Assembly: GCF_900129875.1 (NCBI RefSeq)
Contig: NZ_FQXC01000003.1
Span: forward strand, 620,001 to 684,000
Length of the DNA stretch: 64,000 bases
Reading direction: 5' to 3'
DNA from: Marivita hallyeonensis
GTDB lineage: Bacteria > Pseudomonadota > Alphaproteobacteria > Rhodobacterales > Rhodobacteraceae
Of this stretch, positions 1 through 64,000 are shown one piece after another; position 1 is the stretch's first letter, and the number at the start of each line of letters is the position of its first letter. The notes below the pieces were generated by a model. It saw only the letters and a program-made list of their open reading frames with translations, was not told the DNA's origin and searched no databases. Both the position numbers and the translations under genes were made by a program.

Positions 1-214
1 GCCAGATGCGGACCCGGCGGTTAACCCGGTTGCCGCTGAATGACAGGTCACGCAAAGGTCGCGTCACCAAGCAAAATCATTTGGCGATTCAATGGAATGG
101 TAAGGACGCCGCATGCTTTTCTGCGGTCTTGACGTTGCTTAAAGTGGTTTTCGCTTACATATTTCGAGGATCAGTCCGAAAGATGACTGGGTGTGTCCAA
201 AGTGGGAGGACTTT

Positions 215-1225
215 ATGAAACACTTCAAGACCGTCGCGCTCGCGGCGACCATCGCGCTTTCCGGCGCGACAGCTTATGCGCAGGATGAGGGCGCCAACTA
301 CGTCCTCGCGACCGCCTCGACAGGCGGGACGTACTATCCCGTGGGCGTTGCGCTTGCGACCTTGGTCAAAGTCAAATTGGAGCCGAGCCAGAAGATCGGC
401 ATGGCCGCGATCAGCTCTGCCGGATCCGGCGAGAACGTGCGCCTGATCCGTGAAGGTGAAGCGCAGTTCGGCATCATGCAGGGCCTGTTCGGCTACTATG
501 CCGCGACGGGAACGGGACCGCTCGCCGAGGTTGGGCCGCAAGAAAACCTGCGTTCAGTCAGCATGTTGTGGCAGAACGTCGAGCACTTTATCGTGGCCTC
601 AGACTCGGCACCCACAGGCACGATCGAAGATATGGTTGCCCTGAAAGGTGAAGCGATGGCGCTTGGCCGTCAGAACTCTGGGACCATCGGATCGAACGCG
701 ACAATCTTGTCCGGGTTTGGTGTGGACATCGAAAATGACTATGAACTCGTTTTTGCAGGATACGGCCCATCGGCCGAAGCCTTGCAGAACGGTCAGGTCA
801 AAGGCATCGGTACGCCCGCGGGTGTCCCTGTTGGTGCCGTGAGCCAGCTGATGGCTGCCGCTGGCGACAGCGTGACACTGCTGGGCTTCACCGAAGAACA
901 GATGGCGCAAGCCGACGGGGATCGGGGTCTCTGGACGCCGTATACGATCGCGGCGGGAACCTATCCCGGACAGGATGCGGATGTGCAGACTATCGCGCAG
1001 CCAAACTTCCTCGCCACAAGTGCCGATCTGCCGGACGATCATGTCTACGAGATCACCAAGGCAATGTACGAAAACCTGCCATTCCTGCAGGCGATCCATC
1101 CAGCAACCAAGGCCATGGCCATCGAACGTGCGATTGCGGGGCTTCCCCTGCCGTTGCACCCCGGCGCGTTGCGCTACTATCAGGAGGTCGGTCTCGACAT
1201 CCCTGAGCGCCTGATCGCTCAATAA
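215..1225 (+). CDS. TAXI family TRAP transporter solute-binding protein
   Basis: This 336-residue periplasmic protein should capture a small organic acid and deliver it to the TRAP permease encoded next. The N-terminus is a clear Sec signal peptide (MKHFKTVALAATIALSGATAYAQ, cleavage expected after AYA). The mature protein opens with TASTGGTYYPVG, the conserved segment of the TAXI (TRAP-associated extracytoplasmic immunogenic) family, followed by a GSGENVRLI block. The ATG at 215 is chosen because GGGAGGA (204-210) is well placed before it; an in-frame GTG at 191 would put non-signal residues in front of the signal peptide. The substrate cannot be read from the sequence; glutamate or other C4/C5 acids are possible for the family. 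A hairpin follows the gene before the permease. Confidence 0.93.
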   Translation: MKHFKTVALAATIALSGATAYAQDEGANYVLATASTGGTYYPVGVALATLVKVKLEPSQKIGMAAISSAGSGENVRLIREGEAQFGIMQGLFGYYAATGTGPLAEVGPQENLRSVSMLWQNVEHFIVASDSAPTGTIEDMVALKGEAMALGRQNSGTIGSNATILSGFGVDIENDYELVFAGYGPSAEALQNGQVKGIGTPAGVPVGAVSQLMAAAGDSVTLLGFTEEQMAQADGDRGLWTPYTIAAGTYPGQDADVQTIAQPNFLATSADLPDDHVYEITKAMYENLPFLQAIHPATKAMAIERAIAGLPLPLHPGALRYYQEVGLDIPERLIAQ

Positions 1226-1232
1226 ACGTTAG

Positions 1233-1277
1233 AAGGGCCAGTCAGCGCGTAAGCATCGACTGGCCCTTTCGCTTTTT
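1233..1277 (+). terminator. Intercistronic hairpin/attenuator between binding protein and permease
   Basis: A perfect 11-bp inverted repeat (AAGGGCCAGTC at 1233-1243, GACTGGCCCTT at 1258-1268) with a 14-nt loop is followed by TCGC and five Ts at 1273-1277. It lies between the stop of the binding-protein gene and the ribosome-binding site of the permease gene. It fits a partial Rho-independent terminator or a 3'-end stabiliser that keeps binding-protein expression above permease expression. The T-run is short and slightly displaced, so termination is probably incomplete. Confidence 0.75.
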
Positions 1278-1295
1278 GGGGGGAACGGCGACGTC

Positions 1296-3404
1296 ATGGC
1301 GGAAACCGACGAGATCGACGACAGCAAACGACTGCGCTCTTTTACGGGCACTGCCAATGGCGCGCTGTCGATCCTGTGTTTTCTTATTGCCGTTGGGCAT
1401 ATCTACGTCGCCTTCGACCCGATCCTCTCAGAGCTTCAGCGCAACGCATTTCACTTTGCTGGCTTCGCATTTCTTGCTGCTGTGCTGTACCCGATGTGGC
1501 GCAATGCACAGGACAAGCCATCGCCACTGTGGATTGACCTGATCCTTGGTGTGCTTGTCGCCGCGTCTGCGGTTTGGCTCACCATGGCCGAGAACGCGAT
1601 TTATGACCGGGGCGTGAAGTTTGCGCTTCCAGACTGGATTGCCGCCGTCATTTGTATCATCGGCGCGATTGAACTCACACGGCGCGTGGCGGGTTTGATA
1701 ATCCCCATCCTGATCGTTCTCGCGCTCAGCTACGTGGCTTTCTGGGGAAAATTCGTCGGAGGGGTCTTCGCTTTTCCCGGTCTCAGCGTGGAGACCGTCG
1801 CGTTCCGTTCCATCTATGGCGACGACGCCATGTTCGGGACGATTGCGCGCATCTCGTCCACCTACGTCTTCCTGTTCATAATCTTCGGCGCGTTTCTTTT
1901 GCGCTCGGGCGCAGGCGAGTTCGTTATCAACATGGCGCGCGCTGTGGCGGGTCGCCTGGTTGGGGGTCCGGGGATCGTCGCCGTGATCGCCTCTGGTCTG
2001 ACAGGCACGATCTCTGGTTCAGCTGTGGCGAACACGGCATCCACAGGCGTGATCACCATCCCGCTGATGAAACGCGCAGGATTCCAGCCCAAATTCGCGG
2101 GTGGGGTTGAGGCCGCGGCGTCGACCGGGGGACAGCTGATGCCGCCCATCATGGGGGCAGGGGCCTTTGTGATGGCGAGTTTCACACAAATTCCCTACGA
2201 GCAGATCGTGGCCGTCGCCGCACTGCCGGCGCTTCTGTATTTTCTGTCGGTTGCGTTCTTCGTTCGGATCGAGGCCCGCCGCAATAATCTTCCGCCGATG
2301 CCCGACGAAGGTCAGACGATGACCTCTGCGTTCAAGGAGGGCGGTGCCAGTTTCGTCATTCCCATCACAACACTGATCGCGCTTCTGGTGACCGGCTTCA
2401 CGCCCACATATGCGGCGGTGTTCGGCATTCTGGCCGTCATCGGATCAAGCTGGCTCACCAAGAACCCGATGGGTCCGACGGCCGTCTTCGAAGCTTTCGT
2501 CATGGGGACGAAAGGCATGGTGCTGACTGCCGTGCTTCTGTGTTCCGTCGGGTTGATCGTCAACGTGATCGCGACCGCGGGTATCGGCAACACGTTCAGC
2601 CTGATGATCGCCAGTTGGGCGGGTGGAAACATCCTGGTCGCGCTCATCCTGATTGCGCTTGCGAGTCTCGTACTGGGCATGGGCCTCCCGGTCACCGCTG
2701 CCTACATCGTTCTCGCCACTCTTTCGGCCCCGGCATTGTCCGGGATGATCAGCGATCAGTTCGTGATCGCCGAACTTGCTGCGGGGACCTTGCCGGAGGC
2801 TGCGAAGGCCGTTCTTCTGTTTGGCGTGCCCGAACAGGCAGAAATGCTGAGCCGTGAACTGACATGGGCGGAATCCGCTGCCTTGATCCGGTCGCTTCCC
2901 CTTGAGATCGCCGCGCCTTTGCGAGATCTCGTGGTGCCGCAACCGGTCGCCATGAGTGCGCTCTTGTCTGCGCACATGATCATCTTCTGGCTGTCTCAGG
3001 ACAGCAACGTCACACCGCCGGTTGCCTTGGCAGCCTTCACAGCGGCGGCGATTGCCAAAGCTCCGGCCATGGCCACTGGCGTGGCCAGTTGGAAGCTGGC
3101 CAAAGGATTGTACATTGTCCCGGTCCTCTTCGCTTACACGCCCTTCCTGTCTGGCGATTGGCCCGCGATGATCCAGGTTTTCATCTTCGCGGTTGTAGGG
3201 GTTTACGGCCTATCCGCAGCTCTGCAAGGATGTATGGAAAAGCCATTCGGCTTTCTCATGAGGTTGCTCTGTCTCATTGCGGGGCTCGCCTGTTTGTGGC
3301 CGGAAGCGCTTTTGGCGAACATCGCCGGCGTTGTTGCTGTCTGCGCGCTCTTGTTCTGGAACGTGAAGTATACGGAACGCGCCGAGACTGCGCCTGCCGT
3401 CTAG
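1296..3404 (+). CDS. TRAP transporter fused permease (DctQM type, TAXI family)
   Basis: The gene encodes a 702-residue polytopic inner-membrane protein. The first ~200 residues form hydrophobic segments resembling a small DctQ-like subunit, fused to a large DctM-like permease. Typical DctM signatures are visible, including the GLTGTISGSAVANTASTG region at about 230-250 and the later LGMGLPVTAAYIVLATLSAPAL segment. Fused 4TM/12TM permeases are standard partners of TAXI binding proteins, and the protein would drive Na+- or H+-coupled uptake of the ligand bound by the preceding gene product. The start has a G-rich ribosome-binding site at 1278-1284. The stop overlaps the stop of the convergent FAA-hydrolase gene by 4 bp. 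Confidence 0.94.
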   Translation: MAETDEIDDSKRLRSFTGTANGALSILCFLIAVGHIYVAFDPILSELQRNAFHFAGFAFLAAVLYPMWRNAQDKPSPLWIDLILGVLVAASAVWLTMAENAIYDRGVKFALPDWIAAVICIIGAIELTRRVAGLIIPILIVLALSYVAFWGKFVGGVFAFPGLSVETVAFRSIYGDDAMFGTIARISSTYVFLFIIFGAFLLRSGAGEFVINMARAVAGRLVGGPGIVAVIASGLTGTISGSAVANTASTGVITIPLMKRAGFQPKFAGGVEAAASTGGQLMPPIMGAGAFVMASFTQIPYEQIVAVAALPALLYFLSVAFFVRIEARRNNLPPMPDEGQTMTSAFKEGGASFVIPITTLIALLVTGFTPTYAAVFGILAVIGSSWLTKNPMGPTAVFEAFVMGTKGMVLTAVLLCSVGLIVNVIATAGIGNTFSLMIASWAGGNILVALILIALASLVLGMGLPVTAAYIVLATLSAPALSGMISDQFVIAELAAGTLPEAAKAVLLFGVPEQAEMLSRELTWAESAALIRSLPLEIAAPLRDLVVPQPVAMSALLSAHMIIFWLSQDSNVTPPVALAAFTAAAIAKAPAMATGVASWKLAKGLYIVPVLFAYTPFLSGDWPAMIQVFIFAVVGVYGLSAALQGCMEKPFGFLMRLLCLIAGLACLWPEALLANIAGVVAVCALLFWNVKYTERAETAPAV

Positions 3405-4084
3405 GTTACGGCCACCGACATGGACCCCAGCCCTTCGACCGAGATGTCCATGACATCACCTTTCTGCACCGGCCCGACACCAGCTGGTGTTCCCGACAGA
3501 ATCACGTCGCCCGGAGCCAGGACGTAAAAGCGGGACAGATAGTTGATCATCTCGGGCACCTTCCAGATCATCTGGTTCAGATCGCCGGTCTGCCGTTCCT
3601 CGCCGTTCACGGACAGGGTAATCCGACCGCTGGCCAAATGCCCCACCTCTTCGACCGTGTGCACAGGTCCAACTGGAGCCGAGCCGTGAAAGGCTTTTCC
3701 GATTTCCCAAGGACGACCCATCTTCTTCGCCACGCCCTGTAGATCCCGGCGTGTCATATCGAGACAAAGCGCGTAGCCGAACACGTGGTCCAGGGCCTCT
3801 TCGATGGAGATGTCCGTGCCGCCGGATTTCAGGAAAACGGCAACCTCTGCTTCGTGATGAACATCTTCGCTCTGGTGTGGATACGGGAATTCGCCGGTCG
3901 TATTCAGGTCATCGGGGTTTTTCTGAAAAAAGAACGGCGGTTCGCGGTCAGGATCGTGTCCCATCTCAACGGCGTGCGCGGCGTAGTTCCGACCGATGCA
4001 ATACACGCGACGAACAGGAAATACGCCGCCACTGGCGACGGGGACAGTGACGACAGGGGGTGCGGGGATGACGAAGTTGGTCAT
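3401..4084 (-). CDS. Fumarylacetoacetate hydrolase family protein
   Basis: The 227-residue protein has the FAH C-terminal fold signature. An RVYCIGRNYAAHA block near residues 25-37 is followed by the acidic metal-binding strand HHEAEVAVFL, and later by DVILSGTPAGVG, a classic FAH-family loop. Members bind Mg2+ and hydrolyse or decarboxylate beta-diketo and oxo acids (fumarylpyruvate, acylpyruvates, oxaloacetate). The length suits acylpyruvase/fumarylpyruvate hydrolase-type enzymes rather than full-length eukaryotic FAH. The ATG at 4084 is preferred over one at 4105 because family proteins start close to the first strand. It is convergent with the TRAP permease, so co-regulation is not shown. 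Confidence 0.85.
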   Translation of the reverse strand: MTNFVIPAPPVVTVPVASGGVFPVRRVYCIGRNYAAHAVEMGHDPDREPPFFFQKNPDDLNTTGEFPYPHQSEDVHHEAEVAVFLKSGGTDISIEEALDHVFGYALCLDMTRRDLQGVAKKMGRPWEIGKAFHGSAPVGPVHTVEEVGHLASGRITLSVNGEERQTGDLNQMIWKVPEMINYLSRFYVLAPGDVILSGTPAGVGPVQKGDVMDISVEGLGSMSVAVT

Positions 4085-4159
4085 AAGCGTTCCATGAGAT
4101 TTCAAGCCTGCGCGTCACGCTAGTTCAAGCGACCCGGTTAACCAAGAACGCTTTCGGAC

Positions 4160-4936
4160 TCAGGAATACGCGCAATCGGGTCCGCGCTCCAATGGCGTTT
4201 CGATTGTGATCTCTGTCGGGATCCAGTCAAAGATAGCAAGGGCCTGCCCGCCGTCGAACCCGACGTATAGCGTCCCCGTCTCTGGCTGAAGTGCCACGCC
4301 CTCTGCATCGAAGCCGTACTGCGAAAGCGGAGAGACAGACAGAACACGTCCGTCCGGTGCCAGCTCGAACAGGCTGTTCAGCCCTTCATTGTCGTCAACA
4401 ACGAGAATGTTGCCGGAATAGGGGTCCCGCGTGACGCCTTGCGGTTCGGTCATCGGCGGATCGAAGGTATCGCCGAACAGTTCCATCAGAACGCGGCCAT
4501 CCGGGGCGATCCGCATCAACCGGGATGGGTCATCTTCCACGATTAGGAAACTGCCATCCGCATCCCGGTGCAGACCTTCGGTATCGAACAAGGTTTCACT
4601 GAGGCGAAACGGATCGTCTATGGCACGACCGTCACGATCAAGGCGACGGAACTCACCCCATCCGTTGGCGATGAGGATACCGTCTTCTTCGACTGTCAGG
4701 CTACGAACCGAGGACATACCGGTTTCGAGACGGCGAAGCTCTTTTCCGAATGTCGACAGTAGTATGATCTCGCGGCTTTCGTTGGCGACCCAGAGTCCGC
4801 AGACCTGCGCATCGTAGGCAAGGCTCACCGCTCTGAAGTTCGGGATGGTTTCCCAGTGAAAGATATCTGCTTTCGCGGGCATCGCCGCGATCAGAGATAG
4901 GCAAACGATCGTCGCTGGCAGAACCGTGTCTCTCAT
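4160..4936 (-). CDS. Exported SdiA-regulated/beta-propeller-like protein
   Basis: The 258-residue protein has an N-terminal signal peptide (TIVCLSLIAAMPAKA, then DIFHWE). It then carries repeated strand-turn units of beta-propeller type: SVRSLTVEEDGILIANGWGEFRRLDRDG, DTEGLHRDADGSFLIVED and EPQGVTRDPYSGNILVVDD each place an Asp/Gly turn at a similar spacing. This resembles SdiA-regulated or phytase-like esterase propellers, but no catalytic residues can be assigned. The ATG at 4936 is chosen because GAGGAG ends only 6 nt before it; the ATG at 4942 directly abuts that motif. It lies upstream of the FAA-hydrolase gene on the same strand, with a 75-bp gap. Confidence 0.65.
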   Translation of the reverse strand: MRDTVLPATIVCLSLIAAMPAKADIFHWETIPNFRAVSLAYDAQVCGLWVANESREIILLSTFGKELRRLETGMSSVRSLTVEEDGILIANGWGEFRRLDRDGRAIDDPFRLSETLFDTEGLHRDADGSFLIVEDDPSRLMRIAPDGRVLMELFGDTFDPPMTEPQGVTRDPYSGNILVVDDNEGLNSLFELAPDGRVLSVSPLSQYGFDAEGVALQPETGTLYVGFDGGQALAIFDWIPTEITIETPLERGPDCAYS

Positions 4937-5069
4937 CGACATCTCCTCTTCATTCCAAAGTGTGACGCGACCTGGGTGTGTTTCAACGACGGTCGAGGCA
5001 ATCCGAGATGGAAGACGGTGAAAAACCCGTGTCCGATGTGGCCTTCTCCTATTTCGGATACTGCCAAGA

Positions 5070-5096
5070 TTAAATAGCTCGACTCTTAATTGTTAA
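5070..5096 (+). promoter_or_regulatory. AT-rich segment with three TTAA boxes upstream of motB
   Basis: Within 27 bp upstream of the flagellar operon TTAA occurs at 5070-5073, 5086-5089 and 5093-5096, in a region otherwise GC-rich. CtrA, which controls flagellar genes in many Rhodobacteraceae, binds TTAA-N7-TTAA. The spacings here (N12 and N3) do not match that consensus, so these could only be degenerate half-sites or simply an AT-rich promoter. Confidence 0.25.
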
Positions 5097-5154
5097 GCTG
5101 GGGTTTACGTCCGAGCGCTAGGAGTTCTGTGGGGCGTAGTGAAAGGTAGTGGGA

Positions 5155-5982
5155 ATGGCGTCCGGCAGCAATGTCGCGCCAGTCATCATCAAGCGTAAGA
5201 AAGTGGTCGTCGAAGACGGGCATCATGGGGGTGCCTGGAAGGTGGCCTATGCCGACTTCGTCACCGCAATGATGGCGTTTTTTATGCTGATGTGGCTGTT
5301 GAATGCGACAACCGAAAAACAACGAAAAGGAATTGCAGATTACTTCAGCCCGGTCGCCCCGATCAGCCGCATGTCAAGCGGATCGGACGACATGTTCATG
5401 GGCGACAGCGTGTTCGCAGCCGATGTCCTGCCGCAAATGGGTGTGGGGGCGAATTCGCTTCACGAGACAGACGGCGATGCCAGCGGCGGGGACAACAAGA
5501 CCGATCCCGAGGCAGACGCGCAGACGGATGCATTTTCCGAAGTCAAAGAGGTGTTGCTCGCACTGGGTGGTGAAAGCCTGCTTGAAGATGAATGGCTACG
5601 GCATGTCGTGTCCGAAATTACGGACGAAGGTCTCGTTCTCGAATTTCACGACACCGCCGAGGCGGCGCTGTTCGAGAATGGTGCTGAAGCTACAGATCTC
5701 CTTCGTTCCATAGCTTATGCAGTTCTAGAAGCTGCTGCACTGCTGCCGAATGACATGGCAGTAGAAGCCCACGTCGCTACCGTTCCGGTCGTCCAAAAAA
5801 CTGACCCTACCTGGGATCTATCATCGGATCGGGCCTTCAAGCTGGCCGATGTCTTGCAAGGTTTCGGCCTTCCAAGCGATCGAATCCGTCGGGTGACCGC
5901 CTACGGGGATCGTGAACCCGTCGTGGATAACTTGATGGCCGCGCGGAACAATCGGTTGGTGATCATATTCTTGCGCCATTGA
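5155..5982 (+). CDS. motB: Flagellar motor stator protein MotB
   Basis: The 275-residue MotB-type stator anchors the motor to peptidoglycan and carries the proton path. A basic N-terminus (KRKK) and HHGGAWKVAYADFVTAMMAF lead into a single transmembrane helix ending in MLMWLLNA; Asp34 in YADF is the expected proton-binding residue. A Gly/Asp-rich linker (about residues 110-130) precedes a C-terminal OmpA-like domain with SSDRAFKLADVL and NNRLVIIF, the peptidoglycan-binding region. The ATG at 5155 has GAAAGG eight bases upstream; a GTG at 5149 is an alternative. motB heads the flagellar operon, separated from motA by four axial-structure genes. Confidence 0.92.
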   Translation: MASGSNVAPVIIKRKKVVVEDGHHGGAWKVAYADFVTAMMAFFMLMWLLNATTEKQRKGIADYFSPVAPISRMSSGSDDMFMGDSVFAADVLPQMGVGANSLHETDGDASGGDNKTDPEADAQTDAFSEVKEVLLALGGESLLEDEWLRHVVSEITDEGLVLEFHDTAEAALFENGAEATDLLRSIAYAVLEAAALLPNDMAVEAHVATVPVVQKTDPTWDLSSDRAFKLADVLQGFGLPSDRIRRVTAYGDREPVVDNLMAARNNRLVIIFLRH

Positions 5983-6085
5983 GGTTTGGCGAAAATTGAT
6001 CAACTTTTATTCGTTAGGTCCGCGTTAAATCCGCGACCGTAAAGCTTCTGGTAGATAAACGGTCCTCTTTCCAGAAAGGCGATTC

Positions 6086-7387
6086 ATGTCGATTTCCTCA
6101 TCTCTCAGCGCGGGCGTTGTTGGCCTGGCGTCCAATGCCACACGTCTTGCAACCATTTCGGACAACATCGCCAATTCACAAACCCCCGGCTACAAGCGGG
6201 TCGAGGCGAACTTTCATTCGATGGTCGTCACCTCCGGTGGTGGAACGTACACTGCCGGCGGCGTGCGTACGACAACGCAACGCTACATCGACCAGAACAG
6301 CGCGATTACGACGACCTCGAACGCCACCGACCTTGCGGTGAGCGGTCGCGGTTTCCTGCCCGTTGCCCAGGCAACAGAGGTTCTGGCCGGCTCCGAAACC
6401 CCGCAGATGTTCCTGACGACAACCGGTTCCTTCCGTACGGACGCCAACGGATATCTGCGCACTGCGTCCGGCCAAATTCTGTTGGGCTGGCCCGCAAGCC
6501 TTGACGGCAGCATCCCGAACTATCCCCGCGCCACCAATGAAGCGTTGGAGCCGGTCCGCGTGAACGTCAATCAGTTCTCCGGAGAACCGACAACGCGGAT
6601 TGAATTGGGCATCAACCTGCCCGCCACGGAAACCGAAGCCGGCGCAAATGGCGACCCCCTCACGCAATCGGTTGAATACTATGACAACCTTGGGCGTGCG
6701 GAAGAACTCCAATTCACATTTACCCCGTCAGTCCCGGCCACCGGAACGTCAAATCTGTGGACAGTCGAAATCGTGGACAGTGCCGATCCCGGGACAATCC
6801 TGGGGCAATATGAACTTCAGTTCGATGATGCGCGCACGCTTGGTGGAACGCTCGCCGGTGTCACCGATATTTCCGGTGGGCCCTATGATCCTGCAACAGG
6901 GGTTCTAACCGTTACTGCACCGAGTGGACCGATTGACATTCGGATCGGTCGGTTGGGGCAAAATGAAGGTCTGTCTCAACTGTCTGATCTCTTTGCTCCC
7001 TTTAACATCAGCCGCGACGGTGCTCCGGTCGGAAAAGTTACATCAGTAGAAGTGGATGAATTGGGTCTCGTCACCGCCGTCTACGATACCGGAACCACGC
7101 GCACGTTATACCAGGTTCCGCTCGTCGATATCCCGAACCCAAATGGAATGGCTGCAGTTGGAAGTCAGCTTTACATGCCGACACCGGACAGCGGAAGTTT
7201 CTTCCTCTGGGACGCTGGCAATGGGTCCACCGGCGACATCCTGTCCTTCGCTCTTGAGGAGTCCGCGACCGATATCGCGAACGAACTGACCGAACTGATC
7301 CGCACGCAGCGCGCCTACTCATCGAACGCCAAAGTCATCCAGACGGTGGATGAGATGCTGCAGGAAGCCACAAATATCAAACGCTGA
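6086..7387 (+). CDS. flgE: Flagellar hook protein FlgE
   Basis: The 433-residue axial protein polymerises into the flagellar hook. The N-terminus has the SLSAGVVGLASNATRLATISDNIANSQTPGYKR rod/hook signature, with its central ANSxTPGYKR element at residues 29-38. The C-terminus ends in the matching heptad helix (ELTELIRTQRAYSSNAKVIQTVDEMLQE) that forms the inner D0 coiled coil. A middle DGSI/NPNGM region matches hook D1/D2 domains. The length is normal for alphaproteobacterial hooks. An AAAGG ribosome-binding site sits before the ATG. flgK, flgL and flgI follow with short gaps, so this is one transcription unit. Confidence 0.95.
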   Translation: MSISSSLSAGVVGLASNATRLATISDNIANSQTPGYKRVEANFHSMVVTSGGGTYTAGGVRTTTQRYIDQNSAITTTSNATDLAVSGRGFLPVAQATEVLAGSETPQMFLTTTGSFRTDANGYLRTASGQILLGWPASLDGSIPNYPRATNEALEPVRVNVNQFSGEPTTRIELGINLPATETEAGANGDPLTQSVEYYDNLGRAEELQFTFTPSVPATGTSNLWTVEIVDSADPGTILGQYELQFDDARTLGGTLAGVTDISGGPYDPATGVLTVTAPSGPIDIRIGRLGQNEGLSQLSDLFAPFNISRDGAPVGKVTSVEVDELGLVTAVYDTGTTRTLYQVPLVDIPNPNGMAAVGSQLYMPTPDSGSFFLWDAGNGSTGDILSFALEESATDIANELTELIRTQRAYSSNAKVIQTVDEMLQEATNIKR

Positions 7388-7413
7388 TCGACTGATTTGA
7401 AAAGGATTTCTGC

Positions 7414-8862
7414 ATGAGCCTTTCTGGTGCTCTGTCCAACGCCATGAGCGGACTCACCGCGAATGCCCGGGCGACAATCGTCGTGTCCTCGAACATCGCG
7501 AACGCCCTGAACGAAACGTATGGCCGACGTGAAGTTGTTGTTGCAACCGACGGCACATCTTCGTGGGGCGGTGTGCGGATCGCGTCGATAGACCGACATT
7601 CCGATCCTGTTCTGAGTCATCAAGCGCGAAACGCGATGGCTTCTGCCAGTGCCGCATCGATTCACGCAGGCTTTGCGACGAAAGCGGAGGCTTTGATTGG
7701 CAGCGTTGATACACCAAGTTCTATCGCCGCGCGGTTGACGGATTTCGAAGCCGCGCTTCTATCAGCGTCATCGGACCCCTCCTCTGGCACGCGTCTTCGC
7801 ACGGTTGGTCAAAAAGCAGATGCATTGGCATCCTCATTTCGGTCGGCGAGTGCGGGCATTCAAAACCTTCGTGAACAGGCCGAGCGGGAAATCGAGGCCG
7901 CGGTAAGTGATATCAACGCCAGTCTCCTTCGGCTGGAAGAGTTGAATGATCACATCGTGGGCGCGCGGCACCTTGGGCTTGATACGCTCAATCAGCAGGA
8001 CGAACGCGACGCCGTGCTCGATAAGCTTGCCGCATTCTTTCCGCTACACGTGATTGCCCGCGAAAGCGGTGCAGTATCAATCTTCACGGGCCAGGGTCGC
8101 ACGCTTCTCGATGGTAAAGCGGTCCAGCTTGAGTTTGACCGAAAGCCGTCCGTGGAACCGCACATGACTATGGGAAATGGGCTGTTGTCGGGCATTCGCA
8201 TTGGGGATGATTGGATTGATCCCGGCAATGGAGGAATGCTCTCGGGCGGCGCGCTTGCTGCGCATTTCGAGACCCGTGACATGGATGCCGTGCGGTTGCA
8301 GGTGCAACTCGATGGTATTGCTCGTGACGTTGTCGAACGGTTTGGTCCGGGCGGGCCGGATACGACCCTTTCGATGGGCGACAGCGGTGTCTTTACGGAT
8401 GCCGGCAACGCTTTCGTTGCAGCTGATGAAGTGGGACTCGCAGGTCGTCTGGAGTTGAATAGCGTACTTGACGGAACCAGTCCGGAGATCTGGCGATGGA
8501 GGCATGGGATCAATGCGCTCACGCCAACCGATGCAGGCGCCTCGGACCTTTTGCGCGCGCTCAGCCAACAACTCACCAATCAAGCGCTTCCGAATTCCGC
8601 GGCTCTTGAGCCATCGCCAAAGTCCTTCGTGGACCACATTCACGGTCTCTCGGCCGATCTGGCGTCTCAACGGGTGTGGGCGACGGATGCCAGTGCTTTC
8701 GCAACAGATCGATTGAACGGGTTTGAGAACCTGCAGGCATCCGATGGCGTCAATACAGATGAAGAGCTCCAACGTCTCATCGAGTTGGAAAAGTCGTATG
8801 CCGCCAATGCGAGAGTGATCCGTGTCGTCGATGACATGCTCTCTGAACTTCTCAAAATGTGA
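7414..8862 (+). CDS. flgK: Flagellar hook-associated protein 1 FlgK
   Basis: The 482-residue protein forms the first hook-filament junction ring. It begins with SLSGALSNAMSGLTANARATIVVSSNIANALNETYGRR, the axial-protein D0 signature (SNIAN), and ends with a paired helix (LQRLIELEKSYAANARVIRVVDDMLSELLKM) typical of FlgK. The centre (about 130-210) is helical, with LDTLNQQDERDAVLDKLAAFFPL, a recognisable FlgK element. It follows flgE by 26 bp with an AAAGGA Shine-Dalgarno sequence and precedes flgL by 12 bp, as expected for the co-assembled HAP1/HAP3 pair. Confidence 0.94.
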   Translation: MSLSGALSNAMSGLTANARATIVVSSNIANALNETYGRREVVVATDGTSSWGGVRIASIDRHSDPVLSHQARNAMASASAASIHAGFATKAEALIGSVDTPSSIAARLTDFEAALLSASSDPSSGTRLRTVGQKADALASSFRSASAGIQNLREQAEREIEAAVSDINASLLRLEELNDHIVGARHLGLDTLNQQDERDAVLDKLAAFFPLHVIARESGAVSIFTGQGRTLLDGKAVQLEFDRKPSVEPHMTMGNGLLSGIRIGDDWIDPGNGGMLSGGALAAHFETRDMDAVRLQVQLDGIARDVVERFGPGGPDTTLSMGDSGVFTDAGNAFVAADEVGLAGRLELNSVLDGTSPEIWRWRHGINALTPTDAGASDLLRALSQQLTNQALPNSAALEPSPKSFVDHIHGLSADLASQRVWATDASAFATDRLNGFENLQASDGVNTDEELQRLIELEKSYAANARVIRVVDDMLSELLKM

Positions 8863-8874
8863 AGGAACACACTC

Positions 8875-9879
8875 ATGCGCGCGATAGGTGATCTGGCCTC
8901 ATTTCTTTTGTCGAGAAATCAACAGGCAAACCTTCAACACGTCGTCCGATCAGCGTCCAACGCCGCATCGACGGGCACTGCCGGCAACCAGGCCAAGCAC
9001 GTTGGTGGTGCCACATTCGAATTGTCTCTGATGGACCGAAAGATCACACTCCTTGATCAATATGCGGGCACCATCAAAGAGACCGAAATCCGAGTGAGCG
9101 GGATGCAGGCGTCCTTGGAAAAGATCCAGACGCGCATGGGTGATATCGTCAACTCCCTGGCTCTCGCCAGTCAACTTGATGATCCAAGTGAGCTTACCAT
9201 CCTCTCGAACGAAGCGAAGTCTGCGTTTTTCGACACCGTGAACGCGCTGAACACAAAGGTCGCGGGTCATCACATCTTTTCTGGTGCTGCCGTAAAAACG
9301 CGGCCACTTCCCGACGGTGAAACCTTGCTGAACACCATTAAGTCCGATCTTGCGGGTGCGACAACCGTGAACGATGCTCTTGCAGCTTTGGACACTTGGT
9401 TTGAGACCCCAACCGGCGGGTTTGACGCTGTTGCCTATCAAGGGTCGCGAAGTGCATTTGTGAGTGTTGCACTCGGTGAAGACACAACCGCCTCTATCGA
9501 GTTGCGCTCCGACGATGACGCGTTCCGTCAGGTTCTCAAATCACTGGCACTTGCAGCATTGTCGGAGGAGTTCCTGCCAACTCAGACAGTGTCCGATACC
9601 AAAGAATTCATGCAGCGCGCTCTGGGAGGTCTTGCCAGCGTTTCGGATCGGTTTTCCGAGGCAAGAGCCAGCATAGGGCTTCTCGAAGCCACACTTGAGA
9701 CCGTTGGACATGAAACGTCCTTCGAGAAATCGAATTTGCAGCAGCAAAAACTCAAGCTGATCGGAGTCGACCAATTCGAAGCGATTTCGGAGTTCGAAGC
9801 GGCTCAGCAAAAACTCGACATCCTTTACAGAATCGCCGCGCGACAGGGTCGAACATCCCTCGCCGAGTACCTCAGATGA
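8875..9879 (+). CDS. flgL: Flagellar hook-associated protein FlgL
   Basis: The 334-residue flagellin-like protein forms the HAP3 ring joining FlgK to the filament. It has N- and C-terminal coiled coils, and the C-terminal region reads LKLIGVDQFEAISEFEAAQQKLDILYRIAARQ. A central NALNTKVAGHHIFSGAAVKTRPL segment (about 122-145) corresponds to the flagellin/FlgL D1 motif G-x-x-I/L-F-S-G. A GAAGGA ribosome-binding site precedes the start. The stop overlaps the flgI start by 4 bp (ATGA), indicating translational coupling. Confidence 0.93.
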   Translation: MRAIGDLASFLLSRNQQANLQHVVRSASNAASTGTAGNQAKHVGGATFELSLMDRKITLLDQYAGTIKETEIRVSGMQASLEKIQTRMGDIVNSLALASQLDDPSELTILSNEAKSAFFDTVNALNTKVAGHHIFSGAAVKTRPLPDGETLLNTIKSDLAGATTVNDALAALDTWFETPTGGFDAVAYQGSRSAFVSVALGEDTTASIELRSDDDAFRQVLKSLALAALSEEFLPTQTVSDTKEFMQRALGGLASVSDRFSEARASIGLLEATLETVGHETSFEKSNLQQQKLKLIGVDQFEAISEFEAAQQKLDILYRIAARQGRTSLAEYLR

Positions 9880-10982
9880 TATTCAGGTTCTTATCTCTGT
9901 TCGTCATCCTGTTTTCGTCGGCATTACAGGCAGATACCCACGGCGTGCGTCTAAAGGACTTGGCGAGTTTCGAGGGCGTGCGCGGAAACGACCTCGTCGG
10001 TTACGGTCTGGTTGTCGGATTGGATGGAACCGGAGATGGGCTTCGCAATGCTCCGTTCACCGAAGACACGATGTCAAACATCCTTGAACGGCTTGGCGTG
10101 AATGTCACCGGAGAACAGTTTCGGGCCCGAAACGTGGCGGCGGTGATTGTGACAGGTCGCCTCGAAGCCTTTGCACGGGCCGGGAACAGAATGGACGTGA
10201 CCGTGTCAGCGATCGGCGATGCGTCCAGCCTGCGCGGCGGCACGCTCGTGATGACCCCGCTGCATGCGGCAGACGGGGAGATATATGCCGTAGCTCAAGG
10301 GTCGATCATCGCCGGAGGTGTCGCAGCCGAGGGTAATGCCGCCCGTGTCGTGCAAGGCGTGCCGACCGCAGGAAGTATCCCGTCCGGGGCGACGGTCGAA
10401 AAGGAGATCGAATTCGATTTCGCTGCTCGACAAAGTTTGAAAATCTCTCTGAAGACCGCGGACTTTTCAACTGCCGCCAGGATCGAGCGGGCCATCAATG
10501 CCGCGATAGGAAGAAATTCCGCCCGTATGGCGGATGCCGGAACGGTACTCTTGCAGTTGAATGGACCGGATAACCTGTCCGCGTCACACATTGTTGCCAG
10601 CATCGAAAACCTGTTGATCACACCCGACACGCTCGCCCGGGTTGTCGTCGATCAGCGCTCCGGCACAGTTGTCATCAGCAAAGATGTGAAAGTCTCAAGG
10701 GTAGCGGTCGCCAAGGGCGATTTGACACTCACCGTTCAAGAGAACCCGGTGGTCGTTCAACCCAACCCATTTGCCGAAGGTGAAAGCCTCGTTGTGCCTC
10801 GAACATCTGCGCAAATAGAGGAGGACCGCCAACGTTACCTGGCCGAGGTTCCTGAGAGCACAAGTCTGTCCGATATCGTCACCGGTTTGAATTCGCTTGG
10901 AATTACTCCCGAAGATCTCATCGATATCCTTAGATCAATCAAGGCAGCCGGCGCTTTGCACGCAGAACTTGTGGTCATGTAA
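9876..10982 (+). CDS. flgI: Flagellar P-ring protein FlgI
   Basis: The 368-residue periplasmic protein builds the P ring around the rod within peptidoglycan. The signal peptide (FRFLSLFVILFSSALQA) is followed by the strongly conserved RLKDLASFEGVRGNDLVGYGLVVGLDGTGDG region. Further family blocks are LTPLHAADGEIYAVAQGSI-like and RVVVDQRSGTVVISKDV. The C-terminal LSDIVTGLNSLGITPEDLIDILRSIKAAGALHAELVVM is essentially diagnostic. The partner L-ring gene flgH and chaperone flgA are not in the window. It overlaps flgL by 4 bp and precedes motA by 15 bp. Confidence 0.96.
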   Translation: MIFRFLSLFVILFSSALQADTHGVRLKDLASFEGVRGNDLVGYGLVVGLDGTGDGLRNAPFTEDTMSNILERLGVNVTGEQFRARNVAAVIVTGRLEAFARAGNRMDVTVSAIGDASSLRGGTLVMTPLHAADGEIYAVAQGSIIAGGVAAEGNAARVVQGVPTAGSIPSGATVEKEIEFDFAARQSLKISLKTADFSTAARIERAINAAIGRNSARMADAGTVLLQLNGPDNLSASHIVASIENLLITPDTLARVVVDQRSGTVVISKDVKVSRVAVAKGDLTLTVQENPVVVQPNPFAEGESLVVPRTSAQIEEDRQRYLAEVPESTSLSDIVTGLNSLGITPEDLIDILRSIKAAGALHAELVVM

Positions 10983-10997
10983 AGGAAAGCACAAAAA

Positions 10998-11864
10998 ATG
11001 ATCACACTGTTTGGAATTGTATTCACCTTTCTCATGGTTTTTGGTGGATATATGCTCGCCGGCGGAAAGTTGAGTATCATCCTCAAGTCACTTCCATTCG
11101 AAATGATGATGATTGGAGGGGCTGCTGTTGGTTCGTTCGCTGTTGCGAACAGCTTGAGCACCGTCAAACAATCCGCAAAAGACCTGACATTCATATTCAA
11201 AGGCGGGGCCTGGACAGGAGAGGATTACCAACTCCTGCTTGAGGTCTTGTATCAGCTACTGGAGATTGCAAAAAAGAATCCCGTCGCTCTTGAGACCCAT
11301 ATTGACGACCCACATGGATCGGAGCTGTTTGCACGCTTTCCCAAACTGCTCAAAGACCACGAAGCCGTGAGCTTGGTGTGTGATACCTTTCGCGCGTCGA
11401 CTATGAATTTCGACGATCCCAACCATGTCGAAGAAGTGCTTGAGAAGAAAATCTCCGAGATAAAACACCATCGATATCAACCAGTTCACGCCTTGCAGGG
11501 CGTTGCAGATGCGCTTCCCGCCCTCGGCATCGTTGCGGCCGTACTTGGCGTCATCAAAACGATGAGCTCCATCGATCAACCTCCGGAAGTTCTTGGAAAG
11601 CTCATTGGAGGGGCGCTTGTCGGGACATTTCTCGGCGTGTTTCTCGCGTACTGTCTGGTTGCGCCATTCGCTTCGAAGATGAAGGTTGTGGCCGATGAAG
11701 ATATCAATTTTTACGAGGTCATCAAAACCGTCTTGATTTCACACATGAGACAGCACCCACCAAAAATCTGCTTGGAAGTCGCACGGCAGAATATTCCACA
11801 TCACAATCGGCCTGAATTTGAAGATCTCGATGCTTCCATCAGAAACTTGGTGTCATTTGTCTAG
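10998..11864 (+). CDS. motA: Flagellar motor stator protein MotA
   Basis: The 288-residue stator subunit has four transmembrane segments: two at the N-terminus (GIVFTFLMVFGGYMLAGG and a second near 35-50) and two at about 170-215 (ALPALGIVAAVLGVIKTM and LVGTFLGVFLAYCLVAPFA). The cytoplasmic loop contains the charged region that contacts the rotor switch. ADALPALGIVAAVLGVIKTMSSIDQPPEVLGKLIGGALVGTFLGVF is the MotA family core. A good ribosome-binding site (AAAGGAAA) precedes the ATG. The following gene starts inside its 3' end. motB is 5 kb upstream in the same operon. Confidence 0.95.
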   Translation: MITLFGIVFTFLMVFGGYMLAGGKLSIILKSLPFEMMMIGGAAVGSFAVANSLSTVKQSAKDLTFIFKGGAWTGEDYQLLLEVLYQLLEIAKKNPVALETHIDDPHGSELFARFPKLLKDHEAVSLVCDTFRASTMNFDDPNHVEEVLEKKISEIKHHRYQPVHALQGVADALPALGIVAAVLGVIKTMSSIDQPPEVLGKLIGGALVGTFLGVFLAYCLVAPFASKMKVVADEDINFYEVIKTVLISHMRQHPPKICLEVARQNIPHHNRPEFEDLDASIRNLVSFV

Positions 11865-13494
11865 ATTCCCCTTAGTTTCAATAATTCTCGCGTATTTGTT
11901 CGGCACGAGCCTTTTGCTCGCAGATACTCAGTACGTTGAATTTGGTAACGATATTAGAGCCAGTGGTCACATACTGGATCATCTTCGCGGCGATCCGTTC
12001 TCTGGTGCGATGGAAATCAGATCATTTTGGGAGTCTCTCGGCCAGAGCAATGTTCCGAAGCTCAAATCTGTTTTTGAAAGATCAGGGCTAGACACTCATT
12101 TTCAGATGCCAAAACTTGAAACCTCTCCTTTATGTGAAAATGACTCGGAATTGCGCCCCGATACATGTGCTGGCACACCGTCCCCGGATGCTTCGTGCGA
12201 TTTCTTCGATGATCTGTATTTGCGGATTTCTGAATTCAGCGTCAGTTCACCTCAATCCGACGAGAAGCCTGTATTCCTATCTTCGCCGGTAACTCTTGAA
12301 AGTACCGAATTCACCTCACGCGCGTTATTAATCGATTTCCTGGCCCAAGGTTTGCTTGCCGAGGCAAGGTCATTGCTTTCTGATGCGATGCTGCAATCAA
12401 GTGCAAGAGCCGATGCCTTTGCCATGGTGGCTGCCATCGAAGCGAGATCTGCTGATCGTCTGCCTGCGTCAAAGCGTGAATGCAATGATTTTACGCGGTT
12501 TCTGACGGTTCTTCAGGGTGCGGAGAGCGGTGATGCGTTGACCGGTTTTGAGTTGCTTGAACTGAAACACAGCTTTGACGATTTGACGCCCGGACTGCGG
12601 ATGGCGCTTGAAGATCGCGTCGCACCCTTGATGAACAGTATCACGGTCGGTCTCGACTTGGAGCCGCAGATTGAAAGCGACTTTGATGGTGACAAGGTAG
12701 TTGTCACATCCGAAGAAGGGCGGATCGACGAAGCCACTTTTTCACCGGACGGACAGGCAGCGGTTGCGCGGGAAGCGCGCGGCACTGCCCTTGAAAGCGC
12801 TGAGTTATTCGATGCTTTCAGAGGGTATCTGATTCAGGATCGGTTCTTTGACGCCATGGGTCTTCTGAACGAAGAAAGCGCGGCCTTCGGTGACTTGCGG
12901 GCCCGGGCACGATTCGAAGGTTTTGCAGCGCTCTTGGACCGTGCGCCGGTCGGGACGTTTCTGTATTTCGTTCTGGAGCATGTCAGACAAGAGGAGCCCT
13001 TTTTACCGTTCGGACCCGTCCGTGACATCGGCACGCGACTACTCGAAGAGGGTTTTCCAGAACAAATTATCGCAATGTGCCAGCTATATCCGTCATTTTG
13101 CGCGCGTAGCGATTTACTAGCGACTCTTGCTGCCGCGAAGCTTGCCTTGTCTCAACCGCAGGAGGCCATTGAGATCCTGAGTAGGACGAACGAGGCTGAG
13201 GTGTCCGCGTTGCGCATCGAGGCTCACATGAAGGCGAAACGCTACGAGGACGCGTTGAACACAGCCGCCGTTCACGCTCCACCCGAGACGGCGCGCCAGT
13301 TGGCGTGGTTGAGCGATCAACTTGAGGATTTGGCGAAAACGGACTCCAAATTTGGCCGGGTGTCCGGGCTTCTTGTGGATGAAGAAGGCGATACCGGCTT
13401 TATCGACGAGATTTCCGTTATTGTGGCAAAAGATCAGTTGGCAAAAGCACGTGCCATACGAGAGAGTCTAGCCGAACTTTTGCAGAACGAGTGA
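11830..13494 (+). CDS. Uncharacterised exported protein at the end of the flagellar operon
   Basis: The 554-residue protein begins with a hydrophobic signal/anchor segment (PLVSIILAYLFGTSLLLA) and then contains mainly soluble, helix-rich, acidic sequence with no catalytic motif I recognise. The second half has Ala/Leu-rich paired helices suggestive of TPR-like repeats (for example LLEEGFPEQIIAMCQL, AAAKLALSQPQEAIEILSRT, ALRIEAHMKAKRYEDALNTA, about 390-490). Its start lies inside motA: an ATG at 11830 overlaps by 35 bp, with TTG at 11818 or 11857 as alternatives. Position, coupling and export suggest a periplasmic flagellar-motor accessory, functionally comparable to rhizobial MotC or rhodobacterial MotF. 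That is inference; no homology to those was established. Confidence 0.6.
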   Translation: MLPSETWCHLSRFPLVSIILAYLFGTSLLLADTQYVEFGNDIRASGHILDHLRGDPFSGAMEIRSFWESLGQSNVPKLKSVFERSGLDTHFQMPKLETSPLCENDSELRPDTCAGTPSPDASCDFFDDLYLRISEFSVSSPQSDEKPVFLSSPVTLESTEFTSRALLIDFLAQGLLAEARSLLSDAMLQSSARADAFAMVAAIEARSADRLPASKRECNDFTRFLTVLQGAESGDALTGFELLELKHSFDDLTPGLRMALEDRVAPLMNSITVGLDLEPQIESDFDGDKVVVTSEEGRIDEATFSPDGQAAVAREARGTALESAELFDAFRGYLIQDRFFDAMGLLNEESAAFGDLRARARFEGFAALLDRAPVGTFLYFVLEHVRQEEPFLPFGPVRDIGTRLLEEGFPEQIIAMCQLYPSFCARSDLLATLAAAKLALSQPQEAIEILSRTNEAEVSALRIEAHMKAKRYEDALNTAAVHAPPETARQLAWLSDQLEDLAKTDSKFGRVSGLLVDEEGDTGFIDEISVIVAKDQLAKARAIRESLAELLQNE

Positions 13495-13570
13495 ACGCTT
13501 TCATGTGTGATTTCAGCCTTTATACAACAACTCGCTTGGGACGAACCGTGCATAACGAGGCCACGTTTTG

Positions 13571-15244
13571 ATGTCTGCCGCTTTGGTTTTCAGATGCGTT
13601 CTGATCTTGAAGCTGATGTTGGCCGCTACGATTGTGCAAGGTTCGGAATCGCGCAGAACGGTGTGGTTTGGCCTAAACGGCATTTCCGATTGGTCCACGC
13701 AACACCCCTTCATCGACCACATGAAAACAGCGCGGCCTTGGGTCGGGCATCTTCCGGGGCAGTGGGGCGGTATCGAGTTCGAAGAGCTTGTTGCGGTCGG
13801 GGCCGTCGATGCCAACGGCTGGCCCACACATGTGCCAGACCCTGCGAGGCGACTGGAGGCGTTGATCTTAACCGATCAGCCAGAGGAGGCCGAGCATCTG
13901 TCTGGCGACTACCATGTGTTCTATAAAGGGGAGGCGACGATCGAGATCAAAGGCCTTGGCCGGACCAAAACCCGACGGCCCGGGCACATCGTCTTTTCCT
14001 ACCGCCCTGGCGAAGGTTCTGTTGGGATTTCAGTACAAGACGTCGACCCGTCGGATCCGCTGCGCAACATTTCGGTTGTCCACGCGGACTATCTGGATGC
14101 ACATGCGAATGGTGAGCTTTTCCACCCACTCTGGCTATCACACCTCAAAGGTGTCGAAACGCTGCGCTTCATGGATTGGATGGACACAAATAATTCCCCC
14201 GTAGCCAACGCGGCGCAGATTGCGCAGGCAGACGACTTTTCCTACGGGTGGCGTGGCGTTCCGCTCGGCGTCATGATTGCCTTGGCCAACCAGATTGAGG
14301 CCAATCCCTGGTTCACAATCCCGCATCAGGCGGACGATGCGCTTGTCCGGCAATTCGCCGAAGACACGGTTGCAAATCTCGATCCGGGCCGCGCGGTGTA
14401 TGTCGAATACTCGAACGAGGTCTGGAACTTCATATTCGAACAGTCGCGATGGGCGCAGGCGCAGGCTGAAAAGCTGTGGGGCGAACAGGGTGATGGTTGG
14501 GTGCAGTATTACGGCCTGCGCGCGGCTCAGATCATGGATATCTGGGCCGACGTGTTCGCAGAACCAGATCATGAGCGATTGAATCGCGTTATCGCGGTGC
14601 ACACCGGATGGCCAGAGCTCGAGCAGTCCATGTTGTTCGGAAAACATGCGACGCAAGAGTTGGGACGCTCGCCCGCTGAGTCTTTCGATGCCTACGCGGT
14701 GACGGGCTATTTCGGACATGACGTGGCCGTGCCGGGCATAATGCATCCCCTTCTGGACGCTGCGCAAGAACAGGTTGAAGCGGACGGGAAGGCGCTTGGC
14801 CTGTCGCGCGTGGCGCTGCGGGAATATGTGCGACCTCGGCAGTTCGAACCGGTGTTCGCGCGCGCCGCAGACATGATCCGCCAAGGTTCCTTGCGGGAAC
14901 TGGAGCAGGACGTCTGGCCTTATCACGCGCGTGTTGCGCGGGACTTGGGTCTGGATTTGATCATGTATGAAGGCGGCACACATGCGACGCCGCAATGGTC
15001 CGATGTCGATGATGAGCGGCTGGTCTCTTTCCTGCTCGCGTTCAATTACTCCGAAAACATGGGCGCGCTTTATGAGCAGGCCATCGCATCATGGGAAGAG
15101 ATAAGCGGCTCCTCGTTTCATGCTTTCGTCGACGTCGCGCCGCCAAGCAAGTGGGGCAGCTGGGGGGCGTTGCGGCACTTGAATGATGACAATCCAAGAT
15201 GGCGCAGTCTGCGTCGCCAACTTGACCAGGCAGGCGCAGAGTAG
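13571..15244 (+). CDS. Secreted glycoside-hydrolase-like protein (clan GH-A-like)
   Basis: The 557-residue protein has an N-terminal signal peptide (VLILKLMLAATIVQG) and a catalytic-looking barrel. VYVEYSNEVWNF places an Asn-Glu pair (Glu283), as in the acid/base strand of clan A glycosidases, and LIMYEGGTH (Glu467) resembles the nucleophile strand. Other blocks (LRFMDWMDTNN near 207 and WFTIPHQADD near 258) fit substrate-cleft loops of an (alpha/beta)8 enzyme. The family is not identified with certainty. It precedes a glycosyltransferase and flippase, so it probably trims, hydrolyses or transglycosylates the exported polysaccharide in the periplasm or outside. ATG 13571 is taken; a TTG lies just before it. 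Confidence 0.6.
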   Translation: MSAALVFRCVLILKLMLAATIVQGSESRRTVWFGLNGISDWSTQHPFIDHMKTARPWVGHLPGQWGGIEFEELVAVGAVDANGWPTHVPDPARRLEALILTDQPEEAEHLSGDYHVFYKGEATIEIKGLGRTKTRRPGHIVFSYRPGEGSVGISVQDVDPSDPLRNISVVHADYLDAHANGELFHPLWLSHLKGVETLRFMDWMDTNNSPVANAAQIAQADDFSYGWRGVPLGVMIALANQIEANPWFTIPHQADDALVRQFAEDTVANLDPGRAVYVEYSNEVWNFIFEQSRWAQAQAEKLWGEQGDGWVQYYGLRAAQIMDIWADVFAEPDHERLNRVIAVHTGWPELEQSMLFGKHATQELGRSPAESFDAYAVTGYFGHDVAVPGIMHPLLDAAQEQVEADGKALGLSRVALREYVRPRQFEPVFARAADMIRQGSLRELEQDVWPYHARVARDLGLDLIMYEGGTHATPQWSDVDDERLVSFLLAFNYSENMGALYEQAIASWEEISGSSFHAFVDVAPPSKWGSWGALRHLNDDNPRWRSLRRQLDQAGAE

Positions 15245-15340
15245 ATGTGAAGATCCGTTACAATCCATAAAATTGACATGTTTCTGTGACAGCCGAACCA
15301 AAAACCAACGTCCGATTTCATCGCCATGGAATGAGCAGAC

Positions 15341-16213
15341 ATGTCGATCACCAGTCAGAAAGACGCCTCCGTGTTCCGACCGGCAATGAGCGTCCTGATC
15401 CCCGCCTCTAACGAAGCGGGATTGATCGGCGCCTGCCTGAAGTCTGTCCTGAACAGCGATTGGTGGCACAGCGGTTCTGTTGAGGTCATCGTGATCGCCA
15501 ATGGTTGCAAGGATGACACCGTTCAGGTCGCCCTCTCACACACGGAAAGCTATACCGAAAAGGGCTGGGATTTGCGCGTACTTGACCGCCCGGAGGGTGG
15601 AAAATTGGCGGCGTTGAATGCCGGTGACCGGATCGCCCGCGCGCGGATACGGGTCTATCTGGATGCGGATGTCGAACTGTCCAAGGGCTTGCTCAACGAT
15701 CTGTTCACCGCCCTCGATACGCCGCGACCGCGATATGCGAGTGGGCGCATTCGGCTTGCTGATCCACAATCCTGGGCCACCCGGGCTTATGCGCGCATCT
15801 ACCAACAGGTGCCTTTCATGAGGACGGGTGTGCCAGGTGCCGGGTTGTTTGCGGTGAACGCTGCGGGTCGATTGCGGTGGGGCGACTTCCCGGCCATCAT
15901 CTCGGACGATACGTTTGTCCGGTTGAGCTTTCGCCCCGAAGAACGGGTGGGCGTCGATGCGCATTATGTCTGGCCGTTGGTTGAAGGATGGCGGAACCTT
16001 GTGCGGGTCCGCAAACGACAGAATGACGGAGTTGACGAGATCCGGTCGAAATACCCCGACCTTCTGCAAAACGACGACAAACCGGTGTTCGGGATGGCCG
16101 ACAAACTGCGCCTCGCTTTGCGCGATCCCGTTGGCTTTGCCGTCTACGGTGGTGTCGCTCTGGTCGTTCGGCTCATGCCAGCGGGTTCAACGGGGTGGAG
16201 CCGGGGCCGGTGA
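15341..16213 (+). CDS. Glycosyltransferase family 2 protein
   Basis: The 290-residue protein has a GT-A fold signature: SVLIPASNEAGLIGACLKSVL at about 17-37 (nucleotide-sugar binding), VIVIANGCKDDT, and the DXD-like LDADVELSKG metal motif near residue 108. A later SDDTFVRLSF segment corresponds to the ED/acceptor region. There are no long transmembrane helices apart from a hydrophobic C-terminus (VGFAVYGGVALVVRLM) that may associate with the membrane. It would transfer a sugar to a lipid-linked glycan at the inner membrane. The stop overlaps the flippase start as GTGA. Confidence 0.88.
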   Translation: MSITSQKDASVFRPAMSVLIPASNEAGLIGACLKSVLNSDWWHSGSVEVIVIANGCKDDTVQVALSHTESYTEKGWDLRVLDRPEGGKLAALNAGDRIARARIRVYLDADVELSKGLLNDLFTALDTPRPRYASGRIRLADPQSWATRAYARIYQQVPFMRTGVPGAGLFAVNAAGRLRWGDFPAIISDDTFVRLSFRPEERVGVDAHYVWPLVEGWRNLVRVRKRQNDGVDEIRSKYPDLLQNDDKPVFGMADKLRLALRDPVGFAVYGGVALVVRLMPAGSTGWSRGR

Positions 16214-17571
16214 TCAAAGCCGTCGCCTCCCAGTTCCAGGGAACTTCGCTGACCGCGAGGTTCATGCGCAGTTCCGCGTTCACGCTGAGCGGCTATGCCG
16301 CCGGACAGGTTCTGCGCCTTGCGTCCAATCTGATACTGACGCGTCTTCTTTTCCCCGAGGCGTTCGGCCTGATGGCGCTTGTCGCGGTGATCATCCAGGG
16401 CCTCTCCATGTTTTCCGACGTCGGCGTGAGCCCCGCGATCATGCAGTCAAAGCGCGGGGACGATCAGCGGTTTCTCGACACGGCGTGGACCATTCAGGTC
16501 ATTCGCGGGGCGTTGCTTTGGCTCTTCGCCTGTCTGATCGCGATCCCGGTGGCGCGGTTCTATGAAGAACCGCTGCTTGCCTGGATCCTCCCGTGTGCGG
16601 GCATCAGCCTTCTGGTTTCCGGGTTCAATCCGACGCGCATGGATACGGCGAACCGCCACCTTCTCGTCGGTCGGCTAACGGCGCTCGACCTGATTGCCCA
16701 GTCTGCGGGGATCGTGATCGCAGTCGGTCTAGCCTGGTATCTGCAGTCGGTGTGGGCGCTTGTGATCAGCGGCGTGGCAGCGTCCGTGATCTTGCTGTGG
16801 CTCTATCACAGATTTCTGCCGGGGCAGTCGAACCGGTTTCATTGGGAAGCGGCAGCAGGTGCGGAACTCATCAGCTTTGGGAAATGGATCTTCCTCAGCA
16901 CAATCTTTGGGTTTCTGACCGCACAGGGCGACAAGCTGTTGCTTGGGAAATATCTGCCGCTCGATCAATTCGGTATCTACAACATCGCATTCTTTCTCGC
17001 GAGTTTTCCGTTGCTCATGGGGGGTGTGCTCATCCGCAAAGTGTTGATCCCGCTGTATCGTGAGGCTCCGCCTGCCGAGAGCGTGGCCAACTTCCGGAAA
17101 CTCCAGAAACTGAGATTTCTGTTGACTGCGGTCATCTTCGGCCTCGCTTCTGCGGTCTCGATGGCCGGGGTGGTGTTGATCGACGTGATGTACGATCCGC
17201 GTTACGCCATGGCAGGCGCGGTCGTTGTCGTGATCGCAGCCATGCAAATCCCGCAAATCATTGTACTGACCTATGATCAGGCGTCTTTGGCGGCAGGGGA
17301 TTCCCGCAGCTATTTCATCCTGTCCGCCGTGCGCGCCACCCTCACGCTCGGCTTCCTTTTTGCCGGCCTTCTATATGGTGGACTGTTCTGGGCCCTGATC
17401 GGGCAAGGCCTTGCCGGAGTCGTGGCCTATCCGTTTGTGGTGCATGTCGCGCGCAAGGTGAAGGCGTGGGATATCATCCACGATGTTGCATATGCATTTC
17501 TCGGATTGATCGCCGTGAGCGTGGCGTTCTGGATGAACGCAGATGCCGTCTCGGCCCTCGCTGCGATGTGA
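16210..17571 (+). CDS. Wzx-type polysaccharide flippase (MOP superfamily)
   Basis: The ~453-residue membrane protein has 10-12 predicted transmembrane segments and the oligosaccharide-flippase layout. The N-terminal SAFTLSGYAAGQVLRLASNLILTRLLFPEAFGLMALV is characteristic of PST/Wzx-like transporters. A conserved cytoplasmic loop contains FGKWIFLSTIFGFLTAQGDKLLLGKYLP at mid-protein. It should flip undecaprenyl-linked repeat units to the periplasm. The start is uncertain: GTG at 16210 forms a 4-bp overlap with the preceding stop; GTG at 16195 adds five residues. It sits between two glycosyltransferases and the PKS, tying the polyketide genes to glycan export. Confidence 0.87.
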   Translation: MIKAVASQFQGTSLTARFMRSSAFTLSGYAAGQVLRLASNLILTRLLFPEAFGLMALVAVIIQGLSMFSDVGVSPAIMQSKRGDDQRFLDTAWTIQVIRGALLWLFACLIAIPVARFYEEPLLAWILPCAGISLLVSGFNPTRMDTANRHLLVGRLTALDLIAQSAGIVIAVGLAWYLQSVWALVISGVAASVILLWLYHRFLPGQSNRFHWEAAAGAELISFGKWIFLSTIFGFLTAQGDKLLLGKYLPLDQFGIYNIAFFLASFPLLMGGVLIRKVLIPLYREAPPAESVANFRKLQKLRFLLTAVIFGLASAVSMAGVVLIDVMYDPRYAMAGAVVVVIAAMQIPQIIVLTYDQASLAAGDSRSYFILSAVRATLTLGFLFAGLLYGGLFWALIGQGLAGVVAYPFVVHVARKVKAWDIIHDVAYAFLGLIAVSVAFWMNADAVSALAAM

Positions 17572-17678
17572 TCTTTACCGTATTTGACCCGCATCATTGC
17601 CGCAGTCCGTGAACTATGATGCCCTAGTTTTATCATAATTTTCCGATACGCAGCCCTGCAAGGGTTTAGGGTACGACT

Positions 17679-20600
17679 ATGACCATGGAAACTACGGCGC
17701 CTGGCGCGGCGTCCGAAACCGACATTGCCATCGTTGGCATGTCCGCGCATTTGCCGGGGGCATCCTCGCTTGCCGAATACTGGCGCAATCTGCGCGATGG
17801 AGTGTCCTCGATCCGGCGTTTGAATGAAGACGAACTTATCTCGGCAAGCGTCCCGCAAGGGCTCTTGCGCCACCGCGATTACGTCCCTTACGCAGCCCTT
17901 CTAGACGGCTATGACCAGTTCGACGCTGAGTTTTTTGGCCTTTCACCCAAAGACGCGGCCATTATGGATCCGCAACACCGGCAGTTCCTCGAATGCGCGT
18001 GGGAAGCGCTCGAAAACGCGGGGCACATGCCGGAACGATACGATGGGCGGATCGGTGTCTTTGGTGGCTGCGGTATGGGCAGTTACTTTTACTTCAACCT
18101 GTGCTCGAACACCGACCTTGTCGACAATACGGGCATGTTCCTGTTGCGCCATACCGGCAACGACAAGGACTTTCTTACGACACGTGTGAGTCACATTTTT
18201 GACCTCGATGGTCCGTCCGTCAGTGTGCAGACCGCCTGCTCGACCTCCCTTGTCGCGACGCACTACGCCTGCCAATCGCTTCTCAACGGCGAATGCGACA
18301 TGGCGTTGGCTGGTGGTGTGACCATAGAGATGCCGCAGGGGCAGGGATATCTCTACAAGGAGAACGAAATCCTGTCGCCCGATGGCCAGTGCCACGCGTT
18401 CGATCATCGCGCGCAGGGGACGGTCTTTGGTTCCGGCGCCGGTATCGTCGTTTTGCGCCGCCTATCGGACGCTCTGGCCGATGGTGATCACATCTGGGCG
18501 GTCATCAAGGGCAGCGCGGTCAACAACGATGGCGCAGCCAAAGCGGGCTACCTGGCCCCATCTGTGGATGGGCAATCCGAAGCCATTTCCGAAGCACACG
18601 CAATCGCCGGCGTGACTGCCGACAGCATCGACTATGTCGAATGCCACGGCACCGGGACGTATCTGGGCGACCCGATTGAGGTCGCGGCGCTGACACAGGC
18701 TTTCCAGGAAACCAGCGACAAGGTTGGACATTGCCGCATCGGGTCGGTCAAAACCAATATCGGCCACCTCGACACGGCTGCTGGAGTTGCCAGCCTCATC
18801 AAAGCGTCGATGGCGCTGCACAACCACCAGATGCCGCCAAGCCTTGGTTTCGAGAAGCCGAACCCGACGATTGACTTCGAAACTTCTCCGTTCCGGGTAA
18901 ACGACCGCTTGTCCGACTGGCCAAGAACAGGTCATCCCCGGCGCGCGGGCGTCAACTCACTTGGCGTCGGCGGGACCAACGCCCACGTCGTGCTAGAAGA
19001 AGCGCCGGACGTGGCCGCATCGGAAGACAGCGATTGGCCATTTCAGATCCTCACTGTCTCGGCGCGCAACAAGGCCGCGCTGGATGGCAACGCACAGCAG
19101 CTTGCGGCGCATCTTCGGGCGAACGCGGATCAGCCGTTGGCTGACGTCGCATGGACTCTCAAGGAAGGCCGCCGCGCGTTTGAAAAACGCCGGATCGTTG
19201 TTGCCGCCGACCATCTCGAGGCCGCGCGGCTGTTAGAGCAAGACGACACCCGCCGTGTCCATTCCCATGAAGCGATGAAGGACCCAGACGTTGCCTTCCT
19301 CTTCCCCGGTGGCGGTGCGCAGTACGTCAACATGGCGCGTGACCTGTACGAAACAGAGCCGGTTTTCGCAGAATGGATGGACCACGGGCTGACGCATCTC
19401 GAAACGCTTGAAGACCGGGATATCCGCGCCCTCTGGTTGCCGGAACCGGACAAGGCCCGCGCTGCGTCAGAGGCGTTGCGCAAACCGTCCTTGCAGTTAC
19501 CGCTCATCATGATCGTCGAGTATGCGCTGGCGCAGCTCTGGATGAGCTGGGGCGTTGAACCTTCGGCCTTGGCGGGCCATTCGATGGGCGAAAACACGGC
19601 GGCCTGCGTTGCTGGCGTGATGTCCTTTGAAGACTGCATCGGGCTCGTCCACCTGCGCGGCAGCCTTTTCGATACCGTGGAAAAAGGCGGTATGCTGTCG
19701 GTGGCCTTGCCAGCAGAAGAACTGAAGCCGTTTCTCAAAGGTCCCATCGATCTTGGCGCGATAAACAGTCCGGGCCTCAGCGTGGCCTCGGGGCCGAACG
19801 CGGCCCTGATGGCACTTGAGAAAGAGCTGAAGGCGCGCGACGTTGATTTTCAGCGGATTCCAATTGATATCGCAGCGCATTCGCACATGCTGGAACCGAT
19901 CCTTGACCGGTTCCGCGACTATCTCAAATCGATCGATCTGCATCCACCGCAAATCCCGATGACGTCGAACGCGACGGGTACGTGGATGACGGACGAACAG
20001 GCCACCGATCCCGATTACTGGGTCGGCCATCTTCGCGGCACGGTGCACTTTGCGCAATGTCTCGATACGCTCTCGGACCGCCCCAGCCGCATCTATCTGG
20101 AAGTCGGCCCCGGCAAGGCGCTTTCTGCGCTCGCCCGGCAGTGTGAGGGCATCAAGCCACAACAGGTCCTGTCCAGCCTGCGCCATCCCGAGGATGAGGT
20201 TGCGGACGACCGGCACCTGCTCGAGGTGCTTGGTCGCATCTGGGCACTAGGCGGCGAATTCGACTGGGCGCAGATCTGGGGTGACGCACGTCGCAACCGT
20301 GTGCCGCTGCCCACCTACGCTTTCCAGCGTTCCCGCTATTTTATTGAGCGCAGCGAACAAACCACAAGCACCGCGCCGACGTTCCTGTCGCGCATCGATG
20401 GCGTCGAAAATTGGGGTTGGACCCCATCATGGCGGCCCAAATACGCCGATGCCCCCGTCAACGTCCGCACTGAATTGGGCAAGGCCGAACCGCAAAGCTG
20501 GCTGATGTTCATGGATGATTGCGGTGTTGCGGCCGCAGCAGCGCGCCGCATCCGAGCGGCGGGACATGCCGTGGTCGAAGTCTGGCCTGGCGACAGCTTC

Positions 20601-23600
20601 GCCCGTCTAGATGAGACGACCTACGCGCTTGCACCTGAGCGGGGTCGCGAAGGGTATGACCTTCTTTTCCGGGACATGCTCTCGCATGGACTGGTGCCAA
20701 GTCGCATCGCGCATTTCTGGGGTGTGACGAAGGACAAAAGCCATCGTCCGGGATCAAGCTTCTTTCACCGGGTTCAGGAACACGGATTCTATTCGCTTCT
20801 CTTCATCGCTCAGGCGATTGCGGACGAAACGCTGCCGAAACCAGCGCATATCAACGTATTCACGAACGACGCCGCGGCGCTTGGTGCAGATGAGTTGCTG
20901 ACACCGGAAAAGGCTATTCTTTCCGGCCCCGCACGCGTCATTCCACGTGAAATCCCGAACCTGACTGTGTCGAGCATAGACGTGCAGGTGCCGATGCCGC
21001 CGAAAAACACCCTGTTCGGTCGCGCCGCCGGGCAAGCCGCTTTCGAGGCCGAGATGGACGCGCTGACCGATCAGGTGCTCGAAGACCTGATCGCCGAGCC
21101 AAGGTCATGCACCGCCGCGTTGCGAGACGGACGTCGGTACGAACAGTCCCTTCGGAAAACGCCGCTCACCCCGACGACGACGCCGGCCCTCAAACCGGGC
21201 GGGACGTACCTCATCACCGGTGGCTTTGGCGGCATTGGCCTGACCATTGCCAAATCCCTTGCGGCGCAGAACTGCACCCTTGTGCTGACCGGGCGCGAAG
21301 CTTTGCCTGACCGCGCGCATTGGGATCGGATCGTCCAACGCCATGCCCCGCAAGACAAAGCGGTGCGGCGCATTCAAGCGGTGCAAGAACTGGAAGCGCT
21401 GGGCGCGACGGTGCTCACATTCGCTGCGGATGTGTGCAACCTCATCGACATGACTGACGTGGTCACGAAAACGAAAGAGGTCGCAGGTCGGATCGACGGC
21501 GTCATCCACGCGGCGGGTATCATAGACGACGCGCCGCTTCTGTCGAAGACAACCAGCGCGATCGAACAGGTCTTTTCCGCCAAGATTCATGGCACGAAAG
21601 TGCTGGATGCCCTGTTCCCGGATGGTGAAACAGATTTCATCGTCTTGTTCTCGTCATCCTCCACCCAGACCGCGCCTGCGGGTCAGGTCGACTACGTTGC
21701 AGCGAATGAGTATCTCAACGCGTTTGCTCGCTCCCGCAAAGGCGGGTCGACCTCTGTCGTCGCGATCAACTGGGGCATCTGGGCAGAGGTCGGCATGGCC
21801 GCAGACGCCTTGGCCGACCGAACCGGAGACCGTAGCGCGAGTGAATTCACCGACATTGATCTGCCGCTCCTGCAGTCCACCGGGTTCGATCCTTCCGGTC
21901 ACCGCGTCTTCCACGCGCGGTATTCGACGCAGGATTGGTTTATCGACGAACACCGAACCAAGCGGGGTGATGCGCTGTTCCCCGGCGCGGGTTACCTTAC
22001 GCTCGCGGCGCAGGCGTTGCGCGGCCAAGGTGAAGGAGACGCTTTCGCGATCCGCAATATGACCTTCCTTCGCCCGCTCCACGTCGCGGACACCGGTCAC
22101 CGCGACATCCGTCTGCGCCTGACCCGCGGGGACGAAGGGTACCACATGGATGTGATGGGCGATGGTTCGCTTGACGGGACCAAGGGCTTTGCGCCCGTGG
22201 TCACGGCCGAACTGTCACTGATCCCGCAAGCACAGCCTCAATCGCTTGATATCGAGGCGATCCGCAAACGCTGTGGCGCGCCACGGACGGCGCGGAACGG
22301 ACAAAAACTCGCCGCCGCGCAGGAAACCCAACTTGCCTTTGGACCGCGTTGGAAAACCCTCGACACCTGTGCGTTTGGTGACGGCGAAGGCATTGCAGAA
22401 CTGTCTCTCAACGCTGCCGCGAAAGACGATGATGGCTGGCACTTCCATCCCGCCCTGCTGGACATCGCCACAGGCTGGGCGATGGAACTGATCGAAGGGT
22501 ACCGCGCCGACAGGCTCTGGGTGCCGGTCTCGTACGCTGATGTGCGTGTGTTCCATCGCTTGCCCGAACGCGTGATCAGCTGGGTGCGGTCGGCGAGTGC
22601 AAACCGCAATGATGACGAAACCGCGTCTTTCGACATCACCCTCGCCATGCCGGATGGCACAGTCTGCATGGAGATCGCGGGATTCTCGATCAAACGCCTG
22701 GATGATCTGGGCGCCCTGACCAAACCTGCGAAGATCGTGAAAGCCGAATTCGAACCCGAGGATTTCAGCCGCAAGGCACAACCGTTGTCCGCAGCTGAGG
22801 AGCGGCTTCAATACAACTTGTCGCAAGGCATTGAACCAAAGGACGGTGCCGAAGCTTTCCAGCGCGCTCTGGCCTTGAAAGAGCCGCAGATTGTGGTGTC
22901 GTCCTTGGACATGGACGCCCTGATCGAACAGGTCGGCGCAAGCACTGCGGAATCGTCTGACACTCAGAAATTCGACCGCCCGAAGCTCGAGGGGGATTAC
23001 GTCGCCCCGGAAACCGAGGTCGAGCGTACTCTCGTCGGCATCTGGGAAGACCTGCTCGGCGTACAAAACGTCGGTGTCGAAGACAGCTTTTTCGACCTTG
23101 GCGGGCATTCCCTGATCGCGGTGCGCCTCTTTGCCAAGGTGCGCAAGACCTACGACGTCGACTTTCCTATCTCGATCCTGTTCGAGGCCCCGACGATCCG
23201 TGCCTGCGCGACCCTCATTCAGGAACGCACCGGCATTACCGACAGTGTCGAAGACGCGCCGAAAAGACCCGCAAAGCAGAAGCGGCGTTTCAAACACCTC
23301 GTGGCGATGCACGACGGCGAGGGCGGTCCGAAAATGCCCTTCTTCCTTGTCGCAGGCATGTTCGGGAACGTCCTAAACCTGCGCCATCTCGCGCAGCTTC
23401 TGGGCACGGACCGACCATTCTACGGCCTCCAGGCCAAGGGGCTCTACGGTGACGAAGACCCGCACACCTCGATAAAGGATGCGGCGCGCGACTATATCGC
23501 CGAGATGAAGCTCGTGCAGCCGCATGGCCCGTATTTCGTCGGTGGCTTCTCGGGTGGTGGGATCACCGCCTACGAGATCGCGCACCAGCTGGAAAGAATG

Positions 23601-24155
23601 GGCGATGAGGTGGCGGCCATCGTTCTTCTGGACACGCCGCTCCCGCAACGCCGTCCGCTCAGCCGTCAGGACAGGCTCCTGATCCAGCTTCACGAGACGC
23701 ACCGCAGAGGGGTGGCTTACCCGTTCCATTGGCTGCGCAACCGGATCCGCTGGGAGATCGACAAGCGCCGCATCTCGGAAGACGCAGCGACCACACACAG
23801 TTTCCACAACGCTGAAATCGAGCGCGCCTTTCTAAGCGCGGTTGCCGACTACGGGATGCGCCCTTGGCACGGTCGCATCGCCCTATTCCGGCCGCCGTTG
23901 GTGGGGACGTGGAAAGTGTCGAAAGACCGCTGGGTGAACCACGAACGGGCCTACCTGTTCGATGACAACGACTGGGGTCAATTCACGCCCCAGATCGAGG
24001 TGTACGAAGTACCGGGCGATCACGACAGCATGGTGCTCGAGCCGAATGTGCGTGTTCTTGCAAGCCAGATGCGCAACGTCATTGTCACAACCGAGGCCAA
24101 GGTTGCGGGCAATGGAAAAGTACTGAGTTTTGAGGCGACCCAAGCCGCGGAGTAA
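17679..24155 (+). CDS. Type I polyketide synthase KS-AT-KR-DH-ACP-TE
   Basis: This 2158-residue monomodular PKS has visible domains: ketosynthase (about 12-440; Cys187 in TACSTS, plus the HGTGT and NIGHLD histidine motifs), acyltransferase (about 535-830; Ser635 in GHSMGE), ketoreductase (about 1170-1370; GGFGGIG cofactor loop, Tyr1339 in YVAANEY), dehydratase (about 1415-1700; His1425 in DEHRTKRGDALFPG, Asp1595 in HPALLD), acyl carrier protein (about 1775-1840; Ser1811 in GGHSL), and thioesterase (about 1860-2130; Ser1958 in GFSGGG, Asp1985, His2115). KR precedes DH, unlike the usual DH-KR order. There is no enoylreductase, methyltransferase or loading module. The AT motif AAHSH does not match canonical malonyl or methylmalonyl signatures, so the extender is uncertain. 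It is tightly linked to a GT2 and an NRPS downstream. Confidence 0.95.
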   Translation: MTMETTAPGAASETDIAIVGMSAHLPGASSLAEYWRNLRDGVSSIRRLNEDELISASVPQGLLRHRDYVPYAALLDGYDQFDAEFFGLSPKDAAIMDPQHRQFLECAWEALENAGHMPERYDGRIGVFGGCGMGSYFYFNLCSNTDLVDNTGMFLLRHTGNDKDFLTTRVSHIFDLDGPSVSVQTACSTSLVATHYACQSLLNGECDMALAGGVTIEMPQGQGYLYKENEILSPDGQCHAFDHRAQGTVFGSGAGIVVLRRLSDALADGDHIWAVIKGSAVNNDGAAKAGYLAPSVDGQSEAISEAHAIAGVTADSIDYVECHGTGTYLGDPIEVAALTQAFQETSDKVGHCRIGSVKTNIGHLDTAAGVASLIKASMALHNHQMPPSLGFEKPNPTIDFETSPFRVNDRLSDWPRTGHPRRAGVNSLGVGGTNAHVVLEEAPDVAASEDSDWPFQILTVSARNKAALDGNAQQLAAHLRANADQPLADVAWTLKEGRRAFEKRRIVVAADHLEAARLLEQDDTRRVHSHEAMKDPDVAFLFPGGGAQYVNMARDLYETEPVFAEWMDHGLTHLETLEDRDIRALWLPEPDKARAASEALRKPSLQLPLIMIVEYALAQLWMSWGVEPSALAGHSMGENTAACVAGVMSFEDCIGLVHLRGSLFDTVEKGGMLSVALPAEELKPFLKGPIDLGAINSPGLSVASGPNAALMALEKELKARDVDFQRIPIDIAAHSHMLEPILDRFRDYLKSIDLHPPQIPMTSNATGTWMTDEQATDPDYWVGHLRGTVHFAQCLDTLSDRPSRIYLEVGPGKALSALARQCEGIKPQQVLSSLRHPEDEVADDRHLLEVLGRIWALGGEFDWAQIWGDARRNRVPLPTYAFQRSRYFIERSEQTTSTAPTFLSRIDGVENWGWTPSWRPKYADAPVNVRTELGKAEPQSWLMFMDDCGVAAAAARRIRAAGHAVVEVWPGDSFARLDETTYALAPERGREGYDLLFRDMLSHGLVPSRIAHFWGVTKDKSHRPGSSFFHRVQEHGFYSLLFIAQAIADETLPKPAHINVFTNDAAALGADELLTPEKAILSGPARVIPREIPNLTVSSIDVQVPMPPKNTLFGRAAGQAAFEAEMDALTDQVLEDLIAEPRSCTAALRDGRRYEQSLRKTPLTPTTTPALKPGGTYLITGGFGGIGLTIAKSLAAQNCTLVLTGREALPDRAHWDRIVQRHAPQDKAVRRIQAVQELEALGATVLTFAADVCNLIDMTDVVTKTKEVAGRIDGVIHAAGIIDDAPLLSKTTSAIEQVFSAKIHGTKVLDALFPDGETDFIVLFSSSSTQTAPAGQVDYVAANEYLNAFARSRKGGSTSVVAINWGIWAEVGMAADALADRTGDRSASEFTDIDLPLLQSTGFDPSGHRVFHARYSTQDWFIDEHRTKRGDALFPGAGYLTLAAQALRGQGEGDAFAIRNMTFLRPLHVADTGHRDIRLRLTRGDEGYHMDVMGDGSLDGTKGFAPVVTAELSLIPQAQPQSLDIEAIRKRCGAPRTARNGQKLAAAQETQLAFGPRWKTLDTCAFGDGEGIAELSLNAAAKDDDGWHFHPALLDIATGWAMELIEGYRADRLWVPVSYADVRVFHRLPERVISWVRSASANRNDDETASFDITLAMPDGTVCMEIAGFSIKRLDDLGALTKPAKIVKAEFEPEDFSRKAQPLSAAEERLQYNLSQGIEPKDGAEAFQRALALKEPQIVVSSLDMDALIEQVGASTAESSDTQKFDRPKLEGDYVAPETEVERTLVGIWEDLLGVQNVGVEDSFFDLGGHSLIAVRLFAKVRKTYDVDFPISILFEAPTIRACATLIQERTGITDSVEDAPKRPAKQKRRFKHLVAMHDGEGGPKMPFFLVAGMFGNVLNLRHLAQLLGTDRPFYGLQAKGLYGDEDPHTSIKDAARDYIAEMKLVQPHGPYFVGGFSGGGITAYEIAHQLERMGDEVAAIVLLDTPLPQRRPLSRQDRLLIQLHETHRRGVAYPFHWLRNRIRWEIDKRRISEDAATTHSFHNAEIERAFLSAVADYGMRPWHGRIALFRPPLVGTWKVSKDRWVNHERAYLFDDNDWGQFTPQIEVYEVPGDHDSMVLEPNVRVLASQMRNVIVTTEAKVAGNGKVLSFEATQAAE

Positions 24156-24161
24156 TTGTTT

Positions 24162-25181
24162 ATGACGGAGATCGTCGTTGTCGTTCTGAATTACAAAACC
24201 CCGGATCTTGCGGTCCAGGCGGCGCAGTCCGCCGCTCGGGGTATGTCAGGTTACAGCGGTGCGATACTGCTGGTCGACAACGACAGCCCTGATAACAGCT
24301 TTCAAAGAATGCAGGACGCGGTGCTGGCTGCGGACTGGCCAGCGCATTTGAACGTGCAGGTCCTCCAATCCGGTCACAATGGTGGATTTGGTGCGGGCAA
24401 CAATTTCGGCATCCGCGCAGGTCTCGCGATCTGCCCTCAAGCTGACTACGTCTATGTCCTAAATCCCGACGCTTGCGTGGATGACACCACAATTTCGGCC
24501 CTCGTCGATTACCTTGAAGCGCGGCCAAAGGTGGCCTTCGCCGGAAGCTGGATCTACGGCGACGATGGCGAAGACCACTGCAGTGCTTTTCGGTTGCCGG
24601 GACTCGCCTCGGAGTTCGAAAGTGCCACGCGCTTCGGTCCGGTCACGCGACTGTTGAAAAGCTACGTCCTGCCGTTGCACATCCCCGAGACGTCCGGCCC
24701 GGTCGGCTGGGTCGTCGGCGCATCCTTTCTCGCGCGAACCAGCGTGCTTGAGGAAATCGGCCTCTTTGATGAAACCTTCTTCCTGTATTTCGAGGAAACC
24801 GACATCTGCCTCCGGGCGCACCGCGCGGGATATGAGGTCCATTTCGTGCGCGAGAGCCGAACCTGTCACATCGGCTCCGTCTCGACGGGCCTCGGAACGT
24901 GGGAGCGGACGCCGACATACTGGTTCGACAGTCGTTGGTACTACTACAGCAAGAATTACGGGCGCAGTTACGCTGTGGCCGCGACGGTGCTGAGCGCGAT
25001 CGGCACCGCATTCTGGCGCCTCCGACGGCGTCTTGAAGGCAAACCAAACACGGACGCGCATCGCCATTTGCGCGACATGATCGCCCACGCGGCGAAAGCG
25101 GTGTTTCGACCAACGCCAAAGACCGCAATCCGCAAGATGACCGCGCTGCCCAAAACCGCCCTCCAGCCAAGCTTGGACTGA
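24162..25181 (+). CDS. Glycosyltransferase family 2 (rhamnosyltransferase-like)
   Basis: The 339-residue protein has EIVVVVLNYKTPDLAVQAAQS at its start, a LLVDNDSPD nucleotide-binding turn, NGGFGAGNNFGIRAG, and VYVLNPDACVDDTTI, where NPDA replaces a canonical DXD as in many rhamnosyltransferase-like GT2 enzymes. A GLFDETFFLYFEETDICLRAHRAGY block is diagnostic for this subgroup. The start follows the PKS stop by 6 bp and its stop precedes the NRPS by 3 bp, so the three are surely co-transcribed. It may glycosylate the PKS/NRPS product or the lipid-linked glycan. ATG 24162 is used; TTG at 24156 is the alternative. Confidence 0.9.
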   Translation: MTEIVVVVLNYKTPDLAVQAAQSAARGMSGYSGAILLVDNDSPDNSFQRMQDAVLAADWPAHLNVQVLQSGHNGGFGAGNNFGIRAGLAICPQADYVYVLNPDACVDDTTISALVDYLEARPKVAFAGSWIYGDDGEDHCSAFRLPGLASEFESATRFGPVTRLLKSYVLPLHIPETSGPVGWVVGASFLARTSVLEEIGLFDETFFLYFEETDICLRAHRAGYEVHFVRESRTCHIGSVSTGLGTWERTPTYWFDSRWYYYSKNYGRSYAVAATVLSAIGTAFWRLRRRLEGKPNTDAHRHLRDMIAHAAKAVFRPTPKTAIRKMTALPKTALQPSLD

Positions 25182-25184
25182 CCC

Positions 25185-28100
25185 ATGACCCATTTCGAAA
25201 CCATCATCATCGGAGACGAAAGCCTGACGCAGCATTGCGCTGACACGCTCTTGGCCGAGGGACACACGCTAAGCGCGCTTGTCACCGGTAACCCGGATCT
25301 GGTCACCTGGGCGCAGAAACGCGGCATCCGGGTCGAGGCACATGGCGGCGATCTTGCCGCGCGATTGCAGGACGCGCCGGTCGATTGGCTTTTGAGTATC
25401 GCCAACCTCAAAGTCCTGCCGCCCGACGTGCTCGCCCTTGCGCGGGAAGGCGCGGTGAATTTTCACGACGGCCCACTTCCGCGTCGGGCTGGCCTGAACG
25501 CCCCGGTCTGGGCGTTGATCGATGGCGAAGCGACGCACGGCATCACGTGGCACCTGATCGATGATGGGATCGATACCGGCGACATCCTTGTTCAAAAGGC
25601 GATCGATGTGTCGCCCGAAGACACAGCGCTGACCCTGAATACCAAATGCTACGAGGCGGGCCTGACGAGCTTTCCCGATCTGTTGACGGAACTCACGACA
25701 GGACTTCCATCGCGGCGCGCGCAAGACACGTCACAAAGGACGCTGCACGCGCTTGCGGACCGCCCCGAAGCGAACGGGGTGCTGAGCTTCGATGACTCGG
25801 CTGACACCGCCCTGCGGATCGTTCGGGCGTTGGACCATGGTGGCTACTGGAATCCACTGTGCACCGCCAAGGTCCTGGCGGGTGATACCGTTCTTCACCT
25901 TGGACAGGCCAATAAGACCGAAACCAGCGCCGTACCGGGCACTGTGATCGAAATCGACGCTGAAAGCCTGACCGTGGCCTTTGCAGACGGTGCTTTGAAG
26001 CTGACGGGCCTTAGAACGTCCGACGGCAAACCCGCTGACCCCACGCGTTACATCGCGCTTGGTCAGACACTGACGTCACTCTCGGATCGTGATCGGAAAG
26101 CCATCACTGACACATTTCGCACCATCGCGAAGAGAGATGGGTATTTGCGGGGCATATTGGCCGAGACGCATCCGCTCGCACTCCCGTTCTTGTCCACCAA
26201 AACCGGGGACGTGAAAACAACCCAGATCGATGCCGATTCCGCGCAACTGGCTCCCGCCTTGACAGTCTTGTGCAAGCGTCTGGCCCGCGGCGCCAATGCG
26301 GCAATCGCTCTGACCAATTCCGACCTACAGGCGTCAGCGCGATTTGGCCTTGCCAGCGCATGGGTGCCGGTTTCGGTCGACGCTCTCGACGGCGGAATTC
26401 CAAACCCCTCCGTGTCTTTCGCAACCGACCTCGCTCTGCGCGACGCGAGTCTCGGGGCCATCGACACACCGGCACTTGCCATATCACACGCCGCGGGTCC
26501 GCTTTTGGGCGCGGCCATCACATTTGAAGTGTCGGGCGATCAGGTCAACGCGCATGTCGACACTGGCCGCATCGCGCCGGATTTCGCGCAGATCCTGATC
26601 CAACGGCTGGAATGGATCGCCCAGCACATCGCCGAAGGTCACGACCTATCGACCGAGCAATCGCTTCCCGAAGCCGAGCGAAACGCGATCATCGAAACCT
26701 TCAACGCAACGACACAGACGGTTGACGGGCCGGAAACCATGCATGCCGCCTTTGAGGCGCAGGTGGACAAGACCCCGGATGCCATTGCGGTCGTGCATGA
26801 AGACACTGAAATCACCTTCGCCACACTGAACGAACACGCAAACCGGATCGCGCACACATTGCGTGACATGGGTATCACGGCGGACACTATGGTCGGTTTG
26901 CATTGCAATCGGGGCCCTGACCTCGTCGCAGCCGCCTTGGGCATCCTCAAGGCAGGTGGCGCCTACGTGCCGCTGGACCCGGACTACCCTGCGGATCGCA
27001 TCGCCCATTACCTTTCAGACAGTGGCGCACCAGTTGTCATCACCCAAACTGCGCTCGAAGACACCCTTCCGTCGAACAAAGCAGACCGGCTGGTGATGGA
27101 TCGCGACCGACGCCTTGCCGCCGCACCCAAAACCAACCCCGAACCCGTGGCGACGGGCAAGGACCTGGCGTACGTGATCTACACGTCTGGCTCGACCGGA
27201 ACGCCAAAGGGCGTGATGATCGAACATCGCAACGTGATGAACTTCTATGCGGGTATGGATGCGGTCGTGCCTGACCGCGAAGATGCCACATGGCTCGCCG
27301 TGACCAGCCTGAGCTTCGATATCTCGGTGCTTGAGCTGTTCTACACCATGACACGCGGTATCAAGGTCGTCCTTCCAAGCGCTAGCAATCGCGGCATCAT
27401 TTCGGGCGGCGCGTCGCGCAAAAGCAGCGACGGCATGGAGTTCTCGATCTACTATTGGGGCAACGACGATGGTGTCGGGCGCGACAAGTATCGACTGCTT
27501 CTCGAAGGTGCGAAATTCGCCGACGAGAATGGCTTCTGCGCCGTTTGGACGCCCGAACGCCACTTTCACGCGTTTGGCGGTCCCTATCCCAACCCGTCGG
27601 TGACTGGGGCAGCCGTTGCCGGCGTGACCAAACAGATCGGTGTGCGTGCCGGAAGCTGTGTCGCACCACTTCACCATCCCGCTCGCATTGCAGAGGAATG
27701 GTCGGTGATCGACAACCTGACCAACGGGCGTGCGGGCCTCGCCATTGCAAGCGGGTGGCAACCGGATGACTTCGTCCTGCGCCCTGAAAACACGCCGCCG
27801 GACAATAAGCCTGCAATGTTCGAAGCGATTGAGCAGGTGCGCAAGCTTTGGCGCGGCGAGCCTGTCGCGTTCCCACGAAAAGACGGGAAGATGCACGAGG
27901 TGGTGACCCAACCGCGCCCTGTGTCGAAAGAGTTGCCAATCTGGGTGACCACAGCAGGCAACCCCGAAACCTGGCGCGAAGCCGGGCGCAACGGGGCGAA
28001 TGTGCTGACGCATTTGCTTGGGCAATCCATCGAAGAGGTGTCCGAGAAGATCGGCATCTACCGCCACGCGCTGCGCGAAGCCGGGCATGATCCGCACCGC

Positions 28101-29768
28101 TTCACCGTCACGCTGATGCTGCACACCTGCCTTGCCGGGACGCGCGACGAAGCCCGCGAGATCGCCCGTGAACCGATGAAAGACTACCTGCGCTCGGCTG
28201 CTGGTTTGATCAAGCAATACGCCTGGGCCTTCCCCGCGTTCAAGCGCCCCGAGGGCGTCAAGAATGCGTTCGAGCTGAACCTCGGAGACCTCAGCGAAGA
28301 CGATCTTGAAGGCATCCTCGATTTCGCGTTCGAGCGCTATTTCAACGATTCCGGCCTCTTCGGGACCATCGAAGACGCGCTACAGCGTGTCGAACAACTT
28401 CAAGCCATCGGCGTGTCGGAAATCGCATGCCTCATCGACTACGGCATCGCCACCGATCAGGTGCTTGAGGGGCTGAAGCCGCTGGCAGATGTGGTTCGCC
28501 AATCTGCACCGTCTCTTGACCACCACGACGACGACTATTCGATCGCCGCTATGCTCGGCCGCCACAACGTCACCCACATGCAATGCACGCCGTCGATGGC
28601 CCGCATGATCGCGATGGACGATGATGCACGGGCCGGCCTCAAGGGTCTCAAGCATATCTTCCTCGGAGGCGAAGCATTACCCGGCGCATTGGTCGCTGAT
28701 CTGGGCGAAGCGACGACGGCCACTGTCACCAACATGTACGGCCCAACCGAGACGACGATCTGGTCCTCGACCGAAGTTGCAACCGCAGATGACTCCACGG
28801 TCAACATCGGAACACCCATCGCCAACACGCAGCTTTACGTCCTGGATCCTGACCTGGTGCCGGTCGGGATCGGCGAAGAGGGTGAACTGTGGATCGGCGG
28901 TCAGGGTGTAACGCGGGGCTACTGGAACCGGGCTGAACTTACCGCAGACCGCTTCCGCGACAATCCATTTGCGCCCGGACGCATGTATCGGACCGGCGAT
29001 CTGGTTCAGCGACGCCCTGACGGACGTCTCAACTTCCTCGGGCGGGTCGATCACCAGGTCAAACTGCGCGGCTTCCGGATCGAACTGGGGGAGATTGAAA
29101 GTATCCTCGAAGAGGTGGAAGGCATCACGCAGGCCGTTGTGCTCGCGCGCGAAGACACCCCCGGGGACACGCGACTGGTCGCCTACGTCACCGCGACATC
29201 TGAGCCTGACACAAAGGCATTGCGCACCGCTTTGGCGGATCGATTGCCCGATTACATGGTGCCATCCCATTTCGTCACGCTCGCGTCCTTCCCGGTAACT
29301 CCGAACAAGAAGATCGACCGCAACGCGTTGCCAGCGCCACAATCGGCACCGATGCGTGCGGCCCCTCAGATCAAGACGCCAAGCAACGGCACCAGCAAGG
29401 CTGACGAAGGTTTGCGCCGGGATATCGCCGATATCTGGTCGGAAGTCCTTGGCGTCAGCGACATCGCAGCAGAGGATAATTTCTTCGATCTTGGCGGTCA
29501 CTCGCTGCTTGCCGTGCAGACGCATCGCGCGATCCGGGATCGCCTGTCCCTGCCAAAGCTGTCGATCACCGACATCTTCCAGTTCCCGACGCTCGGAGCG
29601 TTGGCCGACCGGGTCGCGAAACTTGGCGGCGGCCCACAGCAGCCGACGCAACCCGCCGCAAAAGCCACCGTCACACCGATGCCAAAACCTGCGGCAACGG
29701 ACCGGGCCAAAGCGCGCAGCGATGCGATGGCGCGGCGTCGCGCGATGCGGGCGCGTCGGCAGGCCTGA
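25185..29768 (+). CDS. NRPS: formyltransferase, condensation remnant, adenylation domain with inserted luciferase-like monooxygenase, carrier protein
   Basis: Domains of this 1527-residue protein in order: formyltransferase (about 1-310; VNFHDGPLPRR with Asn92 and His94, and DDGIDTGDIL with Asp130, the usual catalytic triad); a shortened condensation-like stretch (about 330-490) without an HHxxxDG motif; N-terminal adenylation part (about 505-745; YTSGSTGTPKGV near 665, FDISVLELF); a MupA/Atu3671-type FMN-dependent luciferase-like monooxygenase (about 750-1105; EFSIYYWGND, VWTPERHFHAFGG); the rest of the adenylation domain (about 1110-1400; NMYGPTETTIW, RIELGEIE, PNKKIDRNALP); and a carrier protein (Ser1440 in GGHSLL). 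There is no thioesterase. It would load one amino acid, oxidise it on the carrier and perhaps formylate it. Insertion of this monooxygenase between adenylation motifs is a known arrangement. Confidence 0.93.
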   Translation: MTHFETIIIGDESLTQHCADTLLAEGHTLSALVTGNPDLVTWAQKRGIRVEAHGGDLAARLQDAPVDWLLSIANLKVLPPDVLALAREGAVNFHDGPLPRRAGLNAPVWALIDGEATHGITWHLIDDGIDTGDILVQKAIDVSPEDTALTLNTKCYEAGLTSFPDLLTELTTGLPSRRAQDTSQRTLHALADRPEANGVLSFDDSADTALRIVRALDHGGYWNPLCTAKVLAGDTVLHLGQANKTETSAVPGTVIEIDAESLTVAFADGALKLTGLRTSDGKPADPTRYIALGQTLTSLSDRDRKAITDTFRTIAKRDGYLRGILAETHPLALPFLSTKTGDVKTTQIDADSAQLAPALTVLCKRLARGANAAIALTNSDLQASARFGLASAWVPVSVDALDGGIPNPSVSFATDLALRDASLGAIDTPALAISHAAGPLLGAAITFEVSGDQVNAHVDTGRIAPDFAQILIQRLEWIAQHIAEGHDLSTEQSLPEAERNAIIETFNATTQTVDGPETMHAAFEAQVDKTPDAIAVVHEDTEITFATLNEHANRIAHTLRDMGITADTMVGLHCNRGPDLVAAALGILKAGGAYVPLDPDYPADRIAHYLSDSGAPVVITQTALEDTLPSNKADRLVMDRDRRLAAAPKTNPEPVATGKDLAYVIYTSGSTGTPKGVMIEHRNVMNFYAGMDAVVPDREDATWLAVTSLSFDISVLELFYTMTRGIKVVLPSASNRGIISGGASRKSSDGMEFSIYYWGNDDGVGRDKYRLLLEGAKFADENGFCAVWTPERHFHAFGGPYPNPSVTGAAVAGVTKQIGVRAGSCVAPLHHPARIAEEWSVIDNLTNGRAGLAIASGWQPDDFVLRPENTPPDNKPAMFEAIEQVRKLWRGEPVAFPRKDGKMHEVVTQPRPVSKELPIWVTTAGNPETWREAGRNGANVLTHLLGQSIEEVSEKIGIYRHALREAGHDPHRFTVTLMLHTCLAGTRDEAREIAREPMKDYLRSAAGLIKQYAWAFPAFKRPEGVKNAFELNLGDLSEDDLEGILDFAFERYFNDSGLFGTIEDALQRVEQLQAIGVSEIACLIDYGIATDQVLEGLKPLADVVRQSAPSLDHHDDDYSIAAMLGRHNVTHMQCTPSMARMIAMDDDARAGLKGLKHIFLGGEALPGALVADLGEATTATVTNMYGPTETTIWSSTEVATADDSTVNIGTPIANTQLYVLDPDLVPVGIGEEGELWIGGQGVTRGYWNRAELTADRFRDNPFAPGRMYRTGDLVQRRPDGRLNFLGRVDHQVKLRGFRIELGEIESILEEVEGITQAVVLAREDTPGDTRLVAYVTATSEPDTKALRTALADRLPDYMVPSHFVTLASFPVTPNKKIDRNALPAPQSAPMRAAPQIKTPSNGTSKADEGLRRDIADIWSEVLGVSDIAAEDNFFDLGGHSLLAVQTHRAIRDRLSLPKLSITDIFQFPTLGALADRVAKLGGGPQQPTQPAAKATVTPMPKPAATDRAKARSDAMARRRAMRARRQA

Positions 29769-29771
29769 GGC

Positions 29772-30725
29772 ATGGCCCCGCACTGGCGCATCTTCGCGGG
29801 TTTGACCCTCGTCCTTCTGGGCGGGCTGGCATGGTACATGCTTAAACCGCCGAAATCTCTGAGCGCAGAGGAACTGTCTGCGCTCTATGAAACGCCGCTG
29901 TCGCCGCCGAGCGAACCATTGACGGTGTACCACCTTGGCCATTCCCTTGTCGGGCGCGACATGCCCGCAATGCTCGCCCAACTCGCAGGCCACGACCACG
30001 CCTCACAGCTTGGCTGGGGCACACCTTTACGAAGTCATTGGTATCCTGACGAACCGATCCAGGGCTTCGATGTCGAAAACGCGCATGACAACTTTCGAGA
30101 TGCGAAATCGGCGCTTGAAAGCGGCGAGTACGATGTTTTCGTCATCACCGAGATGGTCGAGATCGAAGCCGCGATCGAATACTTTGATGCGCCGCGTTAC
30201 CTGCAGAAATGGGTGGAGGCGGCACGCGCTGGCAACCCAGGCATCCGCACATACCTGTACGAGACATGGCACCGTTTGGACGATCCGCAAGACTGGTTGA
30301 ACCGTCTCGACACCGACCCGGCCCGGTACTGGGAAGGCGTGCTGATCGCGCAGGCCACGGCGGCACAACCCGAGGCAGACCCGATCTACGTGATCCCGGC
30401 GGGGCGCGTTCTGGCCGAGTTCGTTCGCAGGATCGAAGCCAGCGGAGGCATCGACGGTGTCGACTCTCGCGAAGACCTCTTCGCCCGTGCCGAAGACGGC
30501 AGCGTCGACACGATCCATGTGAACGATCTTGGCGCGTACCTCGTGGCGCTGACGCATTACGCGGTGCTCTACCACCGCTCGCCCGAAGGATTGCCGGCAC
30601 AACTCGATCGCGCCGATGGCAGCCCGGCCGATGCCCCTGGCCCCGAACTCGCCGCTTTGATGCAAAAGACGGTGTGGGACGTGGTCACCACCTTGCCTGC
30701 CACCGGAATTGCCCCCGCTCCCTGA
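29772..30725 (+). CDS. Membrane-anchored SGNH-hydrolase-like protein
   Basis: The 317-residue protein has an uncleaved N-terminal membrane anchor (FAGLTLVLLGGLAWYML). A lumenal domain begins LTVYHLGHSLVGRDMPAML, with GHSL in the position of the SGNH/GDSL nucleophile Ser. A C-terminal DTIHVNDLGAYLVALTHYAVLY supplies the Asp-x-x-His pattern of SGNH catalytic dyads. The middle (ETWHRLDDPQDWLNRL) resembles GxSx-type SGNH proteins of unknown function. Its start lies 3 bp after the NRPS stop, so it belongs to the PKS-GT-NRPS unit. Plausible roles are acyl/formyl esterase or acyltransferase on the exported glycan. Assignment rests on motifs only. Confidence 0.65.
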   Translation: MAPHWRIFAGLTLVLLGGLAWYMLKPPKSLSAEELSALYETPLSPPSEPLTVYHLGHSLVGRDMPAMLAQLAGHDHASQLGWGTPLRSHWYPDEPIQGFDVENAHDNFRDAKSALESGEYDVFVITEMVEIEAAIEYFDAPRYLQKWVEAARAGNPGIRTYLYETWHRLDDPQDWLNRLDTDPARYWEGVLIAQATAAQPEADPIYVIPAGRVLAEFVRRIEASGGIDGVDSREDLFARAEDGSVDTIHVNDLGAYLVALTHYAVLYHRSPEGLPAQLDRADGSPADAPGPELAALMQKTVWDVVTTLPATGIAPAP

Positions 30726-30733
30726 GATCGGGC

Positions 30734-30750
30734 GGAAACACGCTGTTTCC
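30734..30750 (+). terminator. Short perfect hairpin after the NRPS/SGNH genes
   Basis: GGAAACA (30734-30740) and TGTTTCC (30744-30750) form a 7-bp stem with a 3-nt CGC loop, immediately after the SGNH gene and upstream of the Wzz gene. There is no T-run, so it may be an mRNA-stabilising stem or an operator rather than a terminator. Confidence 0.35.
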
Positions 30751-30876
30751 AAATTCGACGCGCATTGCGTTGGCAATTGGGGCGACTTTTGGCTAAATTG
30801 TGGCTTGTCTGTGACAAACCGGTCTATACCCCGGAACCTACAGATAAGGCGGGGGCCTTGGACTGGAGCTGAAAAC

Positions 30877-32211
30877 ATGATGTATTTTCAGTCATTTGAT
30901 GAGGTCTTCTCCGCGCTGAAACGGCGGCTGGAACTGATCATCATCATCACTGTGATCGGCTGCATTCTGTCCGTCGTCGTGGCCTTATTTCAAAAGCCCA
31001 CCTACAACGCCATTGCCGTGGTGCAGATCGAAGATCCGCAGGTCTCAGGCGCCAACACCAGTGTCGGTGTGTCCACTGAGGACCGCGCCAGTCTCGATGC
31101 CCGCCGCACCGTCCGCCTTATCGAACAGCGCGTGATGTCGCGTGGCACGTTGCTCGAAGTCATGGAAACCCACGACCTCTTCAATGAAGACCCAAGCATG
31201 ACGGTCACCGAACGGATCACCGCGATGCGCGAATCCGTGACCGTGAGCGCAATCCTGTCCGGTGAAGCGTGGGAGCCAAACCCATCGGTGTCCGGCATGA
31301 TCATCGATGTGAACCTTGGCGATGCCCAGAAGGCCGCCGATGTGGCGAACGATATGCTGGCCCGTGTGCTTGAAGAGGCGCGCACCCGCAGCGTTGACCG
31401 CGCGCAGATCGAACTTGAATTCTTCAACGTGGAAGAGGCGCGTATCCGAGAAGAGATCGTGGCCGCCGAAGCCACTGTGGCAAACTTCAAAAGCGCGAAT
31501 GCCGAGTCCCTGCCGGTGAACGTCTCGGTTCTGCAAACCGAACTGACAACCCTGAACGGCGCCCTTCTGTCACTGCGCCAGGAAGCACTCGCTCTGGAAT
31601 CCAACAGCAGCCGTAGCCGACCAGAGGCGCTAGAGCGTCAGCTCAGCGCGGTCCAGGAACAGATCGGACTGATCGAGGCGCGCATGGCCGAGGTGAACAC
31701 CCTTCTGGCCCGCGCCCCGGCGGTTGAACGCGAACTCGTGGCGCTGGAGCGCGAAGTGGCGCAGCTCAATGAACAGTTCACCGTGATCTCCCGGCGCAAA
31801 GCGGATGCGGAAATGAGCCAGAGCCTCGAAGAGCAGCGTCAGCTTGCCCGCTTCGAAGTGCTGGAAGAAGCGATTGTCCCGGTTTACCCGGTGTCGCGCA
31901 GCAAGCGCTCCATCGCGATGCTTGGGGGCATTGCCAGTGGTCTCGTCGCTCTTGGCGTCGCATTCTTGCTCGAGGTGCTGAACCCGCCGATCCGTACGGC
32001 TGCACAGATGGAACGTACGCTTGGCGTACGGCCTGTCATCTCTGTCCCGGTGCTGAACACGACCGGTCCGTCACGCAAGAAGCGCAGCGGCAGGGGATTG
32101 CGGTTTGCCTTGGGCGTGTTCGTCGCTGTGCTCGTCGGCTTGATTGCCGCGGTTGTTCGCCCGATTGTCGAAATGGCAGCTCAGAACATGGCACCGCGCG
32201 ACGCTCAGTAG
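30877..32211 (+). CDS. Wzz/GumC-type polysaccharide chain-length regulator (PCP family)
   Basis: The 444-residue inner-membrane protein is organised as a polysaccharide copolymerase. A first transmembrane helix (ELIIIITVIGCILSVVVALF, about 17-36) is followed by the Wzz-type YNAIAVVQIEDP strand. A long periplasmic coiled coil occupies about 190-340 and a second helix about 343-362 (SIAMLGGIASGLVALGVAFLLEVL), with a third near 410-430. The C-terminus has no Walker motifs, so the ATPase is separate (the convergent CpsD-like gene). It governs polymer length and export. The start is ATG 30877 with GGAG at 30865-30868; upstream in-frame codons read through intergenic sequence. Confidence 0.85.
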   Translation: MMYFQSFDEVFSALKRRLELIIIITVIGCILSVVVALFQKPTYNAIAVVQIEDPQVSGANTSVGVSTEDRASLDARRTVRLIEQRVMSRGTLLEVMETHDLFNEDPSMTVTERITAMRESVTVSAILSGEAWEPNPSVSGMIIDVNLGDAQKAADVANDMLARVLEEARTRSVDRAQIELEFFNVEEARIREEIVAAEATVANFKSANAESLPVNVSVLQTELTTLNGALLSLRQEALALESNSSRSRPEALERQLSAVQEQIGLIEARMAEVNTLLARAPAVERELVALEREVAQLNEQFTVISRRKADAEMSQSLEEQRQLARFEVLEEAIVPVYPVSRSKRSIAMLGGIASGLVALGVAFLLEVLNPPIRTAAQMERTLGVRPVISVPVLNTTGPSRKKRSGRGLRFALGVFVAVLVGLIAAVVRPIVEMAAQNMAPRDAQ

Positions 32212-33260
32212 GCGTAGTCTCCGGCCTCCGACTGGTCGGCTTTGTTCAGTATCACGCCAAGCAAAGGAACAGTGCTGCCCAGCCGGCGTTCGGTTTCCTT
32301 GATATCGTTGGCCCGCGTCGTGCCGCCTCCGGCAACGATCAGAAGCGCATCGAAATGCGGCCGCATGGCAAGCACGTCATCGTTCAACAGTGCGGGCGGC
32401 AAGTCGAACAGCATCACATCCGGTTCAAGGCTTTTCTCGATCCGCTGCAACGCCTTTTCGGTCGCGGGATCCTGCAAAAGCTCCGCCGCATAGGGTTCAA
32501 CCATGCCATTGAACCCAATGGCGACATGGGACCCCGCCGAAATCGTATTGTTGGCAAAACCCTGAAGATGCCGCTCGGGAGAGATCTCGCCACGCAGCAT
32601 GTCACCGATCACGCCACAATCCGAGACGCCGAAGATCTTGTGAAGGCTCGGGCTGCGCATATCCAGATCAAGCAAGACTGTCCTGCAGGTCTCATGCCGA
32701 GACAGGCTGATGGCAAGATTGGCGGCAGTAAACGTCTTGCCGCAATCCTTCGTCGGCGAGGTGATGGCCACGCGCCTCCAACCGTTTTCCGCAAGCGCCT
32801 GCAGCATGCGTGTGCGCAGGATGTCGAACCGGGTATGAGCCGGGTCTTCGCGCAACGCGGTAATCACATTGTGCTTGGCCAATCGCTTTGGATTTAATGC
32901 AAAGCGGTCCAGCTGTGACCAGACCGCTTCTGGATCGTGCTTGGGTTCGGGGGTCTTCGGGGCCTTCGGTCTGGGCGGGCTGGCAAGAACCAGAGGCCGC
33001 GACTTCGTGCGCGGCTTTGCGTCCGTAGTCGTGACCGTGGGCGCAGGGCGCTCTGAAACCTGTGTCGCCTGAGCTTTTTTCCGCGCAACTTCGGCCTTCA
33101 ACGCCGCCTTGCGTTGAAGCAACGCTTCTTTCTCGGCCAGAAGCGCGTTGATATCCTTCCTCGGTGGAGTCGCTTTTTTCGGTGCCTTTGGCGTGGGTGT
33201 CGGCACGTCGTCAACGGCCCCGCGCCGTTTGCGGCGCTGGAATTTTGGCTGCTCTGTCAT
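32205..33260 (-). CDS. CpsD/CapB-like polysaccharide biosynthesis ATPase
   Basis: The 351-residue P-loop ATPase of the bacterial tyrosine-kinase type has Walker A SPTKDCGKTF (about 168-177), Walker A' LLDLDMRSPS (196-205) and Walker B VMLFDLPPAL. The first ~110 residues are an unusual Lys/Pro/Arg-rich low-complexity extension with a short coiled coil (LLAEKEALLQRKAALKAEVARKKA). The C-terminus ends in GDYAY, a minimal Tyr cluster compared with the multi-Tyr tail of classic BY-kinases, so autophosphorylation may be limited. It is convergent with the Wzz gene, overlapping its end by 7 bp, and should act with it. Confidence 0.83.
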   Translation of the reverse strand: MTEQPKFQRRKRRGAVDDVPTPTPKAPKKATPPRKDINALLAEKEALLQRKAALKAEVARKKAQATQVSERPAPTVTTTDAKPRTKSRPLVLASPPRPKAPKTPEPKHDPEAVWSQLDRFALNPKRLAKHNVITALREDPAHTRFDILRTRMLQALAENGWRRVAITSPTKDCGKTFTAANLAISLSRHETCRTVLLDLDMRSPSLHKIFGVSDCGVIGDMLRGEISPERHLQGFANNTISAGSHVAIGFNGMVEPYAAELLQDPATEKALQRIEKSLEPDVMLFDLPPALLNDDVLAMRPHFDALLIVAGGGTTRANDIKETERRLGSTVPLLGVILNKADQSEAGDYAY

Positions 33261-33396
33261 GTTTCAGCCTCGTTGCACGACATTCACGAATTCCACTTAT
33301 CGTTGGCGCGAACGGATCCGCGCACTGGTCTTGATGACAGGGTATTCTGTCAAGAATACGTCCGATTTGAGGGCATTGTTGATCAAATGAAAGCGA

Positions 33397-35505
33397 TCAG
33401 AACCCGAACAGGTTCGCCTGCCCAATCGCTTTTTCGATAAACCTGGCTTTGTCAGCTTCCGGTTTCCACCCCAATTCCTCTTTTGGTTTTGCGTTCACGA
33501 ATGGGGACAGATGCGCACGGCTTTTCCAGTCTGCCAGCGATGGACGGCTCAGCCCACGCCGCCGCAGCGCGTAGACTTTGAGCGCATGTTTCACCGCGTC
33601 CGCCGCCCAGAACACGGTCAGGTTCCCGGAACTGACCCGCACCCGCGCGCCCAACGCTCTGTGGATCGCGTCGAAATACCCACGAGCGCTCAACATCGGC
33701 TCGCCAATCAGGTTGTAACTTTGACCAACCGCGTCGGGGTGTTCCCCCATCAGGATCAGCCCATCCGCCACATCATCGATCAGGACAAAGGGAAGGATGT
33801 TCAGGCCATTGCCCCAGATTCGAACCGCACCCGCGCCGTGCCAGCGCCCGATGCCCCAATGCTGGAGCGGCCCGCCATGGCCAACCACGATCCCAGGCCG
33901 AGCGATCACCAGAGGCAAACCGTCCCGCCGGTGCATCTCCATCAACCGCTTCTCGCATTCCGCCTTTGACCGGGCGTACATGTTCCGATCGCTCATGTCA
34001 GTGGGAAAGGGAACGTCCTCGGTGATCTTCTGCAGCGGTGAGGACATGTCATAGCTTGCAATTGTCCCGGTATAGACCAGCCGCTTGACCCCGGCCTCCT
34101 GACAAGCCTCGGCTATCCGGACCGACACGCCCACGTCGTGCTCCAGCGCATCTTCCCACGTGCCTTCCAGCGACCGGGCAAGGTTGTAGACCACGTCGAT
34201 CCCCTGCATCGCTTCGATCAGCGCCGCCTTGTCGTACAAAGAAACGCCCACGGTCTCGACCTCGTCGGGCAGATCGGGGAAGGGGCCAAACCGCCCCCGG
34301 CTCAGCACACGCACATCCTGGCCTTTGGCGACAAGCGCGCGCGTCAAAGCACGCCCGATAAACCCGGTTCCACCGATGACCATCGCAGTAGGCTTTGGGT
34401 CGCGTGTCCTAACCTTCGGCCGGGCTGGGGTCAGGTCAGCATCAGGCACCAAGGCCAAAGCCTGATCCAGCGCCGTCATCACCTTTATTGCGCTCTTTCC
34501 CGAAAACCGCGCGTCCGCGTCCTTATCCCGCCGTAGCGCGCCATAGACCGCCGCATTCATGCCCTGAAAGCTGAGCGCATAGGGCGATTTCCGGTTCAAT
34601 GACGTCACCTGCGTGACCGCGTTGCCAACACCCTCGCGCAGGTGCTGCCAGCTCAGATCCAGCTGATGTCGAAGCGGGTTCACGACCAGATCGGACGCGT
34701 TCTCCCGCTCCACGACCAGCGTATCTGCAGCGAAATCCAACCGCGCGCGCCCGGACGATCCGCGCAAGGTAAGAGACCGGTCGTCGATCGTCTCCACCAT
34801 GGAGATCGTCAGCGTCACATCCACGTCTCCCGCCTGCGCCATGATGCGCCAAGCCTGATGCCGTGTGTCGTGACCGGGCAAATCAATCGGCTTGGATAAC
34901 TGAACAGACTGGATGTGCGGCACGCCGAACAGATCGACGATGAACCCCATCAAATGTGGCCCAAGCTCTAAAAGCAGGTTCTTCGGCTCGCGCAATAGCC
35001 AGATCCCGAACGGACCGGACCGCAGGGGCGCAAGAGGCAGGCACCAATGCACTTCGGCCACCGACACACGTCCAAGCTCGCCCTTCGCCAACATGCCCTT
35101 CAGACGATCATAGGATGGCAGGCCCATGAAATTGTGCCCGGCATGAAACCGCACACCATGCTTCTGCGCCGTTGCCTCGATCTCGGCGGTCTCGGAAGCG
35201 GACGTTGCAACCGGCTTTTCAACAAGAACGTGCAAGCCGCCCTCAAGACATTGTATCGCCAAGGCGTGATGCAGGTTTGGCGGCGTCAGAATATGCACCG
35301 CGTCGCAGACACCGGCCTCGATCAGGTCGGCAACTTCCGAGACTACGCGCACGCCCAGACCATCCGCCAACCCCTTGGCCGCGGCCTCGGATGGATCGCA
35401 GACGGCGGTGATCTCCACCCCATCCGTCGCGCGAAGCGCATCCGCGTGCCATGACGCGATGTACCCCGCACCAATCAGACCCACACGTACCGTCGAAGAC
35501 GCCAT
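33397..35505 (-). CDS. Fused Gfo/Idh/MocA oxidoreductase and SDR (epimerase) protein
   Basis: The 702-residue two-domain protein begins (about 1-350) with a Gfo/Idh/MocA dehydrogenase: VGLIGAGYIASWHADAL Rossmann loop, NLHHALAIQCLEGGLHVLVEKPVA (the EKP motif) and a C-terminal sheet. From about residue 373 an extended SDR follows: MVIGGTGFIGRALTRAL, TGTIASYDM, and YARSKAECEKRL supplying the YxxxK catalytic pair. Together it could oxidise and epimerise or dehydrate a nucleotide sugar or a glycan-bound sugar. It is the last gene of the five-gene minus-strand operon, 12 bp after the GT2. The same two activities also occur as separate genes at the operon's start. Confidence 0.88.
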   Translation of the reverse strand: MASSTVRVGLIGAGYIASWHADALRATDGVEITAVCDPSEAAAKGLADGLGVRVVSEVADLIEAGVCDAVHILTPPNLHHALAIQCLEGGLHVLVEKPVATSASETAEIEATAQKHGVRFHAGHNFMGLPSYDRLKGMLAKGELGRVSVAEVHWCLPLAPLRSGPFGIWLLREPKNLLLELGPHLMGFIVDLFGVPHIQSVQLSKPIDLPGHDTRHQAWRIMAQAGDVDVTLTISMVETIDDRSLTLRGSSGRARLDFAADTLVVERENASDLVVNPLRHQLDLSWQHLREGVGNAVTQVTSLNRKSPYALSFQGMNAAVYGALRRDKDADARFSGKSAIKVMTALDQALALVPDADLTPARPKVRTRDPKPTAMVIGGTGFIGRALTRALVAKGQDVRVLSRGRFGPFPDLPDEVETVGVSLYDKAALIEAMQGIDVVYNLARSLEGTWEDALEHDVGVSVRIAEACQEAGVKRLVYTGTIASYDMSSPLQKITEDVPFPTDMSDRNMYARSKAECEKRLMEMHRRDGLPLVIARPGIVVGHGGPLQHWGIGRWHGAGAVRIWGNGLNILPFVLIDDVADGLILMGEHPDAVGQSYNLIGEPMLSARGYFDAIHRALGARVRVSSGNLTVFWAADAVKHALKVYALRRRGLSRPSLADWKSRAHLSPFVNAKPKEELGWKPEADKARFIEKAIGQANLFGF

Positions 35506-35517
35506 TCGCCGTACCCC

Positions 35518-36486
35518 TTACTTGTATTCAATCAGGCGCATTTGCGCTTTGTTCAATCGCCGCCAGTGATAGCGGACCATGCCGATGACATTTGGAAACT
35601 TGGACAGGGTCAGGAACACCGCGTGCCGCGCCGCCTCTTGCTCTGGCAAACCTTCGTCCCGAAGCCCGCGTTTTGTGCGCAACCACGACACGCCGTACAC
35701 GCCCAGAACAAGGAACGGTACAACGAAAGACACCATGCCTCCGAACACCGCCAGAAACGGAAGCATCACCCCGTAGATCCACGCTCTCTGCCGTTCCCGC
35801 ACGAAGTAGTCGGGATGCAGCTCCCCCACCTGCGCGAACCCATGCCCCGTGCGTTCGGCCCGTCTCCACCACTGCGCAAAGCGGGTCATGTCGGCGTCAT
35901 GCGTCGCCATGTCTTCTGCGATGCGCTCAAGCCGCCACCCGGCTTTGCGCAACCGTGTGCAGAATTCGTCGTCCTCAGCCGCGATCACTTCGGGATTGAA
36001 ACCGCCCACCTCCCGGAACGCAGTGCGGCGCACCATCATGTTGCCGCTACAGGCAAGGATGTCTCCGGCAGGACGTTTCCACTCCACATCGAACATCTGG
36101 TTATAGACCGTCGCATCGCGCCGCATTTCGGCGGCTTGCCCCGTCACCAGCCCAAGGGTGTCATCCGCAGTTATGTGCGCAGAACCCTTCGCGAGCCACC
36201 CATCAGCCATGACGCAATCGCCGTCCAGAAACTGCACCGCGTCCGGCGCGTCGCCCAATGCCATCAGCGCCTCGAACCCGGCGTTCCGCGCCCGCGCGGC
36301 GGTGAAGGGCACGGACATGTCGAGGTTCACCACCTCAGCCCCCGCCTTGCGTGCATTCGCAACGCTGTCATCCGTCGATCCGCTGTCCACATACACGACC
36401 CGACGGGCCTGTGGCACGACCGAGGCCAACGACGCCACCAGCCGGTCGCCCTCGTTCCGACCGATCAGAACCACGTCCACCTGCAT
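35518..36486 (-). CDS. Glycosyltransferase family 2 protein
   Basis: The 322-residue GT2 begins VDVVLIGRNEGDRLVASLASV, has VYVDSGSTDDSVANARKAG, a VQFLDGDCVMADGWL metal-binding loop (DGDC in the DXD position), and EVIAAEDDEFCTRLRKAGWRL as the catalytic/acceptor ED region. Two hydrophobic C-terminal segments (YGVMLPFLAVFGGMVSFVVPFLVLGVYG) should anchor it to the inner membrane. The start is ATG 36486, whose A is shared with the TGA stop of the GT4 gene upstream, implying re-initiation; a longer reading from 36552 would run into that gene. Confidence 0.88.
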   Translation of the reverse strand: MQVDVVLIGRNEGDRLVASLASVVPQARRVVYVDSGSTDDSVANARKAGAEVVNLDMSVPFTAARARNAGFEALMALGDAPDAVQFLDGDCVMADGWLAKGSAHITADDTLGLVTGQAAEMRRDATVYNQMFDVEWKRPAGDILACSGNMMVRRTAFREVGGFNPEVIAAEDDEFCTRLRKAGWRLERIAEDMATHDADMTRFAQWWRRAERTGHGFAQVGELHPDYFVRERQRAWIYGVMLPFLAVFGGMVSFVVPFLVLGVYGVSWLRTKRGLRDEGLPEQEAARHAVFLTLSKFPNVIGMVRYHWRRLNKAQMRLIEYK

Positions 36487-37727
36487 CACGACGGCCTCAG
36501 CCCTGGGCGGTCCGAGCCATCGGCGTAGGCGCAGAAAAGGTCCGACAACCACGCCGCTTCCCGCGCCGCGTCATAGTCGGCGATGACCTTCTTGCGCCCT
36601 GCTGCGCCATAAGATGCGCGCATCTCTGGATCGCGCAGCATCTCGTCCAGCGCATCGCGAAACGCCGCCGCATCGCCCGGCGGCACCAGTCGCCCGGTGA
36701 CCCCGTCTTCGACCAATTCCGGCACGCCCGCGAGCCGTGTCGTGAGCACCGGCACCTGTCCCGCCATCGCTTCCATCAGCACGACAGGAACGCCCTCTGC
36801 GAAACTTGGCAGCACGAAAACATCCGCTTGCGCCAGTTCCTCGGCCACTTCCGCCTGCGAGCGGTAGCCCAGAAAGACCACGCGATCGGACAATCCCTGT
36901 CGCTTCACCGCTGCTTCGAGGTTCTTGCGATCAGGGCCGTCGCCGACCAGCCGCAAGGACACATCCGGATGCGTCTCAGCCAGTTGCGCGATCGCATCGA
37001 TCAGGATCGGCACACCTTTCACACCGGCCAACCGCCCGACGAACACCGCCCGCAAGCCGTCGCGATCCGAAGACGGCGCGTAGCGAGACGGGTCCACCCC
37101 GCAATGTACGATGTGGAACCGCTCCCAATGCGCCGCATCCGCGAAACACATCAGCTGTGACCTACAGAAATGGCTGATGCAGGCCACGAAAGAGGCCCGC
37201 GCCGCCTTCTCGTCGATGCGCCAATGGTGAGGCTCGAAAAAGATGTCCGGTCCGTGAATTGTGAAACTCCATCGGATCCCCGACAGCGCACCCGCAAGCA
37301 TCGCGACCGTGCAAGACGCCTTGGCGATATGGTTGTGCAGATGCGTCACGCCCTCGGCAGCCAGCTTGTCGGCCAACACACCGGCCTCCAGGAAATAGAT
37401 CAGGTTATAAAGCCGACCTTTGATGCCTTTGGGCGCCGTACGCCACGCGAGCGCCAGCGCCGACAGGTACCGCCCCGGCGTCTTCATCCACCGCAAATGC
37501 GCTTTCAAAAGGGTCGTCGGGTTCTTTGCCGCGTCAATCACCTTGAAGGTCCGCGCGTGCTCGTCCCTCTGTTCAGGACCAACCATATGCTCATTACCGG
37601 TCGTCCGGATCGAGCAGGTGAGAACCTCGTGCCCAAGAGCCCGCAATTGGGCGACCTCGCGCTGAATGAAGGTATCGCTGGCCCGGGGATACTCGCCCGT
37701 GAGATATGCAAGCTTTGGCAGCGTCAC
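36486..37727 (-). CDS. Glycosyltransferase family 4 protein
   Basis: The 413-residue GT-B enzyme has an N-terminal LAYLTGEYPRASDTFIQREVAQL segment typical of GT4 colanic-acid/EPS transferases. HLHNHIAKA and FTIHGPDIF occur near the domain interface. The C-terminal nucleotide-sugar site has AVFVGRLAGVKGVPILIDAI, LVGDGPDRKNLE and the retaining-enzyme E-x7-E motif in FAEGVPVVLMEAMA. It is cytosolic, probably membrane-associated. It overlaps the epimerase gene upstream by 4 bp (ATGA) and the GT2 downstream by 1 bp, so the operon is translationally chained. Confidence 0.92.
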   Translation of the reverse strand: MTLPKLAYLTGEYPRASDTFIQREVAQLRALGHEVLTCSIRTTGNEHMVGPEQRDEHARTFKVIDAAKNPTTLLKAHLRWMKTPGRYLSALALAWRTAPKGIKGRLYNLIYFLEAGVLADKLAAEGVTHLHNHIAKASCTVAMLAGALSGIRWSFTIHGPDIFFEPHHWRIDEKAARASFVACISHFCRSQLMCFADAAHWERFHIVHCGVDPSRYAPSSDRDGLRAVFVGRLAGVKGVPILIDAIAQLAETHPDVSLRLVGDGPDRKNLEAAVKRQGLSDRVVFLGYRSQAEVAEELAQADVFVLPSFAEGVPVVLMEAMAGQVPVLTTRLAGVPELVEDGVTGRLVPPGDAAAFRDALDEMLRDPEMRASYGAAGRKKVIADYDAAREAAWLSDLFCAYADGSDRPGLRPS

Positions 37728-38659
37728 GACCAGCGCTCCCAGTCCGGTGCGGGATTAGGCAGGCCCGCGAACGCGTCAGGCATCTGCATCGCGTAGCCCA
37801 TCGGAAGTAGTCGCTGACGCAGCACGGCTTCCCTGAGCAGTCCCGGCAAATTTGCCGACACAGGCCGCAACACCCGCGCCAACGTCCAAAGGCCTTGCCA
37901 GGGAAACGGCACTACGACTTTGGGCCACCCGCCGCGTTTCAGTTGGCGGATGACTTGGCTGCGGTTTGGCAAAACCGGGTCAAGAACAGCGGTGGTGACG
38001 TTCATCCTTTTGACAGTTCCATGCACGAGTGCGGCGGCGCATCGCTTTACATGGCAAAGCGGCAGGGGCCCGTCATCACCGATGCGGATCAGAACCGGTC
38101 CCACGCCAATGCCCAGATGCGCGTTCCAGAGATGCGCATCGTCGTAAACGATCCCCGGCCTCAACATCGCAACACTATCGAGCCGTGCGGCGCGCGCCAG
38201 TTGCTCTTGCTTTACCTTCGCACCGGAGTAGGCGTCCCGCGACATAGTCGGGTTCTCCAAACGACACGCATCCGTCAAATCGCCCCCGACCGGCACTTCG
38301 AACGTGTCGAAGACGGCCAGCGAACTTGCCAATGTCAGATGCCCTACGCCTGCCTGAGACATTGCCTGCAAAAGCGTTTCGGTCCCACCGATGGTCAGCT
38401 TTTTATGCGCATCAGGATCGCCGGACATCGACGCCGCCAGATGAATTGCCGCGTCGCAACCCGCCAGTGCAGCGGTCAAAGACTGCAGTGCATCTCGCGC
38501 TGTCAGGTCAATCTTGGCATATGTCACGCCGTCCCGCTGCGACCCCGCCCGCCGCTGCACGGCAACGACGTCCAGCCCCGCCTCAACCGCGGCATCGACA
38601 GTGGCGCGACCGATAAAGCCCGATGCACCAGTGATGAGCAACCGTTTCACCGCGCCCAT
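37724..38659 (-). CDS. NAD-dependent epimerase/dehydratase (extended SDR)
   Basis: The 311-residue SDR starts KRLLITGASGFIGRATVDAAV (TGxxGxxG cofactor loop), has AAIHLAAS (the NAAx-like strand) and TLASSLAVF. DAYSGAKVKQEQL supplies the Tyr and Lys of YxxxK. It would modify a nucleotide sugar for the polysaccharide. The start is taken at ATG 38659, overlapping the 3' end of the oxidoreductase gene by 13 bp; upstream in-frame residues are low-complexity readings of that gene. A domain of the same family is fused to an oxidoreductase in the last gene of this operon. Confidence 0.87.
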   Translation of the reverse strand: MGAVKRLLITGASGFIGRATVDAAVEAGLDVVAVQRRAGSQRDGVTYAKIDLTARDALQSLTAALAGCDAAIHLAASMSGDPDAHKKLTIGGTETLLQAMSQAGVGHLTLASSLAVFDTFEVPVGGDLTDACRLENPTMSRDAYSGAKVKQEQLARAARLDSVAMLRPGIVYDDAHLWNAHLGIGVGPVLIRIGDDGPLPLCHVKRCAAALVHGTVKRMNVTTAVLDPVLPNRSQVIRQLKRGGWPKVVVPFPWQGLWTLARVLRPVSANLPGLLREAVLRQRLLPMGYAMQMPDAFAGLPNPAPDWERWS

Positions 38660-39774
38660 GGCATCGGCTCCATGGGGTCGCAGCGCGTCGTCATGGGCTG
38701 AGCACCCGTCGTCTCGCCGGCGTTCTGAATCGCCAGCGTCACCTCGGTCATGTGCAGCGCGAATTCGTTGGACAGGCGCGATGGCCGCCCGGCGCGCAAT
38801 GCGTCCAACATCTCTGCCGGACCCAGCATGAAATTCATCGCTGCCGCGCCCCACCGTTTGACCTTGGGATGCGTCGGCTGAGGCAGTTTTACCGCCTTCG
38901 GCAACGGCGACTCCATGAGACGCCGCCGCACCGTCATGCGTTTCGCGAACGTCACTTTCGCGGAATTGTCCCATGCGGCCTTGCAGGACAGAACGCCCTC
39001 GTCGCCGACAACCCTGATCTGATGGTCATGCGGGGCAACGATGGAACAGGTTAGTCGCGTCACCGGGCCATTTTCGAAAAACAGCGTCGCGACCGACACA
39101 TCCGGGGCAAATGGCCCATCCCCTTCCTTGTCCGGCACCACCTCGGCCGAGGCCGCGACCACGGTACGCACCGAACCAAACCACGAGATCAGCCAGCCAA
39201 GGTAATAGCCCGCGTGCTCGAGCGTGCATCCCACGCGAAACTCATCCTCGAACGGCCACGGGGCGCCAGACTCCGACAGCCATTTCTTGTAGGCGGCCTG
39301 CGGCACAAACCCGTCGTCCAGTTCGGCATAGACCAGCCGTGGCGTGCCCGCGATGCCGGTGCGCAGGGCATGACCCAAGGTCTGCGCTGCCTCGCCAAGA
39401 ACGCTGCACGGTGCAGAGGCCAGCATGAGATCCGCGGCGTCGGCCTGGGCATGCAGGACCTTGGCCTCTTCCAGCGTCATCGCCAGCGGCTTTTCCGAGT
39501 AGGTATGGCACCCGGCGGCAAGGCAAGCGGAGTTGACCTCGAAATGCGCCGACGGATTGGTCAGGTTCAACACCACGCCGTTCCGGGGATGCTGTTCAAG
39601 AAGCGCGTCCAAAGACCCGACCTTGGGCACATTCCAATGAGCGCAGAATTGCGTCAGCCGCGACGCGTCTTTGTCATAGACACCGGCCACTGTGATCCCG
39701 TCCATCACCTGAAGCGACCGCATGTAAAGATCCGCCACAAACCCGCAGCCGACGATCGACACCACACCGCTCAT
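38647..39774 (-). CDS. Gfo/Idh/MocA family oxidoreductase
   Basis: The 375-residue protein has an N-terminal Rossmann domain (VSIVGCGFVADLYMRSLQVM), NPSAHFEVNSACLAAGCHTYSEKPLA carrying the EKP motif that places the catalytic Lys, and a C-terminal alpha/beta domain with FRVGCTLEHAGYYLGWL at the substrate pocket. Family members use NAD(P) to oxidise or reduce sugars or nucleotide sugars. It is the first gene of the five-gene minus-strand glycan operon; its promoter must lie in the 263-bp region shared with the WecG-like gene. ATG 39774 is chosen; GTG 39777 directly precedes it. Confidence 0.88.
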   Translation of the reverse strand: MSGVVSIVGCGFVADLYMRSLQVMDGITVAGVYDKDASRLTQFCAHWNVPKVGSLDALLEQHPRNGVVLNLTNPSAHFEVNSACLAAGCHTYSEKPLAMTLEEAKVLHAQADAADLMLASAPCSVLGEAAQTLGHALRTGIAGTPRLVYAELDDGFVPQAAYKKWLSESGAPWPFEDEFRVGCTLEHAGYYLGWLISWFGSVRTVVAASAEVVPDKEGDGPFAPDVSVATLFFENGPVTRLTCSIVAPHDHQIRVVGDEGVLSCKAAWDNSAKVTFAKRMTVRRRLMESPLPKAVKLPQPTHPKVKRWGAAAMNFMLGPAEMLDALRAGRPSRLSNEFALHMTEVTLAIQNAGETTGAQPMTTRCDPMEPMPWAR

Positions 39775-40037
39775 CACACATCCCCATTAGGAATGATGCC
39801 GCAGCTGTGGCTGCGCTGGGGCGGTGTTTTTCGGCGTGGCACGGGTCTGCTCTGGGTCCTGCACGTGATTGGGCGGCGTTAAAGCAATCAATAACGGTGA
39901 TATTTTGGCAAAACTGGTTTTTCTCGCGTCAGAGGCGTCAATTATGTGCATCCTGTCTTGATATTGCAGCGCTCTCGCCCCGATTTAGCCGCATGACAAC
40001 AGTAAACCCCGCTCCGACGACGCAAAAGGAGGCGCAG
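39775..40037. promoter_or_regulatory. Divergent intergenic region between the glycan operon and the WecG-like gene
   Basis: These 263 bp separate two divergent transcription units and must carry promoters for both. The centre (about 39885-39960) is AT-richer than the surroundings. A consensus-like AAAGGAGG Shine-Dalgarno at 40025-40032 fixes the WecG-like start. No convincing -35/-10 pair or operator was identified. Confidence 0.5.
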
Positions 40038-40820
40038 ATGCGCTTTTGGGGTGAAGATTACGACGTGACCGTGAACGTGCCCGACTGGGTCGCGTTGGAG
40101 CGTCAGGTGTCCTCGCGTCTGCGGTCGGGCGATGGCTTTTCGCTCGCAACGATCAATCTTGACCATCTGGTAAAACTTCGGACAGACGCCCGTTTTCGCG
40201 CGGCATACGCCGATCAGGATATGATCGTTGCAGACGGCAATCCGATTGTCTGGATGTCCAAACTCGCCGGTCGCCCGGTACGTCTGATCCCAGGCTCGGA
40301 CGCGATCCTGCCGCTGACCCGCATCGCCGCTGCACACGGCAAAACCATCGCGCTTGTCGGGAGTACCGAAAAAACGCTGATGGCGGCCAAGGCTTATCTG
40401 GAGCATGAGGTTCCCGGTACATGCATCGTTGCTACCATCGCCCCGCCTATGGGCTTTGACCCGACAGGGGCCAGTGCCGACGACGTTCTGGCCACCATCG
40501 AAGATGCAAGCGCGGACATCGCCTTCCTAGCGCTGGGCGCCCCCAAACAAGAGCTTTTCGCAGCGCACGGGCGTAAAACCCTCCCATCCGTCGGGTTTGT
40601 GTCCATCGGGGCCGGGCTGGATTTCTTCTCGGGTGAACAAACCCGTGCGCCGGCGTGGGTGCGTACCATCGCGATGGAATGGCTCTGGCGCGCATTATCG
40701 CAACCGGCGCGGTTGATCCCACGCTATGCCAAATGCTTTACGATCCTGCCCACCGAAACGCTCCACGCGCTTCAACTGCGCAAAGATGGCGCGACACAGC
40801 GCACCGCATCCGAGCGTTAA
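40038..40820 (+). CDS. WecG/TagA/CpsF family glycosyltransferase (GT26)
   Basis: The 260-residue protein has the GT26 layout: SLATINLDHLVKLRTDARFRAAY, then MIVADGNPIVWMSKLAGRP and RLIPGSDAILPLTRIA. The ADGxPIVW-type motif is conserved in the family. ALGAPKQELFAA (the GxPKQE motif) and VGFVSIGAGLDFFSGEQTRAPAWVR follow. Enzymes of this family add a sugar, often a ManNAc-type residue, to undecaprenyl-diphosphate-linked acceptors at the membrane. ATG 40038 follows a near-perfect Shine-Dalgarno; ATG 39993 is in frame but lacks one. The gene is convergent with the ABC transporter operon, overlapping by 4 bp. Confidence 0.9.
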   Translation: MRFWGEDYDVTVNVPDWVALERQVSSRLRSGDGFSLATINLDHLVKLRTDARFRAAYADQDMIVADGNPIVWMSKLAGRPVRLIPGSDAILPLTRIAAAHGKTIALVGSTEKTLMAAKAYLEHEVPGTCIVATIAPPMGFDPTGASADDVLATIEDASADIAFLALGAPKQELFAAHGRKTLPSVGFVSIGAGLDFFSGEQTRAPAWVRTIAMEWLWRALSQPARLIPRYAKCFTILPTETLHALQLRKDGATQRTASER

Positions 40821-41458
40821 TCGGTCAACTCGTGTACCCGCCCGCCGGCAGCTTCGGCATCGGCGTGGTCATGCGTTACCAAGAGCACCGGCAGCCCCTT
40901 CGCCCGCGCCTGTGAAAAGACAAGGTCCCGGATTTGGCCACGCCGTTCGGTATCCAGCCGCGAAAACGGCTCATCCAAGAGCAAGGCCTTTGGCCCGGAC
41001 AGCAGCATCCGCATGAGCGCCACCCGTGCTTTCTGACCGCCAGACAAGGTCTCAGGATCGCGATTGGCAAACCCGGAGAGCCCGATATCGTCCAGCGCCG
41101 CCTCGATCTGCCGCGCGCGTTCGGACCGACCTTTGACCGAAGCGCGCAAACCGAAAGCAAGGTTTTCGCCGACAGACAGATGCGGGAACAGTAACTCGTC
41201 CTGAAAGAGGATGCCAACGCGCCGTGTTTCCGGCGCCGTATCGGTGATGTCCGTGCCGTTCAGGATCACGCGGCCTTGCGCCTCGAACACGGGGTCCAAG
41301 GTGCCGATGATGTAAGACAGCAGCGTCGACTTGCCCGATCCGCTTGGCCCCATCACGGTCAGCACCTCTCCCGGCGCGACGTGATCCGAGATCTTGACGA
41401 GCGTGCGTCCTTCGCGACCGATCACCACGTGATCGAGTGTCAAACCAAGCTCACCCAT
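40817..41458 (-). CDS. ynjD: ABC transporter ATP-binding protein (YnjD-like)
   Basis: The 213-residue ATPase has Walker A GPSGSGKST (about 34-42), Q-loop FQDELLFPHL, signature LSGGQKARVALMRMLL, Walker B ALLLDEPFSRLD and an H-loop VTHDHADAE. Size and partner genes (binding protein and a double-length permease) match the YnjBCD type of importer, related to thiamine, iron and molybdate systems. ATG 41458 overlaps the permease stop by 8 bp, so translation is coupled. The substrate of YnjBCD systems is not settled, and no substrate-specific genes lie nearby. Confidence 0.88.
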   Translation of the reverse strand: MGELGLTLDHVVIGREGRTLVKISDHVAPGEVLTVMGPSGSGKSTLLSYIIGTLDPVFEAQGRVILNGTDITDTAPETRRVGILFQDELLFPHLSVGENLAFGLRASVKGRSERARQIEAALDDIGLSGFANRDPETLSGGQKARVALMRMLLSGPKALLLDEPFSRLDTERRGQIRDLVFSQARAKGLPVLLVTHDHADAEAAGGRVHELTD

Positions 41459-43169
41459 GCCGCAAACCTCTGCGATTGCGCCAAACCACGGCTGGTACAA
41501 ACAGCGCCACCGCAAACGGCAAAAGTGCCACGGCTGTTTGGCTCAGCGCATAGACCGAAATCACACGCCGATCTCCGCCCGAAGCCAGCGCCACCGCCTC
41601 GGTGGTCAAGGTCTGGACGCGCCCCGCTCCGGCCAGCAGCGTTGGAAGGAACTGCCCGATGGACACCGCGAAGCCTACGGCCGCCGCTGTCAGGATCGGG
41701 CGCAACAGCATCGGCAACCGCACGCGCCACAAAACGCCGTCACGCGACGCACCCAAAGCCCGTGCAACCTCGCCATAGCGCGCATCCCATGCGCGGAACG
41801 GATCGGCCAGCGACAGGAACACGTAGGGCAGCACAAAAATGACATGCACAGCGATCACCGCAGACCTGTTGCCGTCCACCCCCGCAAAAATCGCGAGGGT
41901 CTGAAGGCCGGTCAAAAACGCGATCTGCGGCACGATCAGCGGCACATAGAGCAGCCACAAGGCCCGCGTGCTGGGCTTCAGGCCGTGCCGTTCCTCTGCC
42001 TCGAGGCAGGCCAGCGTCAAGAGCAGCGCTGCCGCGGTGGCGACACTCGCAGTAATCACCGTTTCTTCCACGATCGACCCAAGACCGGGGCCGTGTCGCA
42101 TCCAGGTGCGCGTTGAAAACCCGTCCGGCCAAAGTTCAGGAAACTGCCACAGCCCGGCGACCGACCACACGACCAATCCGAGCAGTCCGAAGATCACCGC
42201 ACCCGCACTGACCAGCGCGGCGGCAAGCGACACCGCCTTGATCGTCCGCGTCGCCCCGCCGCGTGTACCGGACGCCACCCATCGGCGACCAAGTCGCCCC
42301 ACGACGCTCTCGGCAAGCCGCCACATCAGCAAAGCACCCACGACAAGCAAAAGCTGCCAAACCGCCGCCGCCGACGCGAGAAATCGCAAGCTCAAATCGG
42401 GATCGTTCATCCAACGCAGGATCTGCACCGCAAGCGTCGGCGGCGTGGTTGGCCCAAGAATGATCGCCACGTCGATGACCGTCATCGAAAATGCGAGCAC
42501 CGCGTAGACCGGGAGCCGGATTTGCGCATAGACACGCGGGAACACGGTCTTGAACCAGCCGGTCACGGGGGCGTATCCCAACGCCATCGCGGTGTCCCGC
42601 GCCTGAGCCGTGCGGACCTGTGACAGCGCCGCCAGCGTCATCAGCAAAAGGAACGGCACTTCCTTTACCACCAGACCTGCCACCAATGACGCACCGTATG
42701 GGTCCTGCAGGATCAAGAGGTCAGGTGGGCGTTCCCATCCCGAAAGCCAGGGAGAGATTGCCCGAGAGACCCAGCCCGACGGCGCAATCAGGAACGCCAG
42801 CCCAAACGCCGCGGCTGCGTGAGGCACCGAGAGAAGCGGGGACAACGCGCGTTCGATCACCCGAAATGCGGTGGACCCGCTCCACGCCGCACAGATGACG
42901 GCCACCAACAAGAGTGAAATCGCGGTAGCAGCCAACCCGGTTGTCACACTGAGCACACTCGCACGGGTGATCCCCGGCCAGTCGAACAGCATCCCGAACG
43001 CGTCGAGGGACAGGCCTGCACCGCCGAGCGCGGGCATATACCCGAAAGCAGGTGCCAGCGTTCCCAGAACTCCTGCCAGCACCGGCCCCACCATGATCGC
43101 GACCGTCAGAAGCGGCGCCCACGGAAGGAATCGCGCACGCGCTGGTCGGATCTCAGCGGGAACCGCCAC
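41451..43169 (-). CDS. ynjC: ABC transporter permease, double-domain (YnjC-like)
   Basis: This 572-residue membrane protein is built from two BPD-type permease halves in tandem, each with about six transmembrane helices. The EAA-type cytoplasmic loops are visible as ARDTAMALGYAPVTGWFKTVFPRV in the first half and YGEVARALGASRDGVLWRVRLPML in the second. Fused ThiP/FbpB/YnjC permeases have this layout. The start is GTG 43169, 11 bp after the binding-protein stop. It forms the translocation pore energised by the ATPase encoded next. Confidence 0.9.
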   Translation of the reverse strand: MAVPAEIRPARARFLPWAPLLTVAIMVGPVLAGVLGTLAPAFGYMPALGGAGLSLDAFGMLFDWPGITRASVLSVTTGLAATAISLLLVAVICAAWSGSTAFRVIERALSPLLSVPHAAAAFGLAFLIAPSGWVSRAISPWLSGWERPPDLLILQDPYGASLVAGLVVKEVPFLLLMTLAALSQVRTAQARDTAMALGYAPVTGWFKTVFPRVYAQIRLPVYAVLAFSMTVIDVAIILGPTTPPTLAVQILRWMNDPDLSLRFLASAAAVWQLLLVVGALLMWRLAESVVGRLGRRWVASGTRGGATRTIKAVSLAAALVSAGAVIFGLLGLVVWSVAGLWQFPELWPDGFSTRTWMRHGPGLGSIVEETVITASVATAAALLLTLACLEAEERHGLKPSTRALWLLYVPLIVPQIAFLTGLQTLAIFAGVDGNRSAVIAVHVIFVLPYVFLSLADPFRAWDARYGEVARALGASRDGVLWRVRLPMLLRPILTAAAVGFAVSIGQFLPTLLAGAGRVQTLTTEAVALASGGDRRVISVYALSQTAVALLPFAVALFVPAVVWRNRRGLRHG

Positions 43170-43180
43170 TCAAAGCGCGC

Positions 43181-44386
43181 CTATTGTGCGACGCCGAACC
43201 GCTCGGTCCAGTCTTCCTCAAGCCGCACCATCCAGCTCGGATGCGGTTCCGGCAGGGTCGCGCCCAGCTCATCCGGCGGCAGCGTGGCGAGACCCAACTC
43301 CAGCGCATCGAACAACATGCGGTCGTCGTCCGAAAGCTTTTCCAGATCCAGCACCGTGCCCAGCCCCCAGACCTCCGGGTCCTGCATCATCGCCTGTGCC
43401 TCGGGCGACATGATGAAGTTGGCCACCACCATGGCGCCTTCCTTGGCGTTTGCGTTGTAGGGGATCGCGACGAAGCTCGCATTGCCGATACTGCCTGCGT
43501 CCATCACGAAGGTGCGCACACTGTCCTGCAACTCGAAATTCGCAATCGCATTCGACGCCTCGTTCGGGTTGAAACTGATCGCAAGGTCGATCTCCCCGTC
43601 GGCCATCAGCTGGATTTGCCGCGACTCGTTCTGCGGATAGGCCCGTCCCGCGCGCCAGAGGTTGGGCGTCAGATTTTCGAGGAACGCCCAGAACTCCGCA
43701 GTCGCAGCGGAATAGTCCGCTTCATCGATCGGCGCCTGCAGGACAGATGCATCCGGGACGAACTCGATCAGCGCTTGCTTCAGGAAGGTTGACCCAAGAA
43801 AATTCGGCGGCTGCGGATAGGTAAACCGCCCCGGGTTCTCTGCTGCATAGGCCGCCAACGCTTCCATCGATTTGGGCGGCGCCTCAAGCCGTGCGGTGTC
43901 GTAGTAGAACACCACCTGCGCCATGCCCCACGGCGCTTCCAGCCCATCGGTGGGGACGGTGAAGTCCGACACAACCGCTGGCTTTCCAGCAACATCGACA
44001 TTTGCCCAGCTTGGCATCTGTTCGACCCATGGCCCGAACAGCAGCCCCTGTCGCTTCATCGCGGCGAAGTTTTCGCCGTTGATCCAAATCATGTCGACCG
44101 CGCCACCGTCGTCTTTGCCCGCCGATTTTTCAGCAACCACGCGGCTGACCGCTTCGGCAGTGTCGGAGAGCTTCACATGTTCGAGCGTCACTCCGTACTC
44201 TTCCTGCACCCGGTCTCCGATCCAGCCGATGAAGCTGTTGATCGTGTCCGACCCGCCCCACGCATTCCAGTACACCGTCTGCCCGCGCGCCTCTTCTGTC
44301 ACGGCGTCCCAGTTGGCGGGATCTGGATTGGCCACCGCGGCAAACGCGGTGAAGGAGGCGAGGGCGGCAGCGAGAAATGTGCGCAT
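43181..44386 (-). CDS. ynjB: ABC transporter substrate-binding protein (YnjB-like)
   Basis: The 401-residue periplasmic binding protein has a signal peptide (TFLAAALASFTAFAAVA). The mature sequence has GQTVYWNAWGGSDTINSFIGWI, characteristic of YnjB-like proteins, and later DMIWINGENFAAMKRQGLLFGPWVEQMP and a WGMAQVVFYYDTARL hinge region. It delivers an unknown solute to the YnjC/YnjD pair. ATG 44386 gives a canonical signal peptide; ATG 44407 adds seven hydrophilic residues. Promoter elements must lie in the divergent region to 44553. Confidence 0.88.
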   Translation of the reverse strand: MRTFLAAALASFTAFAAVANPDPANWDAVTEEARGQTVYWNAWGGSDTINSFIGWIGDRVQEEYGVTLEHVKLSDTAEAVSRVVAEKSAGKDDGGAVDMIWINGENFAAMKRQGLLFGPWVEQMPSWANVDVAGKPAVVSDFTVPTDGLEAPWGMAQVVFYYDTARLEAPPKSMEALAAYAAENPGRFTYPQPPNFLGSTFLKQALIEFVPDASVLQAPIDEADYSAATAEFWAFLENLTPNLWRAGRAYPQNESRQIQLMADGEIDLAISFNPNEASNAIANFELQDSVRTFVMDAGSIGNASFVAIPYNANAKEGAMVVANFIMSPEAQAMMQDPEVWGLGTVLDLEKLSDDDRMLFDALELGLATLPPDELGATLPEPHPSWMVRLEEDWTERFGVAQ

Positions 44387-44494
44387 GAGGTGGTGTTCCT
44401 TGGTCAAAAGGGCGCAAACGCCCCGGTCGTCGCGGTAGAAACCAGCGTTACCCGGTATCGGTCAAATGACAAACAGGTGTGCAAGATTTCAGTA

Positions 44495-44549
44495 TACGGC
44501 CGGTTCAACGGGCGCTATGGCCGGTTTCGTCTCTTCCATAGCCCGGTTT
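44495..44549 (+). repeat. Phased CCGGTT repeats upstream of the phosphatidyltransferase gene
   Basis: CCGGTT occurs at 44500-44505, 44521-44526 and 44543-44548. The first two lie in a 12-bp direct repeat (TACGGCCGGTTC at 44495 and TATGGCCGGTTT at 44516, two mismatches). Centre-to-centre spacing is 21 and 22 bp, about two helical turns. They lie between two divergent promoters (ynjB-like gene and phosphatidyltransferase), so a tandem operator is possible; chance occurrence in GC-rich DNA is the alternative. Confidence 0.35.
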
Positions 44550-44553
44550 GCCG

Positions 44554-45159
44554 ATGATCGACGCCAGGATCCTGCCCTTCCTCAAACGCGCCTTCGACCG
44601 CCCGGCCCGTGGCCTTGTCGCCCGTGGCATCACCGCGGATCAGATCACGTTCGTCGGGTTCGGCATCGGTCTGCTGGGCGTGCTCGCCGCCGCGACCGGT
44701 GCGTTCGGTTTGGCGCTCTTCTGCCTGGTCCTCAACCGTCTCGCCGACGGGTTGGACGGTGCGGTCGCGCGCTTGACTACCCCCACCGACCGCGGTGCCT
44801 TCCTCGACATCGCGCTCGACTTCATGTTCTACGGGCTTTTCCCTCTGGGCTTCGCGCTGCACGACCCGTCTGCAAATGCCCTTCCCGCCGCCGTCCTGAT
44901 CTGCAGCTTCATCGGCACCGGCTCCAGCTTCCTCGCCTTCTCCATCGTCGCCGAGAAACGCGGCATCACGTCCGAGCAATACCCGACCAAGGGCATCTAC
45001 TACCTCGGCGGTCTGACCGAGGGCACCGAAACCATCGCCCTCTTCATCGCGATGTGCCTCTTCCCGATGGCCTTCCCCTGGCTCGCCTACCTCTTCGCAG
45101 TCCTCTGCGCGATCACCACTGTGACACGCTGGCTTGCCGGTTGGCGGCTCTTCGAATGA
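44554..45159 (+). CDS. CDP-alcohol phosphatidyltransferase family protein
   Basis: The 201-residue integral-membrane enzyme has the CDP-alcohol phosphatidyltransferase motif DG-x2-AR-x8-G-x3-D-x3-D, read as ADGLDGAVARL at about 66-76 followed by GAFLDIALDF; both metal-coordinating Asp clusters are intact. Four to six hydrophobic segments are present. It exchanges an alcohol for CMP on a CDP-linked lipid; whether the alcohol is glycerol-phosphate, inositol, serine or another is not visible, and it differs in length from PgsA and PssA prototypes. ATG 44554 is chosen; TTG 44548 is in frame. Confidence 0.85.
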   Translation: MIDARILPFLKRAFDRPARGLVARGITADQITFVGFGIGLLGVLAAATGAFGLALFCLVLNRLADGLDGAVARLTTPTDRGAFLDIALDFMFYGLFPLGFALHDPSANALPAAVLICSFIGTGSSFLAFSIVAEKRGITSEQYPTKGIYYLGGLTEGTETIALFIAMCLFPMAFPWLAYLFAVLCAITTVTRWLAGWRLFE

Positions 45160-45198
45160 TCTTCCCGTCTTCTTCGGTTTGAAAATATCCCGGGGGTC

Positions 45199-45215
45199 TG
45201 GGGGCAGCGCCCCCA
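45199..45215 (+). repeat. G/C-block palindrome (intergenic hairpin)
   Basis: TGGGGGC (45199-45205) and GCCCCCA (45209-45215) pair perfectly around an AGC loop, preceded by AAAATATCCCGGGGG at 45182-45196. The same type of GGGGGCAGCGCCCCC element is, to my recollection, dispersed between genes in many Rhodobacteraceae genomes. Here it follows the phosphatidyltransferase gene by 40 bp and could serve as a terminator or a REP-like element. Only one copy was noticed in this window. Confidence 0.6.
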
Positions 45216-45316
45216 GTTGATCGCGCTGCGATCAATCCAGTCGCGCCCTCTCCACATCCCGCACCACCTCTGTTACACCGCTCGTCAACAAAAACCCGAG
45301 CAGAGGGCGCACCCAG

Positions 45317-46834
45317 ATGACCACCCCGAAACCCGTTGTTCTGACGATCCTCGACGGCTGGGGCCTTCGCGAGGACGCCACCGCCAACGCCCCAAAGCTG
45401 GCGAACACGCCGACGATGGATCATCTCATGGCGACCTGCCCGAACGCGACCCTGGTCACACACGGTCCTGACGTGGGCCTGCCCAGCGGACAGATGGGCA
45501 ATTCCGAGGTTGGGCACACCAATATCGGTGCCGGGCGCGTGGTGGCGATGGACCTCGGCCAGATCGATCTTGCCATCGAGGATGGCAGCTTTTTCGAAAA
45601 CGACGCGATCCTTGATTTCGCGGCCAAGGTCAAAGATGCGGGTGGTCGCGCGCATCTGATGGGCGTCGTCTCGGATGGCGGCGTGCACGGTCACATCAAC
45701 CACATCAAGGCAGCCGTGAAACTGCTGACGGATCAGGATGTCGAGGTTGTCATCCACGCCATCACCGACGGTCGCGATGTGGCGCCGACCTCTGCCGAAG
45801 GGTTTGTCGCCGAACTTGCCGACGGCCTTCCCGATAAGGCGACGATCGGCACCGTGATCGGCCGCTACTATGCGATGGACCGCGACAACCGCTGGGACCG
45901 CGTTGAGCGCGCCTACAACGCGATGATCCTCGGGCAGGGTGCCTCTGCCGAAACGGCGACTGGCGCGGTTGAAGACGCCTATGCGGATGACCAGAACGAC
46001 GAATTCATCGAGCCCCGCGTGATCGGAGAGTATGCCGGCCTTGGCGACGGCGACGGTTTCTTCTGCCTCAACTTCCGCGCCGATCGCGCGCGCGAAATCC
46101 TTGCGGCCATCGGCGCTCCCGACTTCGACGGGTTCGACCGCGATAAAGCCAATCTGTCCGCGCTGCTTGGCATGGTCGATTATTCGACCAGCCACAACGA
46201 CTACATGACGACGGCCTACCCGAAGCAAGAGATCAAGAACACGCTGGGCGAATGGGTCGCCAAGCATGGTCTGAAACAGTACCGGTTGGCCGAGACCGAG
46301 AAATACCCCCACGTGACGTTCTTCCTCAACGGCGGGCAGGAGACACCCGAAGAGGGCGAAGACCGTGATATGCCCAAAAGCCCGAACGTCGCCACCTACG
46401 ACCTGCAGCCCGAGATGTCTGCCGAGGAAGTGACCGAGAAATTCGTCGCGGCGGTCGAGGCGGGCTATGACCTGATCGTCACCAACTACGCCAATCCGGA
46501 TATGGTCGGCCATACCGGCGATCTCGATGCAGCGATCAAGGCGTGCGAGGCGGTGGACACCGGACTGGGGAAGGTCTTGGCCGCGCTCGAAAACGCGGGC
46601 GGCGCGATGATCGTCACCGCCGATCACGGCAATTGCGAAACGATGATCGACCCCGAAACAGGCGGCCCGCACACCGCGCACACCACCAATCTTGTGCCTG
46701 TCATCCTCTATGGCGGGCCGGACGGCGCATCGCTGCGCGACGGCCGACTTGCCGATCTTGCTCCCACCTTGCTGCAGCTGATGAACTTGCCCCAGCCAGA
46801 CGACATGACAGGCAAGAGCCTCATTCAAACATGA
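45317..46834 (+). CDS. gpmI: 2,3-bisphosphoglycerate-independent phosphoglycerate mutase
   Basis: The 505-residue glycolytic/gluconeogenic enzyme interconverts 3- and 2-phosphoglycerate using two Mn2+ ions. VVLTILDGWGLRED at the N-terminus supplies the first metal Asp (Asp13), and QMGNSEVGHTNIGAGR carries the phosphoserine nucleophile Ser63. CFHAITDGRD-type VIHAITDGRDVAP, FFCLNFRADRAREI and the C-terminal IVTNYANPDMVGHTGD and ADHGNCE metal-binding motifs are all intact. The length is typical. Its stop overlaps the next start (ATGA), placing it at the head of a gpmI-envC-ctpA operon common in alphaproteobacteria. Confidence 0.97.
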   Translation: MTTPKPVVLTILDGWGLREDATANAPKLANTPTMDHLMATCPNATLVTHGPDVGLPSGQMGNSEVGHTNIGAGRVVAMDLGQIDLAIEDGSFFENDAILDFAAKVKDAGGRAHLMGVVSDGGVHGHINHIKAAVKLLTDQDVEVVIHAITDGRDVAPTSAEGFVAELADGLPDKATIGTVIGRYYAMDRDNRWDRVERAYNAMILGQGASAETATGAVEDAYADDQNDEFIEPRVIGEYAGLGDGDGFFCLNFRADRAREILAAIGAPDFDGFDRDKANLSALLGMVDYSTSHNDYMTTAYPKQEIKNTLGEWVAKHGLKQYRLAETEKYPHVTFFLNGGQETPEEGEDRDMPKSPNVATYDLQPEMSAEEVTEKFVAAVEAGYDLIVTNYANPDMVGHTGDLDAAIKACEAVDTGLGKVLAALENAGGAMIVTADHGNCETMIDPETGGPHTAHTTNLVPVILYGGPDGASLRDGRLADLAPTLLQLMNLPQPDDMTGKSLIQT

Positions 46835-47970
46835 TCCGATCCGCGCTCGCCACGTGCCTCTGTCTGGCTTTGGTTGGTCCCGCTGTTGCGCAGTCCCCGG
46901 CGGATGCCGCACGCGCGGCGATGGCCCAACTTGAAGAGGCGACGCAAAAACTCGACGACGCGGAAAGCGCCCGTGACCGAGTCCGTGCCTTGACGGAGGC
47001 GGTTCAGGCGTTCGAGACCGGGCTGGCCGCCATGCGCGACGGGTTGCGCGTCGCGTCCATCCGCGAAACCGAGCTGCGCCGCGACCTTGATGCGCGCGAT
47101 GCCGAAGTCACCCGCCTTCTTGCGGCCCTGTCGGCGCTTGGCGCGTCTGCGTCTCCGCAATCCTTTGTTCATCCCGACGGCCCCGTCGGGGCCGCGCGCG
47201 CCGGTCTGTTGATGGCATCCGTTACGCCCGCGCTGTCCGAGGCCGCTGCCGATCTGCGTGCCGATGTCGAGGAAGCCACGGTTCTGCGCCAACTACAGCA
47301 GGACGCCGCGGACACGTTGCGCCTTGGCCTCAGCGGTGTGCAATCCGCCCGCACTGCGCTCAGCCAGGCGATGGCGGACCGGACCGATTTGCCGCGCAAG
47401 TTCACCGAAGACCCGGTAAGAACCGCCCTTCTGATCGCTGCCAGCGAAACGCTCGACGGGTTTGCCAGCGGGCTCACACAGATTTCCGAGGGCGAAACCG
47501 AGATCGATCTGCCGGAGATCCGGGATCGCAAGGGCGCACTGCCGCTGCCAGTGGCCGGCGAAGTGCTCAGGCGCGCCGGCGAAACCGACGCCGCCGGGAT
47601 CACGCGGCCCGGCGTGCTGATCGCCACCCGTCCTCGCGCGCTTGTGACCACGCCAGCGGCTGCGACCATTCGCTACCGCGGCCCGCTGCTCGACTACGGG
47701 TTGGTCACGATCCTCGAACCCGAACCCGATATTTTGTTTGTGTTTGCGGGACTTGAGACAGTCTTCGGCGAAACCGGACAGGTTCTGCCCGAGGGCAGCC
47801 CCGTCGGTCTCATGGGCGGTCCCGAAGGTGAACCCGACGATATTCTATCACCATCCGGTGAAAGGACTGGCGCAGCTTTGTCCGAAACGCTCTATATAGA
47901 GGTCAGACAAGGCGAAACGCCGGAAGACCCCCTCGGGTGGTTTGCAGATGACAAGGGAATGACCGAATGA
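46831..47970 (+). CDS. EnvC-like murein hydrolase activator (degenerate LytM/M23)
   Basis: The 379-residue exported protein has a signal peptide (ALATCLCLALVGPAVAQ). An N-terminal coiled coil spans about 20-110 (AMAQLEEATQKLDDAESARDR and following). A C-terminal LytM-like domain reads ATIRYRGPLLDYGLVTILEPEPDILFVFAGLETVFGETGQVL. The HxxxD and HxH zinc ligands of active M23 endopeptidases are absent, as in EnvC, which activates amidases at the division septum rather than cutting peptidoglycan. It is coupled to gpmI and ctpA by ATGA overlaps on both sides. Confidence 0.85.
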   Translation: MIRSALATCLCLALVGPAVAQSPADAARAAMAQLEEATQKLDDAESARDRVRALTEAVQAFETGLAAMRDGLRVASIRETELRRDLDARDAEVTRLLAALSALGASASPQSFVHPDGPVGAARAGLLMASVTPALSEAAADLRADVEEATVLRQLQQDAADTLRLGLSGVQSARTALSQAMADRTDLPRKFTEDPVRTALLIAASETLDGFASGLTQISEGETEIDLPEIRDRKGALPLPVAGEVLRRAGETDAAGITRPGVLIATRPRALVTTPAAATIRYRGPLLDYGLVTILEPEPDILFVFAGLETVFGETGQVLPEGSPVGLMGGPEGEPDDILSPSGERTGAALSETLYIEVRQGETPEDPLGWFADDKGMTE

Positions 47971-49304
47971 AGAAAGTTCTCATGGCGGCGATAGGCGGCT
48001 CGATTGCCGGCGTCGTGGCCTCAACACAGCTCGTGGGTCCGCTTGTGGCGCAGGAAAGCGCGCGCTCGACCAGTGTTTACGAACAGCTTGACCTCTTTGG
48101 CGATATTTTCGAACGCATTCGCGGGCAATATGTGGAAGAGGTCGATGCAGCGGACCTGATCGAAGCGGCCATCGACGGCATGCTGACATCATTGGACCCG
48201 CATTCCAGCTACCTGTCCCCGAATGACGCCGCCGACATGCGCGTTCAGACGAGAGGCGAGTTCGGCGGTCTCGGGATCGAGGTCACCCAGGAAGACGGCT
48301 TCGTGAAAGTGGTCTCGCCCATCGATGGCACACCCGCCGACGAGGCAGGCATCGAAGCGGGCGACTTCATCACCCATGTCGATGGAGACTCCGTTCTCGG
48401 CCTGACCCTGGACGAAGCCGTCGACATGATGCGCGGCCCTGTCGGGTCCGAAATCATCATCACCGTTGTGCGCGAAGGCGAGGCGGAACCGTTCGAGGTG
48501 TCGATCATTCGCGACACGATCAAGCTGACCGCTGTGCGCTCGCGCTTGCAGGGCGAAGCGGTGGTCCTGCGCGTGACCACGTTCAACGACCAGACCTATC
48601 CGAACCTCGAAGAGGGCCTCGCCGAACAGGTCGAAGCGGCGGGTGGTATGGAAAACGTCGAAGGCATCGTTCTCGACCTCCGCAACAACCCCGGCGGCCT
48701 GCTGAACCAGGCGATCCGCGTCAGTGACGCCTTCCTCGACAAGGGCGAGATCGTCAGTACACGCGGTCGCCAGCCGGAAGACGGCGAACGCTACAACGCG
48801 ACACCCGGTGATTTGGCCGAGGGCAAACCGATCGTCGTTCTCATCAACGGTGGCTCGGCCTCTGCATCCGAGATCGTCGCTGGCGCTCTGCAGGATCACC
48901 GCCGGGCGATTGTCGTCGGCACCAAGTCCTTCGGCAAAGGCTCCGTCCAGACCGTGATGCCATTGCGGGGCGATGGTGCCATGCGCCTGACCACCGCGCG
49001 CTACTACACACCGTCGGGCCGCTCGATCCAGGCGCTGGGCGTGTCGCCCGATATCGTGGTCGAACAGCCCCGCCGGGCCGAGGAGTCGGAGGAAGAGGAA
49101 GAAACCAACGTCTTCAACCGCTCCGAAGCGGATCTGCGCGGCAGTCTCGACAATGACAGCCTGACGGAAGACGAGATCGAACAGATCGAAGCGGATCGTG
49201 CCAAGGCCGAAGCAGCAGCGGCGCTGCGCGAGGAAGACTATCAGCTCGCCTACGCCATCGATATCCTTAAGGGCCTGACTGCACTGCAACCCGCCGAAGA
49301 TTAA
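47967..49304 (+). CDS. ctpA: Carboxy-terminal processing protease (S41)
   Basis: The 445-residue periplasmic serine protease has an N-terminal signal segment (KVLMAAIGGSIAGVVASTQL). An S41 N-terminal helical region includes IDGMLTSLDPHSSYL, and a PDZ domain lies at about 90-170 (FGGLGIEVTQEDGFVKVVSPIDGTPADEAGIEAGD). The catalytic core has NGGSASASEIVAGAL (nucleophile Ser) and VVGTKSFGKGSVQT (general-base Lys). The C-terminal tail is very acidic (EESEEEEETN and repeated Glu). It degrades or matures periplasmic proteins, likely including peptidoglycan hydrolases. A strong terminator follows 28 bp after the stop. Confidence 0.96.
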   Translation: MKKVLMAAIGGSIAGVVASTQLVGPLVAQESARSTSVYEQLDLFGDIFERIRGQYVEEVDAADLIEAAIDGMLTSLDPHSSYLSPNDAADMRVQTRGEFGGLGIEVTQEDGFVKVVSPIDGTPADEAGIEAGDFITHVDGDSVLGLTLDEAVDMMRGPVGSEIIITVVREGEAEPFEVSIIRDTIKLTAVRSRLQGEAVVLRVTTFNDQTYPNLEEGLAEQVEAAGGMENVEGIVLDLRNNPGGLLNQAIRVSDAFLDKGEIVSTRGRQPEDGERYNATPGDLAEGKPIVVLINGGSASASEIVAGALQDHRRAIVVGTKSFGKGSVQTVMPLRGDGAMRLTTARYYTPSGRSIQALGVSPDIVVEQPRRAEESEEEEETNVFNRSEADLRGSLDNDSLTEDEIEQIEADRAKAEAAAALREEDYQLAYAIDILKGLTALQPAED

Positions 49305-49306
49305 GG

Positions 49307-49669
49307 GTGCCAGACAGGTTGGACAAACCCGACCCGGAAGCCTGGGGGCTTCCGGGTTTTTCGTTTGAACCCATCGGCGAAGGGGAACGCAACACCGTTT
49401 TGCGCGGCACCTGGCCCGGCGCAGGCCATGTCTTCAAATCCACACACCGCACCGAAGAACAGCTGCGTTGGCTCTCGCGCGTTGATCAGGCCGACTTCGA
49501 CAATCACGCCAATAGGCAGGTCAAAGACCCGGTGACGCAAGCCGCCGCCTTAGCATTTGAAATCGCCACCTGTTGGTGTATCGAACCAGAGCGTGCCACC
49601 CGTCTGGCCCGCGATCTGCCGCGCGCGTTGGATGTGGCACACAGCTGGAACCGGATACCCGATCAATGA
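49307..49669 (+). CDS. Small hypothetical protein between ctpA and rppH
   Basis: This 120-residue unrecognised protein starts at GTG 49307, two bases after the ctpA stop. Its stop overlaps the rppH start as ATGA, which argues that it is translated. The composition is ordinary ([49 protein letters not shown]). Its first 20 codons include the perfect terminator hairpin at 49332-49361, so either the true start lies downstream at a non-ATG codon, or terminator and coding sequence coincide. No signal peptide, transmembrane helix or known motif is seen. Confidence 0.45.
49332..49361 (+). terminator. Rho-independent terminator after ctpA
   Basis: CCCGGAAGCC (49333-49342) pairs perfectly with GGCTTCCGGG (49347-49356) around a TGGG loop, and five Ts follow at 49357-49361 (TTTTTCG). 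The flanking A-T pair (49332/49357) can extend the stem. This is the clearest intrinsic terminator in the window. It should end the gpmI-envC-ctpA transcript, although it lies within the reading frame of the small hypothetical gene. Confidence 0.88.
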
Positions 49670-50148
49670 GCCCCGAAGACATCGCCCGCCTGCCGTATCG
49701 ACCCTGTGTGGGGGTCATGCTGATCAACCGTGACGGTCAGGTCTTTGTCGGCCAGCGCATCGACAACCCCGGCCCAGCCTGGCAGATGCCCCAAGGCGGC
49801 GTGGACAAGGGCGAGGCCCCGCGTGACGCCGCGATGCGCGAGCTCTGGGAAGAAACCGGCGTGACGTCGGACCTCGTGAGGATCGAAGCCGAAACCAAGG
49901 ATTGGATTCCCTACGATCTGCCGAACGACCTGATCGGCCAGCTTTGGAAAGGGCGCTACCGCGGGCAGGAACAGAAGTGGTTCCTCATGCGCTTTCACGG
50001 CACCGATGAGCAGGTCAACATAGAGACCGAGCATCAGGAATTCAGTCGCTGGAAATGGATGGAGCCCGAGCAACTGATCAACCACATCGTACCGTTCAAA
50101 CGCCACGTGTACGAGCGCGTGCTGACCGCCTTCCGGGATCATCTCTGA
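49666..50148 (+). CDS. rppH: RNA pyrophosphohydrolase (Nudix)
   Basis: The 160-residue Nudix hydrolase begins [23 protein letters not shown]. It has the RppH substrate region [16 protein letters not shown] and the full Nudix box [23 protein letters not shown] (G-x5-E-x7-REUxEExGU pattern). The downstream [24 protein letters not shown] is characteristic of RppH/IalA proteins, which trim 5'-triphosphate RNA or dinucleoside polyphosphates. ATG 49666 is shared with the preceding stop (ATGA); the stop shares one base with the next start. Confidence 0.95.
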
Positions 50149-50633
50149 TGCGCGTGATTTGGGGCCTGATCCTATCGCTTCTTATGGTGCAACAGGCTGC
50201 CGCACTCAGTTGCCTCGCGCCGAACATCGCCCGTGACTACGCCAACGCGGCTGCGTCAGAAGACACGTATATCGTGGTCAAGGGCCAGCTTTTCTTCGAC
50301 GAAGCCGAACTGCCGAACCGCGTCGATCAACGCAACGCGCGCAACGGCGATAGCGTCGACATTCCGGGATGGCTGGCGGGCCAATCCCTGACCGCCGATG
50401 GATTCAGCCGCGCCTTCGAGCGCGACGTGATCCTGCGCGTGTCCTGCCTCGGCCCTTGGTGCGGTGGCACTGCGAAGGGGGATCATCTCGCCTTCCTCAA
50501 GCAGGAAGATCAGCAATGGGTGATGGAACTCAGCCCCTGTCCGGGTATGACCTACCAGAACCCGACCGAGGACCAACTGTCTCAGGTTCAAAGCTGTTTC
50601 GTGGGCGAGGCCTGCGAGGCGGAAAATCCGTAG
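50148..50633 (+). CDS. Small secreted cysteine-containing hypothetical protein
   Basis: This 161-residue protein has a signal peptide (VIWGLILSLLMVQQAAA) and a mature domain beginning LSCLAPNIARDY. Six cysteines (SCL, SCLGPWCGG, SPCPG, QSCF, EAC) suggest disulfides in the periplasm. A VKGQLFFDEAELPN strand and a DVILRVSCLGPWCGGTAKGDHLAF strand look like a small beta-barrel, but no family is recognised. It is coupled to rppH by a TGATG overlap, giving co-expression without an obvious functional link. Confidence 0.8.
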   Translation: MRVIWGLILSLLMVQQAAALSCLAPNIARDYANAAASEDTYIVVKGQLFFDEAELPNRVDQRNARNGDSVDIPGWLAGQSLTADGFSRAFERDVILRVSCLGPWCGGTAKGDHLAFLKQEDQQWVMELSPCPGMTYQNPTEDQLSQVQSCFVGEACEAENP

Positions 50634-50657
50634 GCCGGGCTCCCGCTGCGGAGCGCG

Positions 50658-52001
50658 TTACCGCAACTTCTCCAAGATCCGCAAAGACGCGTACCCGTCC
50701 GGCACATCTCCGACGGACCGTTGAAACTGTCGCACCGCGTTGATCGTCAATGGCCCGATCTTGCCGTCGATCTTCTTCGTATCGAACCCCTTGGCCGTCA
50801 GAAGACGCTGCATCTCCTTGCGTTCGGCATAGCTCAACGCTCTGTCCCCGCGTGGCCAGTCGGATTGGATCGGCCCGCCTCCGGTGATGCGGTCGCTCAG
50901 ATGGCCGACCCCGATCACGTAGGCATCGGCGGTGTTGTAAGTTTCGATGACGTCGAAATTCTTGAAGATCAGGAACCCGGCGCCCTGCGCCCCTGCGGGC
51001 AGCAGCACCGACGCGGAACCGTAGTCCCGCACCGGTTTCCCATCCATGCCAACCACACCGATCTGCGCCCAGTCCGACGGCATTTTCTGAATGTCCCGGT
51101 TCGCCAGTGTGTAGTCAAAGCCAGACGGCACCTGCACCTCAACGCCCCATGGCGCGCCTTTCACCCATCCGTTCTTTGCCAGATAGTTCGCGGTCGACGC
51201 CAGTGCGTCCGCCGGATCATCCGACCAGATATCCCGCTTGCCGTCCCCGGTGAAATCGACAGCCAGACGCTGGTACGAGGTCGGAATGAATTGTGTATGC
51301 CCCATCGCCCCGGCCCAGCTTCCGGTGAAGTTCGCCAGCCGAACGTCCCCGCTCTGCAGAATGCGCAAGGCCGCGATCAACTCGCCCTCGAAAAACGCGC
51401 CACGCCGCCCGTCATAGGCCAGCGTCGCGAGGGAACCGATCACCGAGTTCGATCCACGGAACGTCCCATACGCCGATTCAAGCCCCCAGATCGCAACGAT
51501 CACGTCCTTGTCCACGCCATACTGCGCCTCGATCCGGTCCAGGAGCGCCGCATGCGTCCTTAATGCCTCTTTCCCGTTCCGCACCCGGGCGTCCGAGGCC
51601 GCGCTGTCCAGATAATCCCAGATCGTCTTCGTGAATTCCGACTGCGTCCGGTCGCGTCGCACCACGTCTGGATCGTAGCGGGCGCTGGCCAACGCGCGGT
51701 CGAATACGGCGGATGAAATCCCTTGCTGCAAGGCCCGAACCCTGAAACCGGCAATCCACGCCTCGAAGCCCGCCTGCGTCGCCGCAGGGACAATCGTCTC
51801 AGGCGTTGGAGAGGCCACGGGCCGCAAGGCGGGGCGCAGCGAGTTTTGCGGCGCCACAACCGACACAAGGTTCACGGAACTGCGTGAAACCTCATCCGCC
51901 GTGGCGATCCTCGGCATTGGCCTGAGCGACTGATCGACAGACCCGGCCGCCGCAACCGTCCCAATAAGTGCAAAGATGAAGGTGAGACCCTGAAACCGCA
52001 T
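50658..52001 (-). CDS. Lytic murein transglycosylase, MltB family (GH103) with peptidoglycan-binding domain
   Basis: The 447-residue exported enzyme has a signal peptide (GLTFIFALIGTVAAAGS). It has an MltB-like catalytic region (about 95-370) with VIVAIWGLESAYGTFRG placing the catalytic Glu, GSWAGAMGHTQFIPTSY, and DIWSDDPADALASTANYLAKNGW, all GH103 hallmarks. A C-terminal PG_binding_1 repeat (MQRLLTAKGFDTKKIDGKIGPLTINAVRQFQR) follows. It cleaves the MurNAc-GlcNAc bond with 1,6-anhydro product formation during wall turnover. The gene stands alone and ends 24 bp from the upstream convergent hypothetical gene. Confidence 0.95.
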   Translation of the reverse strand: MRFQGLTFIFALIGTVAAAGSVDQSLRPMPRIATADEVSRSSVNLVSVVAPQNSLRPALRPVASPTPETIVPAATQAGFEAWIAGFRVRALQQGISSAVFDRALASARYDPDVVRRDRTQSEFTKTIWDYLDSAASDARVRNGKEALRTHAALLDRIEAQYGVDKDVIVAIWGLESAYGTFRGSNSVIGSLATLAYDGRRGAFFEGELIAALRILQSGDVRLANFTGSWAGAMGHTQFIPTSYQRLAVDFTGDGKRDIWSDDPADALASTANYLAKNGWVKGAPWGVEVQVPSGFDYTLANRDIQKMPSDWAQIGVVGMDGKPVRDYGSASVLLPAGAQGAGFLIFKNFDVIETYNTADAYVIGVGHLSDRITGGGPIQSDWPRGDRALSYAERKEMQRLLTAKGFDTKKIDGKIGPLTINAVRQFQRSVGDVPDGYASLRILEKLR

Positions 52002-52079
52002 GATCCGTTTTCCCGCTGCTCGTGTCCGTTTCCCGGACTTGATGCAATCCTACCGCGATTGCCGCGATTTGCGAAGCGG

Positions 52080-52784
52080 TCAAAACGGAACCAAGCGATC
52101 CCCCGCCGCCGTCAGATTTTCGAGATACGTCTTGAGCAATGGCGCGCGCGCCGGTCGGAATGACGTCTCTGTCACGTGCAGCGCGCTCATCCGGTCCAGC
52201 CGAAACGCCCGGAAGTCATCGCGTTTGAGGCACCATGCCAGCAGACAATGCGACTGATCGAAAAGCACGATGCTCAGGGGTTGCACACTGCGTTGCGTCG
52301 GCACCCCCTGTTTGTCCGTGTAATCAAACGTCACGACGCGCTCTTCCCAGCAAGCCTCTCGCAGGACACGCGAGTCGATTGTGGGGGCAGGTGGCGGATT
52401 GAACCGATGTGCAACAAGCACGGAATGCCGGAGCCTGTGCGCTTGCCGCTCGGGCAACCGTGCGCGCAGTTTGACCAGCGCCGACCGCGCCGCATCCGCC
52501 AAGGCCGGATCACCGACCGCCGCAACCTCGCGCAGCCCAAGAACCAGCGCCTCAAGCTCATCATCCTTGAAGCCGAGCGGTGGAAGATGGGCGTCCTCGA
52601 TCAGCGTATAGCCGAACCCCGCCTCGCCATCGATGACCGCGCCCAATTCGCGCAACGTATCGATGTCGCGATACAGCGTGCGTGCGGACACACCCGTAGC
52701 TTCGGCCAATTGTCCTGCCGTCGCCGGCGGAGGCAGGCTGCGCAGGGCTTGCATCAATTGGAACAGTCGATGGGTCCGGCTCAT
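52080..52784 (-). CDS. WYL-domain transcriptional regulator (YafY type)
   Basis: The 234-residue regulator has an N-terminal DeoR/HTH_11-type helix-turn-helix (RTHRLFQLMQALRS, then ATAGQLAEATGVSARTLYRDIDTLRELGAVI). A linker and a WYL domain follow: QPLSIVLFDQSHCLLAWCLKRDDFRAFRLDRMSALHVTE carries the ligand-binding core. The start is ATG 52784; an in-frame ATG at 52805 would add seven residues. It is divergent from a GST-like gene with a 17-bp palindrome (52807-52823) between them, so it probably controls that gene and itself. The inducer is unknown. Confidence 0.88.
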   Translation of the reverse strand: MSRTHRLFQLMQALRSLPPPATAGQLAEATGVSARTLYRDIDTLRELGAVIDGEAGFGYTLIEDAHLPPLGFKDDELEALVLGLREVAAVGDPALADAARSALVKLRARLPERQAHRLRHSVLVAHRFNPPPAPTIDSRVLREACWEERVVTFDYTDKQGVPTQRSVQPLSIVLFDQSHCLLAWCLKRDDFRAFRLDRMSALHVTETSFRPARAPLLKTYLENLTAAGDRLVPF

Positions 52785-52806
52785 GATCCGATCATCTTCG
52801 CGCATA

Positions 52807-52823
52807 CTGTCAGAAATTGACAG
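52807..52823. promoter_or_regulatory. Palindromic operator in the WYL regulator/GST-like divergent promoter
   Basis: CTGTCA (52807-52812) and TGACAG (52818-52823) form a perfect 6-bp inverted repeat with a 5-bp GAAAT spacer, the symmetry expected for a dimeric HTH regulator. It lies 23 bp before the regulator ATG and 49 bp before the GST-like ATG, and is the only striking palindrome in this region. Confidence 0.6.
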
Positions 52824-52871
52824 GACGGTCTTTTAGACACGGGCTAACGAACCTGAAAGTGGAGAACCCAA

Positions 52872-53594
52872 ATGCTGACCCTCATCACCTTTCCCGAAGG
52901 CCTCGACGAACCCTGCCTCAGCCCGTTTTGCCTCAAGTCGATGATCCAGCTTGAGATGTCGGGTCAGGATTGGACCCCGGAATACACCGGCAATCCCGCC
53001 GCCGGACCACTCAACCGCTTGCCCGCGTTGCGGACGCCCGAGGGTGTCATCCCTGAATCCGCCTTCATTCAGGCCTATCTCGAGGGCAAAGGTGCAGATT
53101 TCTACCCTGGCATGTCGGCCCGCAGGCGGGCGCAGGGACAGGCCCTGATCCGCATGATCGAAGAGCACTTGCGGCTTGGTCTGGCCCATGACCGCTGGCT
53201 CGTCGACGCCAACTGGACCCACCTGGGGCCAGTGATCTTTGCCGAGGTTCCCGCGCTGATGCGCCCCGCTGTTGCAACGCTGGCACGACGGCAGGTGCGC
53301 GCCGGGCTGCTCAGTCAGGGATGCGCACGCATGACGGAAGACCAGCGGATGGAGTGCTTTCTGCCAGATCTCGACTGCCTGACCGATCATCTGTGGGAAA
53401 CACGCTACCTGCTGGGCGATCACCCCACCGCACCCGACACAATCGCGGTTCCGGTGCTCAGCATGATTGCCGGTCTCCCAGAGGAAACCGCCTTACGTCG
53501 GGCCGTGCGCGAAAATCCGACGCTGATGGCCTATATCGAACGTGGACGCGCCGCGCTGTATCCCGAGCCTAGCTGCTACGCCGTCGCCGCGTGA
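52872..53594 (+). CDS. Glutathione S-transferase-like protein
   Basis: The 240-residue protein has a thioredoxin-like N-terminal half (LTLITFPEGLDEPCLSPFCLKSMIQLEMSG, with LPALRTPEGVIPESAFIQAYLE matching the cis-Pro and ES glutathione-contact region). An all-helical C-terminal half includes HLWETRYLLGDHPTAPDTIAVPVLSMI, where the D of the GST N-capping box is visible. The arrangement resembles metaxin/Fax-type GST relatives; the substrate is unknown. A GGAG lies just before the ATG. It is divergent from the WYL regulator, its likely controller, and overlaps the 3' end of rnr by 26 bp. Confidence 0.8.
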   Translation: MLTLITFPEGLDEPCLSPFCLKSMIQLEMSGQDWTPEYTGNPAAGPLNRLPALRTPEGVIPESAFIQAYLEGKGADFYPGMSARRRAQGQALIRMIEEHLRLGLAHDRWLVDANWTHLGPVIFAEVPALMRPAVATLARRQVRAGLLSQGCARMTEDQRMECFLPDLDCLTDHLWETRYLLGDHPTAPDTIAVPVLSMIAGLPEETALRRAVRENPTLMAYIERGRAALYPEPSCYAVAA

Positions 53595-55857
53595 CCTTGC
53601 GCTTGGTCTTGGCGTCTTTCTTCTTCGCCTTGGCCGCTTTGCGTTTCGGACCACCTTTTCCCGTGGGGCGCGAGTTGCGCCCCATGCGGCCCTTACCGGA
53701 ACCGCCGGGCAGTTTCGCATCCTCAAGCGTCAAAAGCTCCAACCCAATGCCGCCTGTGACCGGCGCCGCATCAATCAGCTTCACCGTCACCCGCTGACCC
53801 AGCGTGATGAGCGTGCCCGTATCGGCCCCCATCAGCGTCGCCGCGTCTTTGTCGAAATGGAAGTATTCGTTGCCCAGCGACCGGATCGGGATCAGCCCGT
53901 CCGCGCCGGTCTCATCCAGCTTCACAAACACCCCAAACCGCGCAATCCCGCTGATCCGCCCGGTGAACTCCGCCCCGATTCGGTCCGACAGATAGGCGGC
54001 CAGATAGCGGTCGGTCGTGTCCCGTTCCGCCATCATCGACCGGCGCTCGGTGTCGCTGATATGCTGGGCAGTGTTCTCAAGCCGCTCGATATCTTCGGGC
54101 GACAGCCCGTCATCGCCCCAACAGTAGGCCTTGATCAGCGCGCGGTGCACAATCAGGTCGGAGTACCGCCGGATCGGTGATGTGAAATGCGCGTAACTGC
54201 GCAATGCCAGTCCGAAATGCCCGAAATTCTCGGGATTGTAATAGGCCTGCGTCATCGACCGCAGCGTCGCGAGGTTGATGAGTTCCGCATCATCAGACCC
54301 GGCCGCGTCGTCGAGCAGCCGGTTCAGATGTGAGGTCTTCAGAACCTGCCCCTTCGCCAGCGTGAACCCCGCCGCATCCGCCGTCTCGCGCAAATTGTCG
54401 AGCTTTTCGGGCGGCGGTTCCTCATGCACCCGGAAAAGAAGCGGCATGCGCTTGGATATCAGCGTCTCGGCCGCAGCCACATTGGCCAGCACCATGAACT
54501 CCTCGATGAGTTTATGTGCATCCAGCCGGTCCGCGAAATTCACCGACGTGACATGACCATCTTCGCCCAGAACGATTTTACGCTCCGGCAGGTCAAGGTT
54601 CAGCGGCTGCCGCGCGGCGCGTGCTTTGGTGAGCGCTTCGTAAGCCGCATAGAGAGGTCGGATCACGTCGTCCATCAAGGGCGCGATCTTGTCATTCGGC
54701 GCGCCATCCATGCCATCCTGCACTTCGCGGTAATTGAGCGATGCTGGCGACCGCATGAGCCCCCGGACGAACCGGTGGCTCAGCTTTTGACCTTTCGCGT
54801 CGATCTGCATCCGCACCGCGATACAGGCACGCGGCACACCTTCGTGCAGCGAACACAGGTCACCCGACAACCGGTCCGGCAGCATCGGCACCACGCGGTC
54901 GGGGAAGTAGCTCGAATTCCCCCGCTTGCGCGCCTCGGTATCCAGTGCAGATCCCGGCGTCACGTAATGCGCCACATCCGCAATCGCGACCCAGATGACA
55001 TGGCCACCTTCGTTCTTCGGATCATCGTCGGCATGGGCGTAACAGGCGTCGTCATGGTCGCGCGCGTCGGCCGGGTCGATGGTGATCAGCGGCATTTCCC
55101 GCAGATCTTCCCGACCCTTCAGTCCCGCCGGTTTCATGGCGTCCGCTTCCGCAATCACCGCATCGGGAAAGCTGTCGGGGATGCCGTGCTGATGGATCGC
55201 AATCAGCGACACCGCCCGTGGTGCCGACGGATCGCCCAGCCGTTCGGTGATCCGCGCGCGGGGCAGGCCCAGACGGCCCGCCGGTCCGATCTGCTCAGCT
55301 TCGACAAGTTCCCCGTCTTTCGCACCGCCAATGGCGTCGGCCGTGACCTGCCATTCCTTGTCCGATCCCTTGTCGATGGACTTGATGCGCCCGCCGTCCG
55401 AGCTTTTCTTGAAGATGCCGACCACCTTGCGCGGGTTGAATCCGATCCGCCGGATCAGGCGGGCCTCGTAATTGTGGTCCTCAGCATGCACCACCTGCAA
55501 CCGCGCAAGGATACGGTCGCCTTCCCCCAGCGCCGGATCGCTGGCGCGCGGGATGATCAGGACGATGGGCTCCACGCCCTCGCCATGCCATTCCAGCGGG
55601 CGCGCGAAAAGATCGCCGTCAATCGTTGGTGCCTTGACCTGCAACACACTCACCGGCGGGAGGCGATCCGGGTCGCGATAGGTTTTATTGCGCTTCTCAA
55701 GATGCCCTTCGTGCTCCAGCTCTTTCAAAAGCCGTTTCAGATCGATCCGGGCAGCGCCCTTGATGCCAAAGGCCTTGGCGATGTCGCGTTTTGCGGTGAG
55801 GGTCGGGTTGGCGGAAATCCAGTCGAGGATATCGGCCTTGGTCGGCAGTTTGCTCAT
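53569..55857 (-). CDS. rnr: Ribonuclease R
   Basis: This 762-residue 3'-5' exoribonuclease has an N-terminal winged-helix region (about 1-65) and cold-shock domains. The RNB catalytic domain starts ITIDPADARDHDDACYA (the Mg2+-binding Asp cluster). SYFPDRVVPMLPDRLSGDLCSL and HFTSPIRRYSDLIVHRAL are diagnostic RNB segments. An S1 domain near 635-715 (GRISGIARFGVFVKLDETGADGLI) and a Lys/Arg-rich tail complete the RNase R layout. It degrades structured RNA, including in trans-translation and rRNA quality control. ATG 55857 is the only good start. Confidence 0.97.
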   Translation of the reverse strand: MSKLPTKADILDWISANPTLTAKRDIAKAFGIKGAARIDLKRLLKELEHEGHLEKRNKTYRDPDRLPPVSVLQVKAPTIDGDLFARPLEWHGEGVEPIVLIIPRASDPALGEGDRILARLQVVHAEDHNYEARLIRRIGFNPRKVVGIFKKSSDGGRIKSIDKGSDKEWQVTADAIGGAKDGELVEAEQIGPAGRLGLPRARITERLGDPSAPRAVSLIAIHQHGIPDSFPDAVIAEADAMKPAGLKGREDLREMPLITIDPADARDHDDACYAHADDDPKNEGGHVIWVAIADVAHYVTPGSALDTEARKRGNSSYFPDRVVPMLPDRLSGDLCSLHEGVPRACIAVRMQIDAKGQKLSHRFVRGLMRSPASLNYREVQDGMDGAPNDKIAPLMDDVIRPLYAAYEALTKARAARQPLNLDLPERKIVLGEDGHVTSVNFADRLDAHKLIEEFMVLANVAAAETLISKRMPLLFRVHEEPPPEKLDNLRETADAAGFTLAKGQVLKTSHLNRLLDDAAGSDDAELINLATLRSMTQAYYNPENFGHFGLALRSYAHFTSPIRRYSDLIVHRALIKAYCWGDDGLSPEDIERLENTAQHISDTERRSMMAERDTTDRYLAAYLSDRIGAEFTGRISGIARFGVFVKLDETGADGLIPIRSLGNEYFHFDKDAATLMGADTGTLITLGQRVTVKLIDAAPVTGGIGLELLTLEDAKLPGGSGKGRMGRNSRPTGKGGPKRKAAKAKKKDAKTKRKVTRRRRSS

Positions 55858-55881
55858 GGGTCTGAGGTAGCACGCGCACTC

Positions 55882-56310
55882 TCAGGTGTCGAAGCGCAAT
55901 TCCATCATCTGGTGATCGATCCCGGCATCATCGAAAACCTCGCCATAGGCGGTAAAGCCAAACCTTTCGTAAAAGCCCAGGGCGTCTGTGCGAGCGCCCA
56001 ATACCGCGCGTGTCACACCTTGTGTGTCCTTCAGGATATCCAATGCCTCCCGGATCAAAGCGGCCCCAAGACCAGTGCCGCGCGCCGGTTTCAAGACGCA
56101 AACCCGCCCGATCTTGCCAGTGCCGTCCATGACCACGATCCGCGCCGTACCAGTCGGCACGCCATCCACCCGCGCCAAGAGATGGATCGCGGTCGCGTCA
56201 AACTCATCCTGTTCCAGTTCAAGAGGCACGTTCTGCTCTTCGACAAACACCGTGTGCCGCAGAGCAAGACAGTCTGTCAGGTCGTCAACCTGCGTGATCT
56301 CAACCGTCAT
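55882..56310 (-). CDS. GNAT family N-acetyltransferase
   Basis: The 142-residue protein has the GNAT fold: [16 protein letters not shown] at the N-terminus (ElaA/YjcF-like), [39 protein letters not shown] (motif A, with the acetyl-CoA pyrophosphate loop R-G-T-G-L-G-A), and [35 protein letters not shown] (motif B). The substrate is not predictable. Its start overlaps the dapE stop by 4 bp (ATGA), so it is co-translated with dapE, but no functional link to lysine synthesis is implied. Confidence 0.9.
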
Positions 56311-57455
56311 TCCGCGAAGTAGTCCTGCAGAATCCGCGTGTAGATGCGCTTCAACTCAATAATCTGCGCCACCTCGACCCGTTCGTCGACCGCGTGCATC
56401 GTCTTGCCCACTAGCCCGAATTCCACCACCGGACAGTGGTCTTTCACAAACCGCGCGTCCGACGTGCCGCCGGTTGTCGACAGCTCTGGCGTGACCCCGG
56501 TCTCCGCTTCGACCGCCTTCGCCACCAGATCCGACAACGGCCCGGGCGGCGTGATGAAGCTCTCACCCGAGATCTTCACCTTCACGTCTGTCTTCGTGCC
56601 AAAGGTCTCATCCACCTTCGCGGCCTCGGCGCGCAGCCAATCGGTCAACTGCGCCCCGGTATGGGTGTCGTTGAACCGGATGTTCACGCAGGCGCGTGTC
56701 TCTGCCGGTACGACATTTGTGGCCGGATTGCCGGTGTCAATGGTCAGAACGGCCAGAGTTGACGGATCGAAATGCGCGGTCCCCTGGTCCAGTTCATGCG
56801 ACGACAGCACATCCATCAGACGCGCCATCGCAGGCATCGGATTGAGCGCGCGGTGAAGATAGGCGGAATGGCCCTGCTTGCCGGTGATCCTGAACCACGC
56901 GGTCAGCGACCCGCGCCGCCCGATCTTCATCATCTCGCCCATGTGGTTTGGGCTGGTCGGCTCTCCGACAATGCAGACCGACATCCGCTCGCCCTCGGTT
57001 TCCATCCAGTCGAGAAGCGCCACCGTCCCGTCCAGCGCATCCGCCTCTTCATCGCCTGTGATGGTCAGGATCACGGCCCCATCGGGCGGAGAGTTGCGAA
57101 CAAAATCCACCGCCGCTGCGGCAAACGCCGCGACCCCCGATTTCATGTCAGTGGACCCGCGGCCGTAAAGCATCCCGTCTCTGATCTCGGCCCCGAAGGG
57201 TGGCATGGTCCAGTCGTCCGGATTGCCGATGGGCACGACATCCGTGTGCCCGTTGAAGCCGAACGTCTTGGCGTGGCCCTTGTCGCCCCAGCGCGCGAAC
57301 AGATTGGATATCCCGCCCCGATCCACGCGGGTGCAGGAAAACCCCGCACCTTCCAGAAGCTCTTGCAGAAGCACAAGCGCGCCACCTTCTTCCGGTGTCA
57401 CGGAAGGACAGCGCACAAGCGCGGTGGTGAGATCAACGGGATCGGTGTCAAACAT
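56307..57455 (-). CDS. dapE: Succinyl-diaminopimelate desuccinylase
   Basis: The 382-residue M20-family di-zinc hydrolase has [19 protein letters not shown], the metal ligand His in [13 protein letters not shown], the general-base Asp/Glu region [15 protein letters not shown], and a dimerisation/lid domain with [18 protein letters not shown]-terminal metal ligand lies in [18 protein letters not shown]. It removes succinate from N-succinyl-L,L-DAP in the lysine/peptidoglycan pathway. dapD, the step that adds succinate, is 4.6 kb away on the same strand. Confidence 0.96.
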
Positions 57456-57731
57456 GTCAAAACCTTCGGAATGCGAGTCGCAGCATGGCTATCGTTCTGC
57501 GCGGTCAGAGGCAAATGTGACGAAAAGGACTCAAGGTATGCGTGCCTCGCCCCGACGGACCACGCGTTTAAGATGACGGCCTCCAAAAGCTGTGTTACCA
57601 AATCACTAATAATAAAAATTCGTCTTGAGGCAGGCGAGTACCCCAACATGCGTGCGACACGGTGAAAACACCGGTGGCACCGTTGTTTGACGAGTTGTGG
57701 GCCGTTTGCCTTGGCAAGACACGAGGCAGGC
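57456..57731. promoter_or_regulatory. Divergent region between dapE and the Hint-domain genes
   Basis: These 276 bp separate dapE and the first Hint-domain gene. An AT-rich stretch (TAATAATAAAAATTCG near 57608-57623) is followed by a small palindrome TTGCC-TT-GGCAA at 57706-57717 close to the Hint-gene ATG. Promoters must lie here, but no confident -35/-10 pair was found. Confidence 0.4.
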
Positions 57732-59303
57732 ATGGCAACCGGAGCAGAGTTGACATACACCACCAATGCAAGCGCCACGGCTATGGCCGAGGCGATCTTT
57801 GGTGATGGCGTCACAGTGGTGAACGCCAGCTATACCGGCGACAACCGGTCCTCCGCGATCTACGAGAACGGCGATGCGCTCGCCCCCGGTGTGACACCCG
57901 GCGACACCGGTGTGATCCTGTCCACAGGCCGCGCAACGCGCTTCACGCAATCCGGAGGCGATCCGAACCGCAGCGCGTCGACGACCTCTGGATCGAACGG
58001 CCCGAACAACAACGCAGACTTCAACGCAGCCGCTGGCGCCAGCACATTCGATGCGTCGTTCCTCGACGTTGACTTCATCCCAGACGCCGACACCATGACG
58101 ATGCGGTTCGTCTTCTCTTCCGAGGAATATCCGGAATTCACCAACTCCGTGTACCAGGATTTCGTCGGCGTCTGGGTCAACGGCCAGCAGGTCAATATCT
58201 TGCCCGGCAACGGGGACATCGACCCGGCGAACCTCAACGATACACAGAATTCCAACCTGTTCATCGACAATATGGGCGATGACTACAACACCGAGATGGA
58301 CGGCTTCACCGTCACTCTCACGCTGACGATGAACGTCATTCCGGACCAGGTGAATTCGATCCGCATCGGCATCGCGGATGTGGTCGACTCCAGTTACGAC
58401 TCCAATCTCCTGATCGCCGGGGACTCGATCCAGACCACGCTGGTCGCTCAGGCCGACACGGTCTCTCTGTTCACGAACACCACCAAAACCCTCGACGTCC
58501 TGGCCAACGACATCAACAACACCGCCGGGTCGCTGGTCATCACCCATATCAACGGCATTGCCGTTACCGCCGGGGACAGCGTCACCCTGAACACCGGGCA
58601 GACCGTCACGCTCAACGCCGACGGCACCTTGTCTGTGACGTCCGACGGCGACTTCGAAACCGTCAATTTCACTTACGAAGTCGAAAGCTCCAGCGGAGGC
58701 GTGGATGTCGGCTTTGTCACCATCGCCACCGTGCCCTGCTTCGTCGCGGGCACGCGCATCCAATGTGAACACGGCCATGTCCGGGTTGAAGACCTGCGTC
58801 CCGGCGACATGGTCTGGACGATGGACCGTGGCCTGCAACCGCTGAGATGGATCGGGCAACGCACCGTCGCCGCGCTCGGGTCCTTTGCGCCAGTACAGGT
58901 CAAGGCCGGCACCTTCGGTGATCACACCAGCCTGCAATTGTCACCCCAACATCGCATTCTTCTGCGGGACCCGGTCGCCGATCTCGTGTTCGGCACACCA
59001 GAAGTTCTGGTGGCCGCCAAACATCTCGTAAACGGGACGTCCGTCCTGTTGAAAGAAGGCGGCAGCGTCACCTACGTGCACCTGCTGTTCGACCAGCACG
59101 AGATCGTCATGGCCAACGGCCTGGCGACCGAAAGTTTCCTGCCCGGCCCGCAAACCGTTGACGTGTTCGAAGACGACACCGCCGCAGAGATCGCCCAACT
59201 CTTCCCGGACCTCGATCTTGAAACCGGCGAGGGCTATGGCGACGCGGCGCGCCAGATCCTCAAGAAACATGAAGTCAAACTCCTGCTCGGAGCAGCGGCA
59301 TGA
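57732..59303 (+). CDS. Choice-of-anchor L and Hint-domain secreted protein
   Basis: The 523-residue protein has no classical signal peptide. Its N-terminal half (about 15-215) resembles the choice-of-anchor L domain: GVILSTGRATRF, FVFSSEEYPEFTNSVYQDFVGVWVNG. A short Cadherin/VCBS-like beta region occupies about 240-340. A Hint domain starts at PCFVAGTRIQCEHGHVRVEDLRPGDMVWTMDRG (Cys at its first position) and continues through QLSPQHRILLRD and LFDQHEIVMANGL. Such Rhodobacteraceae proteins are thought to be secreted by type I systems and possibly self-processed at the Hint Cys; that is inference. The next gene overlaps by 4 bp. Confidence 0.88.
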   Translation: MATGAELTYTTNASATAMAEAIFGDGVTVVNASYTGDNRSSAIYENGDALAPGVTPGDTGVILSTGRATRFTQSGGDPNRSASTTSGSNGPNNNADFNAAAGASTFDASFLDVDFIPDADTMTMRFVFSSEEYPEFTNSVYQDFVGVWVNGQQVNILPGNGDIDPANLNDTQNSNLFIDNMGDDYNTEMDGFTVTLTLTMNVIPDQVNSIRIGIADVVDSSYDSNLLIAGDSIQTTLVAQADTVSLFTNTTKTLDVLANDINNTAGSLVITHINGIAVTAGDSVTLNTGQTVTLNADGTLSVTSDGDFETVNFTYEVESSSGGVDVGFVTIATVPCFVAGTRIQCEHGHVRVEDLRPGDMVWTMDRGLQPLRWIGQRTVAALGSFAPVQVKAGTFGDHTSLQLSPQHRILLRDPVADLVFGTPEVLVAAKHLVNGTSVLLKEGGSVTYVHLLFDQHEIVMANGLATESFLPGPQTVDVFEDDTAAEIAQLFPDLDLETGEGYGDAARQILKKHEVKLLLGAAA

Positions 59304-60379
59304 GTTGGTTCGCGCTGCTCGATGGCCGCGCCCACGACTCCTGGCTGCGCGAGGATGTTGAGGATATCCTGTCCAGCCGTCCCCGCGCCTGTGTGCCGAA
59401 AGGCTCCATCCTGCTCGAGACGCATCTATCCCCCGATGCCCGTCCGCAGACCCTGCTGTCCTTCAGGCGCGGCGGCACAAGCACGGCCACCCTGTCGCTC
59501 ATGTCGACCCCGCATGGCAGCGTCGTTCTCGTCATGGCTCGTGACAATGACGTCGTGCACGAAGTGGTGGAGCGCGGACGTGAAGCCAGAACCGATACGC
59601 TTCAAGTCACGATCAGCTGGGACCTCGCGCGCGGCATGGGCCGCTTCGTCGTCGCGCGTCCCGAATCCGAGCACATCATCATCCGGCACTTCGCGATGAC
59701 CAACGCGCCGCTGCTGACCGACCTCTGTGCCATCGCGCGTCCACAGGGCCTGACAGAGGTCGACCCGGATGTCGTGTTCGTTGCCCTGTCGACGGAGATC
59801 GAGCCCGTCGGACCGATGCCAACCCTGTCGCCCTCGGTGCCCGTGGAAACCGCGCAGGGGCTGAAGATGGCCACCCAACTACGGCAGGGCGACGTGGTCC
59901 GGGCCGCCAGCGGCGCGCTCGTGCCGGTTCTGAACGTTGTGCGTCGGACGGTGCCAAGCCTCGGCTCTTTCCGCCCGGTCCGGGTGCGTGCGCCCTATTT
60001 CGGTCTGACCCAGGACGTGGTCGTGTCCCTGCACCAACGTCTGTTGGTCAGCGGTCCCGAAGTCGAATACCTGTTCGGGCGCGAAAACGTGCTAATCCCC
60101 GCCTCGACGCTGGTGAACGGGTACGCGGGCCATGTTGAACCGGCCCCGCGCTTTGTCACCTATCATCAGCTGCTGCTCCCGCATCATGACGCGGTGCGTA
60201 TCCCGGATGCCGCGCTGGAGACGCTGTATCTTGGTCGCATGCGCCGTGACAAAATCCGGCTCGGCGCGTCGCTTCTCGCCGACATCCCGCGAAACCTGCT
60301 GCCGGAACACCACCGCGCCGGATATCAGGTCCTGCGCGCGTTCGAGGCCATTTCCCTCGCCGAAGCGCGTGCCGCCTAG
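59300..60379 (+). CDS. Hint-domain protein with degenerate splice-site region
   Basis: The 359-residue protein is coupled to the preceding Hint gene by an ATGA overlap. The N-terminal ~175 residues form a beta-rich domain (LSLMSTPHGSVVLVMARD, ISWDLARGMGRFVVARPE). A Hint_2-like domain follows: VPVETAQGLKMATQLRQGDVVRAASGALVPV, SLGSFRPVRVRAPYFG, VVSLHQRLLVSG, TYHQLLLPHHDAVRIP. The Cys expected at the start of the Hint domain (PCFVAGT in the neighbour) is replaced, so self-cleavage is doubtful. It may be an accessory of the first protein. Confidence 0.82.
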   Translation: MSWFALLDGRAHDSWLREDVEDILSSRPRACVPKGSILLETHLSPDARPQTLLSFRRGGTSTATLSLMSTPHGSVVLVMARDNDVVHEVVERGREARTDTLQVTISWDLARGMGRFVVARPESEHIIIRHFAMTNAPLLTDLCAIARPQGLTEVDPDVVFVALSTEIEPVGPMPTLSPSVPVETAQGLKMATQLRQGDVVRAASGALVPVLNVVRRTVPSLGSFRPVRVRAPYFGLTQDVVVSLHQRLLVSGPEVEYLFGRENVLIPASTLVNGYAGHVEPAPRFVTYHQLLLPHHDAVRIPDAALETLYLGRMRRDKIRLGASLLADIPRNLLPEHHRAGYQVLRAFEAISLAEARAA

Positions 60380-60723
60380 GCGCCGTCCTTGTCGAAATAT
60401 GGCGTCACCTGCGCCACGATCACCGCATTCTCATCCAACGCTTTCTGCATGAGCTCGATCTCATCCTCCTCGATCTCATGCCCCTGCGCCCGCCGATCCT
60501 CAAGCGTGCCGTACCCGGTCACATCCAGCGGTGCCATATCCGCCTGTTTCAGGATCGCCACCGTCTCCCGCACCGCTTCGGCCTCGTCGACGCCCGAGGC
60601 GTAACACATCAGAGCCGCGCCGGTGGCCTTGTCCGGTAGACCATCCCCCGACTTCCGTCCGACCTCCACGACAAGCGTGAACACGGAATGCGGTTTCTTC
60701 GGCTTTTTCGGTTTCTCGGTCAT
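60376..60723 (-). CDS. Small conserved hypothetical protein
   Basis: This 115-residue soluble protein has a Lys/Pro-rich start (EKPKKPKKPHSVF) and a compact alpha/beta body: FTLVVEVGRKSGDGLPDKATGAALMCYASG, EAVRETVAILKQA, MAPLDVTGYGTLEDRR, and an acidic helix EIEEDEIELMQKALDENAV. It is not recognised functionally. The regular pattern of strands and helices and its position against two real genes support it being a gene. ATG 60723 is preferred over an ATG at 60759. It is divergent from the rhodanese gene and overlaps the second Hint gene stop by 4 bp. Confidence 0.75.
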   Translation of the reverse strand: MTEKPKKPKKPHSVFTLVVEVGRKSGDGLPDKATGAALMCYASGVDEAEAVRETVAILKQADMAPLDVTGYGTLEDRRAQGHEIEEDEIELMQKALDENAVIVAQVTPYFDKDGA

Positions 60724-60820
60724 GGCAGCACTCAATTTTGGATCATCGGCATCTGCCATGATTGACCCGGCGGGTCGAGAGGTGTTGTCTGACCGCGCCG
60801 AACATGAGGAGCACGCACCC

Positions 60821-61216
60821 ATGAAATCCGTCAAAGACATGGTCGCCGACGCCAACGCGGTTGTCGATCACGCGCCTGCCGCAGACCTGCTCGACCTCGC
60901 CGGTCAAGAAGACGTGACCTTCGTCGATCTCCGCGACCCACGCGAGCTGGAACGCGACGGCATGATCCCGGGCGCTTTTCACTGCCCACGGGGCATGCTC
61001 GAATTCTGGATCGACCCGGAAAGCCCCTATGCCAAACCTCAGTTTCAAAGCGGCAACCGCTTCGTGTTCTACTGCGCGTCCGGCTGGCGGTCCGCGCTTT
61101 CTGCAAAGACAGCACAAGAGATGGGGCTGCAAAATGTCAGCCACATCTCAGACGGGTTCAGCGGTTGGAAAAACGCGGGCGGTCCGATTGCCGAAAAGCC
61201 CGCGAAAAAAGCCTAG
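60821..61216 (+). CDS. Rhodanese-like domain protein
   Basis: The 131-residue single-domain rhodanese has VTFVDLRDPRELERDGMIPGAFHCPRG as the substrate-side motif. The active-site loop FYCASGWRSAL carries Cys85, which would bear the persulfide. SDGFSGWKNAGGPI ends the domain in the family-typical way. There is no signal peptide, so it should act in the cytoplasm in sulfur transfer. The ATG at 60821 follows GAGGAGC; the longer in-frame reading covers the divergent small gene. Confidence 0.9.
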   Translation: MKSVKDMVADANAVVDHAPAADLLDLAGQEDVTFVDLRDPRELERDGMIPGAFHCPRGMLEFWIDPESPYAKPQFQSGNRFVFYCASGWRSALSAKTAQEMGLQNVSHISDGFSGWKNAGGPIAEKPAKKA

Positions 61217-61230
61217 GGTAGGGTTTCAAC

Positions 61231-62058
61231 TCAATCGCGCAGCAATTCGTTGATCCCGGTCTTCGACCGCGTCTTCTCGTCCACCCGCTTGACGATCACC
61301 GCGCAGTAGAGGTTGACGTTGTTCTTCGACGGCATCGACCCGGCTACCACCACCGAATAGGGGGGCACCTCGCCATACATGACGTCGCCGGTTTCGCGGT
61401 CGACGATCTTCGTCGACTGTCCGATGAACACGCCCATGCCCAGAACCGAACCTTCGCGCACGATGCACCCCTCGACCACTTCGGACCGCGCACCGATAAA
61501 GCAGTTGTCCTCGATGATGGTTGGACCCGCCTGCATCGGCTCGAGCACGCCGCCGATACCAACGCCGCCGGAAAGGTGGACGTTCTTGCCGATCTGGGCG
61601 CACGACCCGACGGTTGCCCAGGTGTCGACCATCGTACCTTCATCGACATAAGCGCCTAGGTTCACGAAAGACGGCATCAGCACCACGCCCGGCGCGATAT
61701 AGGCCGATTTGCGCACCACGCAGTTCGGCACGGCACGAAACCCTGCGGCGCGCCACTGGTTGTCGCCCCAGCCCTTGAACTTGCTGTCGACCTTGTCCCA
61801 CCAGCCGCCACCTTGCGGCCCGTTATCGTGCTGCTCCATGTCCTTGATCCGGAAGCCCAGAAGCACAGCTTTCTTGGCCCACTGGTTCACATGCCAGCTG
61901 CCATCGTCTTGCTTCTCGGCCACCCGCAGCTGACCGCTGTCGAGTGCATTCAGCGTGTCTTCGATCGCCTCCCGGGTCTCGCCCCCGGTCGACGGAGTGA
62001 TCGTGTCGCGCGCATCCCAAGCGGCTTCGATGGCGGTTTCAAGCTGAGCGTTCGACAT
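61231..62058 (-). CDS. dapD: 2,3,4,5-tetrahydropyridine-2,6-dicarboxylate N-succinyltransferase
   Basis: The 275-residue left-handed beta-helix enzyme of the succinylase DAP/lysine pathway has an N-terminal helical domain ([14 protein letters not shown], then [17 protein letters not shown]). Hexapeptide repeats run from [46 protein letters not shown] through [39 protein letters not shown]. The C-terminal [19 protein letters not shown] closes the fold. Length and order match DapD exactly. The start is ATG 62058, where family proteins begin; upstream in-frame codons read intergenic DNA. Confidence 0.97.
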
Positions 62059-62315
62059 GCGGCAATCCTGTTCCGAGGGTCCAAGTTGACGCGGCGTATA
62101 ATTCGCGCGGGTCCCGGGCGCAATGCAGGACCTCACCGGAGGCGGTCGCAGAGACATCCGTGACAGCGGGCAGGCAAAGGTGCACGGAACCGGTGTATGA
62201 GCCCGGAACAACCGTGTCCGAGAACTGATGCTTCGGCGCATTTGTACCCGTCGGATCAAGATGCAGGGTCATGTCAGCCATGCGTGCATTCTGGCGAAGA
62301 TGGGTCAGCTCCGGC
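62059..62315. other. Intergenic region between the dehydratase and dapD
   Basis: These 257 bp contain no gene I can support. A minus-strand frame from ATG 62281 to 62039 would encode 80 residues and overlap the dapD start by 20 bp, but it has no convincing ribosome-binding site or recognisable domain. The segment more probably carries the dapD promoter and leader. Confidence 0.4.
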
Positions 62316-63227
62316 TCAAAGCGGATCCGGCGCAATATTGCCCCCGCAGACCAACACCGCGACCCGCTCACCCGGCGCGGGCACATACGCCCCCGACATC
62401 AGAGCCGCCAAAGCCGCCGCGCCCGCCGGTTCCACCAGCTGGCGATGCGCTTGCCACAGCGCCGTCTGCGCCTCTGCAATCGCGCCATCCGTGACCCGCA
62501 CAACCTCGATGCCGATCTCTGTCGCCAACTCGAAGCAGATCCCGCCGATCCGTCGCGCCCCCAACGCGTTGGCCGCGATGCCCGAGACAGGCACGTCGAT
62601 AGGCTCACCCGCCTCCAAAGCGGCGTGCAATGCGCAGGCCGTCATCGGCTCCACCGCAACCACCTTGCGGCGACGCTTTAGCCACCCCAACGCCCCCGCG
62701 ATCAGACCGCCGCCACCAACCGCGATCAGCACCGTATCCGCTTCCAATCCTTGCGCTTCCCATTCGCGCACCATCGTGCCCTGTCCGGCCACCGTCAGCG
62801 GCGCGTCATAGGCATGGATCTGCATCGCGCCGCTCTCTGCCGCCTCTCGCTCCGCCAGCTCAAGCGCGTTGGCATATTCCCCCGGCACCACCGTCAATGC
62901 GGCCCCGGTCCGCTCGATCAGCGCAATCTTCGCAGGACCCGCGATCTCGGGCACGAAGATCTTGGTACGATGCCCCAGATGCCGCGCCGCAAAGGCCACC
63001 GCCGCACCGTGATTGCCCCCCGACGCCGCAACAACACCGGCTTCGGGCACATCCGACGCCAGAAGCGTGTTGAACGCACCGCGCGCCTTAAAGCTTCCGG
63101 TGTGCTGCACCTGTTCGAGCTTCATCTCGATCCGTCGGCCAAACGCATCCGTGGTCATGACGGGCGTTTGCACCACATGATCCCGAACACGCGCCGCTGC
63201 GGCTTCAATCTCGGCTTGCCAATCCAT
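62316..63227 (-). CDS. Threonine/serine dehydratase-like PLP enzyme
   Basis: The 303-residue fold-type II PLP enzyme has HTGSFKARGAFNTLL with Lys47 as the Schiff-base lysine, ASGGNHGAAVAFAARHLG (the substrate/phosphate loop) and VGGGGLIAGALGWLK, the tetraglycine loop binding the PLP phosphate. There is no C-terminal ACT regulatory domain, so it resembles catabolic threonine or serine dehydratases or serine racemase-like enzymes rather than biosynthetic IlvA. It would produce 2-oxo acids and ammonia in the cytoplasm. ATG 63227 is preferred over the upstream frame start. Confidence 0.9.
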   Translation of the reverse strand: MDWQAEIEAAAARVRDHVVQTPVMTTDAFGRRIEMKLEQVQHTGSFKARGAFNTLLASDVPEAGVVAASGGNHGAAVAFAARHLGHRTKIFVPEIAGPAKIALIERTGAALTVVPGEYANALELAEREAAESGAMQIHAYDAPLTVAGQGTMVREWEAQGLEADTVLIAVGGGGLIAGALGWLKRRRKVVAVEPMTACALHAALEAGEPIDVPVSGIAANALGARRIGGICFELATEIGIEVVRVTDGAIAEAQTALWQAHRQLVEPAGAAALAALMSGAYVPAPGERVAVLVCGGNIAPDPL

Positions 63228-63298
63228 GTCATCCCCTCTTTGGTGCCCGAACACCGACGCTACCGCCCCGCGCAGATGCGAACAAGGAACCGAATTCG

Positions 63299-64000
63299 AT
63301 GCAAGACCACCGCGCTAGCCCCTTCCGTGACGCCAAACTCGACCGCAGCACCGCCAGCCACGTGCCGCAGACGCCGCAAACGCAGTCGCCCGCTTATCGG
63401 CTGGCCTTTGCAGACGACGAGTTCATGCTCCGCGATGAGCTGCGCCCCGTGCGTTTGCAGCTTGAACTTCTCAAACCACAACTCCTGCTCGATGAACACC
63501 AGATCGAAAGCACCATCGTTCTCTTCGGCGGCGCCCGCATCCCGCGCCCGGCCGACAAGGACACCGCCCGTACCAAAACGCTTGCCGAACTGTCCCATTT
63601 CTACGACGAGGCACGCGCCTTTGCCCGGCTCATGACCCGCAAATCCCTTGCGTCCCAAGGCCGCGAATTCGTCGTCGCCACCGGCGGCGGCCCCGGCGTG
63701 ATGGAGGCGGGCAACCGCGGTGCAGCGGACGAGGGCGGCAAATCCATCGGTCTCAATATCGTTTTGCCCCACGAACAGGCGCCGAACGAATACGTGACAC
63801 CGGACCTCTGCTTCAACTTCCATTACTTCGCGATCCGCAAGATGCACTTCCTGATGCGCGCCCGCGCCATCTGCGTCTTCCCCGGCGGCTTCGGCACGCT
63901 TGACGAGATGTTTGAATCCCTCACCCTCATCCAGACCGGGCGTATGGAGCGTGTGCCGTTTCTGCTGTTTGGCAAATCGTTCTGGGACAAGATCATCAAC
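63299..64000 (+). CDS. LOG family protein (TIGR00730-type Rossmann fold), 3'-truncated by the window end
   Basis: At least 234 codons are present and the frame remains open at the end of the window. TIVLFGGARIPRP begins the Rossmann fold, VATGGGPGVMEAGNRGAADEGGKSIGLNIVLPHE is the PGGGxGxMEA-type nucleotide loop, and VFPGGFGTLDEMFE is the PGGxGTxxE hallmark of LOG (cytokinin riboside 5'-monophosphate phosphoribohydrolase) proteins. The N-terminal ~70-residue extension before the fold fits the longer TIGR00730 subgroup found in proteobacteria. It probably hydrolyses nucleotide monophosphates. It is divergent from the dehydratase with a 71-bp gap. Confidence 0.88.
   Translation, partial: MQDHRASPFRDAKLDRSTASHVPQTPQTQSPAYRLAFADDEFMLRDELRPVRLQLELLKPQLLLDEHQIESTIVLFGGARIPRPADKDTARTKTLAELSHFYDEARAFARLMTRKSLASQGREFVVATGGGPGVMEAGNRGAADEGGKSIGLNIVLPHEQAPNEYVTPDLCFNFHYFAIRKMHFLMRARAICVFPGGFGTLDEMFESLTLIQTGRMERVPFLLFGKSFWDKIIN

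Follow-up and report, generated by a model that had tools for sequence, protein, structure and literature searches.

In the window (the whole stretch of 64,000 nucleotides of Marivita hallyeonensis that was analysed), four genes of the same orientation lie within an exopolysaccharide (EPS) locus. The first encodes a monomodular type I PKS (17679-24155, + strand) with the Pfam domains KS (17718-19001), AT (19290-20141), KR (21201-21788), DH (21864-22709), ACP (23028-23216) and TE (about 23334-24053). A GT2 glycosyltransferase, here called GT2b (24162-25181, +; PF00535, 36 bits), lies between the PKS and the NRPS, with possible starts at 24156 (TTG) and 24162 (ATG) and its end at 25181. The NRPS (25185-29768, +) comprises a formyltransferase (25185-26069), a degenerate C-domain C-lobe (about 26085-26714), an A domain in two parts (26751-27386 and 28518-29339) separated by a luciferase-like monooxygenase (27441-28493), and a PCP (29421-29615). 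The fourth gene (29772-30725, +) encodes an SGNH-fold protein predicted to be membrane-anchored. The gaps of 6, 3 and 3 bp reported in the first-pass annotation are right for the ATG start of GT2b, and its description of the products as a monomodular PKS, a GT2, an unusual NRPS and an anchored SGNH-like protein was borne out by Pfam and NCBIfam for the first three, and by residues together with TM and fold prediction for the last.

Surrounding polysaccharide locus

Upstream of the block are orfB (13661-15244, +), which has no Pfam or NCBIfam family and no predicted TM stretch and is found in 48 of the 60 longer loci (35 kb or more) described below, gt2a (15341-16213, +; GT2 glycosyltransferase, PF00535, 72.8 bits) and a Wzx-type flippase (16195-17571, +; PF13440, 156 bits, 11 predicted TM stretches). 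Downstream are a Wzz-like chain-length regulator (30709-32211, +, or from a later start at 30877; PF02706, 36.9 bits; TIGR03007, 101 bits, below cut-off) and a CpsD-like tyrosine autokinase (32205-33260, -; PF01656, 32.6 bits; TIGR03018 and TIGR01007 below cut-off). These are the flanks named at first pass, with the kinase gene convergent to the others. They are followed on the minus strand by a sugar-nucleotide enzyme that is a Gfo/Idh-epimerase fusion (33397-35505; PF01408 and PF01370), gt2c (35518-36552; GT2, PF00535), a GT4 (36486-37727; PF00534, 148 bits; NF041876 EPS_EpsE, 234 bits against a cut-off of 400), an epimerase/dehydratase (37724-38974; PF01370) and a Gfo/Idh oxidoreductase (38647-39777; PF01408), and on the plus strand by a WecG/TagA/CpsF glycosyltransferase (39807-40820; PF03808, 148 bits; TIGR00696, 107 bits, above cut-off). 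EPS_EpsA and EPS_EpsE, presumably Myxococcus EPS proteins, were among the nearest NCBIfam models, the EPS_Eps models being matched below their cut-offs.

The window holds a flippase, a chain-length regulator and glycosyltransferases together, as expected of a Wzx/Wzy-type locus, and it has the Wzz, CpsD-like kinase, WecG, GT4, GT2 and sugar-nucleotide enzymes in common with known Wzx/Wzy EPS loci, as well as, in many of its relatives, Wzy-type and PHPT proteins. No Wzy polymerase and no initiating sugar-phosphate transferase were recognised in the locus of the window; a Wzy_C-type protein occurs in 36 of the 60 relatives' loci and an initiating transferase in 28. Unlike known loci of this type, these loci carry a hybrid NRPS-PKS, in most cases together with a dedicated PPTase.

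Domain architecture of the synthases

Glycine-activating NRPS modules with an embedded monooxygenase (MOX), presumably of the myxothiazol MtaG type, and the present NRPS share the type of A-domain code and an FMN-dependent luciferase-like domain that interrupts A. This monooxygenase (TIGR04020, 481 bits) is inserted between A4 and the NMYGPTE motif, i.e. embedded as in those modules. The code D-I-L-Q-x-G-M-I-W-K was almost invariant in 54 aligned sequences and is DILQLGMIWK or one residue off; DILQLGMIWK is the code reported for four MOX-bearing A domains that activate glycine (PMC12283262). The N-terminal formyltransferase retains its N-H-D residues in 53 of the 54 sequences (a gap in the remaining one) and precedes A and PCP, the layout of a formylating initiation module; in a fold search with the NRPS N-terminus it was of the ArnA/MTF type, and only this part was matched among the 50 matches listed. 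The C-domain remnant was detected by profile, with similarity limited to the end of the C-lobe and the C-A linker; an intact upstream condensation domain was not recognised (no condensation-domain Pfam match at E 0.001), nor was a TE on the NRPS. The NRPS thus differs from Gly-MOX modules in having an N-terminal formyltransferase in place of a recognisable intact condensation domain, and in lacking a TE. Its best PDB sequence match over the whole protein was LgrA of linear gramicidin, which has the same formyltransferase-A-PCP layout; unlike LgrA, it bears an ArnA/MTF-kind C-terminal domain on the formyltransferase, the C-domain remnant and the monooxygenase in A. The nearest solved relative of the monooxygenase is that of PuwE (PDB 6ket, puwainaphycin; 348 bits); in the puwainaphycin paper, aminotransferase and monooxygenase domains are said to convert the acyl chain to a 3-amino-2-hydroxy acyl, a role other than action on glycine.

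Across 53 aligned sequences the catalytic residues of the PKS were almost always retained, gaps accounting for the remainder, and S and H of the TE were intact in the alignment. KR precedes DH, an order that occurs in iterative PUFA and enediyne synthases, so that iterative extension is possible. This order, together with the PfaA model being matched in part (368 bits, well under the cut-off of 1010), would suit an iterative PKS, comparable to rhizobial RkpA or cyanobacterial HglE, whose lipid product would be combined with the NRPS unit and GT2b into a glycolipid anchor or a special lipid carrier for the polysaccharide. Such a role is considered improbable: the PKS contains one ACP and Pfam recognised no ER domain in it, the best solved relatives of its KS-AT piece are modular or hybrid PKSs, and a glycine-coded NRPS would be superfluous for a plain lipid. 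KS-AT most resembled the PKS in 8xjy/8xjz, where a peptide synthetase chain is also present; this likeness, and the collinear order with the NRPS first in three genomes outside the family, favour transfer from NRPS to PKS.

The SGNH-like protein matched no Pfam or NCBIfam family and gave no match in the PDB sequence search. S58, D246 and H249 were invariant in 22 aligned sequences, an N-terminal TM helix was predicted, and the predicted fold (mean pLDDT 94) was of the SGNH/GDSL type, with a DUF4886 protein as best solved match (Foldseek E 5e-7). With the block I Ser, the block V D-x-x-H and this modelled fold, it has the features of the SGNH hydrolase/acyltransferase superfamily.

Distribution and association with glycan-assembly genes

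Survey counts are six-frame HMM matches with a 100-bit floor and are independent of the gene caller; the codon-usage gene caller misses genes, for example GT2b in one locus (L064), with no effect on these counts. Among 296 sampled genera of the Rhodobacteraceae, a family noted for colonisers of marine surfaces, the PKS was found in 107, all of which (107/107) also had the NRPS. A short C-lobe query had found the NRPS in 75 of the 296 genera, an undercount, as the 32 further PKS-positive genera all gave an NRPS match (E up to 1e-60; partial or split in G180, G231 and G299). PKS, GT2b and NRPS were contiguous in 65 of 70 surveyed genomes, and PKS, GT2 and NRPS were matched together in all 58 loci with a near-full-length NRPS (from Rhodobacteraceae genera, or from MAGs of Rhodobacteraceae, Alphaproteobacteria or Proteobacteria); it is thus confirmed that the block is not a chance grouping. 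A PPTase gene immediately follows the NRPS in 60 of the 70 genomes, while in the genome of the window an Sfp-type PPTase lies about 400 kb from the block; both synthases together, with a PPTase, constitute a hybrid NRPS-PKS system. As the SGNH gene is present in only 23 of 60 loci (at least 35 kb) and GT2b is apparently absent between PKS and NRPS in at least 5 genera, neither is considered as essential.

In each of the 60 genomes for which the sequence surrounding the NRPS came to 35 kb or more, the PKS and GT2b were accompanied by three or more of six glycan-assembly families (wzz 60, cpsD 56, wecG 54, wzx 52, wzyC 36, phpt 28), the first four being the flanking genes whose retention the first-pass annotation had proposed to check. 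The Wzx homologue and the PKS occurred together in 101 genera, Wzx alone in 10 and the PKS alone in 6 (counts not corrected for relatedness). Both were on one contig in 86 of the 101 genera (within 30 kb in 80 of these) and on different contigs in 15 genomes; in three genomes they are 0.35 to 1.9 Mb apart. Gene order varies (Paracoccus, Pararhodobacter, Shinella, Aminobacter) with the glycan association retained, and the association is also found on plasmids or in EPS loci of Hyphomicrobiales.

The alternative that a metabolite cluster and a polysaccharide cluster are juxtaposed by chance, which the first-pass annotation had kept, would account for isolated exceptions without glycan-assembly genes, but the association outlasts rearrangement and crosses orders. 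Since the Wzx homologue gave 113 matches (E up to 1e-60) in 111 of the 296 genomes, one would be expected, by calculation, in about 1 percent of the 40-kb stretches of a 4-Mb genome, against 52 of 60 loci observed (HMM at 100 bits, a different threshold). Chance juxtaposition was rejected as extremely improbable on the basis of this genome survey, glycan-assembly families being present in 60/60 loci. The reading of the PKS-NRPS unit as a working part of the exopolysaccharide locus is, on the other hand, strongly supported by these 60 genomes, the rearranged orders and the Hyphomicrobiales plasmids.

What was not upheld is an obligatory link between PKS-NRPS and glycan, because four loci were found without glycan-assembly genes nearby: in L072, which has PKS-GT2b-NRPS-PPTase, the flanks showed no recognisable glycan gene; in G300, all six families are absent from the surrounding 32 kb; in G604, from another family, the 10 scanned proteins flanking an NRPS-PKS pair included no glycan gene, the flanks gave no locus-HMM match and an MFS gene is near the pair; and Aliiroseovarius L240 has a related NRPS and an NRPS/PKS next to nos genes. 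These loci, the MFS gene and the intact TE, which may simply release the product, are in line with a small molecule (a signal, a metallophore or an antibiotic) that stays free of the polymer, may be glycosylated by GT2b and is co-regulated with a biofilm polysaccharide. An ABC uptake system (ATPase, permease and solute-binding protein, 40817-44407) directly past WecG points the same way, four Paracoccus loci (L052, L055, L076 and L077) having ATPase homologues (38-40% identity) close to wecG, and a siderophore was for this reason retained among the possible free molecules, despite the lack of an outer-membrane receptor among the window genes scanned. However, the ABC system was matched in only 4 of 58 named loci (flanks of up to 10 kb), and the glycan-assembly genes stay with the block in 60/60 longer loci through several gene orders; a free molecule is thus rated as unlikely, though to be taken seriously.

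Recent insertion of the block into an intact glycan locus was also considered and rejected, as no clean empty site was found. In its own genus, the NRPS was present in 13 of 17 genomes, in one of them split over two contigs. In the genomes G001 and G004 of this genus, flanking genes are present but their contigs break off within the block or close to it, so that a gap is indistinguishable from loss. In G002, neither the NRPS nor Wzx was matched and a truncated Gfo/Idh-epimerase match lies by flagellar genes, corresponding either to loss of the whole block or to misassembly, and G005 gave no near-full-length NRPS match and no match to Wzx or the fusion gene.

Proposed function

The domain content, conserved catalytic residues, glycine code and locus association are read from the sequence, and the module order, product chemistry and glycan attachment are inferred. 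The preferred reading, which is given about an even chance, is that a two-module NRPS-PKS line is a constant component of a Wzx/Wzy-type EPS pathway, supplying the polysaccharide with a small acyl group. The product is most likely a short formylglycine-derived acyl group that would decorate the exopolysaccharide, a step that we infer. The PPTase (usually encoded beside the NRPS, here by the distant Sfp-type gene) would arm the carriers, the A domain would put glycine on the PCP, the formyltransferase would cap its amine and the luciferase-like monooxygenase would oxidise the glycine unit. In Gly-MOX modules the oxidation is said to cleave the glycine unit (PMC12283262), and if so the starter is uncertain. 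The PKS would accept the starter and add probably one malonyl unit, followed by reduction and dehydration, and the TE may free the acyl product or hand it over to an acceptor. The acceptor of the acyl group would be a sugar in the lipid-linked repeat, possibly that attached by GT2b; none of the genes was recognised as an acyltransferase for this transfer. Wzx would then flip the decorated repeat, Wzz and CpsD would control its polymerisation, and in loci that have the periplasmic SGNH protein this may trim or move acyl groups.

Many marine and soil alphaproteobacteria carry in an EPS locus an assembly line that probably makes a glycine-derived group for that polysaccharide. More specifically, it is tentatively proposed that an N-formyl polyketide acyl derived from oxidised glycine, assembled on carrier proteins by a dedicated NRPS-PKS line and passed to the glycan, is borne by a whole class of alphaproteobacterial EPS, which would be polyketide-peptide-polysaccharide hybrids. 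If true, a natural-product line feeds a surface polysaccharide in 107 of 296 sampled genera and in some Hyphomicrobiales, possibly with a new formylglycine-oxidising enzyme, and offers a genetically simple route to ask how polymer chemistry shapes attachment.

Related clusters in published genomes

No description of a PKS-NRPS in an EPS locus was found in open-licence papers, and genome mining would class such genes as orphan metabolite clusters. A T1PKS and an NRPS-like cluster without similarity to known ones are described in one paper on Tritonibacter (PMC11225332). In Phaeobacter inhibens, a PKS and an NRPS gene (Inhi_1972 and Inhi_1974; PMC4062626, whose available passages make no link to a polysaccharide) have by their numbering one gene between them, a spacing which, likened by gene numbering alone, is that of the present block.

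Gene block in Marivita hallyeonensis

The coordinates, strands and gaps reported for the four-gene block by the first-pass annotation agree with a re-reading of the open reading frames: PKS (17679-24155), glycosyltransferase GT2b (24162-25181), NRPS (25185-29768) and an SGNH-like gene (29772-30725), all on the forward strand. The PKS and NRPS are the only two large carrier-domain proteins of this 4.19-Mb genome (E ≤ 0.001), which encodes one AcpS-sized phosphopantetheinyl transferase (PPTase) and one of Sfp type (PF17837), the latter about 400 kb from the block on the same contig.

Loci in named genomes

Named genomes were scanned using exact peptide patterns of the query, a method favouring close relatives, and 60 loci were obtained (58 near-full-length NRPS and two partial ones, from Mycobacterium and Qipengyuania), the closest by the NRPS being Marivita species (71-74%). 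The titles of the 58 near-full-length loci are Rhodobacteraceae genera, or metagenome-assembled genomes of Rhodobacteraceae, Alphaproteobacteria or Proteobacteria. PKS, GT2b and NRPS lie together on one strand in all 58, and in 53 the fetched flanks contain at least one match to the glycan proteins of the window (wzx, wzz, cpsD, wecG, gt2a, gt2c, gt4 and the Gfo/Idh-epimerase fusion were used as queries). Among the five loci without such a match, L044 and L058 are on short contigs (10.8 and 5.8 kb), L039 has a GT4 (Pfam) and an SGNH gene, and L073 the homologue of that GT4, which groups in the same cluster of proteins, and an SGNH gene. The fifth, L072, is a true exception to the glycan association, its scanned neighbours being an HTH/AHSA1 protein, an alpha/beta hydrolase, a CobS-like protein, GatB and an M1 peptidase.

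Gene order varies among the loci (Marivita, Paracoccus, Pararhodobacter and Defluviimonas types). The Paracoccus type reads wecG-wzyC-PKS-GT2b-NRPS-PPTase-gt4-phpt-sgnh-gt2a-cpsD-wzz-wzx (phpt, initiating sugar-phosphate transferase); the Pararhodobacter type has wecG and wzyC upstream only. An Sfp-type PPTase directly follows the NRPS in 33 named loci according to gene calling, with Pfam confirmation in L036, L072 and L039; it escaped the first-pass annotation because Marivita loci have no PPTase at that place.

Survey of the Rhodobacteraceae

The family was sampled at one genome per genus, 296 in all, chosen evenly among those of at least 90% completeness. Using the degenerate condensation-domain remnant of the NRPS (C-lobe) as query, 75 of the 296 genera were positive, all contained in the 107 that were positive with the KR-DH part of the PKS. 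The other 32 PKS-positive genera, which are outside the locus counts, also have the NRPS; in 31 of them the two genes share contig and strand. Surroundings were fetched for 70 of the 74 C-lobe positives other than the window, and scored with gene-family HMMs derived from the named loci (100-bit floor).

The first-pass annotation had suggested following how often the flanking glycan genes stay with the PKS and NRPS: every one of the 60 loci that span 35 kb or more keeps at least three of the six families wzx, wzz, wzyC, wecG, phpt and cpsD. Counts in these 60 loci were PKS 60, GT2b 60, PPTase 54, wzz 60, cpsD 56, wecG 54, wzx 52, wzyC 36, phpt 28 and sgnh 23; in all 70 loci they were PKS 67, GT2b 66, PPTase 60, wzz 63, cpsD 59, wecG 57, wzx 56, wzyC 38 and phpt 31. 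None of the six families was found in three of the 70, namely G181 (6.9 kb), G254 (5.7 kb) and G300 (32 kb), the last of which is a real exception. PKS, GT2b and NRPS are contiguous in 65 of the 70; contig ends cut the block in G285, G181 and G255, and PKS and NRPS are side by side with no GT2b between them in G293 and G300, an absence that gap lengths also suggest for genomes G211, G232 and G205.

At the level of the whole sample, a Wzx homologue (E ≤ 1e-60) was found in 111 of the 296 genera; Wzx and PKS co-occur in 101, Wzx is alone in 10, PKS is alone in 6 and neither is found in 179 (counts uncorrected for relatedness). Both are on one contig in 86 of the 101 genera (different contigs in 15), at a distance of at most 30 kb in 80 of these 86, and are 0.35 to 1.9 Mb apart in G070, G091 and G311.

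Occurrence beyond the family

With the NRPS N-terminus as query (E ≤ 1e-40), 13 genomes out of a class sample of 387 were matched, six of them within the family. In G604, G665 and G553 the PKS comes immediately after the NRPS in the same orientation, leaving no space for GT2b; PKS matches are present in G575 and G680, where the pair could not be read, and G514 and G646 gave no PKS match at E 1e-30. The flanks of G604 (8 kb on each side) contain a zinc ABC system, a TPP enzyme, a GST, a hydrolase, a DctP protein, a hydroxyethylthiazole-kinase-like protein and an MFS protein, with no glycan gene among the 10 scanned proteins and no locus-HMM match in either flank. The NRPS-PKS pair is a unit able to stand alone.

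In the plasmid collection 258 records were matched, 13 of them covering 80% or more of the query, and ten records were examined, six from these 13. Shinella zoogloeoides and Aminobacter sp. have PKS, NRPS and PPTase within exopolysaccharide loci, the PKS being on the other strand; the glycan sets are a flippase, WecB/TagA and a polyprenyl glycosylphosphotransferase, or an O-antigen ligase, an export protein and a flippase. Two unannotated rhizobial plasmids (L241, L243) resemble this arrangement by HMM. The cassette also lies amid glycan genes on two Ruegeria plasmids and one Parasedimentitalea plasmid, and in a Methylobacterium locus (L244) the NRPS precedes the PKS, GT4-like and epimerase-like matches lying nearby. 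In Rhodobacteraceae and some Hyphomicrobiales, the pair is a stable component of exopolysaccharide loci, accompanied by a PPTase and, in most cases, a GT2.

On the 787-kb Ruegeria conchae plasmid (L242), the exosortase XrtD (VPLPA-CTERM type) and a dTDP-rhamnose operon are close to the cassette (3146-8232), hinting at a link of the polysaccharide with exosortase-sorted proteins. On the Aliiroseovarius plasmid L240, the stretch 10453-24192 holds a related NRPS with a monooxygenase and an NRPS/PKS gene of 9.2 kb; they lie next to a nitrous oxide reductase (nos) operon, and glycan-assembly genes are absent. The Streptomyces plasmid L245 (13579-19373) has only a related NRPS, with an embedded monooxygenase of the same kind, then a flavin reductase, near LysW-type genes.

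Domain content and predicted product

The PKS has the Pfam domain order KS, AT, KR, DH, ACP, TE, with DH after KR. In 53 aligned sequences (window included), active residues are kept in 50 for KS (three gaps) and 52 for AT (one gap); the KR tyrosine, DH histidine and aspartate, ACP serine and TE serine are each kept in all 53, and the TE histidine in 52 (one gap). The KS-AT piece is closest to the PKS chain in 8xjy/8xjz, where a peptide synthetase chain is present too.

In Pfam the NRPS matches both formyltransferase domains (N and C), an A domain split by a luciferase-like monooxygenase (MOX), and a PCP. The MOX (TIGR04020, 481 bits; closest to PuwE, PDB 6ket) is inserted between the FDIS (residue 711) and NMYGPTE (residue 1183) motifs. 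A fold search with the model predicted for residues 1-530 (mean pLDDT 92.8) matched ArnA and methionyl-tRNA formyltransferases, and the formyltransferase N-x-H and D are kept in 53 of 54 sequences (one gap). Residues 301-530 are read, from their profile, as a putative condensation-domain remnant without the catalytic half, because they match mainly the domain end and the C-A linker (best E 1.2e-14, microcystin synthetase B).

MOX modules have an amide-forming role; MtaG, the LgrA layout, RkpA and HglE serve as comparison systems. The ten A-domain specificity positions, read by eye against the GrsA layout, give D-I-L-Q-[M/F/L/Y]-G-M-I-W-K, a code that hardly varies across 54 sequences. Nine of these positions were parsed in 72 A domains by a pattern search covering the 70 surveyed genomes and 14 further loci: 69 have DILQ[M/L/F/Y]GMIW, the others being DIDQLGMIW (locus L237), DMVQLGMVW (Streptomyces, L245) and one incompletely read; loci L230-L233, L241 and L244 gave no reading. 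In an A-domain signature survey (PMC12283262), four glycine A domains with a MOX are reported to share DILQLGMIWK, and the glycine carbon backbone is described as cleaved by the MOX.

An order in which the NRPS acts first and the PKS second is pointed to, since the pair is collinear as NRPS-PKS in the out-groups, the NRPS starts with a formyltransferase and shows no C domain recognisable as functional, and the TE sits on the PKS. The simplest product would be a short-chain acid, for instance a formamido-butenoate, or a form of it in which a glycine carbon has been oxidised. We infer that this product is put on the polysaccharide, since the locus statistics are best read in that way; no enzyme transferring it was identified. 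A free small metabolite is a less likely product; the ABC uptake system directly beyond WecG (40817-44407; ATPase, large permease and solute-binding protein) counts in its favour, and the compound may then be metallophore-like. In the open-licence literature covered (including PMC4219810, PMC12283262, PMC4062626 and PMC11225332), no report of such a pair joined to exopolysaccharide was found. The Phaeobacter inhibens genome paper (PMC4062626) lists PKS Inhi_1972 and NRPS Inhi_1974 among secondary-metabolite genes; these are perhaps the same cassette.

Flanking genes

Homologues of the ABC ATPase are close to wecG in four Paracoccus loci (L052, L055, L076, L077). Directly upstream of the exopolysaccharide locus are MotB-, FlgE-, FlgK-, FlgI- and MotA-like flagellar genes (5149-11864), a neighbourhood common to locus L088 and partly to L089 (genome G002). 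In L089, a truncated Gfo/Idh-epimerase match near the flagellar genes occupies the expected place of the exopolysaccharide block, the result of either block loss or misassembly. The gene orfB (13661-15244) matches neither Pfam nor NCBIfam and lacks a predicted transmembrane segment; its YVEYSNEVWN stretch is reminiscent of glycoside hydrolases, and the gene is kept in 48 of the 60 loci spanning 35 kb or more at the same 100-bit floor.
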